Shown: one piece after another, positions 1 to 64,000 of the stretch
Position numbering within the stretch: the stretch's first letter is position 1
Layout: the number at the start of each line of letters is the position of its first letter
Assembly (NCBI GenBank): GCA_030272585.1
Contig: BSYQ01000012.1
Span: 3,348,001 to 3,412,000, forward strand
Reading direction: 5' to 3'
From: Bryopsis sp. KO-2023
Taxonomy: Eukaryota; Chlorophyta; Ulvophyceae; Bryopsidales; Bryopsidaceae
DNA length: 64,000 nucleotides
Notes under the pieces: model-generated
What the model saw: only the letters and a program-made list of their open reading frames with translations
What the model was told of the DNA's origin: nothing
The model's database searches: none
Program-made: the position numbers and the translations under genes

Positions 1-660
1 GTTTCTTCTTGGAGTGGGCTCCACTCCCAGTCTGCCTGGTGTGGGGGTGGTATCCCACCTCCCAGGTGTGGCATCAGAGTGACCTGGAGTGGCATCCCAT
101 CGTGAACCTCCATGACCAGGAGTGCCATCTGCATCCCAATCCAAGGTCTTCACTTTTTTCCTGAAAAAAAAGCAGGGGTGAAAACAACACACTCACGCCT
201 TGTCCTATAGGTCCTCAACCTATATCTATATATAGTGTGGGATGATACCACACTTCTGCAGGCAATGCCAACAGAGTTTGGCAGTTTGGCATTGTAACAC
301 AAACCAAAACTGAAGGAATCACACAGGATTGACTGTACCAATGAGGGTGTGCCATGCAGCAAACTGGTTTATTTCCAAACTGGGTTGCAGTTAAGGAATT
401 ACCCTACGAAGCTCTGCGTCCCGCAGAGGGCAGGAGTGTCACGCGGGGCGAGCGCGATGCCCGACGCAGGATTTCGACGTTTCGCCAGGGCGCCTTGGTG
501 GTGGTAAAGGACGACGGAAAGCAGTGGTGGGAGCAGGTCAAGCAAGACTTCGGCGGCCCTCCGTCGTGCCGCTGATGCCGTGTGGAGCGAGAAGTGTGTT
601 GCCAAAGCGCGGACTTGACGACGTGGAAAATTTAACACTTCCTTAAATTTTCGGAGTAAC

Positions 661-750
661 AGCATTCGGACTGATGGCGTTCGGACTTACGACATTCGGA
701 CTTACGGCATTCGGACTGACACACATTCGGACTAATGGCATTCGGACTGA
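661..750. repeat. Imperfect tandem repeat, about 20-22 bp unit
   Basis: The phrase cattcggact or gttcggact recurs five to six times at roughly 15-22 base intervals, separated by short variable linkers such as gatgg and tacga. It is a minisatellite-like stretch in non-coding DNA. Confidence 0.7.
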
Positions 751-866
751 AGGTACCGAACCAAAAATCAACCGTTATTGAATCAGTACGGTTGAATCAA
801 CACGGTCGCATCGCAAATCGTCGTCGAGTTGATTCAACACGGTTGATCTTTGTTAAATCAACGCAT

Positions 867-891
867 GTTGAATCAACGTGGTTGATTCAAC
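867..891. repeat. Perfect 11-bp inverted repeat with 3-nt loop
   Basis: gttgaatcaac at 867-877 is the exact reverse complement of gttgattcaac at 881-891, with gtg as the loop. Related half-sites lie upstream (about 790-850). It could be a cruciform or a binding-site cluster; no function is implied by the sequence alone. Confidence 0.7.
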
Positions 892-1089
892 ACGTGACAT
901 TTTTCCGACGTTATTACAAAATAGATTCCGCTACCAGCCTTACAAAAACTAAGAATAACTCTTTCAGATTGATTTTAAAAAAAATAGTCCAGTCCAAAAT
1001 CAATATTAGGAGAAAGAAAGAAAGAAGAGGGAAAATAGCTTTCCACAAATTCCCAACCTACTTATTTTGGCAATAGATTGAGTGGAATT

Positions 1090-1440
1090 CAGGTGAGGTT
1101 AAAATTAGTACCCCTCTCTCCATTCTTGAAAAAAGACATTTGGATTGATTTCAGCAAAATCGAAATGGTTTTATACACAATCGACACCAAAAGTTGTACA
1201 CCAGTTGCAAACAACCCGAGAAGGTGGGTGTGAAACTGTTCGATGGGCGCCCACTCGAAGACGGAGTCGGGCATTAAAAAAATAATGCCGTCTCCGTCTT
1301 TCGGTTGGATCCCTGGTAGATCAACGCGGTGGAAAAATCCACCAGGAAGGCCGCCCGCCACAGGACCCTCAACAAACAATTGTTTGCAAACTTTGACGCC
1401 AGGGCGCCACCCGTTCGTCGTTGACCTCTTCGACTGCTGA
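1090..1440 (-). CDS. Possible terminal exon of an unidentified gene
   Basis: Read on the minus strand, a T-rich stretch ending in CTTCTTCAG at about 1440 could be a splice acceptor. It is followed by an open frame of about 115 codons ending at 1089-1091. The predicted peptide has normal amino-acid composition, including segments such as GGLPGGFFHRVDLPG and a hydrophobic run LLGLFATGVQLLVSIVY. I do not recognise the family. If real, the LTR element starting at 1493 sits in the intron just upstream of this exon. A candidate partner is the short signal-peptide-like start at 6834 on the minus strand, but I could not confirm a matching donor. It may also be a chance open frame. Confidence 0.3.
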
Positions 1441-1451
1441 AGAAGAGGCCA

Positions 1452-1485
1452 ATCGTCCCATACTTTGGGGGAAGTATGGGACGAT
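1452..1485. repeat. Perfect 14-bp stem hairpin beside the LTR insertion site
   Basis: Bases 1452-1465 are exactly complementary to 1472-1485, with a 6-nt G-rich loop. The hairpin ends 7 bases before the LTR retrotransposon. It belongs to the host sequence, since it lies outside the target duplication. Confidence 0.85.
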
Positions 1486-1492
1486 GACCCCT

Positions 1493-1924
1493 TGTTGTGA
1501 AAAGGGCAATTAATGGAAAGGAGAGTAGTGGAAGTAGGGACATTTATTAAGGGAAATGGGGGGAATTCGAACAGAAACAGTGAACGGTTATGGACAGTCA
1601 TGTGTTAGCATAAACGTAACGGCGCAGCAGTTATAACTGTAAGCTGCGCCGTTTCGGCTGACGTTTCAGCGAAAGAGTTTTGGCGGGGACGACGAACGGT
1701 CGCACGCCAGAAACTCGCAAACCCATAAGAGAGCGAGAGTTTATTCATGTAACGAACACATTTACAGCGAGTCGCTAGAACAAAGCTTGTACTCGAGAGG
1801 TGTTCCAACCGTTGAGAGTGAAACGACGTCGAGTGGACGTCCGTAACTGCAAAATCAAAGCGAAGAGTTGTCGACAGACAAGAGACGTCTGTGCGAGACG
1901 AGATAAGATGGGAACAACACAACA
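1493..1924 (+). repeat. 5' LTR (432 bp)
   Basis: Starts TGTTGTG and ends CACAACA, with terminal inverted bases as in most LTR elements. The same 432 bases recur at 6301-6732. The start codon used for Gag (1908-1910) lies 17 bases before its end. Confidence 0.95.
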
Positions 1925-3401
1925 TGGTTTCGGAGCCGGAAAGATAGGGAGAGTGGTAGGCCTGTTGCTGACAGTCCTGATGTCGGTAGACGCACAGAAT
2001 GTGTTTACGCAAGGATATGTCGACGACGTGAGGGAGTTACAAGGGTTGCGCGAGGAAATCAATCGTCTGAGGGAATGGCGGGGTGAAGAGCGCGTGGCCT
2101 GGACGTCTGAGGTAGCAGAAGCGCGGGAGTCAGGAGTGAAAACTGGCAGTTCGCACTTCGTGAGCGATGCTGCCGAAGCGAAAGCGAAGGAACGTGGAAA
2201 AAAAGGGGACAGCGTTTTGGCGGGAATTGAAGAGGAGGAGCCGCTACAAAGTTCAAGTGCGTGGGCTTGGCTTTTTGGCGAAAAACGTCAGAAGGTAGTA
2301 GTAGTGAAAGGGTGCGTTTCAGTCACGTGCTGTTCGCGCCTAATTATGGAAGTTGCGCAGTCGGTTATTACGTTGGCGTTGAAGCACCTGGGTGCGTTTT
2401 TCGGAGATCCTTTACGATATATTCAAGAAGGATATGAATTGATGATGCCTGAATTGAGGGAAAATCTGGGTATTCTGTCCAAGGCATTGGGATGGTTTTT
2501 TTTTATGATGGCATTGAATGTTGTGGCATATCTTTATTTGTACCTCTCTAACCTAAAAAAAGTGGCAGCAGATTGTGCTGGGTGGAGTTTGAAGCTGCCT
2601 CTGATGTTAGTAATTTCAAAGGTTATTATTAAGCTGTGGGGTTTGATGGCTAAGACACTAAGGGTGCCGAAGATGGGACGTGATAGTAGTGACAAGACTG
2701 CTGAGGAGATACGGAGTTTGAAGAATGAATTACAGGCTCAGAGTAAGATGTTCAAGGAAATGATGGAAAATAATGGAGGAGGTCGGACTGAGCGACCATA
2801 TCGTTCGACATGTGGAAACTGTGGTAGCAAAAACCACAGAACAGCCGACTGCACTGAGCCAAGGCGATGCTTATGGTGTGGTAGCAAAGACCATGGAATC
2901 CAACGTTGCCCGAAAAAGGCACAAGGAGTGCCTAAGTCTTTTTTCCCAAAGGTACATTTTGCTGGGAATGCAGATCGAACCGGTGACCCCTCTGACTCAA
3001 AGATGGAACATGAAACCAGCCTGATGTACACTCCTATTGTGCTTGGTGGAAGAGCCGTTAAGTCTTGTTTAATAGACACTGGGGCAGAAGTAAACATCCT
3101 ATCATCGGCTGAATGCGTAAGGCACGGAATTCCTTATGAGTCGGTTACAGGGGAACACATCATTGGAGTCAGTGGAGAACAGAGTCCGATCTTGGGGCGT
3201 ACTGTGTTGGAAGCTGTGGTGGGCCCGGCAGACCCAACTCCCTTGGAGTTTTTCGTGGTGAAGAACGTGACTAGCACATTGCTTGGGCTGCCTGGGCTGC
3301 GTGCGTGCAAGCTTTCGGTTGATTGTGAGCGTGGCGAACTGAAATGCGACGCAACTGGACGCCGAGTAAAGGTGATGGTCACTCAGAAGTCAAAAAACTG
3401 A
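1908..3401 (+). CDS. gag-pro: Gag-like protein fused to retropepsin
   Basis: About 497 residues from the ATG at 1908. The open frame extends upstream to 1800 inside the LTR, and the next in-frame ATG is at 1980. From the N terminus there is a short hydrophobic stretch (GRVVGLLLTVLM), then a charged, likely coiled-coil region. A strongly hydrophobic segment (FFFMMALNVVAYLYLYL) and a second one (LKLPLMLVISKVIIKLW) follow. Two CCHC zinc knuckles (C-x2-C-x4-H-x4-C) lie at about 2808-2915. A retropepsin domain follows, with the catalytic DTGA triad region at about 3075-3086 and a later LLGLPGL segment matching the family's conserved ILG-like region. Zinc knuckles bind genomic RNA; the protease matures the polyprotein. 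Two membrane-like segments in a Gag position are unusual. The frame ends at TGA 3399-3401, directly after the frameshift heptamer. Confidence 0.85.
   Translation: MGTTQHGFGAGKIGRVVGLLLTVLMSVDAQNVFTQGYVDDVRELQGLREEINRLREWRGEERVAWTSEVAEARESGVKTGSSHFVSDAAEAKAKERGKKGDSVLAGIEEEEPLQSSSAWAWLFGEKRQKVVVVKGCVSVTCCSRLIMEVAQSVITLALKHLGAFFGDPLRYIQEGYELMMPELRENLGILSKALGWFFFMMALNVVAYLYLYLSNLKKVAADCAGWSLKLPLMLVISKVIIKLWGLMAKTLRVPKMGRDSSDKTAEEIRSLKNELQAQSKMFKEMMENNGGGRTERPYRSTCGNCGSKNHRTADCTEPRRCLWCGSKDHGIQRCPKKAQGVPKSFFPKVHFAGNADRTGDPSDSKMEHETSLMYTPIVLGGRAVKSCLIDTGAEVNILSSAECVRHGIPYESVTGEHIIGVSGEQSPILGRTVLEAVVGPADPTPLEFFVVKNVTSTLLGLPGLRACKLSVDCERGELKCDATGRRVKVMVTQKSKN
1925..1942 (+). promoter_or_regulatory. 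Primer binding site for minus-strand synthesis
   Basis: Directly after the LTR the sequence TGGTTTCGGAGCCGGAAA begins with TGG, the complement of a tRNA 3' CCA end. The following bases would pair with the acceptor and T stem of a tRNA ending CCGGCTCCGAAACCA. I cannot name the tRNA. The site lies inside the Gag reading frame if translation starts at 1908. Confidence 0.75.
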
Positions 3402-3429
3402 GTGGCCCCCCTTTCGACAGGAAGGGGGG
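3392..3429 (+). promoter_or_regulatory. -1 ribosomal frameshift signal
   Basis: The heptamer A AAA AAC occupies 3392-3398 in exact X XXY YYZ register with the gag-pro frame, one codon before its TGA stop. After a 7-nt spacer, 3406-3413 (CCCCCCTT) pairs perfectly with 3422-3429 (AAGGGGGG), and two inner pairs extend the stem to 10 bp. The pol frame is the -1 frame and is open through the site. This is the classical slippery-site-plus-stem arrangement used by many retroviruses and LTR elements. Confidence 0.9.
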
Positions 3430-6196
3430 TTTTGTCGAGTTGGCAGTTCAGTGGGAGCCGGAGAAGGGACATGGTTTTACGCAGAAGGATGATTGCGTAC
3501 AAGTTTTGAGCGGAAAGGCACGCTTCATCCCTCCGCACACATGGACGAAACTATACTTGCCCTTTTCGATGACTGTGTTGGGCACTGTAACACTGGTTAG
3601 TGCAATACACAGGGCCTGTGTGATTTCTGGTGTGTCTTCGACCCCTGGAGGCCAAATGCGCCTAGATGTGTACAACGCGTCAGATGAAGTACTGACGTTA
3701 ACGCCCACCACACCCGTGATTAACATTTTTGGTGTGGAAGAGTTAAGGATCACGGGGGGGACAACGCATGCAAAAAAAGTCAATGCATGCAAACTGGAGA
3801 TAACTGAAGAAACTCTGAGGAAGGAGATATGCGAGAGATTTCCTATTGTTTTTGATCATGAAGCACATGAGATAACGGAGAAGATGGCAGAAATGGCCAT
3901 CAGGAGAAATGAAGTACCTTTTCCAGAACCACCTGAACTTGGAGTACGAACACAATACGCACTGGCCAGCGCGTCAGGGAGGAGTGCTGTACAAGCCATA
4001 CTGGAAGAATACGAGAAGAAAGGATACTTAAGATCAGCGTCGAAATCTGAGTCAATATACCTCTCACCTTTACTACCGGTACTGAAGCCCAACGGAAAAG
4101 TAAGACTCACGAACGATTACAGAAAACTGAATGGATATTTCAGAACTGGTGGTACTCCTGTCACCTCCCACGCTGACTCATGGACCAAACTATGGGAGAT
4201 TGATCCCGAATGGCAGTACTTTGCCAAGGTGGATCTAAAGGATGCTTTTTTTAGTATCCCCCTATCCGATGAGATCCAGCGCTATTTCGGTTTCAGCTTT
4301 GGAGATCGTACCTTCGTGTGGAAAAGACTGCCCCAAGGATTTTTGTGGGCATCAACCTTGTTTTCTGAGAGGGCTGCTGAGGTGGTAGCAGGTTTAGCGG
4401 TACAGTTCGCGGATGACCTACTGGTGGGCGCCAGGTCACTCAAAGAGCTACGTGACAAACTGGTCCTGCTTTTCAAACGATTAGCTGAATTTGGCATGAA
4501 AGCAAACGAGGAAAAAATCGAGTGGATGAGTCAGGAAGTATCCTTCCTGGGATACCAGATTACGCCGGGCGGCTGGTCGCTAAAAAAATACTTGGATGAC
4601 CGACAGAGTGATATGGGTGATATCCGATCCTCAAAGGATCTCCAGCGTGTGATCGGTATTTTATCGTACTGTAGAAGAGCAATTCCTGACATGGAACGCA
4701 GGGTGGCACCATTACGTGCCCATGTCGCACAAGATAAAAAAAGACGTTACACCCAAGAGGAATGGCTGCGAGCAGAAAGTGATGCGAAACTAATTTTCAG
4801 GGAGGCGTTACGCGACCAGCTGCGGCTGGCGGTGCCTGGTGCGCAGGTGAATTCGTTCGTGTTAGAGACCGACTGGTCGACTGGGTTCGCAGGGTATCTT
4901 TTATTCGCTCAGGTGTCGGGAGTGGACGGACGACGTGAGGTGCTCGTAGACGTCGGCAGCTGCGTTCTGCCAGAGAAGTCGTCATCGTTCCTCGGCGAGC
5001 TTCGCGCGGTGGTATGGGCCTGCAAACGGACGAAGAAGTATAGAGGGGAGGTGGCGATGACCATCCGCACGGATAACCTGGCCCTTTGCGAGAAGCTGAA
5101 AGCGGGTGGGCTGGGTGCGACGGATGCGAGAGAGATGCGATTATGGGGTTGGTTGATGGCGAATGAGAGTAATTTTTCCACAGAGTTCGTCGCAGGATCA
5201 GAGAATATTGGAGCTGATCTATTATCGAGACCAGTGAGGGTGAATGGAGTGCAATTGAAAATGTCATTATCAGAAGATGAGTGGGATACAATCCATGAAG
5301 GGCACCCTTCAGTAAGGGGAACTCTGCTGAGAGCACAGGCTTATGGTCTACATGTGACTAAAAAGGAGGTTGAGTATCGATTAACCAGATGCAGGGCATG
5401 TCAGTCCTTTGCTCCACTCAATTCAAGGTCACCTCTGAAGTCCGTCCTAGATGCTTCTCACCCTGGAGAATTCGTTTCAGTGGATTTTATTGGAGCATTG
5501 CCAAACTCAGGTGGCTGTCGATATGTTTTCGTAATAATTGACAGCCTGAGCCGCCTAATACAAGCTACCGCAGTGACGGCTGCCACTTCAACCCACGCTA
5601 TTAAAGGACTACAAAAGTGGATCACAGATCATGGGAGGTTTGAGGGCATTTTGTGTGATAATGCCTCATCCTTTACAAGCAGGTCCTTTCGGGATTGGAC
5701 TCGGTCAGTGAATGTTACACTGGTCTATGCACCTGCATACCACCATTGGTGTAACGGTGCGGTTGAGAGGGCAAATCGGAAACTGCTTGAGCGCATGAGG
5801 AGATTACTAATTGAGGAGGGACATTGGAGATGGCACAAAGTCACTGCTCGCGCTCAATCAGCCTGCAACTCTATGCCTTGCTCAGTAACTGGGTTCACAC
5901 CTCACGAGGTGTGGTTTAAAACTCGGAGGGAATGGGAGTCAGCTCGAGCCGAGATGTCTCGACGCAGGGAATATGCTAATCGAAAAAGAAAGAAGACACC
6001 CAGTGTGTGGAAACTGGGAGATCAGGTGTGGGTGTATGATATCGTGACCAATCCCTGTTTGCGTGGAAAATTTCAGCCATTATGGGAGGGGCCTGGTGTG
6101 GTAGCTCAAGAGGTATCACAGAGTTTGTGGGGGGTGAATATGCCTAATGGCACCAGAATAGTGATGCATACTGATTTTATGAAGGAATACTTTTAG
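3398..6196 (+). CDS. pol: Pol polyprotein: reverse transcriptase, RNase H, integrase
   Basis: The frame is open from 3344 and is probably entered by frameshift at 3398, giving about 932 residues. RT motifs include LTNDYRKLN, VDLKDAFFSIPL and the catalytic FADDLLVGA (about 4406-4432). The RT has LPQG before the active site, as in retroviruses, rather than the LPFGL of most gypsy elements. RNase H shows ETDWSTG, GELRAVVWA, IRTDN and the NIGADLLSR end. Integrase has an H-H-C-C zinc finger (IHEGH ... CRAC, about 5290-5403). Its DDE core has D in VDFIG, D in CDNASSF and E in GAVERANRK. A C-terminal module ends with FQPLWEGPGVV, matching the GPY/F pattern. All key residues are present and the frame is intact, so the enzyme is predicted to be active. 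It copies element RNA into DNA and inserts it. Confidence 0.92.
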   Translation: MSGPPFDRKGGFVELAVQWEPEKGHGFTQKDDCVQVLSGKARFIPPHTWTKLYLPFSMTVLGTVTLVSAIHRACVISGVSSTPGGQMRLDVYNASDEVLTLTPTTPVINIFGVEELRITGGTTHAKKVNACKLEITEETLRKEICERFPIVFDHEAHEITEKMAEMAIRRNEVPFPEPPELGVRTQYALASASGRSAVQAILEEYEKKGYLRSASKSESIYLSPLLPVLKPNGKVRLTNDYRKLNGYFRTGGTPVTSHADSWTKLWEIDPEWQYFAKVDLKDAFFSIPLSDEIQRYFGFSFGDRTFVWKRLPQGFLWASTLFSERAAEVVAGLAVQFADDLLVGARSLKELRDKLVLLFKRLAEFGMKANEEKIEWMSQEVSFLGYQITPGGWSLKKYLDDRQSDMGDIRSSKDLQRVIGILSYCRRAIPDMERRVAPLRAHVAQDKKRRYTQEEWLRAESDAKLIFREALRDQLRLAVPGAQVNSFVLETDWSTGFAGYLLFAQVSGVDGRREVLVDVGSCVLPEKSSSFLGELRAVVWACKRTKKYRGEVAMTIRTDNLALCEKLKAGGLGATDAREMRLWGWLMANESNFSTEFVAGSENIGADLLSRPVRVNGVQLKMSLSEDEWDTIHEGHPSVRGTLLRAQAYGLHVTKKEVEYRLTRCRACQSFAPLNSRSPLKSVLDASHPGEFVSVDFIGALPNSGGCRYVFVIIDSLSRLIQATAVTAATSTHAIKGLQKWITDHGRFEGILCDNASSFTSRSFRDWTRSVNVTLVYAPAYHHWCNGAVERANRKLLERMRRLLIEEGHWRWHKVTARAQSACNSMPCSVTGFTPHEVWFKTRREWESARAEMSRRREYANRKRKKTPSVWKLGDQVWVYDIVTNPCLRGKFQPLWEGPGVVAQEVSQSLWGVNMPNGTRIVMHTDFMKEYF

Positions 6197-6282
6197 AGGG
6201 AGTGTTACATTTCAGAAGTATTAATCAGGGTATGTCCATTATAATTGCTTTTTCATTCGGAGTTTTGTGCACAGTGAAAATT

Positions 6283-6300
6283 GAGGCGGGGATGGGCACA
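6283..6300 (+). promoter_or_regulatory. Probable polypurine tract
   Basis: A purine-rich stretch (gaggcggggatggg, with one interrupting pyrimidine in each half) lies immediately before the 3' LTR. This is the expected position for the plus-strand primer. Confidence 0.5.
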
Positions 6301-6732
6301 TGTTGTGAAAAGGGCAATTAATGGAAAGGAGAGTAGTGGAAGTAGGGACATTTATTAAGGGAAATGGGGGGAATTCGAACAGAAACAGTGAACGGTTATG
6401 GACAGTCATGTGTTAGCATAAACGTAACGGCGCAGCAGTTATAACTGTAAGCTGCGCCGTTTCGGCTGACGTTTCAGCGAAAGAGTTTTGGCGGGGACGA
6501 CGAACGGTCGCACGCCAGAAACTCGCAAACCCATAAGAGAGCGAGAGTTTATTCATGTAACGAACACATTTACAGCGAGTCGCTAGAACAAAGCTTGTAC
6601 TCGAGAGGTGTTCCAACCGTTGAGAGTGAAACGACGTCGAGTGGACGTCCGTAACTGCAAAATCAAAGCGAAGAGTTGTCGACAGACAAGAGACGTCTGT
6701 GCGAGACGAGATAAGATGGGAACAACACAACA
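6301..6732 (+). repeat. 3' LTR (432 bp)
   Basis: Base-for-base match by eye to the 5' LTR at 1493-1924. It is followed by CCCCT (6733-6737), the second copy of the target duplication. Confidence 0.95.
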
Positions 6733-7139
6733 CCCCTGAAAGGCCTTGGCGGGTTTCCTATTTTTTGTGCGCCACAACGATGCTTTCAACGATGGTGGAA
6801 ACGAGACTGGTGACGATGATGGTTGAAGCCTTCATGTTGCACTGCACTCCTTCTTTGCAGGGGAACTCAGGTAGGCGTCTTTGCAGGGGACTCAGGGAGG
6901 CGTCTCAGGAATCTCTTCCGCTTGGGTTAAGATTCAGTGTCGTTGTGAACATCTAGGCAAGACAGCAACTGTAACTGGCATAACTGAAACGCGAGAGAGT
7001 CAGAACAGAGGCGAGCGCAAACAGCTGTTTGCAGTCCGCCGACGACGCTCCAACGAGCGTCGATATCGCGCGATATAACCACGACACGCTGACGATGGGT
7101 GTCGGAAGGGACGGGAACGGTATTCCGCATTCTGTTTAC

Positions 7140-7212
7140 GGGGCTGCCTGGACTCGAACCAGGCTGGAGCGACCAGCAACCCTTCTTCAAGAAACGCCCA
7201 ATGCAGGTCCTG
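7140..7212 (-). tRNA. tRNA-like fragment, probably degenerate
   Basis: On the minus strand 7147-7163 forms a perfect T arm (CCTGG, loop TTCGAGT, CCAGG) containing a good pol III B-box. It is followed by CAGCCCC, the right length for a 3' acceptor strand. Upstream, CTGG-TCGCT-CCAG could be a class II variable arm and CTTGAAG an anticodon loop reading TGA (Ser). However, no GGGGCTG 5' acceptor strand or convincing D arm/A-box is present. I favour a tRNA remnant or tRNA-derived repeat over a working tRNA gene. Confidence 0.35.
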
Positions 7213-7219
7213 TCTAAGA

Positions 7220-7918
7220 AATTATCCTCCTGATCTCTGCTCATCCACATTCAATTACTGCGCGCTAAGTAGTGGGCATAATTTCGCTGTGCAATATCAC
7301 TTCATGGTTTTTGCTTTGTTTTTCAACTCATATTGGCACCTCCGAACTGAACTGAAACGTTTTCGAGGTGCGCAGCAGAATCGCACTGGTGAGCTTCCTG
7401 CGAAAAGGACAAGAAACAACGAAAAAAACGTGAACGAAAAGAACCTTGACAAATAGAATGTCACAGGCGGTGTACTTTTGTACGAGAATATTGTCGTATT
7501 ATCGTACTCTGTTGGATAAATTCGAAATCCGTTTGTGGCTTTCCCAAAAGTCGGAAGCCTGTCTTTCCCAAGCTGAGTTTTTAGAGAGGCAGGTGGAAGC
7601 CCTTGGGCATTTCCTCCCCTCCCTATGGAGGAAACCTCGTGTCCGATGTGAACTCTCGCCCTTATCCAGCGTCGTCGTCGTCGATCTCGGATCTACTCGC
7701 TGCGCCTCCTGACACCCAGACTGAATGTCGACGAGCTCGAGCTGCCTCACCCGACTTCATGCCTCAGGATGGCGTGGAGCGGGTGAAAGGTACAGGTCAG
7801 GCAACTCATGCAAGAATGGAAGCCGCCATCCAGGAAAAATTGGATCAAGTGCGCCAGCGTCTCTGAGCTTGTGAGTGGTTTTGTTCGGCGGCTTTCCGTC
7901 GTTATGCCGTGAAAGGCT
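7220..7918. other. Unassigned stretch
   Basis: No feature is firmly supported. A plus-strand open frame about 7603-7866 ends in a charged, helix-like segment (RMEAAIQEKLDQVRQRL) and might be a terminal exon, but I found no matching upstream exon or homology. Confidence 0.4.
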
Positions 7919-8555
7919 TCACCTTTTCCTTTTGACAGAAAAAAAATGTGTCAATGATAGATCTCTTCCCTTCTCATAAGAGTGCAGCTTGCCCTGTCCT
8001 GCAATTCCCATTTTTTTTTTTAATATTTGTGTTCGGAGGCTGGGTTGATGATAGACACATGCTGCCTTCCTTATGATCTTTCGTGATTCTAAGCATGTAG
8101 GACGCTCTGACCAGCCATGATTCTGTTGAACAGATATATTTATCACCATTCCGTGGTACCGAGAAAATACTGTGCAAAAAATTGTAAACAATGCATGTTG
8201 TGTTTTCTCAGCATGATGAATTCTAAGACCTGTCTCTCCATTTGTTGAAATTTGCAGACTCAGCTTCCTGGGGTGAGGTTGAACCTCAGTAGGGCATCCT
8301 TCATGGTGCTTGGATGCAGAAGCATTCAGAAGTTTTGCATGGCCGAATTCGATAGGTTTTCCTGTCAAAACTGCACATCGATGAATCGGACAGCCTTTTT
8401 CCCTGCTTCTGGTGGATACATATCGGTTGCACAGGAACAAAACAATGTTAAAAGAGATAGTGATGGAGTGCTTTCACATGAGAATTCGTTGTGTGATTTT
8501 TGCCATGTGCACACGAGCCTTGCCCACCTATCATCTAGGTTAGATGATATTCTGA

Positions 8556-9535
8556 TTAAAAGCAAAGGGGATGCATTGTTGCCTTTCCTTCCGTTGCATT
8601 CAGATACATAGACTGCGTCGTTAGTGCCTCTGCAATGACTTTTACAACTGCAGGGTCAATCGCCGGCGCAACACTTCTTATACTGTTGCTGTCTGCTTTT
8701 GTGGGATCTGTGTTAATAGGATCAAATACCAACTCATGAGCTGTGATGTGCTGTGGTAATTTTTCATCCTCTAGTGATAGGAAAAAAACACCTTCAGTGA
8801 GGGAAGTCTTGATATGTCGAGGGTTACCCTCCCTTACCAACTGGAGCAACCTGAAAAAATGGACAAGTAATGCAAGTCTGGCTGATCAAAGTCACTCTGA
8901 TCTCTGATGCCAACAATGATTCTGTGCGGGTGGGTTTCTTTTGCCTTGAAAGGAATCGAACGTGGTTGAGTTGGCCAAGAAAGAAACCTCACTCGAGTTC
9001 GTTCACACTGAGCAACCGATCATCCGAGTAAGGGCCTTTCCTCACGGCAGGATCCATGCGACTGGAAGCCCCGTCCATGCCGCACACAAGACGTCTAAAC
9101 ATGGCTAAACGTGATTTCACAGCAGGGACAAAACCACTGCACTGAACTGGACCACTGTTAGATGGATGAACTCTCAACACACAGCTGTATGTTGCATCCA
9201 GAAAATCAAGCACGGCACAAATCACCCCGCTGCCCTCGTCCCCCCCCAGGATCAAGATTTCACACCTCGACCGAGGCTGACAGGACCTTCCACGTCATGC
9301 AAAAGACTGTAGCAAAGCTTCTTGAATTTCGCCCTGTTTTCCTCCACCAATGCCCCTTTCTGGACATCGCCCTTCTCCATTCGAATGTTTTTGTTTGGAA
9401 TCGGGCGAACATGACACTCAGAGAATGTGATTTCGGATATGAACCAGGAACCAGATTCATCTACCAATTTCCTGTTCCTCTCAAGAAAATAAGCAGCAGC
9501 TTCGGAAATCAAACAACAACTATAGTTTGTGACAG
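8556..9535 (-). pseudogene. Gene X, unidentified and apparently damaged
   Basis: Minus-strand exons are suggested by protein-like open frames. Exon A (about 9535-9255) contains ISEAAAYFLERNRKL and a long charged segment. Exon B is about 9255-8993. Exon C is about 8850-8556. B and C are joined by a good intron: donor GTGAGG at 8992 and acceptor TTTTTTCAG before 8850, keeping frame. Exons A and B are in different frames, so either a short intron or a frameshift lies between them. No start codon precedes exon A here, whereas the related sequence at 38311 has ATG. Homologous pieces of exon A occur at 31441-31590 and 39440-39530, each divergent from a secreted-protein gene and each broken by stops. 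Function unknown. Confidence 0.45.
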
Positions 9536-9953
9536 AGATTTGCTTGCTTTATTCATGCATCGCCACTCCAATTGTATTCGAATGGCAACTGCTGCTGGCC
9601 TCTGGCTGACTCCCCCATTTCTGACGAAAGAAATCCTCGGCCAGCCCAACGTAGCTCGCGGGGTACAGTACCTTGTGAGGCTTCGGATAGAATTCGGAGG
9701 CGGCGTTGGAGGGCAGACGTGGGGACAAGCATCAAGTTGTGCGGCCGCGTTGGATGTCGACGCTTCGAAGCAAAATCGTGCCTGATGGCGGCTGTTCCAA
9801 AGTCCTGCGCTGACCTGCGACGTCCTTGTCTGCACAACTGTCGCATCCTCGATTCAGAGCCACGGCTTAAAAGAACGCAACGCCCAGTTTCTGCAACAAC
9901 GGATCCTCACAGCAACATCTCTTTCTATTTCATTCAGTGCGAAGCTTGGCTCA
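9530..9953 (+). promoter_or_regulatory. Conserved upstream region of secreted-protein copy 1
   Basis: About 400 bases between gene X and the secreted-protein gene are recognisably conserved upstream of all five family members. A TTAAAA motif at 9867-9872 lies 82-87 bases before the ATG. Equivalent TTAAA motifs precede the other copies at about 30802, 35285, 37909 and 43732 (minus orientation), 82-90 bases from their start codons. This spacing suits a TATA-like core promoter. The divergent layout suggests a shared regulatory region for gene X and the secreted protein. Confidence 0.55.
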
Positions 9954-10506
9954 ATGGTGCCGCTGAAGTTTGTGACCGGTCTGGCTTTGCTGGGGCTCGT
10001 GGGAACTGCATATGGACTCGAGACTCTCGAGCTGAAACGCAGCACAGGTGAACATACACAAGTTTTTGGGTGGTGCCAATCGGAACGACATGGCAGAATT
10101 CGTGACCTTTCTCTGATCGAAGAGTTGATTTCAGTTGTGTGTGTTTGTGCAGATCTGGAGTTGCTTGCGGCGGCCGTGCCCCATGTCCGTACTTTGCTGA
10201 CCGGCGCGCCGAGTTTGAACAGTGAGTTACTGAATTGGTCGCGCTACTGTTAATTCTTATCGGTTTGTGTAACGGCTGAGAGTGGCGCATTTGTTAATAG
10301 ACCGTGATCTTCTGGGAAGGAGACACAAACCCGGCTATGGAAGGAAAAGGTCTTATGGAAAGAAATACGGAAAGAAATACGGCGGCCATAAAAAGAAATA
10401 CGGCGGCCATCGGAGGAAATACGGCGGCCATGGATACAAAAAGCACTATAAAAAGAAGAGCGGCAGTGAAAGGAAACATGGCGGCCATGAAAGGAGCGGA
10501 CACTAG
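9954..10506 (+). CDS. Small secreted cationic protein, copy 1 (KKYGGH repeats)
   Basis: Three exons: 9954-10047, 10153-10221, 10283-10506, giving 128 residues. Exon 1 encodes a clear signal peptide (MVPLKFVTGLALLGLVGTAYG), so the product should be secreted or enter the secretory path. Exon 2 is a short linker. Exon 3 begins with a conserved RDLLGRR motif and ends in a Lys/Tyr/Gly/His-rich tail with the repeated unit KKYGGH, very basic and without cysteine. Donors are GTGAAC and GTGAGT. Acceptors are TGTGCAG and GGCTGAGAG, and phases agree in all five copies. The RR after LLG could be a processing site. Composition resembles glycine-rich antimicrobial or matrix/adhesive proteins, but this is inference. 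I do not recognise the family. Confidence 0.8.
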
Positions 10507-10567
10507 TGACTTTCTGCTGTTGCGCCGCGGCCCAACAAGGTTTGGTTGGCAATGATCCAAAGCGGCA

Positions 10568-10592
10568 GTCGTTGAGTTGTGATTCGTATCGC
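10568..10592 (+). promoter_or_regulatory. Conserved 3' element of the secreted-protein family
   Basis: The phrase gtcgttgagttgtgattcg followed by tatcgc, ending at 10592, lies about 62 bases after the stop codon. It recurs nearly unchanged after the stop of all other copies (minus strand): 30075-30099, 34563-34587, 37094-37118 and 42990-43014. Coding tails differ more than this element does, which suggests a functional 3' UTR or processing signal. Confidence 0.6.
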
Positions 10593-10722
10593 TTTTTTGA
10601 TCCTACTTTTTTTTGAAATGACTTTGAATGAGAGGCAGTGGGAGTGGCAGAAATTCGTGTTCAACGTCCGTATGTCCGTCCACTGAAATCGGTTTTTCTC
10701 TCAACGATTTTCTGGAAGCAGT

Positions 10723-10911
10723 TACCGTAAATGGGGTAATGTTTGCGCGCATGAACTTTCGCGTGTTTTATTTTTGCGACACTAATTTTTGCGATTCAAT
10801 CAGGTCGCAAAGGGCCCAGGGTTCAGGAACCCAATTTTTGCGACACTAATTTTTGCGATTTTTCCTACTCGCAAAAATTAGTCCAACGCAGAAATTAACC
10901 TATCTACGGTA
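10723..10911. mobile_element. MITE with TA target duplication
   Basis: A 185-bp insert (10725-10909) is flanked by TA on both sides. Its ends are imperfect inverted repeats of about 27 bp: the left begins CCGTAAATGGGGTAAT and the reverse complement of the right begins CCGTAGATAGGTTAAT. Inside, tttttgcgacactaattttt occurs twice and an inverted gcaaaaattagt once. The four paralogous secreted-protein units have the uninterrupted sequence gcagttataatgca, a natural empty site. TA duplication and size suit a non-autonomous Tc1/mariner-type element. Confidence 0.85.
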
Positions 10912-12425
10912 TAATGCAAGGGTTTATCCAGGAACCACTTTTTTGTCACGAGCTCTTAGCCAGAGAGTAGTATTTGATTCTGAATGGTCATGATCGTTTA
11001 GAATGATCATTTGGTCATTTGGACTTTTGGTTCCTAGTTTGCAGTTACTACGAGCTCAGTTTTTACCAGTTTTTTTACTTTGTTTTCAACATTTTTGCTT
11101 ATAAAGTAGATTAGATAGTTTTTTGATTCGTTTGGTTACAACAATCTTGAAGACCAAGTTTTTTTTTTAGAGTTGACGGTGCACTTCTTTTTTGGCATCT
11201 TGGAATTGGATCAACAATTTTTTGAGAGAAAAAGAGGAGTTTTTTTGTTGTGTGATTGTGTGGATCCGAGAACAATCAATCCTTTTTAATACTTTTTTCT
11301 CAACTCAAACAGGATTTTAAATCTATTTTTTCAGATAACAATAACAAGAGCAAGAAATATGCCAACTGGAATTGGCATATGTTTTATGTTGAAAACCTTG
11401 GGATTGCCCTGCATGTCTTCCCTCTGTGCACATACTGCAACTAGTGATTGCAGGAAAAACGAGATGGCGCCTTTCGCTCGACACATTTTTCATTTTTGTT
11501 TCTGCCAACAACTTCTCTTTGTGCAGTCCTTGTTTCGCTGTTTACACGTAAAAGCAGGCAATCCTTTCAAAGAAAGGATTCACTGTAATTCATGTTGTGT
11601 GAGGGTGCGTTGCTACTCATATATGTAATTATATCAATGTATGTATTTTTAGAAGTTATCTTTAAAAATAAAAGTTCGGAAATCGAATTACGTCACTGCA
11701 GCTGTCTTGTTACAAAACGAGGGAGAGTCGATTATGGTTTCGTAGAACACATTAATAATGGGTTAGTTTCCTTTACTATGTATATACATATACATTTTTT
11801 TTTTTGGCCCCGAAAGTTGGGGCTTCTTGGGAGCCAGCTGGAGAAAAGAAATCCAACACCAGTGAGTAGCATAAAATGAACAAAATAAAGCCACAACACA
11901 GAGAAAAAACTGACAAAGGCAATGCCATGATTACAAACAATAATCCATTCCCCCCACTTCCCCCGAAAGAAAAGTCAACAATAAAAAGATCCACAAAGCA
12001 GCAATTTCATATGCTTTCTCATAGCAAGTTCTCTGGAAACAAAACCAACCCTACTCGCTCCCCCCCCCAAAAAAAAAAGAATAATCAAAGCAAAAGGCCA
12101 ATCGAACTTCTGCACCGAACCATCCCCTTTTCCAACAAAAATCCGCTTTTTTTTTTCAAATTCCACTTGTTTTGCCACCCAACCCCTCTCCGTTCAATTT
12201 TAATCAAGGCATCATGTGGACCCTTTGACTTTAACGAAACATAATCCTTGAATTACTTTTTGCGACAAGATATTCCAGTCTTGTTCATCCTGCGGGCCCC
12301 AAGTGGGGCCCAGCCCTTGAAGCCGTTTGAATTTGTCTTCCTAGAAAAAAAAAAAAAAAACAAAAACAAAAACATAAAAAAAAGAGCATTTCTTCTTGGA
12401 ATATTCATGTTGAGAAATTATGAAG
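10912..12425. other. 3' flank shared with the 29-44 kb array, then low-complexity DNA
   Basis: From about 10912 to 11730 the sequence is an inverted relative of 29170-29930 and 42000-42840, for example the aggaaccactttt, gatcatttggtc and aaccaagtttttttt phrases. It is therefore part of the duplicated unit. From 11800 to 12425 I see A/T- and C-homopolymer-rich DNA without a supported gene. Confidence 0.6.
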
Positions 12426-15400
12426 CTAAATAAGATTTTTTTGTAATAGGCGGGGTGCGAAGCCCTGTGTCTCCACCCAGTTTTTTTTTAATGAAAATCG
12501 ACACAAAGATTCTGAACGTTCAGTTTCTGGGGCCTGTCAAAAAAAAGACGTCGTATTGGCTCTGTTAAAGTCACAGGGCATTTTTTTTCCAAGCATCTAT
12601 TTTGGAGGTGTAGAAAAAAAAAGACACACAATGCAATATCAAGAAGAAGAAAAAAAACAAAATGCGTTACAAAATCAACTGGCTTATTTGGTAAAAAGTT
12701 CAACCATCTGTCAATTAACTGTTCCTACATTTATGTTTATATTTCCATTTTTTTTGGGGGGGGAGGGGGGGGAGGGGGGTTGGGGAGAATTTATCACTAC
12801 CTGTTTAGCCATTGCACCCATTGTATCTCCTTGGCCGGTAACGACGACTGCCAGAGTATTGGGAGGGCTGCTTTGGAAAATATTTCCGATTCTCTGATCC
12901 ACCATCTTCAATTTATCAATCAATCGTTCCTCCGAAAATTCGGCAGCATCCAAATCCAGTAGCCCATTTTGAACTTTGGCTCTTAATGAAAAAAAAAAGA
13001 GGGGACAAAGAAACGAAGCAGAAAATAAACATATCAGCAAGTGAAATTTTCCAAGAAACTAAGTAGCGGTTCCAACTATGTGCGATGGGACGAAAACATA
13101 GTTTTCAATAGTTGTAAATATAATTTTATTTTTTTTTCCTTTCGAAAAGACCAAAGTGCAGCGATGCGAACATTTTTTAAAAATAGTTTTTGTTTTTTTT
13201 TCCTTTCGGAAACACCAAAGTGCAGCGATGCGAAAATTTTTTCATGCCCTAGGGAAAAGCTGGTGGCCAAATATGAAGATTGAAGTTGATCAAACAGAGA
13301 AAATGCAACTTTACGTTCCGAAAACCAGAGGTCGACATGCATGCGTTTACTTTCTTGGTGTGCCTTTGGAAAAAAAAACCTTAGCCAAGAGTGAAAATTT
13401 CCGCCGACATTCGCAATGAAAATCAGATATGGACAAGAAAGCCACTGAGAAAAGTCCCCCCCCCCATTACTAAGTCGGTTGCACCCATCAGCAAATTGCC
13501 GGAGACTCACCTCTGGAAGTAAAACCTCCCCAAATCTTGCATTTGAGTCCACACAAATTTCGCCTTGCTGGACATTTGCACCATTTTGATGACTGCTTTT
13601 TCGGCGCTTTCGTCAGTATCTATGGAAACCTCATCGGCTGCCGGGAAACTGTGCGTGGCCAATACGTGTTTTCGATCGATCAGACAGCACCGAACTTGCT
13701 GTTCGTGCAACACCTCCACCAGCTTCTTGTTATGCGTCAGCTTTTTGGAATCGCCGTTGGCAAAATCTGGACCTGAATTTGAGGATACCACCCATACATA
13801 TGATTCAGTATAAATCATTAAAAAAAAACAAAAAAAAAGAAAATCAGTATGCTTCAGTAGTTTGGTTTGGCAATTTGGGGGGGTTGGCAGTTCACCAAGT
13901 GCTTTCAACAGGTGTTAAAATGCTCCGGGTAACCAAAAATAAATAATTAAAATGAATTAGAAAAAATAAGAAACACATATATATGTATATTGTACCAATG
14001 TTTAATAATCATTCTCCAAAATCAAATGAAAAAAACGAAGGCAAAAAAAAAAAAAAAATTGACAAATGAAAAAAAAAATCCTTGCCGAGTTTTATCTTCA
14101 TTTTGACGAGGTCCAGAGCTGCCAAAGCATCCACCACCGAATCGTGGGCTCCGTTTTGAATCTTTCGGTGCAAGTATTTGTCTGAAAGCATTTTCAGGGA
14201 GGATCTAGAGGGGAAGCCCTTGGGATGGGGGTACATCACCACGGTGTCCAAAATTTTGAAATGCAAAATTTGCATCGCTTTTAAATCATTTTCGACGCTG
14301 TGGCCCACCAACAGAGTTTCCCTGGACACGTGCTTCAAGAACATTTCCTGCATTTTCGCACGGATCAGGGCCAATTTCAAACTTTATTTTATAACAGAAA
14401 TAATACTTAGAAAAATCTTTTATTTTAAACTGAGAAAAAAAAAAACGTACATGAAGTACATACAATGTTTCAAAAATGCCAGATTTGGTGGTGGTTTTAC
14501 ACTAGACTATGGTTTCTGGAGACAAAAGTTTCAAAAAATACAAAAAATACTTTCTTTCTGGGAAAGAGTGACCAATCTGTTTACATGTATCTATTGAATT
14601 GGGGAAAAAAAGAGCGAATAAACAAACAATGGGGAGCAGCATTTTTTTTGCCCCCCCCCCAAAAATAAATAAATAAATAAATAATAATTAATTAATAAAA
14701 CATTAAATAAAAATAAAAAATTAAACTACGAAATGTCACACCTGTGCGTCCCTGAGAGTCGTCTTCACATTTTTCAACATTTCAGCAGTGATCCCCGAAT
14801 ACGGAGTCAAGTAATCCGTTATAGTGTTTTCAGGTTTCACCAGCTCATCCACCAAAACCTGAAGAAAAAGAAATCATAACAGTCATCTGTCATCTCTATG
14901 ACCTCAAAAAATAATTAAAATACAATCTGCCCTCCAGGAAAAACATATATAAATAAATACATAAAAATTTAACAAATTTGACAAAAAAAACTGTGTGGTT
15001 TGCCTCATAACAGTTTTTTTTATTTTTATTAAATATATTTTTTTAAAAGAGGGTTTGTGGACGTGCAGGAAGGGGCGGTCACCAAAAAAACAAAGTGTTT
15101 CTCGAAAAGAAAAGGATGCCACACATTAAAAGAAACTCATCCAAAAATCTCAAGGCTGTGCCGAAGAGCCGATTTTCTACCTTGCCATTTTCATCAACCA
15201 AACTCATTCTCGTCAATTCTTTTCCATTGGCGGAGTCGCACATTTCACAATCCACAGCCACCATTTTCTCAACCACCGCACCCTCCCCTGCGGAAACATA
15301 AATAAATAAATAAATGATTAAAATAATAAATATAAAATAAATAAGATCAAAGGAACAAAAAATCAGAAAATTTATAAGACACACCATATTTCCTGGTTCT

Positions 15401-16740
15401 TTTTAAATTCTCCAATATTTTCTTTAACCAACCTGCAGGCTTCGTTTCGACGTATCCAGCTGGACATATCTTTTCGCCCTGTTCATCCAAACCCGTGTGC
15501 AGGGGAAAATCGTACTTTCTCATTATAGATTCGCTCAACAAATAATGCTTTGGCCCGGGCGGAGGGGCCACCAGCTTCCTTCTTTTCTGCGCTTGGAATT
15601 GATGCAAGCGGATTTCTTTTTTGGGAACCACCACGCTCAACAGCACACTGGCTCCTTTCACTAAACATAAAACATAAAAAATTGCTCAAAAAATATACAC
15701 TGCACGCATGCATATCTGTTATTTTTAATTTGGCTGGATTAGACCAACCAAAAAAAAAAGGAAAAAAAAGAGGAAAAAAGAGGAGCGTTGCATGCAATTA
15801 AAAAACTAATTTCGGATCACTGCACGAAAAAAAATAAAAATCATATGTGTGGAATAAATTCCCCCTCCTTCCCCCCAAACAAAACCAAGAACAGAAAAAA
15901 AAACCCACCCAACTAATAACAAAGGAAATCAGGCCTGACTGAACTCCAACCTGGCACTACCTCCATTCAAAGTTGTGTAAATTGGATATAGATTTTCTCC
16001 CTGTATACCATAAACCATAATATGCTGTCGCTATGGATAAAAATTCTTTTCCTTCCATCACTCACATGGAGTTTGAACTGCGCTGCTAGCAACGGTGGTC
16101 AGGGGGGTTCCAAACATGGATGCCAAATTCGGCATGTGCTCCTGAATTCATTACAGCTCAAATGAATATATCCGTGAATTCTCATACTCTCAATTCGTTA
16201 TTTTTCATTATTTCTTTAATTTTTAGTTTTATTACATAATTTTTTTATAATTTTTCCGAGGGAGACTTTCGCATTCTCCATTCCAGAAAACACTCTTGTT
16301 GCAATCGAATCCACTGATCGTCTCATCAAATAATTAACCAAGAATGGAACACCGCCTCCTTTCAAAAGAAAACTTGAGTACACACCCACCAACATATTGC
16401 CGAACCCCAAATTTCTCTATCAAAACAAGTAGTTTTTTCTCATAAGAGAATTTGACTTGTGCCAGAATATTTGCCCTTGAAAATCGCACGCAGACCTTGA
16501 TGTGCCACCCACCTTCCTTTGCTGTTTTTCTTGACTCACCTTTTTGGATTCCCACAGCGCTCGATCTATTCCACTGACGTACACCACCAGAAACTTCTGT
16601 ATGAGAGGCATCTTCTTCACTTGGGCCCAACAGGTGGGGGCCCCAGTTGTGGTCAGCGTCCATAATGCCAGTTTGTTAACATCCCCAAACCGAATAGGGA
16701 CGCTAATGTTCTGCAACTCCACACTCGCAGTGGCCTCCAT
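12426..16740 (-). CDS. Rex-type DEDDh 3'-5' RNA exonuclease
   Basis: Ten exons (16540-16740, 16267-16416, 16066-16141, 15385-15660, 15181-15287, 14742-14858, 14086-14347, 13511-13772, 12801-12981, 12426-12533) give 579 residues with consistent phases. The catalytic core shows Exo I VDCEMC (residues 246-251). Exo II is GHSVENDL (324-331), preceded by VLVDELVKPENTITDYLT. Exo III is HDSVVDAL (377-384). All four acidic residues and the catalytic His are present. This pattern belongs to the Rex1/Rexo5 group, which trims 3' ends of 5S rRNA, tRNA, snRNA or snoRNA in the nucleus. The N-terminal region (IRFGDVNKLALWTLTT...) matches the family's pre-catalytic domain. The intron after 14086 is GC-AG. 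The exon 2 donor (GTCTCC) is weak. An upstream exon may extend the N terminus (see 17211-17378). Confidence 0.92.
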
Positions 16741-18128
16741 TGAAAAAACAGAAAAAAAATATGATGACTCAGTATGTTTTTATACTAATATGTAAAAAAA
16801 GAAATTGATTAAATTCATAAGTTAAAAAATACACAAATATGTGCTGAGAGCACAAGCAAGAATGAGTTTTGCTCTTTGATTTTACTGTTTTAATGCATTA
16901 TTATGTTTTTATTTTTATTTTTAACGGGCTGTTGAACACAAATCTTTTCAATCAGGCCTTCTTGAAAAACACATACAAATTTATTCACAAGAGAAAACAA
17001 TACTACATGCATTCTTGGAATTGAAATTCACAATACTTTTGTTCTACTCCAATCTCCAAAAGTTTCCCTCGAATTCCAATTAATTGATTCGTTTCTTTCT
17101 TTCTGTAGGACTTTCTGTATGTGAGTGGAAAAATCCTACTTCTGCAAAGGTGAGCAATACCGATAACAACTGAGAAAGGCAAGCATTGGGAAAAGGGGAC
17201 AAATAGAGACCTGAGCACCATAGACGAGTGCGTTGACTTCCTTCTGGTCCCCCATCGGCCCGCGATTGGAAGCTTCGACTGGGCTGCTTGCATCTGGAGT
17301 CTCTTGCGATGGCCCCGCCGCTCCACGCCACCTCCTCTTTTTCGTGTTATTTGTCACTTCCACCTCTTCTCCTTGCATCCTCGACTGGCCGCCGTCGTTC
17401 TCGGCATTCCGTACCTCCGCACCCTTTTTCCGCAACACACGAGCTCATTCCTCGCAACTGCAAAATTCTCCGTCTTTCCTTCGATTTTTACACCCTCTTT
17501 TGAATCAAACTTGAAAGATCTCTCGACTTCGCAGCCGATATCGAAGGAACTAAACTACATACGCGCTCCATTCCATGACGTACCGTACGTTCGAGAGAAA
17601 AACACCGAACCAGATTCTCGCATTGCTGGTAGAAGCCCCGTCCAGCTCCTTTCTTGCTCAAAAACTTTTCAGACCATGAACATTTTTTCCAGAAACGTAA
17701 AACTGTCATTGGCGTTGCACTTCTCCGAGCTAACCTGTCCGCTCTTCTCCGCGCTCCCCACCCCTGCAGCATTTTCTCCTGCAGCCATTTCGACGCACTC
17801 GGATCGAGGCGAAGCGCCCTCTCCACAATCAGCCATCTTATCGCTTCTATCTTTCTTTCCCCCGCTCCTCGTCTTGCAGTCCAGCAGTGCCCTTGGGCGA
17901 AAAAGCTTTTGATATATTTATCCAAGCGAAGAGCTGGGGCCTGCGGACGTCACTGAATACGTAATTTGTGTGGCATAAATATTTCATTACTAATCGATCG
18001 ATTTCTACTTGGCCAGCCGATTTTTGTTTCGAGGTGCCACCTACAGTGCGCAACAAGGGTCGATTTTTTTCAACCTTTTGAACAAGGGGAAGGAGGTAGC
18101 TGCTGCAAACCTGCTGTAATTTTCCGGT
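16741..18128. promoter_or_regulatory. Divergent intergenic region between exonuclease and THUMPD1
   Basis: About 1.4 kb separates two divergently transcribed RNA-processing genes. The middle (17200-17950) is more GC-rich and holds overlapping open frames on both strands (17304-17912 plus, 17488-17925 minus). Apart from the possible exon at 17211-17378 I cannot support these as genes. Shared regulation of the pair is plausible but unproven. Confidence 0.45.
17211..17378 (-). CDS. Possible N-terminal first exon of the RNA exonuclease
   Basis: A 56-codon open stretch starts MQGEEVEVTNNTKKRRW and ends at a possible donor (CAG|GTCTCT, phase 0). The T-rich tract at 16741-16765 followed by AATGGAG|GCC could act as an acceptor in the same phase, replacing the first two codons of the 16740 start. 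The basic KKRRW would serve as a nuclear signal. The donor is weak, so the ATG at 16740 remains a real alternative. Confidence 0.45.
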
Positions 18129-20682
18129 ATGGACGAAAAATTGGTTCGACAGGCGGAAGCGGAAATGAGAAGGTCGGCGCCGGACGTCCCTGCCCGACCA
18201 CGAAAAAAAAGAAAAGCTAACAGTGGTAATATAGAATTAAGCAAAAAAAGCCAGTCATTGTGCTCCTCATCATAATATCATGCAGCTGCTCAGAAAATAT
18301 TCGCATCACTCTTTTGCCTCACTTTTTTTTGAGTAAATTCTGTGCCTGTTTTCAGGTCCGGGTGGCAAAATGGTGGTGGAAGCTGGTCGATTTGATTATC
18401 AAGGGTTGGACGATATTTCTGAGGAGGTCAAAGGATTCATCGTCTCATGCGTTTTCGAAAGGTACCTCATGCTGATCTGTGCCATTTGGGGGGGGGGGGG
18501 GTCATGTCCGGTGGAAAAAAATCCTGCAAAAATAGTTTTCAAAATAACAGATCGATAAGCAAAAGCACAGATTGTGAAAACCAGGTTATGATGTGATTTC
18601 TTTCGACTTTGTTTTGCAGTTTTTTTGGATGAGTTACTGTTTGGCTTGGGTGTCTTGATGGCTTCTTTTCCACACGGTTTTGAATTTCACGTCTTCTTTA
18701 TGAATTGACCTCTATTTGTTTGATTTGGTTGTCCAGGCAGAGAAGCGCAATGCACGAGTTCATGAATTTTATCGGAGAATATTTGCCGATAATCGATCCT
18801 AATGCCCCGAAACATATCATCTTTGAGAGTGAGGACGAAAAAGAGCCCCAGGATTCTGAACCCAAAGAAGAAAAAGAGGTTGAAACTGCTCAATCAGAAG
18901 AAAAAAACCCCGAGGATTCTGAACCAAAAGAAAAAGAGGCTGAAACTGTTCAACCAAAAGAAAAAACCTCCGAGGATTCTCAACCAGATGAAAAAGTGGC
19001 GAATGAACCTCAACCAGATAAAAAAGAGGCCGATGATTCGCAGCCAGGGAAGAAACAGCTGGAGAACTCAAAACCGACAAAAAAAGCACCCCAAGAAGGC
19101 AAATCAACTCCATGTAAGGATGAAATCATAATATCTTGGATTTCCGCACGAACAGGAATTATTCGGAAGATAAAAGAAAAAGACCCCCCAAATCAAGGAG
19201 GGCATAAATTTTCCCCCCTGTCCTTGCTGTGGAAAATGCTCACTGTGTTTTGATTGGTTTGTTTCTGTGTTTGTATGGTTGATTATGAAAGACTTGAAAT
19301 ATTCGTTTTTCTGGGTTTGGGTTTTTTTTTTCCAGGTGTGAAATTACGTCCAGTGAAAATATCTTGCCAGGGCGTGGTGTTTTTCAAAATGGAGGGTTGG
19401 GAAAAGCTTCCCGTCGAGATGCACCCAACAAATGTTGTGAAAAAAATCATCAACGGTTTGGAAATGAAGGGACGGCTCAGGTATTGAAAAAGAAAAAAAG
19501 CATTCAAAATTGATCAAAAATAATTAATAAATCAAATAAATCAAAAAAAAAGAAAATCATTCGTAAATTGCGAAAGGAGTATCCTCTTCATTGGTTTTTC
19601 AAAACAAAAAAGAAGCATAAAAATGGAAGTGGAAAAAGCAAGCAGTGGGTTCATATCTCGTTGGAAACCTCGAGGTAAAAGTTGATTTTTTTTTTTTAAT
19701 TTTGAACTGACAGGCATTGTCAGCGTATATTTCCTGTGGAAGGAGTGTGCGAAATGAAGGAGGACTCTTTGAAAACTGCGGTTGGTTCAGTTGTCAGCAA
19801 TTTTAAGCAGCAAGAGTCAGAGGAATGGATGGATGGACTGGACTCTTTTGCAGGTTCTTTTTCGGCTATTTTCTTGTTTCAGGACATTTTAAACTGTTCC
19901 AGTTGCAATTGTTTTAATTCTATTCGTCTCATTTTTATATTTTTTTTTGGTGAGGTTCTCACAGAACTGGTTCAGATCACTACAGTATTTGTAGCAAAAT
20001 ATTTTGAAGCTTTTGTCGAAATTTTTTGAGGTTTCTTTTGAAAATCAAGATGGATATGATGTATCCACCATGGCCAGAACAATCCATAACTTATTTCCTG
20101 TTTTGTTTTTCTTCCAGTTGTTTTCAAAGGCCGGGGAAATCAGAAATCAAGAGATTTGGACAAAAACAAGGCGATACGCGTGATGGCAACTGCAATGGAG
20201 GAAAAGTTGTCACCTAAAAAAATGAAAGTTGATTTAAAGACACCCAAGGTATAGAATGGGATCCTGTTCTTTCTTTAGTTTATTTTTAGGTGGGGGGCCT
20301 CTACAGCACCTTGTGTAATAATTGGCAAAAGTTAATTCATTATTTTTCTGTGCAAGGAGAGTTGCCTGTTTTCAACTATTGCACAACTGAAGCATTCCAG
20401 GAAAAAGTTAGTCAAGGAAAAGTGCTATGCGAGAATCGACCATTCTCTTACAATTTTGTCCAATTTTTTTCATTATTTAAAAAATAAAACTCTTGACCAC
20501 CCACACTGATATTGACACCGTTCCACATTTTTGTTTTAATTTGAATCCAGGTGGCGCTGATGGTGGAAGGGCTCCCAACTGCAAAATACTATCTAGGCTG
20601 TGTTTGCGTTGTTGACCATAGATTTCTTTCTTATGGCAGCAAACTGTGCATGAAACCCACAGGATTCCATTGCCAAAAATAG
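18129..20682 (+). CDS. THUMPD1: THUMP-domain protein, Tan1/THUMPD1 family
   Basis: Seven exons (18129-18225, 18356-18461, 18737-19113, 19336-19480, 19714-19853, 20118-20248, 20551-20682) encode 375 residues. The N terminus is basic. GFIVSCVFERQRSAMHEF matches the start of the Tan1/THUMPD1 fold. Exon 3 then adds an acidic/Lys-rich repeat tract (units like EDSEPKEK), longer than the equivalent linker in the human protein as I recall it. The THUMP RNA-binding region (about residues 190-330) contains GVVFFKMEG, RHCQRIFPVEGVC and VVFKGRGN ... KVDLKTP. The C terminus ends CVVDHRFLSYGSKLC, close to the human end. Tan1/THUMPD1 binds tRNA and is the adaptor for the Kre33/NAT10 acetyltransferase making N4-acetylcytidine at position 12. 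The protein lies divergent from an RNA exonuclease. All splice phases agree. Confidence 0.92.
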
Positions 20683-21320
20683 GGAGGGAAGCTGAGAAGA
20701 AGCTGGAGGTGGATATTGCCGATGTGGAAAAGAGTCTCAAGAAGAACGAAAGAAGAAACACTTCAGAAATTGGAACTAGACATGTCTTGAGCAATTCCTT
20801 GCCAAAACTGCCGAGAAGGAAGCTGGTTTTTGTTTTTTTAAGGGGGGGGATTTTCATTGTGGCTCTTCCTGATGGGTCCTTGACAACAAGGAGCGGTAGA
20901 TGAGAAAATTAAACACAGGATGCAGATGACAGCGCGATTTGTTGGGGGCTTCTGTGTGAAAAACCAGTCAATCAATCAATATTGCATGAAGAAAAACAAT
21001 ACCAGGCTGACAATTCAAGAAAGGAGAGATAATTTCCACACACACATACACATTGACAACTACCCCAGTGCTCCGATGCACTGGGTAACATTCTATAACG
21101 GATAACGCCCACTTGTTCTTAAAGAAGCGATTAACTTGATTACTCTTGCCAATCTCCCACTCCTCCAATTCCAACCATCAATCGTCCTTGGATGGTTGAG
21201 AATTTTCTCTTTCGTCCCAGCCGTTCGCGCCCAAATTGACGAGCGGGAATTTTGACGTCTTTCGACACACTTGACCACCACAGCGGTTCTGAGAGCTGGG
21301 AACGACGGGAAGGGGGCTCG
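20683..21320. other. Intergenic: THUMPD1 3' flank and sortilin 5' flank
   Basis: An open frame continues to 20903 in another phase, with a charged segment (REAEKKLEVDIADVEKSLKK). It begins inside the last THUMPD1 exon and I treat it as 3' UTR, though an alternative C terminus cannot be excluded. 21100-21320 is probably the sortilin promoter and 5' UTR; I see no defined motif. Confidence 0.4.
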
Positions 21321-24300
21321 ATGTCGCGCTCGGATAAGTGCAGGCAACGACTCGCCACCGCGCTATTTTGTTATTGTCTGTGGAACGTCGTCAGCGGGGT
21401 TTCACAGCGAGACCCAAATGCTTCCGTGTTGAAGTTTGCGGATCCTTTGGACGGACACAAGCGAGATCAGAGGAAGCTCCGATCCGAGACGAGTTATACG
21501 AAAGGAGCGAAACGACGGCTCCACAGCCAGGAGTGCAGCGAGGCTGTTGAGCTCAGCGAGATCGCCCCGGTAACACAAGAGGAAACAAATACAGCTTGTC
21601 GTCATGATCTCGACGACTTTTGGAGAGTTTTCCTGTGCATGCTGCCTAACTGGTTGGATCACCACGATTTACTTTGCTTTGTTTTCTGCAGACGGTCGAA
21701 ACAGAAAGCAAAGTGTATGACACGAGATGGGTGGGTGTGGAGGATCAGGTGCGTGCCCGAGAAAGCTAGCTAGCTTGCTCGACTTCGATCGAGTCGATCT
21801 TTCGATCCAAGCTCCACCTCTTTCTTGAGTGTGAAACGAACTGAACCACCACGCTCCCTTGTTTTTCCGTAATTCCAATCGTGTTTGTGTGTGTGCAGTA
21901 TCTGTATTTGATAACGATCGGGCCACCGGATATTTATGGCGGCAGAGTCTGGCGCTCCTTCGACGCTGGGGACACCTTCACCGACATGACGCCTGCTCTG
22001 ATCGGTGAGCTGAAACAAAAGCACCGTCATAAAGCGCATCTTGGGACGTCGTCTATAGCCGTCACACTCTCAAACCACCCTCGCTTCTTTAAAAAACGCT
22101 TTCACCCATGCTGACAGTTACGACCCTGTGAGCGGACCCGAGCATCCTTCCTTCGCTTAGTGTTAATGCTTTTGGTTTTTTTGGTGCAGCGGCGTTGCCT
22201 GATGACGCTTATGAGAAAACGAACGAGGCTGGCGTCGCTGACGTCTTCGTGAACCCCAAGGACCCCAAAGACATCATCATTCAAGGAGCTGGCCGCTACC
22301 ATTGGTAATCCAAGCAGCTTCCAGGCAGCTTCCTTGCACCAGTTTTCAACCTTCTTGTGTTTGTTTTCCGCGGGCACGCCAGCGATTCCCTCAACTATTT
22401 CATCCAGTGAAGGAGTCATGAAAAGCTTTTTGCGTTGAGGGGTTATAAAACCAATGGTGAATTTGATCATGTGTGCAAAACTACCTCCAAAGAAAATGAA
22501 AAGAAATTGCCTCAAGTTTTGAAAAAACTGAAAGTTCTGAAAAAAAACTTGTTTGATTCTTGAATGGAGAAATGTTTTGCTTTTGCTTTTTGCAGGGTTT
22601 CCAATGATTATGGCAAATCAGTGAGGGCTGTTGAAACCCCTGGGAAAACGATTGCTCTATCACACAGGTAGGAAAATAAACTGAACATCCCCATCAAAGT
22701 TATTTATTTTTTATGGTCTATTTCTATTGCCAAGATAGGGGACCACCATATGGCCTCGAAATTTTCAAAAATGTGAGGGGGAAAAAGCAAAAAAGAAGAA
22801 AAGCGTGCTCCTTATTGTGGTGGTGGTGGTGATTTTCTTATCATATGGTAAATTGTCTTATTTTGATTTGAGGTTTGATGGATATGTGATATGCAAAAAT
22901 AGTGAAGAAGAATTTGGGTTGGTATTTTTAGGTTGAACGTGCATCCAACGTTTTCGGACTGGGCATTAACTTTGGTAAGGAGAGATGAATGTGAGGATGA
23001 TGAGTTGGCCTACAGTCACATGTGTGCAAAGGACCTTTTTTTGACTCAGGTGAGCGCTGGACCGTGGGATTTTAATTTCCTGAAAAGTGGTTTTGCACAA
23101 CAGCAGCTATACATCCTCCACTCATATATATTTGATATAAATAAGAATGGAGACTCTTTTAACCATCATCTGTTCAGCGCACTTCCATGAAGAAAAAAAA
23201 AAGTATGCATCTTTCACAAATTAGAAATTCAACAAACACGAGACATGCCTTGAAATGCACCTATATTTCTTTTGATTTTTTTTTTCTTTTCGACTGCTTG
23301 TGATCAAACCCTTCCCCAGTTTTATTAAGTTCCATGTTCTATTATTCAAAGTATTTTTTTTCCCCTGATTCGCAGGATGCATGGGGTGAAATGAAATGGA
23401 CCAACCTCACAGAGCAATCAAATGGAAGAATCGCGGCCTTCATCGATTACGAATGGGGGGTCGCAGCAACCGAAAATGACTCAGATGTCAGTGGAATTTC
23501 TTTGGCTCTTTTTTTTTTACCTCATTCTTTTAATTCTATGCTTTTTTCTTATTGATGATAAAGTAAAACCCATCGCCTCCATCAAGTAATATTTTCCTTG
23601 CGAGTAGGCATCATAATTTCTCAGATCGACAATCGCCCCCCCCCAAAAGAAAAAAAAAAAATATACATATATATATATATATATATAATGACTGCATTCC
23701 TCCTCATTTCATTTCCAAGCCATTTTTTTTACCAAAATTTTCTGACAGAGCAGTATTTCTGTGTGGCTCCACAGACAGCTGTGCCAATGAAAGTCATTTT
23801 TGCAACTGTTTATGAGCGCCCAGAACATTTGAAAGGACCTTACGCTGGCTGGGATAAAGACGTGCATTTCGTGCGCAGCGACGATTTCTTCCAGACTGGT
23901 CACATCAAAGTGAAAGAATGCGGCAATCAGTTCGAGATTTTGGCTGGGAATGTGTTTTTGGGGGTGCCCAACTCCTGCCCTGTGGATCTGGATGGGAAGA
24001 AAAGAAAACTGCCTGAGAATGCAGATGCCTTGTCCGGGGTTTCACTGTATGTCAGTCAAGATATTGGAGCATCGTTCCAAGAAGCTTGTGTGCCGACCGT
24101 GATGAACGTAAGGCCACCCAAGACTTGGTTATCCCCTTTCCCCCCAAAAAAAACAATTAAAAACCTTCCAAGAAAATACAGTTTTTTTCCACTGGAATTT
24201 TTTTAGCAGTGCTTGGATGGCAGACTCTCACAGGAACCAGTCAGGATTCATATTAAATTTCTTTCATACTATGCACCAAAATTTGTACGATACATATGAC

Positions 24301-27300
24301 CGGCATTTTTATAAATAATACCGCATATTTAAAAAGAAAATTGTGCATTCAAAAACCAAACATGATTTTCAGCGAGCTAATAACCCTTTTCCATCACCAA
24401 GATATGGAAATTAACAAAAGTTATTGAAATAAGAACGCCTCATGTTCGATTTGAACCCCCCACCCAGCATCAAAGTACAAGAAAAACCCAAAACGAAAAG
24501 TCAAAACGGAGCCCACCAAGATTGCCTTTCTAAGGAGCGATATGTTTCGGTCAGCAAGATGGATACAGTCTGGTGGTCACCCACGACGATGATGGAGCCT
24601 TTGTGATTATTGACCACAAACTGGGTGGTAAAAAGGGCAGAAGGAAAAGAGACACTGTTACTAATGTGTATGCATCCGGGGAGCATGCCGCCCTCTACAC
24701 CCTCAGCCTCAGCGATAGTTACGAGGACCCCTATGGCTATGGCCTCGATTTTGCTCGAGTGGAAGGGATTTCGGTGGGTTGGGTTGGGTTTGTGGTGGGA
24801 TCGCACTCAAAAAAAAAGAAAGAATTTGTCGGAAAAAAATAAATGCCCCTATCAAGTATGGAAGAAACTGAATTGACAGGTTTTCTCTTAAGCAAAAATG
24901 CATTGGTTGGGTCGATACATCTGTTCATATGAAAACCTCACATTGTCCTCATCTTTTTCAAATGCCAGTTACATTTTTTTAATTGTTCAGTTATATTTTC
25001 TAATGTTTTGGGGCTTAGTTATATTTTCTCATTTTGGGGGTTCAGTTATGTTTTGTTTTCGTTTTTTTCTTCAGTTATATTTTCTTTTTCTTTTTTTGTT
25101 CAGGGCGTATACATCGCCAATCAAGAAATCTGGCCGGGCAAAGAAGGCTTAGTCATCGACAAAATGGAGAGCTCCTTTTTATCCACGAAGATTTCGTACG
25201 ATGGGGGGGCTAGCTGGCAAAAAATCCCGGCACCCACCTCGTTCAACCACAAAGAGGAGTGTGACAAATGCAACGGCGTGAAAGATTGCTTTTTGAATTT
25301 GCATATGGCCTCTTCCTGGCACTGGGACTTTCTGTCAAACCCAGCCCTGTATACACACAGCAATGCTCCTGGAGTGATGATGGCCTCTGGGATTGTTTCT
25401 CCAGTTGGAAGCGGGATGCACCCTAACGAGGGGTAAGCTAGTTTGTTTCCTCAGTGATTTTTTGAATCAGATTATGGCGGAAATCCAGCAGAAAAAAATG
25501 TAGTTGATATGCTCCTGATTGTCTTTTCATATTCGTTCATGGGAAGTTATTTTTATACCAGAAAGGTTTTACACTTGTTTGTTTTCTGTGATTTTTTTGA
25601 ATCAGATAATGGAGAAATTCAGCGAAAAAATGTGTAGTTGATATTTTACCGATTGTTTTTTCATATTCGTCTGAGGAAGTTATTTTTAGAAAAGAAAGGT
25701 TTTGAGCAAGGGGTGTGCGATTAGGACTTGCACTTGGCTTTCGACGGATGGAGGGGTGAGTTGGCAGGATGTGGGTGCCGGAGCTCAAATCTATGAATAC
25801 GGAGACCATGGTGGAATTTTGATAATGGCAAAATATACGAGCGAGGGCCCCACCTCCGAAGTGCGGTTTTCTGTTGATGATGGGAAGTGCTGGGAACGAA
25901 TCCCACTCAAGACAGCTTTGAAAGTCGACAATATCAGGTATTAAAATCTTCCAGCTAAAACTGACATTAACATTGTGAGTAGTGACTGTGTGTTTCTATT
26001 TTTAGCTTGAAATCTGGGGATCAAAAAATGAAAATGAAAAAACAAAAAAGTGATTAAAAAGAATATGTAAATATATTGAGCAGCTTCCAATTTTTAAGAA
26101 GAATGCCTTCGAAATATTGCAAAGAAATATCCAAAAGGAATGAATTCTTCCTCCCTCATGCTTTGTTTTTTTAGGATTGAGCCCGATGGTCAAAGGCCTC
26201 GGTTCATTCTTCATGGAACGGCCTGTTCGAAAGCAGATCATTCCAAGTGTTCTATGTCTGACGGGGAGAGCAATCAAGATGTGAAAGGCATCGTTTACAC
26301 CATCGATATTCAAAACATGTTGAATTTGAGGGCATGCGATCGAGGAGACTACGAGGATTGGCAGCCACCCAAATGTGTATTAGGTAAGAACAGACAAAAA
26401 TTTGTAAATTAAATTTGTGATGTGGATGTTGATTTATGGAGGGGGGTTGCTGTGGAGAAAACAAGGGGGGGGGGGGGGGCATTTTTGCCTGTCCCCTATT
26501 TCTTTTGCTTGATTTTTTCACTTTCGTTTGCTTGGTTTCTTGATATTCTTTTTACACTTGCGTATAAAAGAAAGGCAATTGACAAAAAAGTTCCTCCTTT
26601 TGATGAAAAAAGCAGAGTCAATTTTTTTCGATGCATGTGTAAAACCACCACCCTTTCTGGATTACTTTCCGGCAATTTTCAATTTTCTGTATTAATTGTA
26701 TGTTTCTGTGTGTGTTTGTGTGTTTTTTTTGGTGGGCGATTGAAAAGGCTCCGAAAGGCAAATCGAAAAGAGGAAAGCCGAGTCGAGGTGTTTGAGCGGG
26801 GGTGCCTATGTGAGGCCATCCCCTCGAATCACCCCTTGCAGTTGCACAGATTTGGATGTGGAATGCGATTATGGATGGGTTCGAAAAGAAAGCAACGACG
26901 ACCATGAGAAATTGAAAAGAAAATGCATGAAGATTCCAGAAGATGATTTGCCAGAGTGCAAGGTGTGTTTCTATGGTTTTGCTTTTGCGGAATTCGATAA
27001 GAAGTGGGTTGGAGATCAATTGGGGAAAGTCAGACACACAGCATGCATTTTAGGCACTTGGTGAACTTTCTGCATGTCGATTTATTGAATTAAGAAAAAA
27101 AAAGAAAAACTGGATCGCTGCGAAGCGAGTTGTGAAATTTTTTTTTTTCGCTGAATAAAAGGACTCAATGCTAAACCTGCAGTGGATGCCCAATACAGAT
27201 GATTTTCTTGAATTTTTTCGAATTTCTTTCTCGTTCTGTTCAGGTAGTGGATGATGGAGAATATGAGGTGTCAGAATTGGGAAAACGATTTGTGCATGGG

Positions 27301-28222
27301 GACAACTGCACTGTTCAGTTTCATGAGTTTGGTGAATTTTTTGGAGATACGGATGGGAAAGGGGGACGGGTGAGTACCCTTCCCAACATTTCGACTGAAG
27401 TTTAAGACCGTGATTCGTCCATTAAGTATTAAATTTTCAAAAATCGTCAATTATGTATTAAATTCTTTTACAGGTTGATGCATTCGATCATTTCTTGGTT
27501 TGTCTAGCCACCCAAAATGAAGCCTTAATCTGTTTGTTTTTTTTTTTGTTCGTTTTTTCACTGCACTTAGATTTTTTCCTCTTGAATTTGCGTTCGTATC
27601 AGGGGTGTTATCAATCTCCACTTTTTATGCTGTCAGTTTTTTTTGGTTAATGTATCGCCTTTTGTAATGACCTGTTTGAAACTGTTTTCTCTGTTTATGG
27701 ATTACTAATCATCAGATCCGGGGATCCCATCACAAAAAGGCACGGAGCGGTGCATTTCCATTCATGGTTTGGACTCTGGTGATTGGAGCTGTCTGTTGTG
27801 TGGGGGCTGTCATGTATCGATTTGCACCTCCACATGTGAAAGATCGAGTGGAGGAAGTGACCACCCCCGTTGCCGAGGTTTTCAATTCAGCTTTCAGCTG
27901 GGCGAAAGACAAAGTGGTATCTCCAAGGTGAAAAAGAACGTTTCACTTTCCAGGGTTCAAAAACTTAATGTCGATTTGAAAAGAAGATTTGTTGAGGGAA
28001 TCCCCCCCCCCCTTTTTTTTGGTCTACTTTCTAAAATATGACTCTATCTGGTTCTATGCAAAAATGATGACGACATAAATCTATATTTATAGTTCAAGAA
28101 TGTACATGTATTAATAATATTTGCTGGATTTTGCTTTTTTTTTCTCCCTCAGGATTGGAGGTGACGGCGGTGGGGTTGCAATGTACCAGCCTCTTTCGGA
28201 CGCGATTTCAGCAAGGCCATGA
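21321..28222 (+). CDS. Sortilin / VPS10-domain sorting receptor
   Basis: Sixteen exons: 21321-21569, 21692-21748, 21899-22004, 22190-22304, 22596-22667, 22932-23049, 23376-23486, 23775-24107, 24555-24773, 25104-25432, 25707-25937, 26175-26383, 26748-26962, 27244-27369, 27716-27927, 28153-28222. They give 923 residues with every phase consistent. There is an N-terminal signal peptide. The VPS10 beta-propeller has Asp-box repeats such as VWRSFDAGDTF, ISYDGGASW, LSTDGGVSW and FSVDDGKCW. A cysteine-rich 10CC region follows (CVLG ... CSCTDLDVECDYGW ... CKMIP-like). One transmembrane helix lies at about residues 846-864 (MVWTLVIGAVCCVGAVMY). The cytosolic tail of about 59 residues holds YQPL, a YxxPhi sorting motif. 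Such receptors carry cargo from Golgi to endosome, vacuole or secretory organelles. The acceptors of exons 9 and 11 are the least certain. Confidence 0.95.
25441..25706 (+). repeat. Tandem duplication inside sortilin intron 10
   Basis: Two diverged copies of a unit of about 134 bases lie head to tail (about 25441-25573 and 25577-25706). Both start gtttgttt and include gaatcagat, tgtagttgatat and gaaaggtttt. The second copy supplies the acceptor region of exon 11 (TTTTGAG). Confidence 0.8.
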
Positions 28223-28567
28223 GTGGAAAATGAAAATCGTGATAGAATGAATTGAAATGAAACTTGCTTCTCTTTTAAATTTCCAGAACTGTGGGTTTTT
28301 TTTTCTTTCCTGGGATTTGTAGAATAATCGTTTTGTAAAATTAGTGAATCAATTGACACTTGTGTTGCAACAAAAGTCAAGTGGGGTTTAATTTAAGATG
28401 CTTTCAGTTTGTGAAGGCTGGAGAAACAAAAACGAGCACTGATGAGTTGCGACATGTTTTTTTATGTTGGTTGAGGGTTTGACCCCTAGTATAGTGTATC
28501 GTAATATAACAAGTAAATATCAATGATTACTAATTCCTGGCCCAACTGTTGGAACATCGGCTCCTGA
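28223..28567. other. Sortilin 3' flank
   Basis: A/T-rich 3' untranslated and intergenic sequence with no supported gene. A perfect AATAAA was not seen close to the stop codon. Confidence 0.4.
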
Positions 28568-28681
28568 AGTAATTCAGCACCAACACTGATACTCCTTTTG
28601 TTTCAGTGTCAGTTTTTGTGCAAGACATATACTGAAAGCAGTATATTGTCTTGAAGCAATATATCTTCAGCATGAATTACT
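28568..28681. repeat. Nested-hairpin (cloverleaf-like) element
   Basis: Outer arms AGTAATTCA (28568-28576) and TGAATTACT (28673-28681) are perfectly complementary. Inside are a 7-bp hairpin (28583-28589 with 28603-28609) and a 14-bp hairpin with one bulged base and an AAAG tetraloop (28621-28653). It could be a structured RNA or a small fold-back transposon. No clear target duplication is visible. Confidence 0.65.
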
Positions 28682-30163
28682 GTCAACCGATTTTGGTAAA
28701 ATTGTGTGTTTCTCGCGTGTAAAAAGATTAAGATTGAAAAATGCCCCCAAGGTCAACGAAGGAATGATTGAGCACCAAGCTGTCAAAAAATTGCAAAAAG
28801 TGTTAATTGGCACCTCATCTTGTTTACTATTTATTGCCGAAAACTTTTTCTTTTTGAGAAAACTTTTTTACTCTCAGAGCGAAAAGCAAGATATTTTTTT
28901 CCTATGCACTCATAAATCCATGTACAGTTTGTGCATGGGTGGGAAGACATGCACACCAGTCCCAAGGTTAGAATATATATTTCTCTGATCTTCCCCTCTT
29001 CAGATATGTTCACCAATAACATAACTTCCACTCAACCAAATTTGGCTTTTGAAAAGGGCATTAAAATTTGTTTTCGGATCGATCCAATCACAACCCAGTC
29101 CCCACAATTCATACACAATCCAGTGTGCATTATTTATTTCTTCCTAGTTGATATTTATTTTTGAAAGAGTGCATTTAATCGACTCTCCCTCGTTCTGTAA
29201 GAAGACGACTGCAGTAATTCGATTTTTATTTTTATTTTTCTTGGTTTGAAAAGATATATATATATATATATAACTTTTTAAAATGTATCCATCCAAATAT
29301 AATTATATTTGTGTACATGAAATACAGGGAATCTTTTTTTTTTTGAAAGGCGCCATCATGTTTTTTCCTGCAATCAGTATGTGCAAAGAGGAAAGACATG
29401 CAAGCCAATCCCAAGGTTTTTCCCCTGACCATATGCCAATCCCAGTTGCAGAACATAGATATTTTCTCTCTTAAAAATAAGAGAGGGAGCTGAGAAAAAA
29501 GTATTAAAATTTGTTCTCGGATCCACACAATCACAATCCAATGTTTGCAAGCAACACAAAAAACTCATCTTTCTTTCTAAAAAATTGTTGATCCAATTCC
29601 AATATACCAAAAAAGAAGTACAAAAAAAAACTTGGTCTTCAAGATTGTTGTAACCAAACAAACCAAAAAACTATTTAATCTACTTTATAAGCAAAAATGT
29701 TGAAACTCAAGAAAGTAAAAAAACTGGTAAAAACTGGTGAGCTCATAGTAACTGCAAACTAGGAACCAAAAGTCCAAACGACCAGATGATCATTCTAAAC
29801 GATCATGATCATTCAGAATCAAAATCGACTAAATAAAACCACCCCTGACAATTCTTGCCACACTCCCTGCTCTCTGGCTAAGAGCTCGTAATAAACCGTA
29901 AGTGGTTCCTGGAAAAACCCTTTTTATTGAAACCAGTGCATTATAACTGCTTCCAGGAAATCGTTGAGAGAAAAACCGATTTCAGTGGACGGACATACGG
30001 ACGCTCAGCACGAATTTCTGCCACGCCCACTGCCTCTCATTCAAAATCATTTCAAAAAAAGTTGGATCAAAAAAGCGATACGAATCACAACTCAACGACT
30101 GCCGCTTTGGATCATTGCAAACCAAACCTTGTTGGGCCGCGGCGGCGCAACAGCAGAAAGTCA

Positions 30164-30720
30164 CTAGTGTCCGCTCCTTCCATGGCCGCCGTGTTTCCTT
30201 TCACTGCCGCTCTTCTTTTTATAGTGCTTTTTGTATCCATGGCCACCGTATTTCCTCCTATGGCCGCCGTATTTCTTTTTATGGCCGCCGTATTTCTTTC
30301 CGTATTTCTTTCGATAACGCCTTTTCTGTCCATAGCCGGAGTTGTATCTCCTTCCCAGAAGATCACGGCCTATTAACAAATACGCCACTGTCAGCCGTTA
30401 CACAGACAGATAAGAATTAACAGTAGGGCGACCAATTCAGTAACTCACTGTTCAAACTCGGCGCGGCGGTCAGCAAAGTACGGACATTGGGCACGGCCGC
30501 CGCCCCCAACTTCGAATCTGCACAAACACACAAAATCGAAATCAACTCTTCGATCAGAGAAAGGTCACGAAGGTGTTTGCCATGTCGTTCCGATTGGCAC
30601 CACCCCAAAAACTTGTGTAGGTTCACCTGTGCTGCGCTTCAGCTCGAGAGTCTCGAGTCCATATGCAGTTCCGAGGAGCCCCAGCAAAGCCAGACCGATC
30701 ACAAACTTCAGCGGCATCAT
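30164..30720 (-). CDS. Small secreted cationic protein, copy 2 (KKYGGH repeats)
   Basis: Exons 30627-30720, 30449-30517 and 30164-30387 give 128 residues. The signal peptide starts MMPLKFVIGLALLGLLG, the conserved RDLLGRR follows in exon 3, and the basic tail repeats KKYGGH and ends GHGRSGH. It is nearly identical to copy 5 at 43 kb, including 3' flanks. A probable AATAAA poly(A) signal lies about 230 bases after the stop (near 29930). Function unknown; predicted secreted. Confidence 0.8.
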
Positions 30721-31440
30721 CGAGACAAGATTCGCACTGAATGAAATAGAAAGAGATGTTGCTGTGAGGATCCGTTGTTGCAGAAACTGGGCGTTGCGTT
30801 CTTTTAAGCAGTGGCCCCGAATCGAGGATGCGACAGTTGGGCAGACAAGAACGTCGCAGCCCAGCGCAGGGCTTTGGAACAGGCGCCATCAGGCACGATT
30901 TCGCTTTGAAGCGTCGACATTGAAAGCGACCGCACGCGCTGATACCCGCCCACACGTCCGCCCTCCAACGCTGCCTCCGAATTCTATCCGAAGCCTCACA
31001 AGGTACTGTAGCCCCCCAGACCCCCGGTACGTTTGGGGCGGCCGAGGATTTCTTTTGTCAGAAATGGGGGGGTCAGCCAGAGGCCAGCAGCAGTTGCCAT
31101 TCGAATACAAAGTTCTATCGGAGTGGCGATGCATGAGTAAAGCAAGCAAAATATATCTCAAATCTCTGTCGCAAACTCTAGTTTGTTGTCGTTTGCTGCC
31201 ACCACACAACAAACCATCTTAGCAAAGGCGGGGGGCGTTCAGATGCAAAGCACGCCACGCAGCCAGAATCGATGGAGTTTTTTTTGTTGCTCGAGTGGAT
31301 CAAAACACTGGTCAATTCGAACCCCGTTCTTTCATGATGCGCATGATGTAGAAACACCTATTGAAAAACCTGGCAATTCTCCTCCACAATGTAATTTTAT
31401 GTTTGGTTGTTTGGTTGAAAAAATTGGTTTTCCTCAAACC

Positions 31441-31590
31441 TATTGGCACGATTTCCGGAGCTGCTTCTTTTCTTTACAGCAACAGGAAATACCAATATTT
31501 ATTTGTATAAATTGAATGAATATTGGTTCCTGGAGCATGTCCGAAGTCATATTCACTGCCAAACAACTACATTGAAATGTTTCATCCGGG
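31441..31590 (+). pseudogene. Gene X remnant in block I
   Basis: The sequence gatttccggagctgcttctt and the following bases resemble gene X exon A of the 9-kb unit, including the tggttcctgg ... tccgaa phrase. The frame is broken by stops at about 31510. It lies divergent to copy 2, as gene X does to copy 1. Confidence 0.6.
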
Positions 31591-32689
31591 GAAAATGGAA
31601 TATGTTCAAATTGTTTGAAATATCTTCCCTTTATGCCCCCCCCCTCCTATCTTTTTTTTGGGTGTATATGGATGAAGGAAAAACAAAATTGAATTCTTCC
31701 TGGTGTGTGTGTGCGACCCCTGGTGGGGATGCTTTCTTTCTATTCGAGCCGTTCATCGATCGCTTGAAAAAGGTGTTCATTGATTCATGATTCACTGATA
31801 AAAAATGACAGGAGATGGAACGCTTGTTGGTGATGCTGCAAGATAACTTTTTTATAACTAATGTGTAGATATTTTTCTGGGACGCTGCCAGTTTCCTTTG
31901 CTCTATTTTTTTTTGCAGGGGAAATAATTCAGGCTGAATTGGATGTCAGGGAAGTGTACCCTCATACAGATTAAAATAAATAAATGAAAATAAAACGCCA
32001 TATGTAAAAACACAAATTTAATCGACATGTGCCCCTGTATCACAGAACAGTTGCTTTTGGACAACTCTGCTTGTGATGGGTAGCTGTTTGGCTGCCAGAC
32101 TATTAGTAGCTTTGTTTTTCCTTCATCAATGGAATTCCATCACTTCGAAAACAGTAATTCCACTGATCTCCTGCTCTTCCGACCCCGTTGTTTTCAAGAC
32201 GTGGAGGAGATAATGTCGCCACAGTCGATCGACCCTGCGTTTCTTGCAAGGTTTTGATCAGCATCGCAACGCGGCCAAGGCCACTTCGGCAAGCGAAAGC
32301 AACGCTCCCCATATTTCTTCCGGGACGAGTTGAAGGTCTGAAGCCTATGAGCCGTTCTTATCAAAACATATTCTTTCCGAAATCGTTATTTTTCTTCAAG
32401 GGTTGCAGGGTTGCGTCGACTCCAGGCAGCCCTTTCACTCAAACACGCTCGGCGAGCCCGTCGACGGTTAAAAACCGACGAACTGTGATGGCAGCGGTCA
32501 ATACCACCCACATTGAAAAACAAAGCACGCGAAAATGAAAACGCGGAGGCGGAGAAACATTATGCGACGAATCGGGCGAGCGGATGATCCCGCTAATCGC
32601 GTTTCCCCACCCAAACACGCTAAGTGTAAAAACATAAGGAGGAAAAACATTTATGATTACACGTCGAGCGGAGTTTTCCATTAAAGTTA

Positions 32690-32992
32690 CACTAAACCGA
32701 CGTCCCGCGCCTAGTGCCGGGATTAGCGCCCACCAAGTCCCTCGGGGGAGATGTCGGTGACGTGTAATCTTCCCCGCCGAGAGAGGCTTTGAGCGGGTCT
32801 ATTGGCTCGTGCGCGGGGGTGCGACCCGGACGCGTTGTCGTTCCGGGAGCGGGTAATCTCGGCGGGGTCGATATCGGTTGAAGTTTTTTTTCCCGCTTCC
32901 ATTAGGGGTTTTTCTCTTCTAAAAAAGAAAAAGGCGATTCGTCGACGGGACGATCTTAGGGGTTCGAACCCCCTAATCGCCTTTGATTTTAT
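32690..32992 (+). ncRNA. Structured RNA with ENE-like element and tRNA-like 3' minihelix, copy I
   Basis: The 5' part is GC-rich with strong pairings: ACCGAC 32696-32701 with GTCGGT 32753-32758, and an 11-bp stem 32772-32782 with 32857-32867. Next comes an ENE-like element: GAAG (32880-32883), eight T (32884-32891), CCC (32892-32894), loop, GGG (32906-32908), TTTTTCT (32909-32915), CTTC (32916-32919). It is followed by the A-rich tract 32921-32932. GAAG pairs with CTTC and CCC with GGG, so the two U-rich stretches face each other. Directly after this is a 51-nt tRNA-like fold. It has acceptor GGCGATT/AATCGCC (32933-32939 with 32975-32981), hairpin 32940-32952, and T arm AGGGG-TTCGAAC-CCCCT (32958-32974). 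Copy II is identical but for about four substitutions. This order matches MALAT1/MEN-beta 3' ends. Identity as an RNA is inferred. Confidence 0.65.
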
Positions 32993-32999
32993 TTTTTTT
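32987..32999 (+). terminator. T-run after the tRNA-like fold (possible pol III terminator)
   Basis: TTTT followed by A and eight T lies a few bases after the acceptor stem. The T loop GGTTCGAACC fits a pol III B-box, so a pol III transcript ending here is an alternative to RNase P/Z processing of a longer RNA. Copy II has a similar T-run from 40992. Confidence 0.45.
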
Positions 33000-33939
33000 C
33001 TTTCGAAAGGTCGATCGATAATCTACTTAGTCCCTCGGACCCTTTTCTTATTCTCCCTTCGAAAAAACTTGAGTTGGATAAACATGTTGTTCAAGAATTG
33101 CCAAAACTTTAAAGCTTCTTTCCGTCCTACTTTATGGTTAGTTTTTTTTTTTATTTTTTAATATAAGGCTAGGTAACCTGATTTTTTTTAATGTTCAATG
33201 GCTGAAGTTCAGTGAATTTCTTTGTACAAAGTTAGGTGACTTCGTTAGTAATGTGGAGTGATATATCAGTTGGGCATTTTACTTAATCGTCACATATGGT
33301 GGAATATGAAAGACGACGTTGAATTGAAGTCTTTAGTCTCTCTTTTTTTTTTTTTTTGGTTGTTGTAGTAGTCATTCTTTTTTAGAAAGATTAGGAGGCG
33401 ATGGTAGTCCAAGAACGAACTGAAGTTGTCAATAAATAAAATCGTTAAATAGGTTCAGCGCCCGTTCGACTGTTCTGATTGGGGAAAACTCCCCCAGCGA
33501 AAAAACAATAACAATAAATCGACAGCGCCAGAAATAATAATGAGTAAATTAATCAACTGAATCTGCGTGCGTCATTTCGGGAGTGGATTTTTCCCCACTA
33601 AGAAATCATTTATAACAAGCAGCTCCACAGCAGTTCAAATGGTGTTGCTCAATCTGAACCTCCCATTTACATGTCTGGTGAACAGAGTGGCCTTCTGGTA
33701 GGACAGATTTCTCTGAATCCCAGTTTTCTATTAAAAAAAAAAGAAAATCACCTTCAAACAAAAGCCTGATGCAGCCGGAAACTGTGGATAGAAAAACAGC
33801 CCAGATAATACTTTCTATTGATGTCAACACTTATTTTTGAAAACCACATTTTCTTGCTCAGCCACTACAAGAGTCAGTAACAAGAAGTCCCATCATAAGG
33901 GGCCTTCCAATAGCACCCAGAATAGATATTGTTTTTGAT

Positions 33940-34560
33940 TGAAACAAAAAAATAAAAATATGACAATTCAAACAAAAGAGTAGTTTATAAATTACAAGCA
34001 CACCACAACAAACGAAATTCAAATCCAAAAACAAAAAAGTGTCTTGTAAATCCAAAAAACCAAAAGAAACCTGTTGTGCTTCTTTTTGTACGATTGAAAA
34101 AAATAAGTGTAGTAGACAAAAAAAAGCCTGGTATTATATTGTAACCACAGAAATCATAAGCAATTCAGTCAGTAAACAAAAATGTTGAAACTGGGAAGCC
34201 CACAGTTCTTGCGAACTAGGAACCACAAGCAGATCATCTCGCGACCAAATGATCAGTTCGAGTGATTCTGACCATTCAGAATCAAATCAACCAAATCCCC
34301 TGGCACTTTTCGATGCAATCCCTACTCTCTGCTTGAGAGCTCATAAACAAGTGGTTCCTGGAAAAATCTTTTAATGAAATCAGAACATTATAACTGCTTC
34401 TAGCAAATCATTGCGACACAACGAGGCTGATTTCAACGGACGGATATACGGCCATATTTGATGCCGTACTCACAAGAATTTCACGAGTTTCTGCCCACAG
34501 CCTCTCAATCAAAATCATAAAACAAGCAAGCTTCAAAAAAGTCGAAACCAAGAATCAAAA
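33940..34560. other. 3' flank of secreted-protein copy 3
   Basis: This is diverged family 3'-flank sequence: aaaatgttgaaactggg, the aggaaccac phrase, gatcat-rich inverted repeats and gtggttcctggaaaaatc. No gene is seen. Confidence 0.5.
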
Positions 34561-34644
34561 AAGCGATACGAATCACAACTCAACGACTGTCTCTTCGGAT
34601 CAATGCCGACCGAACCTGGGTCGCGGCACGATAGCAGAGAGTCA

Positions 34645-35196
34645 CTAACGTCTGCCGCCATTCCCGCCGTTTCCTCCTTTCCCTCCTCCTTTTCCACCTT
34701 TGCCTCCTTTGCCTCCTTTTCCGCCTTTACCTCCTTTCCCTCCTTTTTTGCCGCCACCGTCGCCGCCATCCCCACCTCTCCCGCCTTTTCCGCCTTTTCC
34801 ACCTTTCCTACCTCTCCTTCTCAAAAGGTGGCGTCCTGTTGACAAGCACTCTTAGCGGTAATGGATATATAAATCGAATCGACAGTAGGGCATTTAATTC
34901 GGGAACTCACTGTGAAAGCTTGGCCAGGCGCTCAGCAAAGTACGGAAATGGGACACAGCCACCGGTGGCAACTTCAAATCTGCACGCACAAACACCGTGA
35001 ATCCATCAACCCCTTGATTTGGAAGGTCACAAAGGTGTGGCTGGCTGGGATTTCCTTCTGGACGGAACGGGGCGTACACCCCAAAAACTTGTCGATGTTC
35101 ACCTGTGCTGCGTTTGAGCTCGAGCGTTTCGAGTCCATATGCAGTTCCGAGGAGCCCCAGCAAAGCCAGGCCGATCACGAACTTCAGCGGCACCAT
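34645..35196 (-). CDS. Small secreted cationic protein, copy 3 (GGK repeats)
   Basis: Exons 35103-35196, 34911-34979 and 34645-34850 give 122 residues. The signal peptide (MVPLKFVIGLALLGLLG) and linker match the family. Exon 3 starts at a shifted acceptor (CTAAG|AG) because about 5 bases are missing relative to the other copies, and the shift restores frame. The tail is almost pure Gly/Lys (KGGKGG units with a GGDGGD patch) and unrelated in sequence to the KKYGGH tails. Predicted secreted and strongly basic; function unknown. Confidence 0.75.
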
Positions 35197-35759
35197 TGAG
35201 GCAAGATTCGCACTGAATAAACAGAGGGTAAAAAGAAATGTCGCTGCGAGGATCTATTATTGCAGAAGCTGGGGCAAGCAGGATTTTAAACCGTGGCCAT
35301 GCATCAAGGATGCGACAGATGTGCGGACACGGACGTGTGCATTCGTGCAGCGTCGTATCGGGTGAAATGCATTCGTGGGGAAAGGTATAAACGTCAGACT
35401 CTGGAACAGAAGCTATCAGGCGCGAATTCGCTTCGAAGCGTCGACATCGAATGCGACCGCCACTGTACGTGGCACGTTGATACTCGCACCTCCTCCTCCG
35501 AATTCTATCCGAAGTCGCACAAGGTACTGTACCCCCCCAGCTACGTTGGGCCGGCCGAGGATTTTTTCTCAGATGCAGATTTTAATATATAGACTGTAGG
35601 CAGAACTGTCAGCAGTAGCCCAACAGTTGGTGCATCCATGCACACAGACAATATTACATCCATGGCAGCAGTGGATCTCTTTCATTCACTCTTCCTGTGA
35701 AAAACTTGTTCAAGAAGAAATAAAACAAGTGTTTCTCTGACAATTAAACTGTGAAGACT

Positions 35760-35830
35760 TCAATATTTTTTCTTTTTTCTTCCAGGATTGGAGGCGCTGG
35801 TGAGGTCGCAATGTGCGAACTATAGTGGCT
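35760..35830 (+). pseudogene. Fragment resembling the last sortilin exon
   Basis: A T-rich tract and CTTCCAG are followed by gattggaggcgctggtgagg and gcaatgt. This closely parallels the acceptor and start of sortilin exon 16 (28153: gattggaggtgacggcggtg then gcaatgt). An in-frame stop (TAG) follows soon. It suggests that a piece of the sortilin 3' end was carried into the array when it was duplicated. Confidence 0.55.
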
Positions 35831-36791
35831 ACTGGATGCGAATGGTAGAGTAACTGATAGTTTTAAGTACCTCACCCTACGGTGCTTTTGTGTTAGTTGG
35901 TGTGTTTTGTGTTTATATGGATTATATATGAGCGGCAGTGTGTCTTGGTTGGAACAGTGCATCTTCCACATTACTGTGAATCGAATTTTTGTCGAACTGA
36001 TCAAATATATTGTGTTGAAACTCTCAACAGAAAGATGATTCAAAAAGAGGGATGATTGAAAGAGAACCTACACAAAGAAGTTTTGCTTTGAAAAAAAAAA
36101 TATGGCAGAACTCTGTTCAGAGTAAAAAGCGCAATCTCAATCAAAAATGGATCCACACTATATACATATGTATATAGATCAAATCAATCCCAAGGTTCTT
36201 TTGCTAGTGCCACTTGCAGAAAAGAAAATGCATATTTTCTTTTCTAATATTTTCGTTGTGAAGGCATCTCAAGAATTCTAAAAATCCTATTGAGCTCAAA
36301 AGGGATTAAAACTTGTTGTCGGATCCACACAATCATAATCCAGTCCCCCACAATACAATCACAATCCAGTGTGCAAGCAACATTCAAGCACAAAAAACTC
36401 CTCTTTCTTATTTCCTTCTGAAAATAGTCCAAAAAAAAGGAATTCACAATTCACAAGTATCATAGCTAAAAACTCTGGTCTAATTCCAATCAGGAGAAAA
36501 AAATCCGGAAAACTCCAGAAAAACTCAAAATTGTTTGTTTTATTTTTTTCGAGTCTGAAAAAAAAAACTTGTTGGTCTTCAAAATTGTAACCAAACTCCA
36601 GAAAAACTCAAAATTGTTTGTTTTTTTTTTTCGAGTCTGAAAAAAAAAAAACTTGTTGGTCTTCAAAATTGTAACCAAACAAATCAAAAAACTGTTAATC
36701 TACTTCATATAGTATAAAAGCAAAAATGTTGAACCTAAAGAAAGTAAAAAAACTGATGACCTAAAAGTTCTTGCGCGACCAAACGATTAAT

Positions 36792-36827
36792 AGTGATAAT
36801 CGTTATCACTATTATCACTATTATTTT
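36792..36827. repeat. Perfect 11-bp hairpin in the copy 4 3' flank
   Basis: aatagtgataa and ttatcactatt form an exact inverted repeat around a tcg loop, followed by a further half-copy (atcactatt). In the other copies this position holds gatcat-type inverted repeats instead. Confidence 0.7.
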
Positions 36828-37175
36828 ACGACATGTAAAATAAACAAAATTAACCAAACCAAACCAATCAACTCAATCCCTACTCTCTGCTTAAGAGCTC
36901 AAAGACAAATGGTTCCTGGAAAATCCTTTTAATAAATCAGTGCATTATAACTGCTGCTGAGAAATCATTGCGGGGCTGTTTTCACTGAATGGAAATACGG
37001 CGGCACTCATACCGCAACCAAAGGAATTTCCCACAGCCTCTCATTCAAAATACTCAAAATACGCTTAAAAAAAAGTTAACAATAATCAAAAACGCGATGC
37101 GAATCACAACTCAACGACTGTAACTTTGGATCGATGCCGACCAAACCTGGGCCGCGGCACTATACCAGAAACTCT

Positions 37176-37819
37176 TTAATGCTTGCCCTTTCCACTGCCG
37201 CTGTGCTTTCCGTGGCCGCTCTTCTTCCACCTTCCAGAGCCGCTCTTCTTTCCCTTTCCGCTCTTTTTCCCCTTTCCGCCTTTTCCATGTTTCCAGCCCT
37301 TCCCACCTTTGCCTCCCTTTCCGCCTTTACCTCCTTTTCCGCCTTTGCCTCCCTTTCCTCCTTTGCCTCCCTTCCAGTGCTTCCATTTTTTCCCGCCTTT
37401 CCAGCCTTTGTGTCCTTTTTTCCAGCGTCTCTTTCCCAGAAGATCACGGCCTGTTAAGAAATACGCCACTTTCAGCCGTCAGATAAACAGATACGAACCA
37501 ACAGTGTTAGCGCGAAGAATTCTGTAACTCACTGTTCAAATTCGGTGCGGCGGTCAGCAAAGTACGGACATGGGGCTCCGTCGACGTTGGCAACTTCGAA
37601 TCTGCACACACAAAAAACCGCGACTCCATCAACCCTTCGATCAGGAACGCCACAAAGGTGTCGCCGCCTGGGATTTCCTTCAGGTCGGAAAGCGGCGTAC
37701 ACCCCAAAAACTTGTGGATGTTCACCTCCGCTGCGTTTCAGCTCGAGCGTTTCGAGTCCATATGCAGTTCCCACGAGCCCCAGCAAAGCCAGGCCGATCA
37801 CAAACTTCAGCGGCACCAT
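37176..37819 (-). CDS. Small secreted cationic protein, copy 4 (GGK repeats, longest)
   Basis: Exons 37726-37819, 37533-37601 and 37176-37468 give 151 residues. Signal peptide MVPLKFVIGLALLGLVG and exon 3 motif GRDLLGKR are conserved. The tail begins KKGHKGWKGGKKWKHWKGG, continues with many GGK repeats and ends in Ser/Gly/Lys/His units. Tryptophans are present, unlike in copy 3. Repeat number differences give the family its length variation. Predicted secreted; function unknown. Confidence 0.78.
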
Positions 37820-38310
37820 TGAGACAAGATTCGCACTGAATAAAATAGAGGGTAAAAAGAAACGTTGCTGCGAGGATCCGTTGTTGCAGAAGCTGGGGCT
37901 TGCAGGAATTTAAGCCGTGGCTGATGGATCGAAGATGCGACAGTTGTGCGGACAACGACGTGTGCGTCCATGCAGCGTCGTATCGCGTGGAACGCAGCTC
38001 AGCGCAGGACTTTGGAACAGGCGCCATCAGGCACGATCTTGCTTCGAAGCGTCGACATCAAATGCGACCGCACGCGCTGATACTTGCCCACACGTCGGCC
38101 CTCCAACGCCGCCTCAGAATTCTATCCGAAGTCGCACAAGGTACTGTCCCCCCCCAGGTACGTTGCAGAGGCCGAGGATTTTCTTTCGTTAGAAATGGGG
38201 GAGTCACCGATAGGCGAATTGCCCCACATCTACTCTTCGATGGGGATCAAATACGTAGTCGAATAGAAAGTTCCATTGGAGTGGCGATGCTTGAGTGAAG
38301 CAAGCAAAAT

Positions 38311-39535
38311 ATGTCTCAAATCTCTGTCACAAGCTCTAGTTCCAACAATCTGAAGTGTTGTGTTGAGAAACCTGTCCACCATCTCAGCAAAGGCGGGGGG
38401 CGTTCAGATGCAACGCACGCCACGCAGCCAGAATCGATGGAGTTTTTTTTGTGCTCGAGTGGATCAAGAAAATGGTCAATTAGAACCCCGTCCCTTCATG
38501 ATGCGCACCACACAGAAACAACACATTGGCTCCTCGATACAGTCCGAAAAAAGCAGAAGTGACCCACCTTCTGTTCGTCAGCTGATGAATCCAACGAGTC
38601 ATTCGCCCAGCAGAATGCTTGGACTGTGCGCAGTTTTGTACAGCAATGGCTAAAACTTTGAGAACTCACTTCAGGAGCAGAGCACATGGGTCAATTCATG
38701 TTGAAGTTTGGTTTCTAGGTTCAACCTAGCATGTTGAGAATTGCTGCTTGCATGTTTAGGTGAATAGTTTTACGATCGTGTGGAGGGGGAGTGTGAAAAT
38801 CTGCTGGATATTTTTTTAAATAAATTCCAGGAGCAAGAGGAACGGTAACTAATCCTGTCTCACTGGCAACAGAAATTTTTGTGTTTGATAACTATCAAAC
38901 CATGAAATTTAATCATAATCAAGAGGGGGAGCCAGGCACACCACGAAACAGTGCTGCCAGTTTTAAGTTCTCAAATATTTTTTTTCCAGATGAACACTTG
39001 GTAAAGGATTTAAATCACACATTTATGAATGCTTTCCCTGACTTACATTGGTAGTTTTGTTCCGTTTCGTGCAGCAACAATGAAAATCATAAAGCTGCTG
39101 GTTACGTTATGCAGCTCCACAGCTGATCAAAACTTATTTCATGCATTTGACCATCATTACCGTTTGTTTTGAGGCGCTTACACATTTTTTCCCAAACAGA
39201 GCAATGCTGTTTTTTTGTTAAGACCCAAAAAATCCCGATTTGCAGCTCCTCATTCTAATTCCCTCTTTTCAATGTTTGTTTAGGTATTTTTTAATCATTT
39301 ATGTTTTGACCTGATATGGTCGTGGTGGTGAAGGGATATTCCTGACAGTTTTATTTGGTTTGGTTGGGATTCCAACCATCACAGATCAGTTTTCAATAAT
39401 AAATCAAAAAAACTGTTGAAAAAATTGGTTATTCTCAAACCTAACGGCTTGATTTCCGAAGCTGCTTCTTTTCTTGAGAGCAACAGGAAATTGGCAAACA
39501 TGCCAATATATAAACAAGACATTCTGCATTGAAAT
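38311..39535 (+). pseudogene. Gene X remnant in block II
   Basis: A start-like ATG at 38311 (MSQISVTSSSSNNLK) aligns with the region just upstream of gene X exon A in the 9-kb unit. After about 1.1 kb the exon A homologue (ISEAASFLESNRKL, about 39447-39490) appears, then runs into a stop. The region between has no supported exon, so the gene is probably broken. Confidence 0.5.
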
Positions 39536-40692
39536 GTTTTATCCGGGGAAAATGGAATATGTTCAAACTGTTGGAAGTATCTTTCCTCCCCCCCCTTCCC
39601 CCTCCTCCCTTTTTTTTGGGGCATGATTAGGTGAAGGAAAAACAAAATTGTGTGTGTGTGGCCCCTGATGAACATGCTCTCTTTCTATTCAAGCCGTGGA
39701 TAGGTTGAAAAAGGTGCCAATGGATTGAAGTGCGCAACATGGCACATGCAGCGGATGGAGAAAAAACCATTTCAGCATTTACTGTGTATCATGACTCACT
39801 GATAGGGGATGACAGGAGATGCAATACTTGTTGATTGTACTGTTAACTTTCTTCATAAAAACGACAAACATTTTTTATTCAGAAGTTTTTCTTTTGCCGT
39901 GTTTTTCTTAATCAATCAGGCTGAATTGGGTGTCAGAGAATTTCAACCTTATTGATATGGATAATAAAAATAAATAAAAACAAAATGCTAAATTTAATCG
40001 ACATGTACCTCTGTATCACTGGATCCAGTTGCTTTTCGACAGACTGTTCTCGTGATGGGGAGCTGTTTGGTTGCCAGACTATTATTAGCTTTGTTTTTCC
40101 TTCATCAATGGAATTCCATCACTTTGAAAACAGTAATTCCACTGACCTCCTGCTCTTCCGACCACGTTGTTTTCTTGAGGAGATTCTGTCGCCACTGTTC
40201 CACAGTCGACCCTGTGTTTCTTGCAAAGTTTTGATCAGCATCGCAACGCGGCCAAGGCCACTTCGGCAGGCGAAAGCAAAGGCTCCCCATATTTCCTCCC
40301 GGACGAGTTGAAGGTCTGAAGCCTATGAGCGGTTCTTGACAAAACACATTCCTTCCGAAATCGTTTTTTTTCTTCAAGGGTTGCTGGGTTGCGTCGACTC
40401 CAGGCTCCAGCCCTTTCACTCAGACACCGTCAGAAAACCTGTCGACGGTTAAAAACCGACGAACCGTGATGGCGGCGGTCAATGGCACCCACATTGAAAA
40501 ACAAAACACGCGGCAACGAAAACGCGGAGGAGGAGAAACGTAGAAACATGTGATGCGACGGATCGGGCGAGCGGATGATCCCGCTAATCGCGTTTCCCCA
40601 CCCAAACGTGCTAAGTTCCACGGAAACTCGAAAAACACAAGGAGGAAAAACATTTATTATTACATGTCGAGCGGAGTTTTCCGTTAGAGTTA

Positions 40693-40995
40693 CACTAAAC
40701 CGACGTCCCGTGCCTAGTGCCGGGATTAGCGCCCACCAAGTCCTTCGGGGGAGGTGTCGGTGACGTGTAATCTTCCCCGCCGAGAGAGGCTTTGAGCGGG
40801 TCTATTGGCTCGTGCGCGGGGGTGCGACCCGGACGCGTTGTCGTTCCGGGAGCGGGTAATCTCGGCGGGGTCGATACCGGTTGAAGTTTTTTTTCCCGCT
40901 TCCATTAGGGGTTTTTCTCTTCTAAAAAAGAAAAAGGCGATTCGTCGACGGGACGATCTTAGGGGTTCGAACCCCCTAATCGCCTTTGATTGTTT
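40693..40995 (+). ncRNA. Structured RNA with ENE-like element and tRNA-like 3' minihelix, copy II
   Basis: This is the same element as 32690-32992, offset by exactly 8,003 bases with no indel. The few differences seen are at copy I positions 32708 (C to T), 32741 (C to T), 32751 (A to G) and 32874 (T to C). None falls in the 11-bp stem, the U-rich/A-rich element or the tRNA-like fold (acceptor 40936-40942 with 40978-40984). Sequence on either side differs more, with substitutions and indels. This uneven conservation supports selection on the RNA, or a very recent conversion of this segment. Confidence 0.65.
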
Positions 40996-43078
40996 TTTTT
41001 TCTTTCGAAAGGTCGATCGATAATTTGTTCGGTCCCTCGGACCCTTTTCTTATTCTCCCTCCAAAAAAACTTGAGTTGGATAAACATGTTAATTGCCAAA
41101 ACTTTAAAGCTTTAACCTCTCTTGAAGTCTTACTTTATACCTCTTTGTGATTTTTGTTGAAAAAATATATAAGGCTAGGTAACCTGATTTTTAGCAATGT
41201 TAATAGCTCAAGTTCAGTGAAATTTCTTGGTATCAAGTCATGTGACTTTAATGTTTTGAGTGATATATCAGTTGGGCATTTTACTTCGTCGGCACTTGGA
41301 CAACTTTGGTGATGAAAAATGACGTTGAATTCAAGTCTCTAGTCACTCTTTTTAAACAAAATTAGGAGACAATGGTACTTCAGTAGAGTAACTCTACAGA
41401 ACGAACTGAAGTCGTTACAAAATTAAAAGTTGTCGCCGAAAACGTTAAATGGGTTCGGCGGCCGTTTGGCTGCACCACCACCGATTCTGAAGGGGGAAAA
41501 CTCCGACAGCGAAAAAGAAAAAAAAATTGACAACGCCGGAAATGATGACTGAATTTATCAACTGCATCTGCATGCATCATTTCAGGAGTCTTTCTAAACC
41601 CCACTAGAAAAATAATTCATAACCACCAGCTCCACAGCAGTTTAAATGGTGATGCTCAATCTGAACCTCCCATTCACATGTCTGGTGAACAGAGTGGCCT
41701 TCTGGTGGAACAGATTTCTCTGAATCCCAGTTTTCTAAATAAAAAAACCACCTTCAAACCACCTTCTGCAACCGGAAACTGTGGATAGAAAGACAGCCCA
41801 GATAATACTTTCTATTGATTTCAACACTTCTTTTTGAAAACCACATTTTCTTGCTCAGCTACTACAAGAGTCAGTAACAAGAAGTCCCATCATAAGGGAC
41901 TTCCAATAGCACCCAGAATAGATATTGTTTTTGCGTTTTTCTTCTTACTTGATATTTATTTTTGGAAGAGTGCATCTTGATTAAGAACTCTCCCTCGTTT
42001 TATAGAAAACTACAATAATTCGATTTTTAATTTTTTTTTCTTGGTTTAAAATACTGTATCCATTTTTATAATGTATCCATCCAAACATAATTATATTTGT
42101 GTACACGAAATACAGGGAATCTTACAAACATACATAATTATAATAACATCCGAAGATGCCGCCCAGCAAAAGGCAGAACAAAGACTGCCAAAGAGAAGTT
42201 CTTGACAAAACACGGGCGGAAAAAAACGTGTCAAGCGAAAGGCACCATCATGTTTTTTCCTGCAATCAGTATGTGCAAAGAGGGAAGACATGCAAGCCAA
42301 TCCCAAGGTTTTTCCCCTGACCATATGCCAATTCCAGTTGCAGGAATATAGATATTTTCTCTCTTAAAAATAAGAAGAGGGAGCTAAGAAAAAAGGATTA
42401 AAATTTGTTCTTGGATCCACACAATCACAATCCATTGTGTTCGCAAGCAACACAACAAAAAGAACTCCTCTTTCTCTCTCAAAAAATTGTTGATCCAATT
42501 CCAATATACCAAAAAAGAAGTGCACAGTCAATAATTCAGAAAAAAAAACTTGGTCTTCAAGATTGTTGTAACCAAACAAATCAAAAAACTATTTAATCTA
42601 CTTTATAAGCAAAAATGTTGAAACTCAAGAAAGTAAAAAAACTGATAAAAACTAAGCTCATAGTTTATGCAAACTAGGAACCAAAAGTCCAAACGACCAG
42701 ATGATCATTCTAAACGATCATGATCATTCAGAATCAAAATCGACTAAATAAAACCACCCCTGACAATTCTTGCCACACTCCCTGCTCTCTGGCTAAGAGC
42801 TCGTAATAAACCGTAAGTGGTTCCTGGAAAAACCCTTTTTATTGAAACCAGTGCATTATAACTGCTTCCAGGAAATCGTTGAGAGAAAAACCGATTTCAG
42901 TGGACGGACATACGGACGCTCAGCACGAATTTCTGCCACGCCCACTGCCTCTCATTCAAAATCATTTCAAAAAAAGTTGGATCAAAAAAGCGATACGAAT
43001 CACAACTCAACGACTGCCGCTTTGGATCATTGCAAACCAAACCTTGTTGGGCCGCGGCGGCGCAACAGCAGAAAGTCA

Positions 43079-43644
43079 CTAGTGTCCGCTCCTTCCATGG
43101 CCGCCGTGTTTCTTTTCACTGCCGCTCTTCTTTTTATAGTGCTTTTTGTATCCATGGCCGCCGTATTTCTTTTTATGGCCGCCGTATTTCTTTTTATGGC
43201 CGCCGTATTTCTTTCGGTATTTCTTTCGATAACGCCTTTTCTGTCCATAGCCGGAGTTGTATCTCCTTCCCAGAAGATCACGGCCTATTAACAAATACGC
43301 CACTGTCAGCCGTTACACAGACAGATAAGAATGAACAGTAGCGCGACCAATTCAATAACTCACTGTTCAAACTCGGCGCGGCGGTCAGCAAAGTACGGAC
43401 ATGGGGCACGGCCACCGCCGCCGGCAACTTCGAATCTGCACAAACACAAAACCGAAATCAACGCTTCGATCAGAGAAAGGCCACAAAAGTGTGGCGTCGA
43501 TTTCCTTCCGATCGGCACGCAGCGCCCACCCAAGATTAGTGTATGTTCACCTGTGCTGCGTTTGAGCTCGAGCGTTTCGAGTCCATATGCAGTTCCAAGG
43601 AGCCCCAGCAAAGCCAGGCCGATCACGAACTTCAGCGGCACCAT
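43079..43644 (-). CDS. Small secreted cationic protein, copy 5 (KKYGGH repeats)
   Basis: Exons 43551-43644, 43364-43435 and 43079-43302 give 129 residues; exon 2 is one codon longer than in copies 1-4. Signal peptide MVPLKFVIGLALLGLLG, RDLLGRR and the KKYGGH tail are as in copy 2. An in-frame upstream stretch could extend the N terminus to about 43692, but the conserved ATG at 43644 fits all copies. Predicted secreted; function unknown. Confidence 0.8.
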
Positions 43645-44099
43645 TGAGCCAAGCTTCGCACTGAATGAAATAGAAAGAGATGTTGCTAGCACAGTGAGGA
43701 TCCGTTGTTGCAGAAACTGGGCGTTGCGTTCTTTTAAGCAGTGGGTCTGGATCGAGGATGCGACAATCGAGCAGACAGGGACGCGTGCGTCTTGGCAGCG
43801 TCGTGTCGGGTGGAACGCAGGTCAGCGCAGCACTTTGGAACAGCCGCCATCAGGCACAATTTCGCTTCGAGGCGTCGACATCCAACGCGGCCGAACAACT
43901 TGATGCTTGTCCCCACGTCTGCCCTCCAACGCCGCCTCAGAATTCTATCCGAAGCCTCACAAGGTACTGTACCCCGCGAGCTACGTTTGGATTTCTTTCG
44001 TCAGAAATGGGGAGGCAGTTGGACCAATGCACTCTATCTGTGATCGAATAAAAATTCTCATTGGAGTAACGATGCATGAATAAAGCAATCAAAACAGAA

Positions 44100-45175
44100 G
44101 TCTATGCAGCTGCACATTTCTGTTCTTCAGTGATTGTTTTTTCAAAATCATCAGACCCAAATTTCATTTTTTTTTTCTTTTTTCACTGGGACATGTCTAC
44201 CCACTTCAAGACTCGAGACACTCCACCCCCCAAAATTTTAAACTGGTCATCTCAAGACTATTCACAGACACAAAAAAAACTGGATTCTGGGGCGAGCGTC
44301 TGGGTCCCCTCGCGCCGATGTGGGTATATCTTTGCCCTGCCAAAACACGATCTCTTTAAAGAAATTTTAAAATAAATTTCTTGTATTTCTCACATGCGTG
44401 GGGTTATCTCTTGTCACAAGAAGAAGCCGACTTGCCTAAAGTTTTTGAAGGACATAACTCAGACCATGCATAATCATGTGATACTTCTGACTCAGAACTT
44501 CTGGGAAAAGAAAGCGACACGATTGAATGTGAGGAATGACAAATGGTGGTTGCCCAAATCGTCAGGCCGTAGTTCGTTAGTTGTTGGACCACGGTCGAAG
44601 ATGCAGGCCGGAGGGTCTGGGTTGGGCATGGGTCTTTATTAGGGCTGACATGTGGGTGGAAGGTGGGAATGGTTTGTACCTCAACGGTTTGGTCACAACA
44701 AATTTGTGAACTGCCAATCATCTTTAAAGAGGATGGCAGTTCTGATATCAAATTTGATACACAAGTCTTGAGGACAGATGTAGCAATGCCTGCCGCCGGC
44801 ACTTAGAACTGAATTGGGAAAGTTCTCATGTGAGTTGTGTTGTACGAAGATTTTTGAACGAGACTGGATTGGATTGTGCTGAAGATTCCATTAAAACATC
44901 AGCATGTGTTGACCAAATTCAGGGTTGCGTCTAACTTAAGAGGCGAATTGGTAATTAATCCCAAGGGATGGAAGAATGAATCGATGGATCCCAGCCAAAC
45001 ATTGCACACCAACCGTGTTCAGGGGCACTTTGCCGATTGTGCAAAAGTACTGCTTTTTTTTGGGGGGGGGGGATATTGGATCCTTTTTGATGGGACGTCC
45101 GATATTTCGCAGTGAACCAATATTTCAACAAAAAAAAGGACTTGAACAAAAACAAATATCCATCTGATCTATCTA
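44100..45175. other. Unassigned stretch between array and STE24
   Basis: Open frames exist on both strands (44394-44642 plus, 44404-44802 minus) but overlap each other and show no recognisable motif or convincing splice sites. I see no supported gene. Confidence 0.4.
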
Positions 45176-48100
45176 TCACTTTGTTTTCTTTGAATTTGTC
45201 GTAATGGCTTCCAGCCTCTCGGGAAGGGGTGGATGAGAATAGTGATAAGCAGAGTACCTGGAAAGCACCACCACAAACCAAAACATCAAAACGTGCATGC
45301 GGAAAAAGCTATAAATAGACTTCCAACAGTGCTCAGCCCACGATCACGAGGTAATGAAATAACAACTGCGACAAAAAAACCCCATGGACGACCGGAACTG
45401 GGTATATGAATGCAACAAAACTTGCTGAATGCAGGAAACATGTCCAATGATTTTTACGGATGGTGGCTCTGTTTGGCGAAGGAGGGGAGGTTCACCGAAT
45501 CGAAAGCACTCACCATTTATCCACGTTCAAAGCTCCTTTGTTTTCTTTCTGCATGATGACCAAGGCTTCGCTCAGTTTTTCAGAGTGGCCAAGATTAACC
45601 GCAAACTCATCGGCTTGAAACTCGAACATACGGCTGACGATATTCGATCCAAAAGACACCACCTGCAACCAAACGCATTCGTCCAGGCACCAAACCGTAA
45701 CTTATAAACGCACAGTAGCTAAGATCAGAGATTATATTAGCTGAGCTGAGAGGTTCACCCAATAATCGACAACATTTCGTGATCCAGGCCAGCTGAATGC
45801 ATACAAAAAAGACCAAAATGGAAACAGGGGTTACCTCATCCATCGGCGAGCTGATGAGTTGATACAGAATGAGGGCAACGAAAGCTGGCTGAGTGTCGAC
45901 GAACCCAAAGGACGCCATCAGAGCATTCGAGTTTCTGATGTACGCGAACAGCAAGAATTGAACGAACACGATGATCTGGGAGCCCACGAACATCTTCACA
46001 GTGTGCGACAGCTTCCAATGCCCTGGTGGGGAAGAAAATTTGAAAAATAAATGAAAGAGTCAAACGCAAGAAAACGAAAGACAGCATTCGAAAGAGGGAT
46101 GAACAAATCGCTGTTAGTGAGATGCTGTTGTTTTCTGGGAAAAGCAGGAGCCTCGGTGCTATATGTCTCAATAGGTCTTCTCAAACAACAAAAAATAAAA
46201 GTAATAATAGGGCCACCTGTGTTTTCCAAGACGCCTGGAGTCTTATCAGTGTTGAAATCCTGTGAACTTATCTGGAGATTCACGACACAATGGAGCGATG
46301 TTCATATTTTTTCTTAAATAAAAATTATCCTTTTCTTCAACACAGGTGCAAGGGGAATATTAGTCATCCTACCCAGTTCATGAGCCAGCACCGCCACCAC
46401 TTGCTTTTCGTTGCATTGCTCTATTAAAGTGTCGAACAGAACGATTCTCTTGTTGTTGAAGAATCCATACATGAAAGCGTTCGAATGGGCACTACGTTTG
46501 GACCCATCCATCTGGTACAGTCTCGTCAGAGGAAACTTCAAGGAAGCTGCCAAAGTCTCGATGCCATCCCTCAAGGAACCCTGTATGCTGGTCAAAAACA
46601 CATACCCTTCATCGAGACGAGCAACAAACCTTAATATCTTTTTCAACCGCTTGCCCTGCAATTCTTTCGTAATCATATCAGTAGCAAGCCATTTTTTCCC
46701 AGCATCTCGTTATATCGACCTTTCTTTCTCTCTTTTCTGGAATGTCACACTTTTTTCGGTGTTTTGGGGTTTTGGGTTTTTTTCCCCGCACTCACCTCTT
46801 CCAGGGGCTCGAATTTGTTGAAAAGCGGAGCAATGCAAACGGGGTAAATCGTCATCAGGAAAATACCCAAGGCAAACATGAACCCCCACAAATAGATCGG
46901 CAAATAGGGACCAGAGTTGTTCAAAATATAGACCACTGCTCCTATTATGGGGGGCCCCAATAAAAGACCGATCAGTATCTGAACATCAAAAAAGGAAGCA
47001 AAAATAACCTTTAGAAAAAAACCGGGCGCCCCCTTTCGACATGACACCAAGTTTTGATTTTTGTGCGTGGCTTTAGTTTTTGGGAAAAATAAAAGAAAAA
47101 TTGAAAGGGAAAGGGAAAAATGTGCATGAAGGAAGGCAGATTTTGAAACAAAGATTTCATTTGCATGTCAAAACGAAAACGCTAAAACAGATTTAGAATT
47201 TTTTTATTTTAATTTTTTTTCATCTAGCGAAACGCTCGTTGTGCAAAAATTTTCATTTCTGGAAAGGAGGTCAAAGACAAAAGAAAAAAAGCCATCTTTT
47301 TCTTACATCAAAAGGCCTATACCTGCTTGACTCTGTCTCCGAAAAACACCCCTTTCGTTTGCTTGTTGAATCCATGTTTTTCTTCCAAAACAAAAGTGCC
47401 GTACAAACTCCAAGGCAGCTCCATTACCATGCTCAGCATTGAAAAACCGAAAACGAAGACCAAGGTGACGAAAATTTCTGAATCCGTCCAAAACCCTATT
47501 CTCGAAACGAGTTTCGAAGAAAGGTCCCAGGCAAAGGGCAAGAATCCGAAGCCCAACATTGCTAGAGATTCGATGACATCATAGACTCCCTTCACCATAC
47601 CAAACCACCTTGCAAAAAGAAACAAAAAAAGCAAAGATTTTGAAGCACTGCAAGAAACGGGGACCTGGGTGATGAGATTGTCTTCTCTGATTGACTGATA
47701 AGCCTTTCCATTTCAACGGAAAAAAAGAAGATGTAAAAAAAAACAATTTAAAAATAAAATCATTTTCAGAGAGCGGCCCTCATAGAAAAAATAGGAAGCA
47801 CCGAAAGAAGCGAACGCCTCCCTCGAAAAAAAATACAAAAAAATTGAATCATTTTTTCTATTCTCTTATTCCACGCCTGAACATTGATGCTAGATTCTTG
47901 ATCCAGAAGATTCTTTCTATTTTTAAACATTTTCAACGGGGGTGGGTTTTTTTTTTTTTTTTTTTTTTTTTCCTCTTCCGATTTCGAATCCTCACCATTT
48001 ATCTAGAGAATAGCTTTTCGCCTTTTCGTACTCCTCATCCTTGAACAACGAAGCCACACTCTTGGGAGGGGATTTCAAACATAAAGCCTGCCAGAATAAG

Positions 48101-48716
48101 ATTCAAACGTCAATTCATTCATCCAGGTAAAACACAAAGAAAAAAAAACTAGTAGTTTTAATCTAATTTTGGAGCCGATGTTTTAGATAGTTCCCAATGG
48201 CTTTGATACAATAAAATCCAAAAAGAGAAAAAGAAAGAAGAATAAAAACTTCATCATTTCCAGTTGTGTCTCGAAAAGTTAAAAAAACAATATTCTAAAC
48301 ACAATATATATATTTTTTAAATATGGCACTTCACTGGAATCACGAAATTCACGGATTTCTAACCCAATGAAATCCGCACATTGTATAATCCCCCCCCCCC
48401 TCTCCAGAAAAAGAAGAAAAAGAAAAAAAAATAAAGAGGAGAAACTATAGGAAATTAAACAACATTATTCTTGATGTTAGTATTCCATGTTTTAATTGGA
48501 ACTGAACTCTTCCTGGTCAAATTTTTATTTTTTAAAATCTAAAATAGACAATCAAGCTAATATACACCTTAGAGGCTATGTATATGTGAGTTAAGAAAGA
48601 GAGGCAAACAGGGATCTCGCCTTGTATTGTCTGAGTTCCAAATATGAGTGACAGAAGTAGACGATCACAGTAAAACCCAAGACCAACTCGAGATACGGGA
48701 TCTGCTCCAGATCCAT
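45176..48716 (-). CDS. STE24: CAAX prenyl protease, STE24/ZMPSTE24 family
   Basis: Eight exons (48621-48716, 47996-48087, 47323-47608, 46796-46978, 46373-46580, 45835-46022, 45514-45662, 45176-45257) give 427 residues with consistent phases. This is a multi-pass membrane metalloprotease of the ER and nuclear envelope that removes the last three residues from prenylated CAAX proteins. The zinc motif HELGH (residues 286-290) spans an intron; the third ligand region is FEFQADEFA (Glu 365). Other family marks are YLELRQYK at the N terminus, [37 protein letters not shown] and the C-terminal [16 protein letters not shown]. Several hydrophobic segments are visible. Intron 1 is GC-AG (AAG|GCGAGA). 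Length is slightly below yeast and human homologues. Confidence 0.95.
47950..47971. repeat. Long T homopolymer in STE24 intron 2
   Basis: A run of more than 20 T sits inside the intron, close to the donor of exon 2 on the minus strand. Confidence 0.8.
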
Positions 48717-49892
48717 TCCGCGACAGGACTAAAAAACACCCCCACTGAACGGAAACGAGGTCTTTTTTCAACCGATAATATTTTCCTCTTTGCAAAGAAC
48801 TCGACGGAAGCCCCTCGCGATGAACACACAACGTCTGGGCTGAGCTTTTGTGTGTTCGTTTGCATCCGTCATATCTTTACGTAATTTCTCAACAAATTCA
48901 CTCTATTTCCAACCCAAAAAACCCCAAAAGTTTTTCTTTTCTTTTTTTTTGTTTGGATGAGAGGAGGTGGTTCTAGAACTTTCATGCTCGATTCTCAGCA
49001 TGAGTCCTACTGATCCCTCCTGACACCACCGACTTTTTTTTGCTGGGCTGGAGCAGAATTTCAATTAAAAAAAATCAATATTATTATATTTGCATGTGGA
49101 TGAAGCAACAAGGAGATTATCATTATCACAGGCTGCTGGAAGAAAAAAAAAAAATTGGGTTGTGAAAAAGGCCAATCTGGTGAACGGCATACAGAACGGA
49201 TGATGAGCGGAGATCCTCTTCAGGATTTTGTCAGACATGCGGAACAACAGGAGGGAGCAGCTTCAAGATTGATTGAAAATCTCTTATGATTCGAAGTGTC
49301 TGACCCAGTGTCTCAAGCAGGTACCACCGACCAACCCTCCCTTCAATCAAAATCTTGTGTTGGGAAAATGATAAATGGGTTCCCACTGTAAAGCTAACCG
49401 GCTTTATGATAATTTCCTCCAAGTAGTGATTGATACTATCATTTTTAATACATTTTCTGAGGAAAAAGCAGTTTCGTTCGTCAATTCCACTTTTACACAT
49501 CCTTTTTAATATTTACAGAAAATTCCCCTACCCCCTTTCCTTTTTCTTTTTCAAAGGAAAAATAGCATAGACTTCAAAAAACTCAAACATTCGTTTCCCC
49601 CTCCCTCTCAACAAACAAAATCGAATGAAATAAAACTCACTACCTTGGGTTCAAGTTTGCAAACTGACCTACTTCCATCCCTTTCTTTTTGCTTTTTGGC
49701 ACAATTTGCAACAATTTCTTGAAAGAAATTTCCTCCCCAAAAAAAGAAAAAAACTTGTTTTTTGCAACCACATGCATAAGAGAAAAGAATCAACCCCCTT
49801 CAAACCAATTCAGGATTTTGAATCGTGCCAAAACAAGTACAAGGAGAACAACACCACCTTCTTTTTCCACCGAAAATCTCTCAGAAAAAGCT
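48717..49892. other. Region between STE24 and the metallophosphatase
   Basis: A minus-strand open frame at 49231-49500 has protein-like composition (for example LSFSQHKILIEGRVGRWYLL) and is preceded and followed by T-rich tracts. It could be an exon of an unrecognised gene. Evidence is too thin to call it. The remainder is A/T-rich 5' and 3' flank. Confidence 0.3.
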
Positions 49893-52744
49893 CTAGGCCG
49901 AATCATTTTCCACCAAACCCCCCACACACCGAATCCTCCCCTCCACCATGGGGGAAATCATATATTGATGCTCCCCAGGGTGCAACACAGCGATTCTCGA
50001 TTTTTTCGTCAATTCAACCTCCGCACATTTATCCACCCTGCCTTTCAATCTTCCCACAAACCTCTGCACCAACAAATCCTCCTTTCCCAATTTCTCATGC
50101 CAAGCATTCAGAACCTCCAGCTTTGCGAAATGATTCCGTAAACAAGATGGCAAAAACACCGCATCGTCCGAAGCTACCAAAACCTTGGCTGAGGTCAGCG
50201 TTTCGTATCCATCCTTCCCAGAAGCTAAGTACGCTTTCGTCACTGCACTGTATGTCTTACACCGATCCAGCTTCTCTCCAGTTTCCGTCATTATGATGGA
50301 ATCCGTCAAGACACGCTCCCCAGCCGGTTTGCTAGGGTCGAATGCAAATTTGAACCCGGAAATCTGCAGAAATCTACCCTCCAGTTTCGGGTATTGACTG
50401 ACACTGTTCTCCAACACCCCCACCAGGTCCTCCGCCGTCAGCTCCAGCACTATGGATTCATCCATCATGGGGAGAATTTCCGTGAGGTCCCGTTTCGTGA
50501 TATTACCCGCTGCGTGAATCCGGTCCGACCGAAACGTCCCAGAATTTACGAATGCCACATCTGTGGAAACCGTCGTCCTCAGAACATCGCAAATGAAATT
50601 CCCCAGGTTCGTTTCTGAGGTCCGGATTTTCCCAAACCTGCCGTCCAAATCGGTGAACGAGACGCCCAACACATCGTCCATCCTTGCAGCTATCAACTCG
50701 GTGTGCTGATTGACGATTTCCAACATGTCTGCATCCTTGGGCACCTCCGCATTGATCAGGTGCCTTTCCCATTCATATTTCCTCCCTCCATTACCGTCAA
50801 TTTCCACTCTCAACGAAGTCAAATCACGGAAATCCGTCCCGGATTTCACCAGCAGATTCCCATGCGGCTCCACATACTCCACTTGATAACCATGGTCATG
50901 TCCCCCCATCACGATATCGATTTCCTGGACGTTTTTCAAGAGCTTTATGTCGTTCGGGGCCCGCATGTGGGTGAGGGCGATGACTAATTCGGCCCCTTCC
51001 TTTCGGAGCTCTTGTGCGATTCGTCTGCCCTCCGTTACGAAATCGAGAAAATCGACATCATCTTCCTCCACCGTGGTCAATGTGGTCAGCCATTCGCTTT
51101 CCACCAGTCCGACTAGGCCGATTCGAATGCCACCCCATTCGAACATTCGAGTTGGGGATAGACCTCCAAGAGGCTTCCCTACAACAACAGAAACCCAGTA
51201 ACCTTATGAGAATATTATAAAAAAATCATTGCACTTTTGAAGAGTTGAATAACACTGACCAAATTCTATTTTAGTTACAAATATATCTGGATGAATAGAA
51301 ACAAAGAAAGAAAAGATTTAGAGCCTAAATTTTAGAAAAACCCCTGGGAAGAAGTGTGTTAATCTGGACCAAAGACCAGTGTTATTTATTCGAGTGTTAT
51401 TTTTGGATCAAAATCACTCATTTGTACACTTGGCTCGATACGACTTTTGTTGAGAAAAAAAAGCTACCCAAATTTACAGCTACCCAATCTCACACTGTGG
51501 ATTTGAATGTTATTCAAATCTATTTACACTTTCTATTCCCAACAGAATTCACTGGTTAGCCTCCATTTCATTGCTCATTGCGTACTGCAGCCCAACTACT
51601 AATCCAACATTATGTCGCTCAAGAGAACGACCATCCATCCTTTCATTCCATCCAGATTCAGCATTCAACACAACCTCTTTCTTAAATCATTGCTTTATTT
51701 ACCTGTTGCCTTGTCCAGTACATTAGCCAGAAGCCACTGGAAATTGCATTGCTCAGCAAGGGTGACGAAATTCTCCACTCCAAAATCCAGGTCGTGATTT
51801 CCCAAGCAAGACGTATGAACTCCTAGCGCATTCAGCACCGGGACCATGTGTTTTCCACGAGTGACTGTGGACAGCATGGAAGGGTTGAAACAATCACCGC
51901 TGAATAGCATCAATGGATTTTCTTCCTTGAACTCCTTCACCTAGAAAAAAAACACATACATATTTTTTTATTCATGATCTACTTTCTCAAGGTTGGTGGG
52001 TTTCCTTTGTGGGAGGGGTGTAGTGTAAGTTTTTTCAACCAAACTTAATATATATATTTCAACATTGAAGCAGCAGCACGTTCAATTAAACTTTACTTAA
52101 AATTACCTCTTACATTTCATTTTTCATTTCTTCATTTTTTTTTGGAGGGGGGAGGAGTACATGTCAAGCGTAACTCAAACTTGCAACATTGCCCAAAAGC
52201 ATATATTCATTGTAGAAAACAGCTGCATTCACCCTGTAATTTTCTGAGCACTTTCAATCTGTTTTTTAATTTTAATTTTCAACTGTGTTATTTTCATTCA
52301 GTACCTTCCATGCAAATCTGGATGCATTTTCCTCAATATTGTAGACATCGTTGAAGTGTAGCATCAATATTTTTTTCTTCTGGGGGCCGAGGGAGGCCTG
52401 GCTGAGCCCAGAGTGCTGAAAAGAGCATGTGTTGCCCATGTCAGAACGAAACCTCTGTCCTCAACCATCTTTAGCCACACAAATGAACCCTTTTCAACAT
52501 TTTTAAAAGGAGGGGGGGGGGGAGTGGGAAAGAATGATCAATTATGTCACCTGTTTTTATTTTTTTCCTATCTGCATGCTATGGATCAATATGGTGGTGT
52601 TATAATCTTAGTATGCATCTTGTCATGGAAACTCCATCTGTTGAGGAAGTGAAGGGGGGGGGGGAGGGGGATTTCCTCCAAAAAGCTTTCGAGAGGTTGC
52701 TTTTTTCGGAAAAGTGGTCTCACGTCGTTTGTCGAGTTTTCCAT
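49893..52744 (-). CDS. 5'-nucleotidase family metallophosphatase, cytosolic type
   Basis: Four exons (52724-52744, 52305-52415, 51703-51940, 49893-51178) give 551 residues. The first exon has only seven codons (MENSTND) and its phase matches exon 2. The N-terminal metallophosphatase domain shows LHFNDVYN (about residue 26), FSGDCFNP (57), LGNHDLDFG (90), ALTHMRAPND and MGGHDHGYQ, supplying the two-metal centre. The C-terminal 5'-nucleotidase domain shows ETNLGNFICDVLR and NSGTFRSD. No signal peptide or anchor is seen, unlike secreted ecto-5'-nucleotidases and bacterial UshA. The protein is therefore probably cytosolic, hydrolysing a nucleotide or sugar phosphate; the substrate cannot be told from sequence. 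Three introns are GT-AG with T-rich acceptors. Confidence 0.92.
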
Positions 52745-52928
52745 AGACGTCAATGATCTCGCCAATATACAAAGAGCGTATTACGGGAAAACAGAAAGGA
52801 GGAAAAGAAACTGCTCGACGGGATCTGTGGCAGCCGATCAACGCAGCCACTGCGTTGGATTTTTGGGTTGGAGCGGTTTGGATTGGATTACTTTTATAAT
52901 TTGAGGAATGTAAATGTGACGAATTAAT

Positions 52929-53672
52929 CTAATCTCGTCGAAAACTGCTCCAACAGCCAGGGCACCCTGTTTTCCAGTCCAGCGTCGAATACCCATATCT
53001 CAACACACAAATGTTCATATTCTTTCCTTGCTCTTTGTCACAATTTTGGCAAGGATTTGGCATCGTCGCCAAATAAGTAGACACAACTTCGAAGTTCGAC
53101 AAATAAGCTGATACGGCCAATACATGTCTCAAAGCAGCCGTGCGCAAGGCCCTGAATATCGTCCCTCCCATCGCAGTATTTTCAGCAGCCACCTTGAGCG
53201 TATTACATTCAGATCGTATACATCACCTACTGTTGTAGGCACACGCAGAATCGCTCAAAAAAAGGCTCGCGAGAGCTTCCTGGGCGGCCCGATGCTATTC
53301 GCGAGGGAAAACGCGAGACGACTGGAGCGTAAACCATCAGGAATAGCTGCATCGATAACGCTCAAAGCTACACGAGTAATGCGTCAACTCTTTGCCTTAT
53401 CTTTTCGATGTCATCGGCTCTTGAACAAACCGGATAGTACTGGTACTGGGATCTGAACGATCGCGATAGATATGATACTGAACTGGCTTGTAGAGGTCTC
53501 GTCCATAGACGACGCTCACCGACTCGGGAATGAGAGATTGCAACGCGCTGGGGACCAGGGTGCATGAGACTCTTGCCGCGCTGGATACAGTTCCATGGTT
53601 TCCGGTCCGGAAAGGCGAAAACGACCTCATCGTCACGCCTAGCATTGATAGCCGTGTGTAGTTGCACAACAT
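52929..53672 (-). CDS. Possible unidentified minus-strand gene, exons unresolved
   Basis: Several protein-like minus-strand open frames lie upstream of the coiled-coil gene. A start at about 53672 (MLCNYTRLSMLGVTMRSF) is followed by Arg/Ser-rich residues, like a mitochondrial targeting sequence, and a good donor (TCG|GTGAGC) near 53520. Further open stretches lie at 53368-53450 and 52929-53220; the latter is Cys-containing (MPNPCQNCDKEQ). I could not join these into one frame, so this may be one short gene, two, or 5' flanking sequence. Confidence 0.3.
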
Positions 53673-53892
53673 CCCGCCGGGAAGCGAAAAAAGCGCAAAA
53701 AAACACCTGCTTGGTGGACTTTGTTTTGAGAAAAAAATTCATTGAATTTTCATCTCAGGACAAATTGTGTTGATGCACAATGATGATTTTTGACTGTATA
53801 AGTCTTCTGGAGATGCCGCTTGGGGAGGGATGTCATGGAGCTCCTGTTTCTTCTTTGAGAAGTAGGGAGCCAAGTGCTTCCCGAAAAATAAC

Positions 53893-56800
53893 ATGGGTGA
53901 CTCGCTCGACCAGGCCCCCGATGGCCATGCCGGAGATGGGCAAGCGTCGGTGTCGAGCAGACGCTCATCGAGCGGAAGCTTCGGCGATTGGCTCAAGAGC
54001 AGGATGGTGCCTGGAAAACAGTAAGCAAAAGACGTCAAAAAACCCTAGTAGCTACCGTCTGTGGCTGGTCTTGTTTCGCTAACTATAGTGTATCACTTGA
54101 GGTTTGATGAAGGAAGGGTGTTCTCCTTTTTGTACAATGTTGCAGGGATCGTTCCAAGAGGGAGTTAGAGAACATTCTTGCATCTCAGACAATGCGGATC
54201 GAAGGACTGGAGCAGCAGTTGAGGACAGCTTATGCAAGGTGCAAAAAAAGTGCTCATTTTTTCTCATCATCACATAATATAACAAGGACCATCTTGAGTA
54301 CAGGACTTGTGGGACAGTGAATGAATGCATCTCATTCTCGATTCTCAATCGATTCTCAATGCATAATATTGTTTCAGGATACAAGAATCAGAGCAATCGC
54401 AAAGGGCTATTCGACAGGAGCCAGCTTCTTCGAGAAAACCTAGTGTTACTCGAGATGTTGCTCAGAGGCTTGTGGTGGCAGAGGGGGAAGCCGTTGAAAT
54501 TTTGCGAGCCCAAACAAAACTCATTTCAGACGTCAGGAGCATATCTGACACATGGGAGAGAACTCAAGAATCAAGGGCTGGGGCTCATGAGGATATCAAA
54601 TGGATAGACCATCAGCTGAGCACTCAAGCTGAAAAGATGAGAAAACATGGTTAGTTGTCCCTCCACAGACGAAACATTGCACCGAACATTGACGTGAAGC
54701 CTCCAGGCCAAAGCAGAGTTGGGGTTGTCGTGTTGTGACTTGATGGTGTGGCTTCATGTCAGGATTGTTTCTTCAGCGGCTGAACGATGGACTGAGTTCC
54801 GATGGGGGATTCAATTCAAAGGACCTCCTTGGTAGTCCTGGAGATCAGAGAACCATTGAAAAGTTGGCGGCGGAGGTCCAGGACTCTCGGAAATTGATTC
54901 GAGAACTGCGCAAGAGAGAGAGCAGTCTGACCCGAAGCTACAGCGTCCTATTAAAACGCCTGGATGCAGAAAATACGAAAGATACGAATGCCGATAAGAG
55001 GTCGGGCAACAGTGACAGTCCACTTGCAACAAACAGCGGGGCCACAGATTTGTCTGCGACCCTCGATCCGCAGAGAAAAGAAAACAGCTTCGCTGAACTG
55101 GGGCACCTCATGACCAAGCTCGATGCCCTGAAAGAGCACCTCGGCAAGGGATTCGGGGAGACCCACCACAAGACAATTGATCGCGAGGAGTTCCGTCGAG
55201 AAAATAAATCCACCGAGGGCACGCTCCCACAAAACAATCTCGAAATTGGAGCCATAAAGACTCAGTTGGAGGCAATCGAGCTTGGCACTCAGGACTTACA
55301 GAATCGCATATTGATTGATAGAGATTGCATCAAAAGAAAGCTTGAGGTTGTGGTAAGGAGAAACGAGGGTTTGGAACGCCAACTGGATGCCATGAAAGAG
55401 CAGTTGATAGATCTGGACTCTGCTCGGAGGGAAGCGTTAGAGCAGTCCAGCTTAGCTAGTCAATTGAGCCAATTGTCACAGAAACCTTGTGAAGAAACTA
55501 GGTATGATGGTGATGGTGTCAATTGTTTAGACCCTCGTTCACAGTTTCTGCAGAAAGTCAAAAGTGGAACTTTTCGAGAGTTGCCTGGTCTGGTTTCAAC
55601 TGGAAGTGCTCAAAAATTGAACCCTGGAACAAAACAGCTTTTTAACAAAACGAATGTACAGAACTCCTTGGTACAGAGGGTCAATAAGCTGAATGAGAGG
55701 CTTTTTTCTTTATCCATGGGCGAAGTTGGGCGAGGCCACAAGTCTTCTGACCCTGCTTTGGAAACGACGTTGGCCTGTCTTGTTAATTTTGTGAAGGACG
55801 CACAGCACACACTGATCTCCCTCACGGCAGATCTGGCGTGCAAGGGTGTAGAAAACACAAGCCAAGTGTCAGAGGGGAAAGTGTGGAAAACGTTGAATGC
55901 TGTTGGATACATTCTTATTACCATTCAAGTGAAAATAGAAATTCATCTGGGCTCTGAGGGGAGTGATATGGGTGCAACCCCCAATGGGAGGCTTGATAGT
56001 CTGGATCTTGCTCTACCTGTGGAAGCACCAAAAGCTCGTCGCTGTATGGGACTGACCACAAGCGCCTCCGTGCAACAGAAAGGAAAGGAACAATTTTGTG
56101 GTGGCAGTGCTCCACTCTTCAGAGATGATCTGCAACTGATATTCTACAGACCACTTGTGACAGTGATCAGCCCCTGTACACCCTCACAACCTGATGGATC
56201 TGTTCTGGTCTCCAACAAGATAGCCCGAGTGCGCTCTGCCATGAGGGATACCAACTTGTTCCGCATCAACAAGAAGAAGTCGAGGGAGTTGGCCGAAACA
56301 CTCCACATTAAGTGTGAAAATCTCGAATTAGGAATCCAAAGTCGCTGGGGTGAACTTCAACAGTATCAACAGGAAAGTAGAACGCTGGCTGCACGGGGTG
56401 GCGACCTAGAGAGGGAGTACCTTAAGCTTGACGCGCAAGTTTCCAGCGCAGCCTTAGAGCTCGAATCGAAAAGAAACGAATACCATGGGTTGAGCGATGA
56501 GGTTTCCCAGAAGAAGGAGGATCTTGAGCAGTGCAACGCACACCTGGGACGGCAAGTGAGGGAAATTCAATCACTAACAGCTGAGCTATCTTCCGCTCGG
56601 GCGCAGTTGATCGGGACCAAAAAAATTCATCAGCAACAGACGCAAGAGTGCGCCACCATCAGCAGCTCAGCTCGGGAAACTTATATCGAGCTCAACGAGG
56701 CGAAACACCAGTTGGAGATTCAATCCAAACGCTCTGAATCGCTACGAGAAGAATTAAAGCAAGCAAAAGTGCAGCACCACAACACGCAAAAAGAGGTTTT

Positions 56801-59800
56801 TGAGCAAACAAAGATGCTACAGTCCCGCTGCCAGCAAGCAGAGGTTGTCAAGAATGATCTCGAGACCATCCAAGGTCACTTGAAACAGTGCACAGCGAAG
56901 CTGGAGGCTGTTAACGAAGAGATCCAAACTATTGCGCCCCACTTGCAGCAGAGCCGCAAAGACCTCGCCGAGAAGACAAACGAGCTAGAATCTCTCAATT
57001 CTGAGCTTCTTAGTGCAAAAAGGGAGCTCACAGAAAACGAAGCAAATCTGAAAGAGCACGACGATGCTTGGAAGCGCACAAAGTCTGAGCTGGAGCCGAC
57101 CCGCGAAAAATTGCATGTCGTCAGAGGACTCCTCGAAACGTCAACCAGAGAGACAAGGCTCATGCAAGACGAGCTATGTTCAGTTCAAACAGCCCTCTCT
57201 GAGGCAGAGTCTTTGCTTCGTGAAAAGAATTCTGATTTCGACTCTCATTCAAAGCAGGTGAACGTTCTCCGGCCTTCGTTGAATGATAGCCGCCAAAAAC
57301 TTCAAGCAATGGAATCGCATTCTCAAAGCCTCTCAACAGAGTTGGACAGCGTGAAAAACGAATTGGTTCAAGTCGAAAAAGCCTTGCAATTGGGTACAGC
57401 GGACGTGGAAACGAAAACGAAAGAGTTTCGAATCACCACTGACAATTTGGACGAGACCAAGAGGAGATTAAAAATTACAGTGGACGAGGCTCAACATATC
57501 ACCAACGAATTGTGCATGCTGAAGGCCGACCTCATGGTCACAAGGCAGCTTTTGGAGAAAAAGGAAGACGCAGTGAGAATATTAAACGATGAGTTGGACG
57601 CTTCTCAAGAAAATGCAGCACGCTTTCAAAGGATGATTGTGGAGAAGTCGCAGCAGACGCAAACAGTCAGAGCTTCTCTGGAGAAATCGCAACAGGAGCT
57701 TGAGGAAGCGAAAGCCGAGGTTTCGCGTCTGGAAGAAGATCTGAGAGAGCTGGGACAGAATGTGAATACTACCGCGCAGGAGCTGAATGTGTTCATAGCT
57801 AAGAAGTCTGATGGTGGCGAAGAACTGGCTCAGTGTAAGGCAGCGTTTGAGCGCTTGAAAGATGAGCTGGCCAAAGTGAAGACCAGTCTGTCCCAGACTG
57901 AGGAAAACTGTAAATCGATGAAAGAAGAATCCATAGTCCTGTCTGAGGAGCTCTCAGAAAAAACCGCAGCACTGAATGCACAGAGAGAAACTGAAGAGCG
58001 ATTGATGGAGGAGTTGAACAAGTCGAAAATGGCGAGGGATGGTGTTGAAGATTCGTTGGCTGTCCACACAAAGTCTTCTGAGCGGATAGGAAACGAGCTT
58101 GCGGACTCTCAAAAACAACTGGACGTTCTAACATCTGAACTGGACGAAAAACGTCAAGAAGAAGCGAATCTCTTGTCAGCGTTGAAGAATGAAGAGCTGC
58201 GTTTGGCTTGTGTCAAACGGGAGCTCTCTGCGGTAACTGAGGCTGTGAAAATGGAGCAAACGAGTCTGGATGAAGAGGAGTTACAATTGCAGGAGTTTCG
58301 TCGCAAGCTGGCGCAAGAGAAACAGGTTTCAAGCTTGCTTTCGGTGCAGCTTGAAAAAACTAGCTCAGAGTTGGCCGAACGTCAGGTCATGCTGGGGACA
58401 GAGGAGAAAAATTCACTTTTGCTTCAAGACAAATTGGATCACGCAAAGAGAGCTTTGAGCGAAGGGACGAAACAATTGGAGGAAAAATCCAAGTTCAGCG
58501 TCAAAACAGAAAGAGAACTTGCAGAAGTTCTGGAAAAATTCGAAGGAGTGCAAATCTCGCTCAGGGACACAGTGCTCAAAATCGAAAAATACAACGAGGA
58601 GATTTCTAATGCCAAAAGTGGGCTGGAGTCAGTAGGGGTCGAGGAAAAAAAAGTCCAACAAAAGGCGGAAATGAAATCGCTGGAGTTGGAACAACTACAA
58701 GCACAGCTTGAAAAGGCTGAGTCGGAATTGTCCTCGCGAACGTCGGAAATTAAGCGTATGGAGGTTGAGATGCACGAAAAAGAGGTGTCTATGAAAGATA
58801 CAGAAATGCGACTGGGAAGCAAAACTCTTGAAGAGACTAAGCTACGGGAGGAAATCAGCCAGGTTTCCTCTTGCCTTGAGTCAAGCAAAAATAGATTGGA
58901 GAGCAAAACCGCCGAAGTTGAAGGGGTGACGAATAAATTGACGCTGCTGAAGGCGGATGCTATGGTGACGGAACAGCTTGTTAAGCAAAAGGAAGATTTT
59001 TTGGCCAGATTGGGCGTTGATCTCGACTCTACCAACTGCGAGCTCAAGCAATATCTTGAATTGCTTGAAGACAGAAGCCTAGAAACGGAGAGGATTGAAG
59101 GAGAGCTGTCACTTTTGAAAACGAAAATCGAAGGCCTTGAGGAGGACGCTGCGCGATCAAAAAAAGAAATAGAGGAAAAAAAGCAGGCTTCAGAAGAGCT
59201 CCAAGCCCAATATGAACCGCTCCAAGCAGATCTTATCGCCTGTCGCGAAACACTCGAAAAGGAGTCCTGGTTGAGTGAATCTCTAGCTGGAGAGGTTGAT
59301 CGCGCCGACAGGGAACGGGGTGAGTGCCAGAAAGCATTGTCTTCCAAACAGAAAGAAGTTGAAGACCAACGAAGTCAATTACAAGCCACAGAAAACGAGC
59401 TGACGAAGATTATGGAAACATTGCAGGAGCGCCAGGAGGAGACTCGTACTTTGGTCAATAGCATTGAGCTGCTCCACTGCAAAATCGAAGAAACTGAAGT
59501 GTCAATCCTGGATGAGGTGGAAAGGGCGAAGCAGGCTCGACGCGATTTTGAATCGATGGGGCGGAGGCACAAATCGTGCGAAGAGTCGCTGGAGGAAAAG
59601 CGAGCGATGCGCCAGGGTCTTGAGGTTGATGTAGGGAGGATTGGTAAACAATGCGAACGCGCGCAGGAGGGCTTCACGGAGGAGGTCGAGCGATGCCGCC
59701 AGCTCCAGCGTGTACTCGATGATTCGAACACAAAGCTTAGAAAAATAAACGAGGAGTTGGAGGGAAAAAAGAAACAATCGGTATCGCTGGAAGTCGCAAT

Positions 59801-62800
59801 GGAAAAGCTGAAAGAATCTCTCACAAGCAGCCGAGTTCAATTGGAGGAAGAAAGTGAAAGAGTATCAACAAGGAAAGATGAAATCGTGAGCCTGAATGAA
59901 GAGATATCCGCTTGCTCCAGTGAACACCATGATCTAGTTGCGGAGAGAGATCGATTGGGGCTTCAAAGAGTCGACATGAAAAGTCAATTGCAAGAATGGA
60001 ATGCCAGTGTGGATAGGCTAGCAAATGTATGCGTCGAAACTAGAAAAGAGATAGAAGTTTTAAAGAATAATATCTCTGTGTCGAAAAGACAAGAGTGTGG
60101 TGAAAGCATAAAAATGGAGGAACTGAAAGCAGAGATGGAGTCCCTGAACTCCGAAATTTTGAAACACAGATTACGGAAAGAAGAGACAGAAAGCAGTCTC
60201 CACGAATTTGAGGTCGAGCGTCTGGCGGCGGAATCAATGCTGAAAGATTTGCTAAACGAAATCGAAAGAAAGAACTCTGAAGAAGAAGGCATCCAATCCG
60301 CACTGCTCGAATTTGATCGCGAAGGTGAAAGACTTAAAGAAGAGCTAAAAGAAAAATATATAGAAAATGAACGGTTGGAAGAGAAAGTTTCAAGCGCAAA
60401 GTCTTCTATCAATGAAATGAGGGGCATGCTTGAGACATTGGAAGGGAAATATCATCGTTTGGATACTGAACTGAAGAGGCGAGAAGAAGAGCGAGCAAGA
60501 GTTGAGCAAAATATCAATGAACAGGAGGGTGTATGCAACGGGCAGGACGCCCAATTAGAGACATTGGCCCAGGAATTAGAAAAATTACGTGCTATTGAGG
60601 CGGACAAGATCAATTCGGTTCAGAAAAACAGAGCGATTTTGAGAGACATGCACACAGAAAGGAATGGGGTCGAGGAGCAGTTACGACTTGAATCTCGACG
60701 AGCTTTGGATCTTGCCAAAGAAGTCGAAACCCTCTCGTGGGATATGCAGAACATGAGGGAGGAGCTTGAAACCAAGCTGGAAGTGCGTTCCAGACTGACA
60801 ACACAAGCGGAGACTTTGCGCAAGGAACGAGATGCTGTCGGGTTGTCTTCGATGGAGGCGCAACACGAAAACAGGGGTTGCACAGCACTGGCCTCAATTG
60901 ATTTGAGAGGTGCGGATGAAGGACTGGACAATGACCTGCTGCGAGGTGCAGAAAACGCGCGACTGTTGCAAGAACCAGATGATCGAACCAACGTGGCTCA
61001 ATTACCCAAACGCGCAATACCTACCCCTTCCACTCCAAGAATAGATCATTTGACCGCAGAAGTGGAACCCTATCAGTGTGGTGGTGTCGGCGTTATCGCG
61101 ACTGGAGCCGATCATGAGCGAGGACTCTACCAAAGCCAGGATAACATGGAGGAAACTTCAGTTATTGGGATGATGTCTGCTCATGAGATACACAAGAGTA
61201 GCGACAGGAATCGTTGTGCAGCAAGAAGCCCGCGCACAGAACGACATCGAGAACACAGCCCAGCAGGAATGAACATCTCAGTGGAAGGAAGCCAAGGAAT
61301 CATAAGTTATCCGCAATCGGTGGCCACAAGCAGCCGAGCGTCTGTGTTTGATATGCTGGGCGACGATGTCAGAAGACTGGAGCAAGGCTTAACGGTACAT
61401 TGACAATCAGCAGCCCACTCCCAGCAAGAGTGTCCATCAGAGAGGCCTTTATGCAGTGAAGAACTTCTTTTATTGCCTTCACGATGGTGGTGGAGAGGAT
61501 ACCCTTGGAATTAAGGTTGTGGTGCTCGTCCAGGACCAAAGAGGAGCATCCAAAGCAATGGAGGTCAAACTGGCCACTGCGCTCGATCAGATTTCAATGC
61601 TTCACTCACAAAGCACCCCACGAACTCTAACTAGGAGTACGCCCCATGGGAAACACAATCGAGCACCCTCTTCTACTTGTGGCGATATCAATTCCAGGCA
61701 AGACATCTGCCAAACCCCGAGAAGGGAAAAGCGCACTTTTAATATACCTCAGGAAGGCCAACTCAGCGCAAGATCCAATCGAGAACGCCCACAGCACACC
61801 GCTCAGGGACTTGCACCAATAGGCGGTGTTTTGGAAGTAATGGAATCAGAGTTGGACTTCAAGAACGAACAGATCCACATCTTGAAGGTGGGCACGGCAA
61901 AACCTATCGTGTTCATATATTTCTTCTGTGGAGGGTGATCCTAGGTGTTTTTCACTTTTTTTCGTAGTTTATCCGCTTACCCAGTTGCGTGTGTTCAGGC
62001 ACAAATCGCAGAGAAACAAGGATTGCAGAATGCTGGGAAGGAGTCGTCGAGAGGAGGCGAAAGGGATGTGACATCGGCAAGCGGTATTCTCCAGCTGCAA
62101 GACACGCTCAAGCACACGATCTGCGAAATGGATAAGCTACATGTACGTTGGAAAAATACGATTGGTTAGAAAAACCACTCGCCAAGAACCCTGTGTTGAA
62201 ACCCAGTGTAGATTATCTCAACAGTACCAGCTGACCCGTTTCGAGAGCATTTCAGCCCATTGGGTGATCCGTTCGCAGAACTTCCCAAGTCTAGAATTGG
62301 AAAGGGGTTGTTTTTTTCTCGCAGGATACAGTCGCGTTGATGTGCTCTACCCCTGTGAACAGCGCCCGAGGAGAGGGTGGATTTGCACCAGCTCCAAGTC
62401 CTCGGTCTGTCGCCACGAATAGCCCAAGGAGGCACTCAGGGGCGCATGAACCAAGAGACAGAACGAAAACAAGGGCGCGGAAAGACAAAGACAAGCTTCC
62501 AATTGCGGAAGAGGTGAGTCCAACTCGCGAACACCACCTCTCCCTTGTATTCGTTTGTTAAGAATTACAGGTGTTTTGAGAAAATGTGCTCGTCCTTAGA
62601 GGAATAGTATGTGTTTTCATTTTGTTACCTCGGACAAATATATATTAGTCTTTTTGCATGTGTACTAAAAGTGATCAATTCCTTAAGACCATTCAAAGGG
62701 GCGACAACAATTCATAAAAACGCATCCTCTCAACAATACAATCAGAACAGGCTTGGGATCTGACGCATAAGGAGTCAGGGGAAGCAAATTATACAGCCTG

Positions 62801-63031
62801 ACATTGTTTTGTTTTGTTTTCCACAATGTAAATATGTTTGTTTGTTTGTTTGTTTTGCTGTTGAAGGTCCGGCTCGAGGTGTCGCAAAACCAACAACAGA
62901 TTATGAAACTGGAATCCAAGCTGAAAGCTCTTGTCCAAGCGGGTGCTCTGAAGGAAGACGTCATTCGGCAGCTGTCGCAACAGCTCAGCCGCCAATCTTC
63001 TGCAAACAGACGGAGGATGGTCTGGAAATGA
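53893..63031 (+). CDS. Giant coiled-coil protein (2,658 residues)
   Basis: Eight exons: 53893-54020, 54146-54238, 54378-54649, 54763-61394, 61534-61887, 61999-62142, 62325-62513, 62867-63031. All phases agree. Exon 4 alone is 6,632 bases. The protein has a Ser-rich N terminus, short helical exons 2-3, then about 1,600 residues of nearly unbroken Glu/Lys/Gln/Leu heptad-like coiled coil, a disordered Ser/Arg stretch, and helical C-terminal exons. The phrase LLKAD-MVT-QL-KED occurs twice about 1,430 bases apart (near 57520 and 58945), indicating internal duplication. It looks like a structural scaffold such as a golgin, centrosomal or basal-body protein; I cannot assign an orthologue. The frame stays open to TGA at 61401, so the exon 4 to 5 splice (ACG|GTACAT, acceptor GTCCAG) rests on continued coding and phase. 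Confidence 0.88.
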
Positions 63032-64000
63032 TTCATTTTTAGATCAGTTCAGAGTGTTCATCTTTGGGTCCTTTCTTTCTTTATTCTTTTCCCTTGTTCG
63101 ATTTTTTTTTCTTTGTGGGAGGTGGGGAGGGGTCTTCTCAATAGTTGACAGACTTTCAACTTATGGAGTGAAATCTTTTGGGAGTCTGACTAAAGCAAAC
63201 TAATTGGTGATCAAGAGAGGGTGGCCCATTGCAATAAGGGTCAAATTCCTACTGCATGTGGTGGTGCTTATTACAAATGCTAGGGCCAGCGCTGCAAAAT
63301 CAAGACGTTTCAATTGGGAGTCCAGATTAACCTGGGGTGCTCCCTTTTTTTTCCATGTATTCTTATTTTTGAAGAACGCAAGAGTGTGGTGGTGTGCATC
63401 GAACTTTTGCATCGAAATTCCACAACAAGAACAACAAGAGTATTTTTTTTTTCACACTCCCTGAAGCTCGATCAAACTTTCTCGCCTTCTTTAAGCTGAT
63501 GTAGAAAAATTTCAATTTTTTTTTTCTGCATATCATTTGATTTTTACTCTTTTTGCGCTTTTTTTTTTATCCCCTGTCTTCTCTAAGCACTTCGGAACGT
63601 TTTTCCCGAAATAGGGGGAAAAAACCAAGGAAAAGAAATTTCATCATGGTGTTTTTTTTTGAAATTTCTTGTTTTCCTTGTGTTGCTCGTGGTTTTCATC
63701 AACCAGAAATTGCAGAAGCTCCAGAAATAATTTCGATGAGTTCGGTCGTAATGCTGGCTTGTCGACTCCTGCAAAAATAAAAATAAGGAAAAAAAAATTT
63801 ACCAAAAAGACAAACGAACAATTACTTTAAATCATTCTATGAAAATAATTATTCTTCAATCACAAAAAATATGAAGAACGATGCTCTCCTTGGAAAGCAT
63901 TAAGGCGAGTCGGGCAACCACACGAAAACTGCGAAAAGGAAGAAGGTGGAATCGTGCAGGGGCAAGAAAATAAACATTGTCTTTGTTCAAAGAAACAGCG
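63032..64000. other. 3' flank of the coiled-coil gene
   Basis: T-rich, homopolymer-rich DNA. Short open frames on both strands overlap and have no recognisable features. No gene is supported to the window end. Confidence 0.5.

Follow-up and report, generated by a model that had tools for sequence, protein, structure and literature searches.

In MALAT1 and MEN-beta/NEAT1, a stem, a U-rich strand, an upper stem, a second U-rich strand, an encoded A-rich tract and an adjacent tRNA-like fold follow one another in this order. Bryopsis sp. KO-2023, a giant-celled, siphonous ulvophycean green alga, carries the same order of elements, raising the question of whether a green seaweed forms RNA 3' ends of the MALAT1 type. 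The initial annotation had read the locus in this way and spoken of a protist genome, although Bryopsis is a chlorophyte green seaweed and not a protist in the narrow sense. Among the open-licence papers listed in a literature search, none showed an algal or plant case of a MALAT1-type end. In using the tRNA-processing machinery for their maturation, NEAT1 and MALAT1 are called "unlike any other known lncRNAs" in a 2025 study (PMC12941219), and MALAT1 is described as absent from lampreys (PMC10869381).

The window (the whole 64,000-nucleotide stretch analyzed here) belongs to a 3.63-Mb contig that also bears a retroelement and a 5'-nucleotidase gene, and on that account we rejected a mitochondrial t-element as the identity of the module. 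The multi-megabase contigs with module copies are taken as nuclear. One protein encoded in the window is 100% identical to BSKO_12774 of Bryopsis sp. KO-2023. Elsewhere in the window, 1493-6732 holds an LTR-type retroelement whose direct repeats, identical and 432 bp long (1493-1924 and 6301-6732), enclose a weak protease-like match and reverse transcriptase and integrase frames. Another repeat, gene-like and with internal repeats of 9 bp, is present in tandem and inverted copies (9539-11534, 29137-31343, 34316-35573, 36874-38507 and 41938-44018). When six window ORFs, four of them inside copies of this repeat, were scanned against Pfam, none of the six matched.

The module and its tRNA-like ending

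All features of the module lie on the forward strand. The ENE-like part opens with GAAG (32880-32883), which forms a lower stem with CTTC (32916-32919). Enclosed by this stem are a first U-rich strand, U1, consisting of eight T (T8, 32884-32891); an upper stem (32892-32908) in which CCC (32892-32894) and GGG (32905-32907), with a fourth G at 32908, flank the ten-nucleotide loop GCTTCCATTA; and a second U-rich strand, U2, with the sequence TTTTTCT (32909-32915). A single T separates CTTC from the encoded A-rich tract AAAAAAGAAAAA (A6GA5, 32921-32932), which directly adjoins the tRNA-like fold. Reading the bases confirms each of these elements as the initial annotation had described them.

The predicted tRNA-like small RNA (32933-32982) contains three helices and no anticodon arm. 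Its 7-bp acceptor (32933-32939/32975-32981, GGCGATT and AATCGCC) encloses a 4-bp D-like hairpin (32940-32943/32949-32952, CGTC-GACGG-GACG), the stretch ATCTT and a 5-bp T-arm (32958-32962/32970-32974, AGGGG and CCCCT). The T-arm loop, TTCGAAC (32963-32969), is of the TTCRANY type, and a T at 32982 serves as discriminator. RNAfold returns the acceptor, hairpin and T-arm for 32933-32983 at -22.6 kcal/mol (z -2.40), an energy reached by 5 of 200 shuffles. A descriptor for a 12-bp minihelix with a TTCRANY loop matched twice on the two strands of the window, at this site and at 40936, where a second copy had gone unreported. The same descriptor matched 12 times in 100 dinucleotide shuffles of both strands, and none of those 12 matches followed an A-rich tract. 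An ordinary tRNA gene was rejected: ARAGORN reports no tRNA in the window, Rfam has no tRNA match there, and the fold is no cloverleaf with an anticodon arm.

The covariance search that the initial annotation had suggested gave no support for a mascRNA. Across the genome, the mascRNA-menRNA model (Rfam RF01684) produced 28 matches up to E 10, none over the cut-off and none at the 24 loci described below, with 68 of 24081 first-look candidates scored; in the window, neither this model nor other Rfam relatives matched.

Comparison among copies argues for the fold; the initial annotation had looked to further homologous copies for pairing support. In 18 distinct rows, 96.9% of cells in the tRNA-like helices are paired, and compensatory changes are found in all three helices. 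The acceptor changes on both sides at 5-45 (A-U to G-C, one row) and 6-44 (U-A to C-G, five rows), the D-like helix at 9-19 (G-C to A-U, one row) and the T-stem at 27-41 (G-C to A-U, one row), so that three of the four two-sided pairs depend on a single row each. Five covariation measures on these rows were reached by 0, 5, 0, 7 and 0 of 500 shuffles, a comparison that kinship among sequences can beat even without structure, and all slid controls scored lower. The 18 rows omit 6 of 24 copies, namely three duplicates of listed rows, two copies with a 1-nt deletion (contig 4, 5.895 Mb) and the contig 5 copy with a 3-nt insertion; an earlier count, on 17 rows with a deletion copy among them, gave weaker values (8, 120, 20, 103 and 6 of 500 shuffles). 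Compensatory changes in three helices and the stop of conservation at its 3' border lend strong support to the tRNA-like part, and we regard its status as a selected structure, judged by comparison of copies, as secure.

A dispersed family and its conserved unit

The tRNA-like family comprises at least 24 full-length copies on seven contigs. As lower bounds, five lie on contig 12, two on contig 9, three on contig 14, three on contig 6, seven on contig 4, three on contig 10 and one on contig 5; the window holds two of them (32933 and 40936). A 34-base pattern allowing up to three mismatches recovered 23 copies, compared to none for the reversed pattern, and a further search added the copy at 3234033 of contig 10. 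A DNA similarity search returned 22 matches, some of which are fragments of one copy. When a covariance model built from 17 distinct rows among the family copies was applied to 38 sources, it identified 24 full-length tRNA-like folds with scores of 47.8-82.9 bits, the fold at 32933 scoring 82.9. At least nine A occur in the 12 nucleotides ahead of the fold in 19 of the 24 copies. One locus on contig 8 is a decayed ENE/A-tract relative without the tRNA-like fold, and one 32-base pattern had no exact copy in viral_contigs.

The second copy in the window repeats the whole module (40883-40985, with its tRNA-like part at 40936-40984) 8 kb downstream of the first, within a tandem gene cluster, and the last 69 nt of the two are 100% identical. 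On contig 4, two copies lie downstream of tandem arrays, one with 57 or more 126-bp units (L021, 2826-10000, reaching the end of the locus) and one of 11.5 units of 124 bp (L020, 3824-5253); in both, A/T-rich repeats of ~57 bp are closer to the module than the arrays. These array-bearing units are possible repeat-bodied lncRNAs. At 5.895 Mb on contig 4 (L024, 4900-5560), two inverted, divergent tRNA-like copies stand ~450 bp apart, each behind a double pyrimidine-rich ENE-like domain. The contig 5 copy sits 95 kb ahead of dozens of near-identical tRNA matches (2.78-3.77 Mb), many spaced ~3.2 kb, of which one was read as a tRNA-Ile with a TAT anticodon. Eight tRNAs of the genome that we inspected are Ile and Lys.

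Conservation extends upstream of the module. Contigs 12, 9, 14 and 6 carry 13 copies, of which we aligned nine (W1, W2, L009-L014 and L016, omitting the three contig 6 copies and L015) to delimit a conserved unit at 32200-32982, with the tRNA-like fold as its 3' edge. In 25-nt bins, identity is 0.70-1.00 from 32183 to 32982, including 0.91-1.00 over 32733-32982, and falls to 0.49 in the following bin. Mean column identity is 0.946-0.968 in the ENE, A-tract and tRNA-like parts, 0.873 upstream and 0.515 downstream. Between some copies, upstream homology extends ~1.4-1.7 kb. Conservation that lies upstream and ends at the tRNA-like fold fits an RNA gene whose end is made by processing.

The conserved unit has no reading frame common to all copies. 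In the last 850 nt, no ATG frame of at least 50 aa is found in all 13, and L017 and L018 contain none at all; a coding frame common to the family was therefore rejected. Minus-strand frames starting MEAGK (53-76 aa) are present in 10/13 near-identical copies. The family units thus appear to be non-coding, as far as their frames can tell, and small shared frames could still be peptides. A TATA search found no box common across contigs.

The region ahead of the ENE is structured. Positions 32640-32932 fold with -111.5 kcal/mol (z -2.20), and the 240 nt ahead of the ENE form a structured domain. Folding and a 10-copy alignment place an 11-bp closing stem (32772-32782/32857-32867) around 32772-32867; the alignment keeps this stem, with a G-U change at two pairs. 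Covariation in the domain is uninformative (1 of 85 pairs) because the domain is nearly invariant. Downstream of the module, a trailer hairpin, GTCC-CTC-GGAC, followed by CC and TTTT (33030-33046), is a candidate end signal. Its element [GA]GACCC is found at +73 to +106 in 13/13 copies on contigs 12, 9, 14 and 6 despite the diverged flank; 11 of these copies have a 5' arm that reads GGTC or AGTC, and in ten the element has TTTT behind it (the three contig 14 copies lack it). The trailer element may end transcription.

Proposed processing at the tRNA-like fold and the case for a triple helix

We propose that the unit is transcribed on the forward strand, probably by RNA polymerase II. RNase P, probably a protein-only PRORP, would cut on the 5' side of the tRNA-like fold at 32932/32933, and RNase Z would cut on its 3' side, after 32982. 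CCA could then be added to the released RNA; the initial annotation had foreseen a CCA-tailed RNA of 51 nt, whereas the predicted size is ~50 nt before CCA. The long RNA, with its predicted 3' end at 32932, would finish in the encoded A-rich tract and carry no poly(A) tail. This tract would fold back into the U-rich loop, with TTTTTCT in Watson-Crick pairs with AGAAAAA (32926-32932) and T8 in the groove as the Hoogsteen strand, in a register that pairs U32909 with A32932 and places U32891 beside the upper stem. In this arrangement, the end would be shielded from 3' exonucleases. Transcription, both cuts, the triplex and the stability of the RNA are steps that we infer from the genome.

A search for the predicted enzymes gave one PRORP match over the cut-off (contig 4, 4591031). 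No RNase P RNA match was found in a search that was uninformative. According to one paper, land plants use PRORP in place of an RNA-based RNase P, Chlamydomonas relies on one PRORP and lacks an RNP enzyme, and in plants the tRNA-like folds that border mitochondrial mRNAs are cleaved by PRORPs (PMC10941002).

The vertebrate-like order claimed for the window site recurs in its relatives, as 12 of the 13 copies that contigs 12, 9, 14 and 6 carry have an intact ENE, A-tract and tRNA-like fold. In the thirteenth (L019, contig 6), an insertion after U2 splits the ENE, and CCC/GGG is present before the insertion. All 12 intact copies have the same U2 and the CCC/GGG upper stem, and AGAAAAA is found in 13/13. 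The lower stem varies, being CAAG/CTTT in two intact contig 6 copies and GAAG/CTTT in two contig 9 copies. T8 varies in one way only, to TTCTTTTT, in four copies (L012, L013, L014 and L016; two on contig 9 and two of the three on contig 14). In the proposed Hoogsteen strand, the C of TTCTTTTT faces G32927-C32914, which holds the only G of the tract, and a C+.G-C triple needs a C at that point. However, TTCTTTTT is also a perfect antiparallel complement of AAAAAGAA, so that a triplex is not the only structure that the T-to-C change would fit.

Tract lengths and complementarity give a mixed picture. A5 is retained in 8 of 8 copies, T5 in 7, A6 in 5 and T8 in 4 (the other four carry TTCTTTTT), compared to 0-1 of 8 for each of four control T runs of six or more downstream, and other short runs in the unit are likewise stable. 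The initial annotation had pointed out that TTTTTCT complements AGAAAAA, C-G pair included; the match is exact, yet shuffling produces a 7-nt complement by itself in 155 of 1000 cases at the window site and in 80-175 of 1000 at the six copies with T8 on contigs 12 and 14, and such a complement is not rare in T-rich sequence. A U-rich internal loop complementary to the A-tract, with a compatible Hoogsteen strand, is present in 12 of 13 copies, the complementarity alone being not beyond chance. Folded alone, the ENE half is thermodynamically unremarkable (z +0.63), a value that does not discriminate a triplex from nothing because RNAfold does not score triplexes. The ENE is not kept across all family members: by eye, the contig 4 copies have a weak or rearranged form (near 5.9-6.3 Mb a pyrimidine-rich domain that is double, near 3.3 Mb a GTTT opposite AAAC), and the copies on contigs 10 and 5 have no recognizable one.

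The U-rich strands also have a competing partner. A purine element, AAGGAGGAAAAAC (32636-32648), is able to pair with U2 or U1. In nine of the ten rows of the consensus fold, U2 pairs with this element; the remaining row, L017, was truncated at that point when it was extracted. As a two-strand duplex, U2 is more stable with the purine element than with the A-tract (-11.8 versus -3.9 kcal/mol), and forcing it onto the A-tract costs the whole fold 2.2 kcal/mol (-109.3 versus -111.5). Together with distant copies that retain the A-rich run and tRNA-like fold with no clear ENE, these results speak for an end made by RNase P and RNase Z without any triplex, in which the A-rich end would be a short, protein-bound encoded tail and the U-rich strands would pair with the purine element in the structured domain. 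In the contig 6 copies where the element was found (L017 and L019), however, its AAAAA is changed to AAATAC and AAATGC while U2 and the A-tract are unchanged, which favors the ENE reading from two copies of one cluster. In addition, the T-to-C changes fall exactly where the triple requires a C. We consider an end without a triplex unlikely, and a triplex at the module plausible. The MALAT1-like interpretation of the initial annotation is partly supported, in the tRNA-like part and in the order of ENE and A-tract; against it stand the most distant copies, which lack the ENE, and the rival pairing, which folds better by standard energies.

Three further explanations address the family or the module as a whole. 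The unit might be a non-autonomous transposable element and the module its RNA-stability element, like plant and fungal transposon ENEs, which are strongly linked to LTR elements in one study (PMC12501189). At least 24 dispersed copies, the inverted pair on contig 4 and two contig 14 copies with ~1.8 kb in common and unrelated flanks suit such an origin. However, the 13 copies share no frame of at least 50 aa, the two contig 14 units that we inspected by eye show no target-site duplication, and copies are locally clustered, with two contig 12 copies in a tandem-duplicated region. The ENEs known from transposons work on a poly(A) tail and are not known to have a tRNA-like partner. Overall, a transposon seems improbable. 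Alternatively, the fold could be part of a Pol III-transcribed, tRNA-derived gene or SINE, with the T-arm as B box and the remainder as flank, since GGTTCGAAYCC matches the B box consensus and T runs follow the module in several copies. T runs of five or more are Pol III stop signals, and such runs directly upstream of the tRNA-like fold, which would terminate Pol III, make this polymerase unlikely. The trailers have no T run at one common place and no A box is apparent, both by eye; the negative ARAGORN and Rfam results and the upstream conservation that ends at the tRNA-like edge also count against a Pol III gene, which we disfavor and hold to be very unlikely. Finally, in favor of a chance meeting of A/T tracts and a hairpin in a homopolymer-rich genome, the region has many T and A runs and the 7-nt complement alone is not rare. 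For the tRNA-like part, chance is refuted by the shuffled minihelices, none of which lay behind an A-rich tract, by the empty reversed-pattern control and by the compensatory changes; as an account of the whole module, it has next to no probability.

Given these results, we lean toward the reading that the module is a MALAT1/MEN-beta-like 3' end of a nuclear, apparently non-coding family, probably of independent origin, with a ~50-nt RNA released by RNase P and RNase Z and a triplex-protected lncRNA end. A broader version of this reading, which we rate barely above an even chance, describes a second, independent MALAT1-type 3' end: a green-seaweed lncRNA family whose ends would be set by tRNA enzymes, with PRORP replacing RNA-based RNase P, and capped by a triplex on the encoded A-tract, and in which long tandem-repeat arrays would have replaced the RNA body of some members but left the tRNA-like ending in place.

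Relation to known 3'-end systems

If the MALAT1-like reading is true, an A-tract triplex together with a tRNA-like cutting signal would be a solution reached by convergence for the ends of stable nuclear RNAs that lack adenylation, and 24 natural variants in one genome would make the rules of cutting and protection testable. The MALAT1-type 3'-end trick may then have arisen twice.

Several known systems share parts of this architecture. The ENEs and double ENEs of plant and fungal transposons, such as Arabidopsis Evade, likewise provide a U-rich internal loop for an A tract and occur in the green lineage. According to the Evade study, however, that ENE binds a poly(A) tail added after transcription, whereas in Bryopsis the genome encodes the A-tract and a tRNA-like fold comes after it; the term "tRNA-like" is absent from the main text of that study (PMC12501189). 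In plant mitochondria, tRNA-like folds called t-elements set RNA ends through RNase P and RNase Z, followed by CCA addition (PMC11658184 and PMC10941002). As described there, t-elements form the ends of mitochondrial mRNAs and rRNAs, are homologous to tRNA genes and are described with no ENE named, whereas the Bryopsis contigs are taken as nuclear. The TripHelMasc elements of lizard and fish genomes are, like the Bryopsis copies, dispersed multicopy cassettes with a triple helix and a mascRNA. They are read as duplicates of the vertebrate MALAT1 element (PMC10869381), whereas the Bryopsis loci have no mascRNA model match.

The closest parallel in layout remains MALAT1 and MEN-beta themselves, with which the Bryopsis units also have in common that they are apparently non-coding. 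The G of the Bryopsis A-tract faces a C, so that one C+.G-C triple is possible in four copies, and MALAT1 has one. MALAT1 combines nine U.A-U triples with that one C+.G-C triple, according to one report (PMC11411715), making ten triples compared to seven Watson-Crick pairs in Bryopsis. The Bryopsis module further differs in belonging to a green alga, in being multicopy, in a fold without an anticodon-like arm and without a mascRNA-menRNA match, and in a 5' cut that would probably be made by PRORP and not by an RNP RNase P. Because the mascRNA model has no match at these loci, the module is probably convergent: it would work like the MALAT1/mascRNA family without being a member of it.
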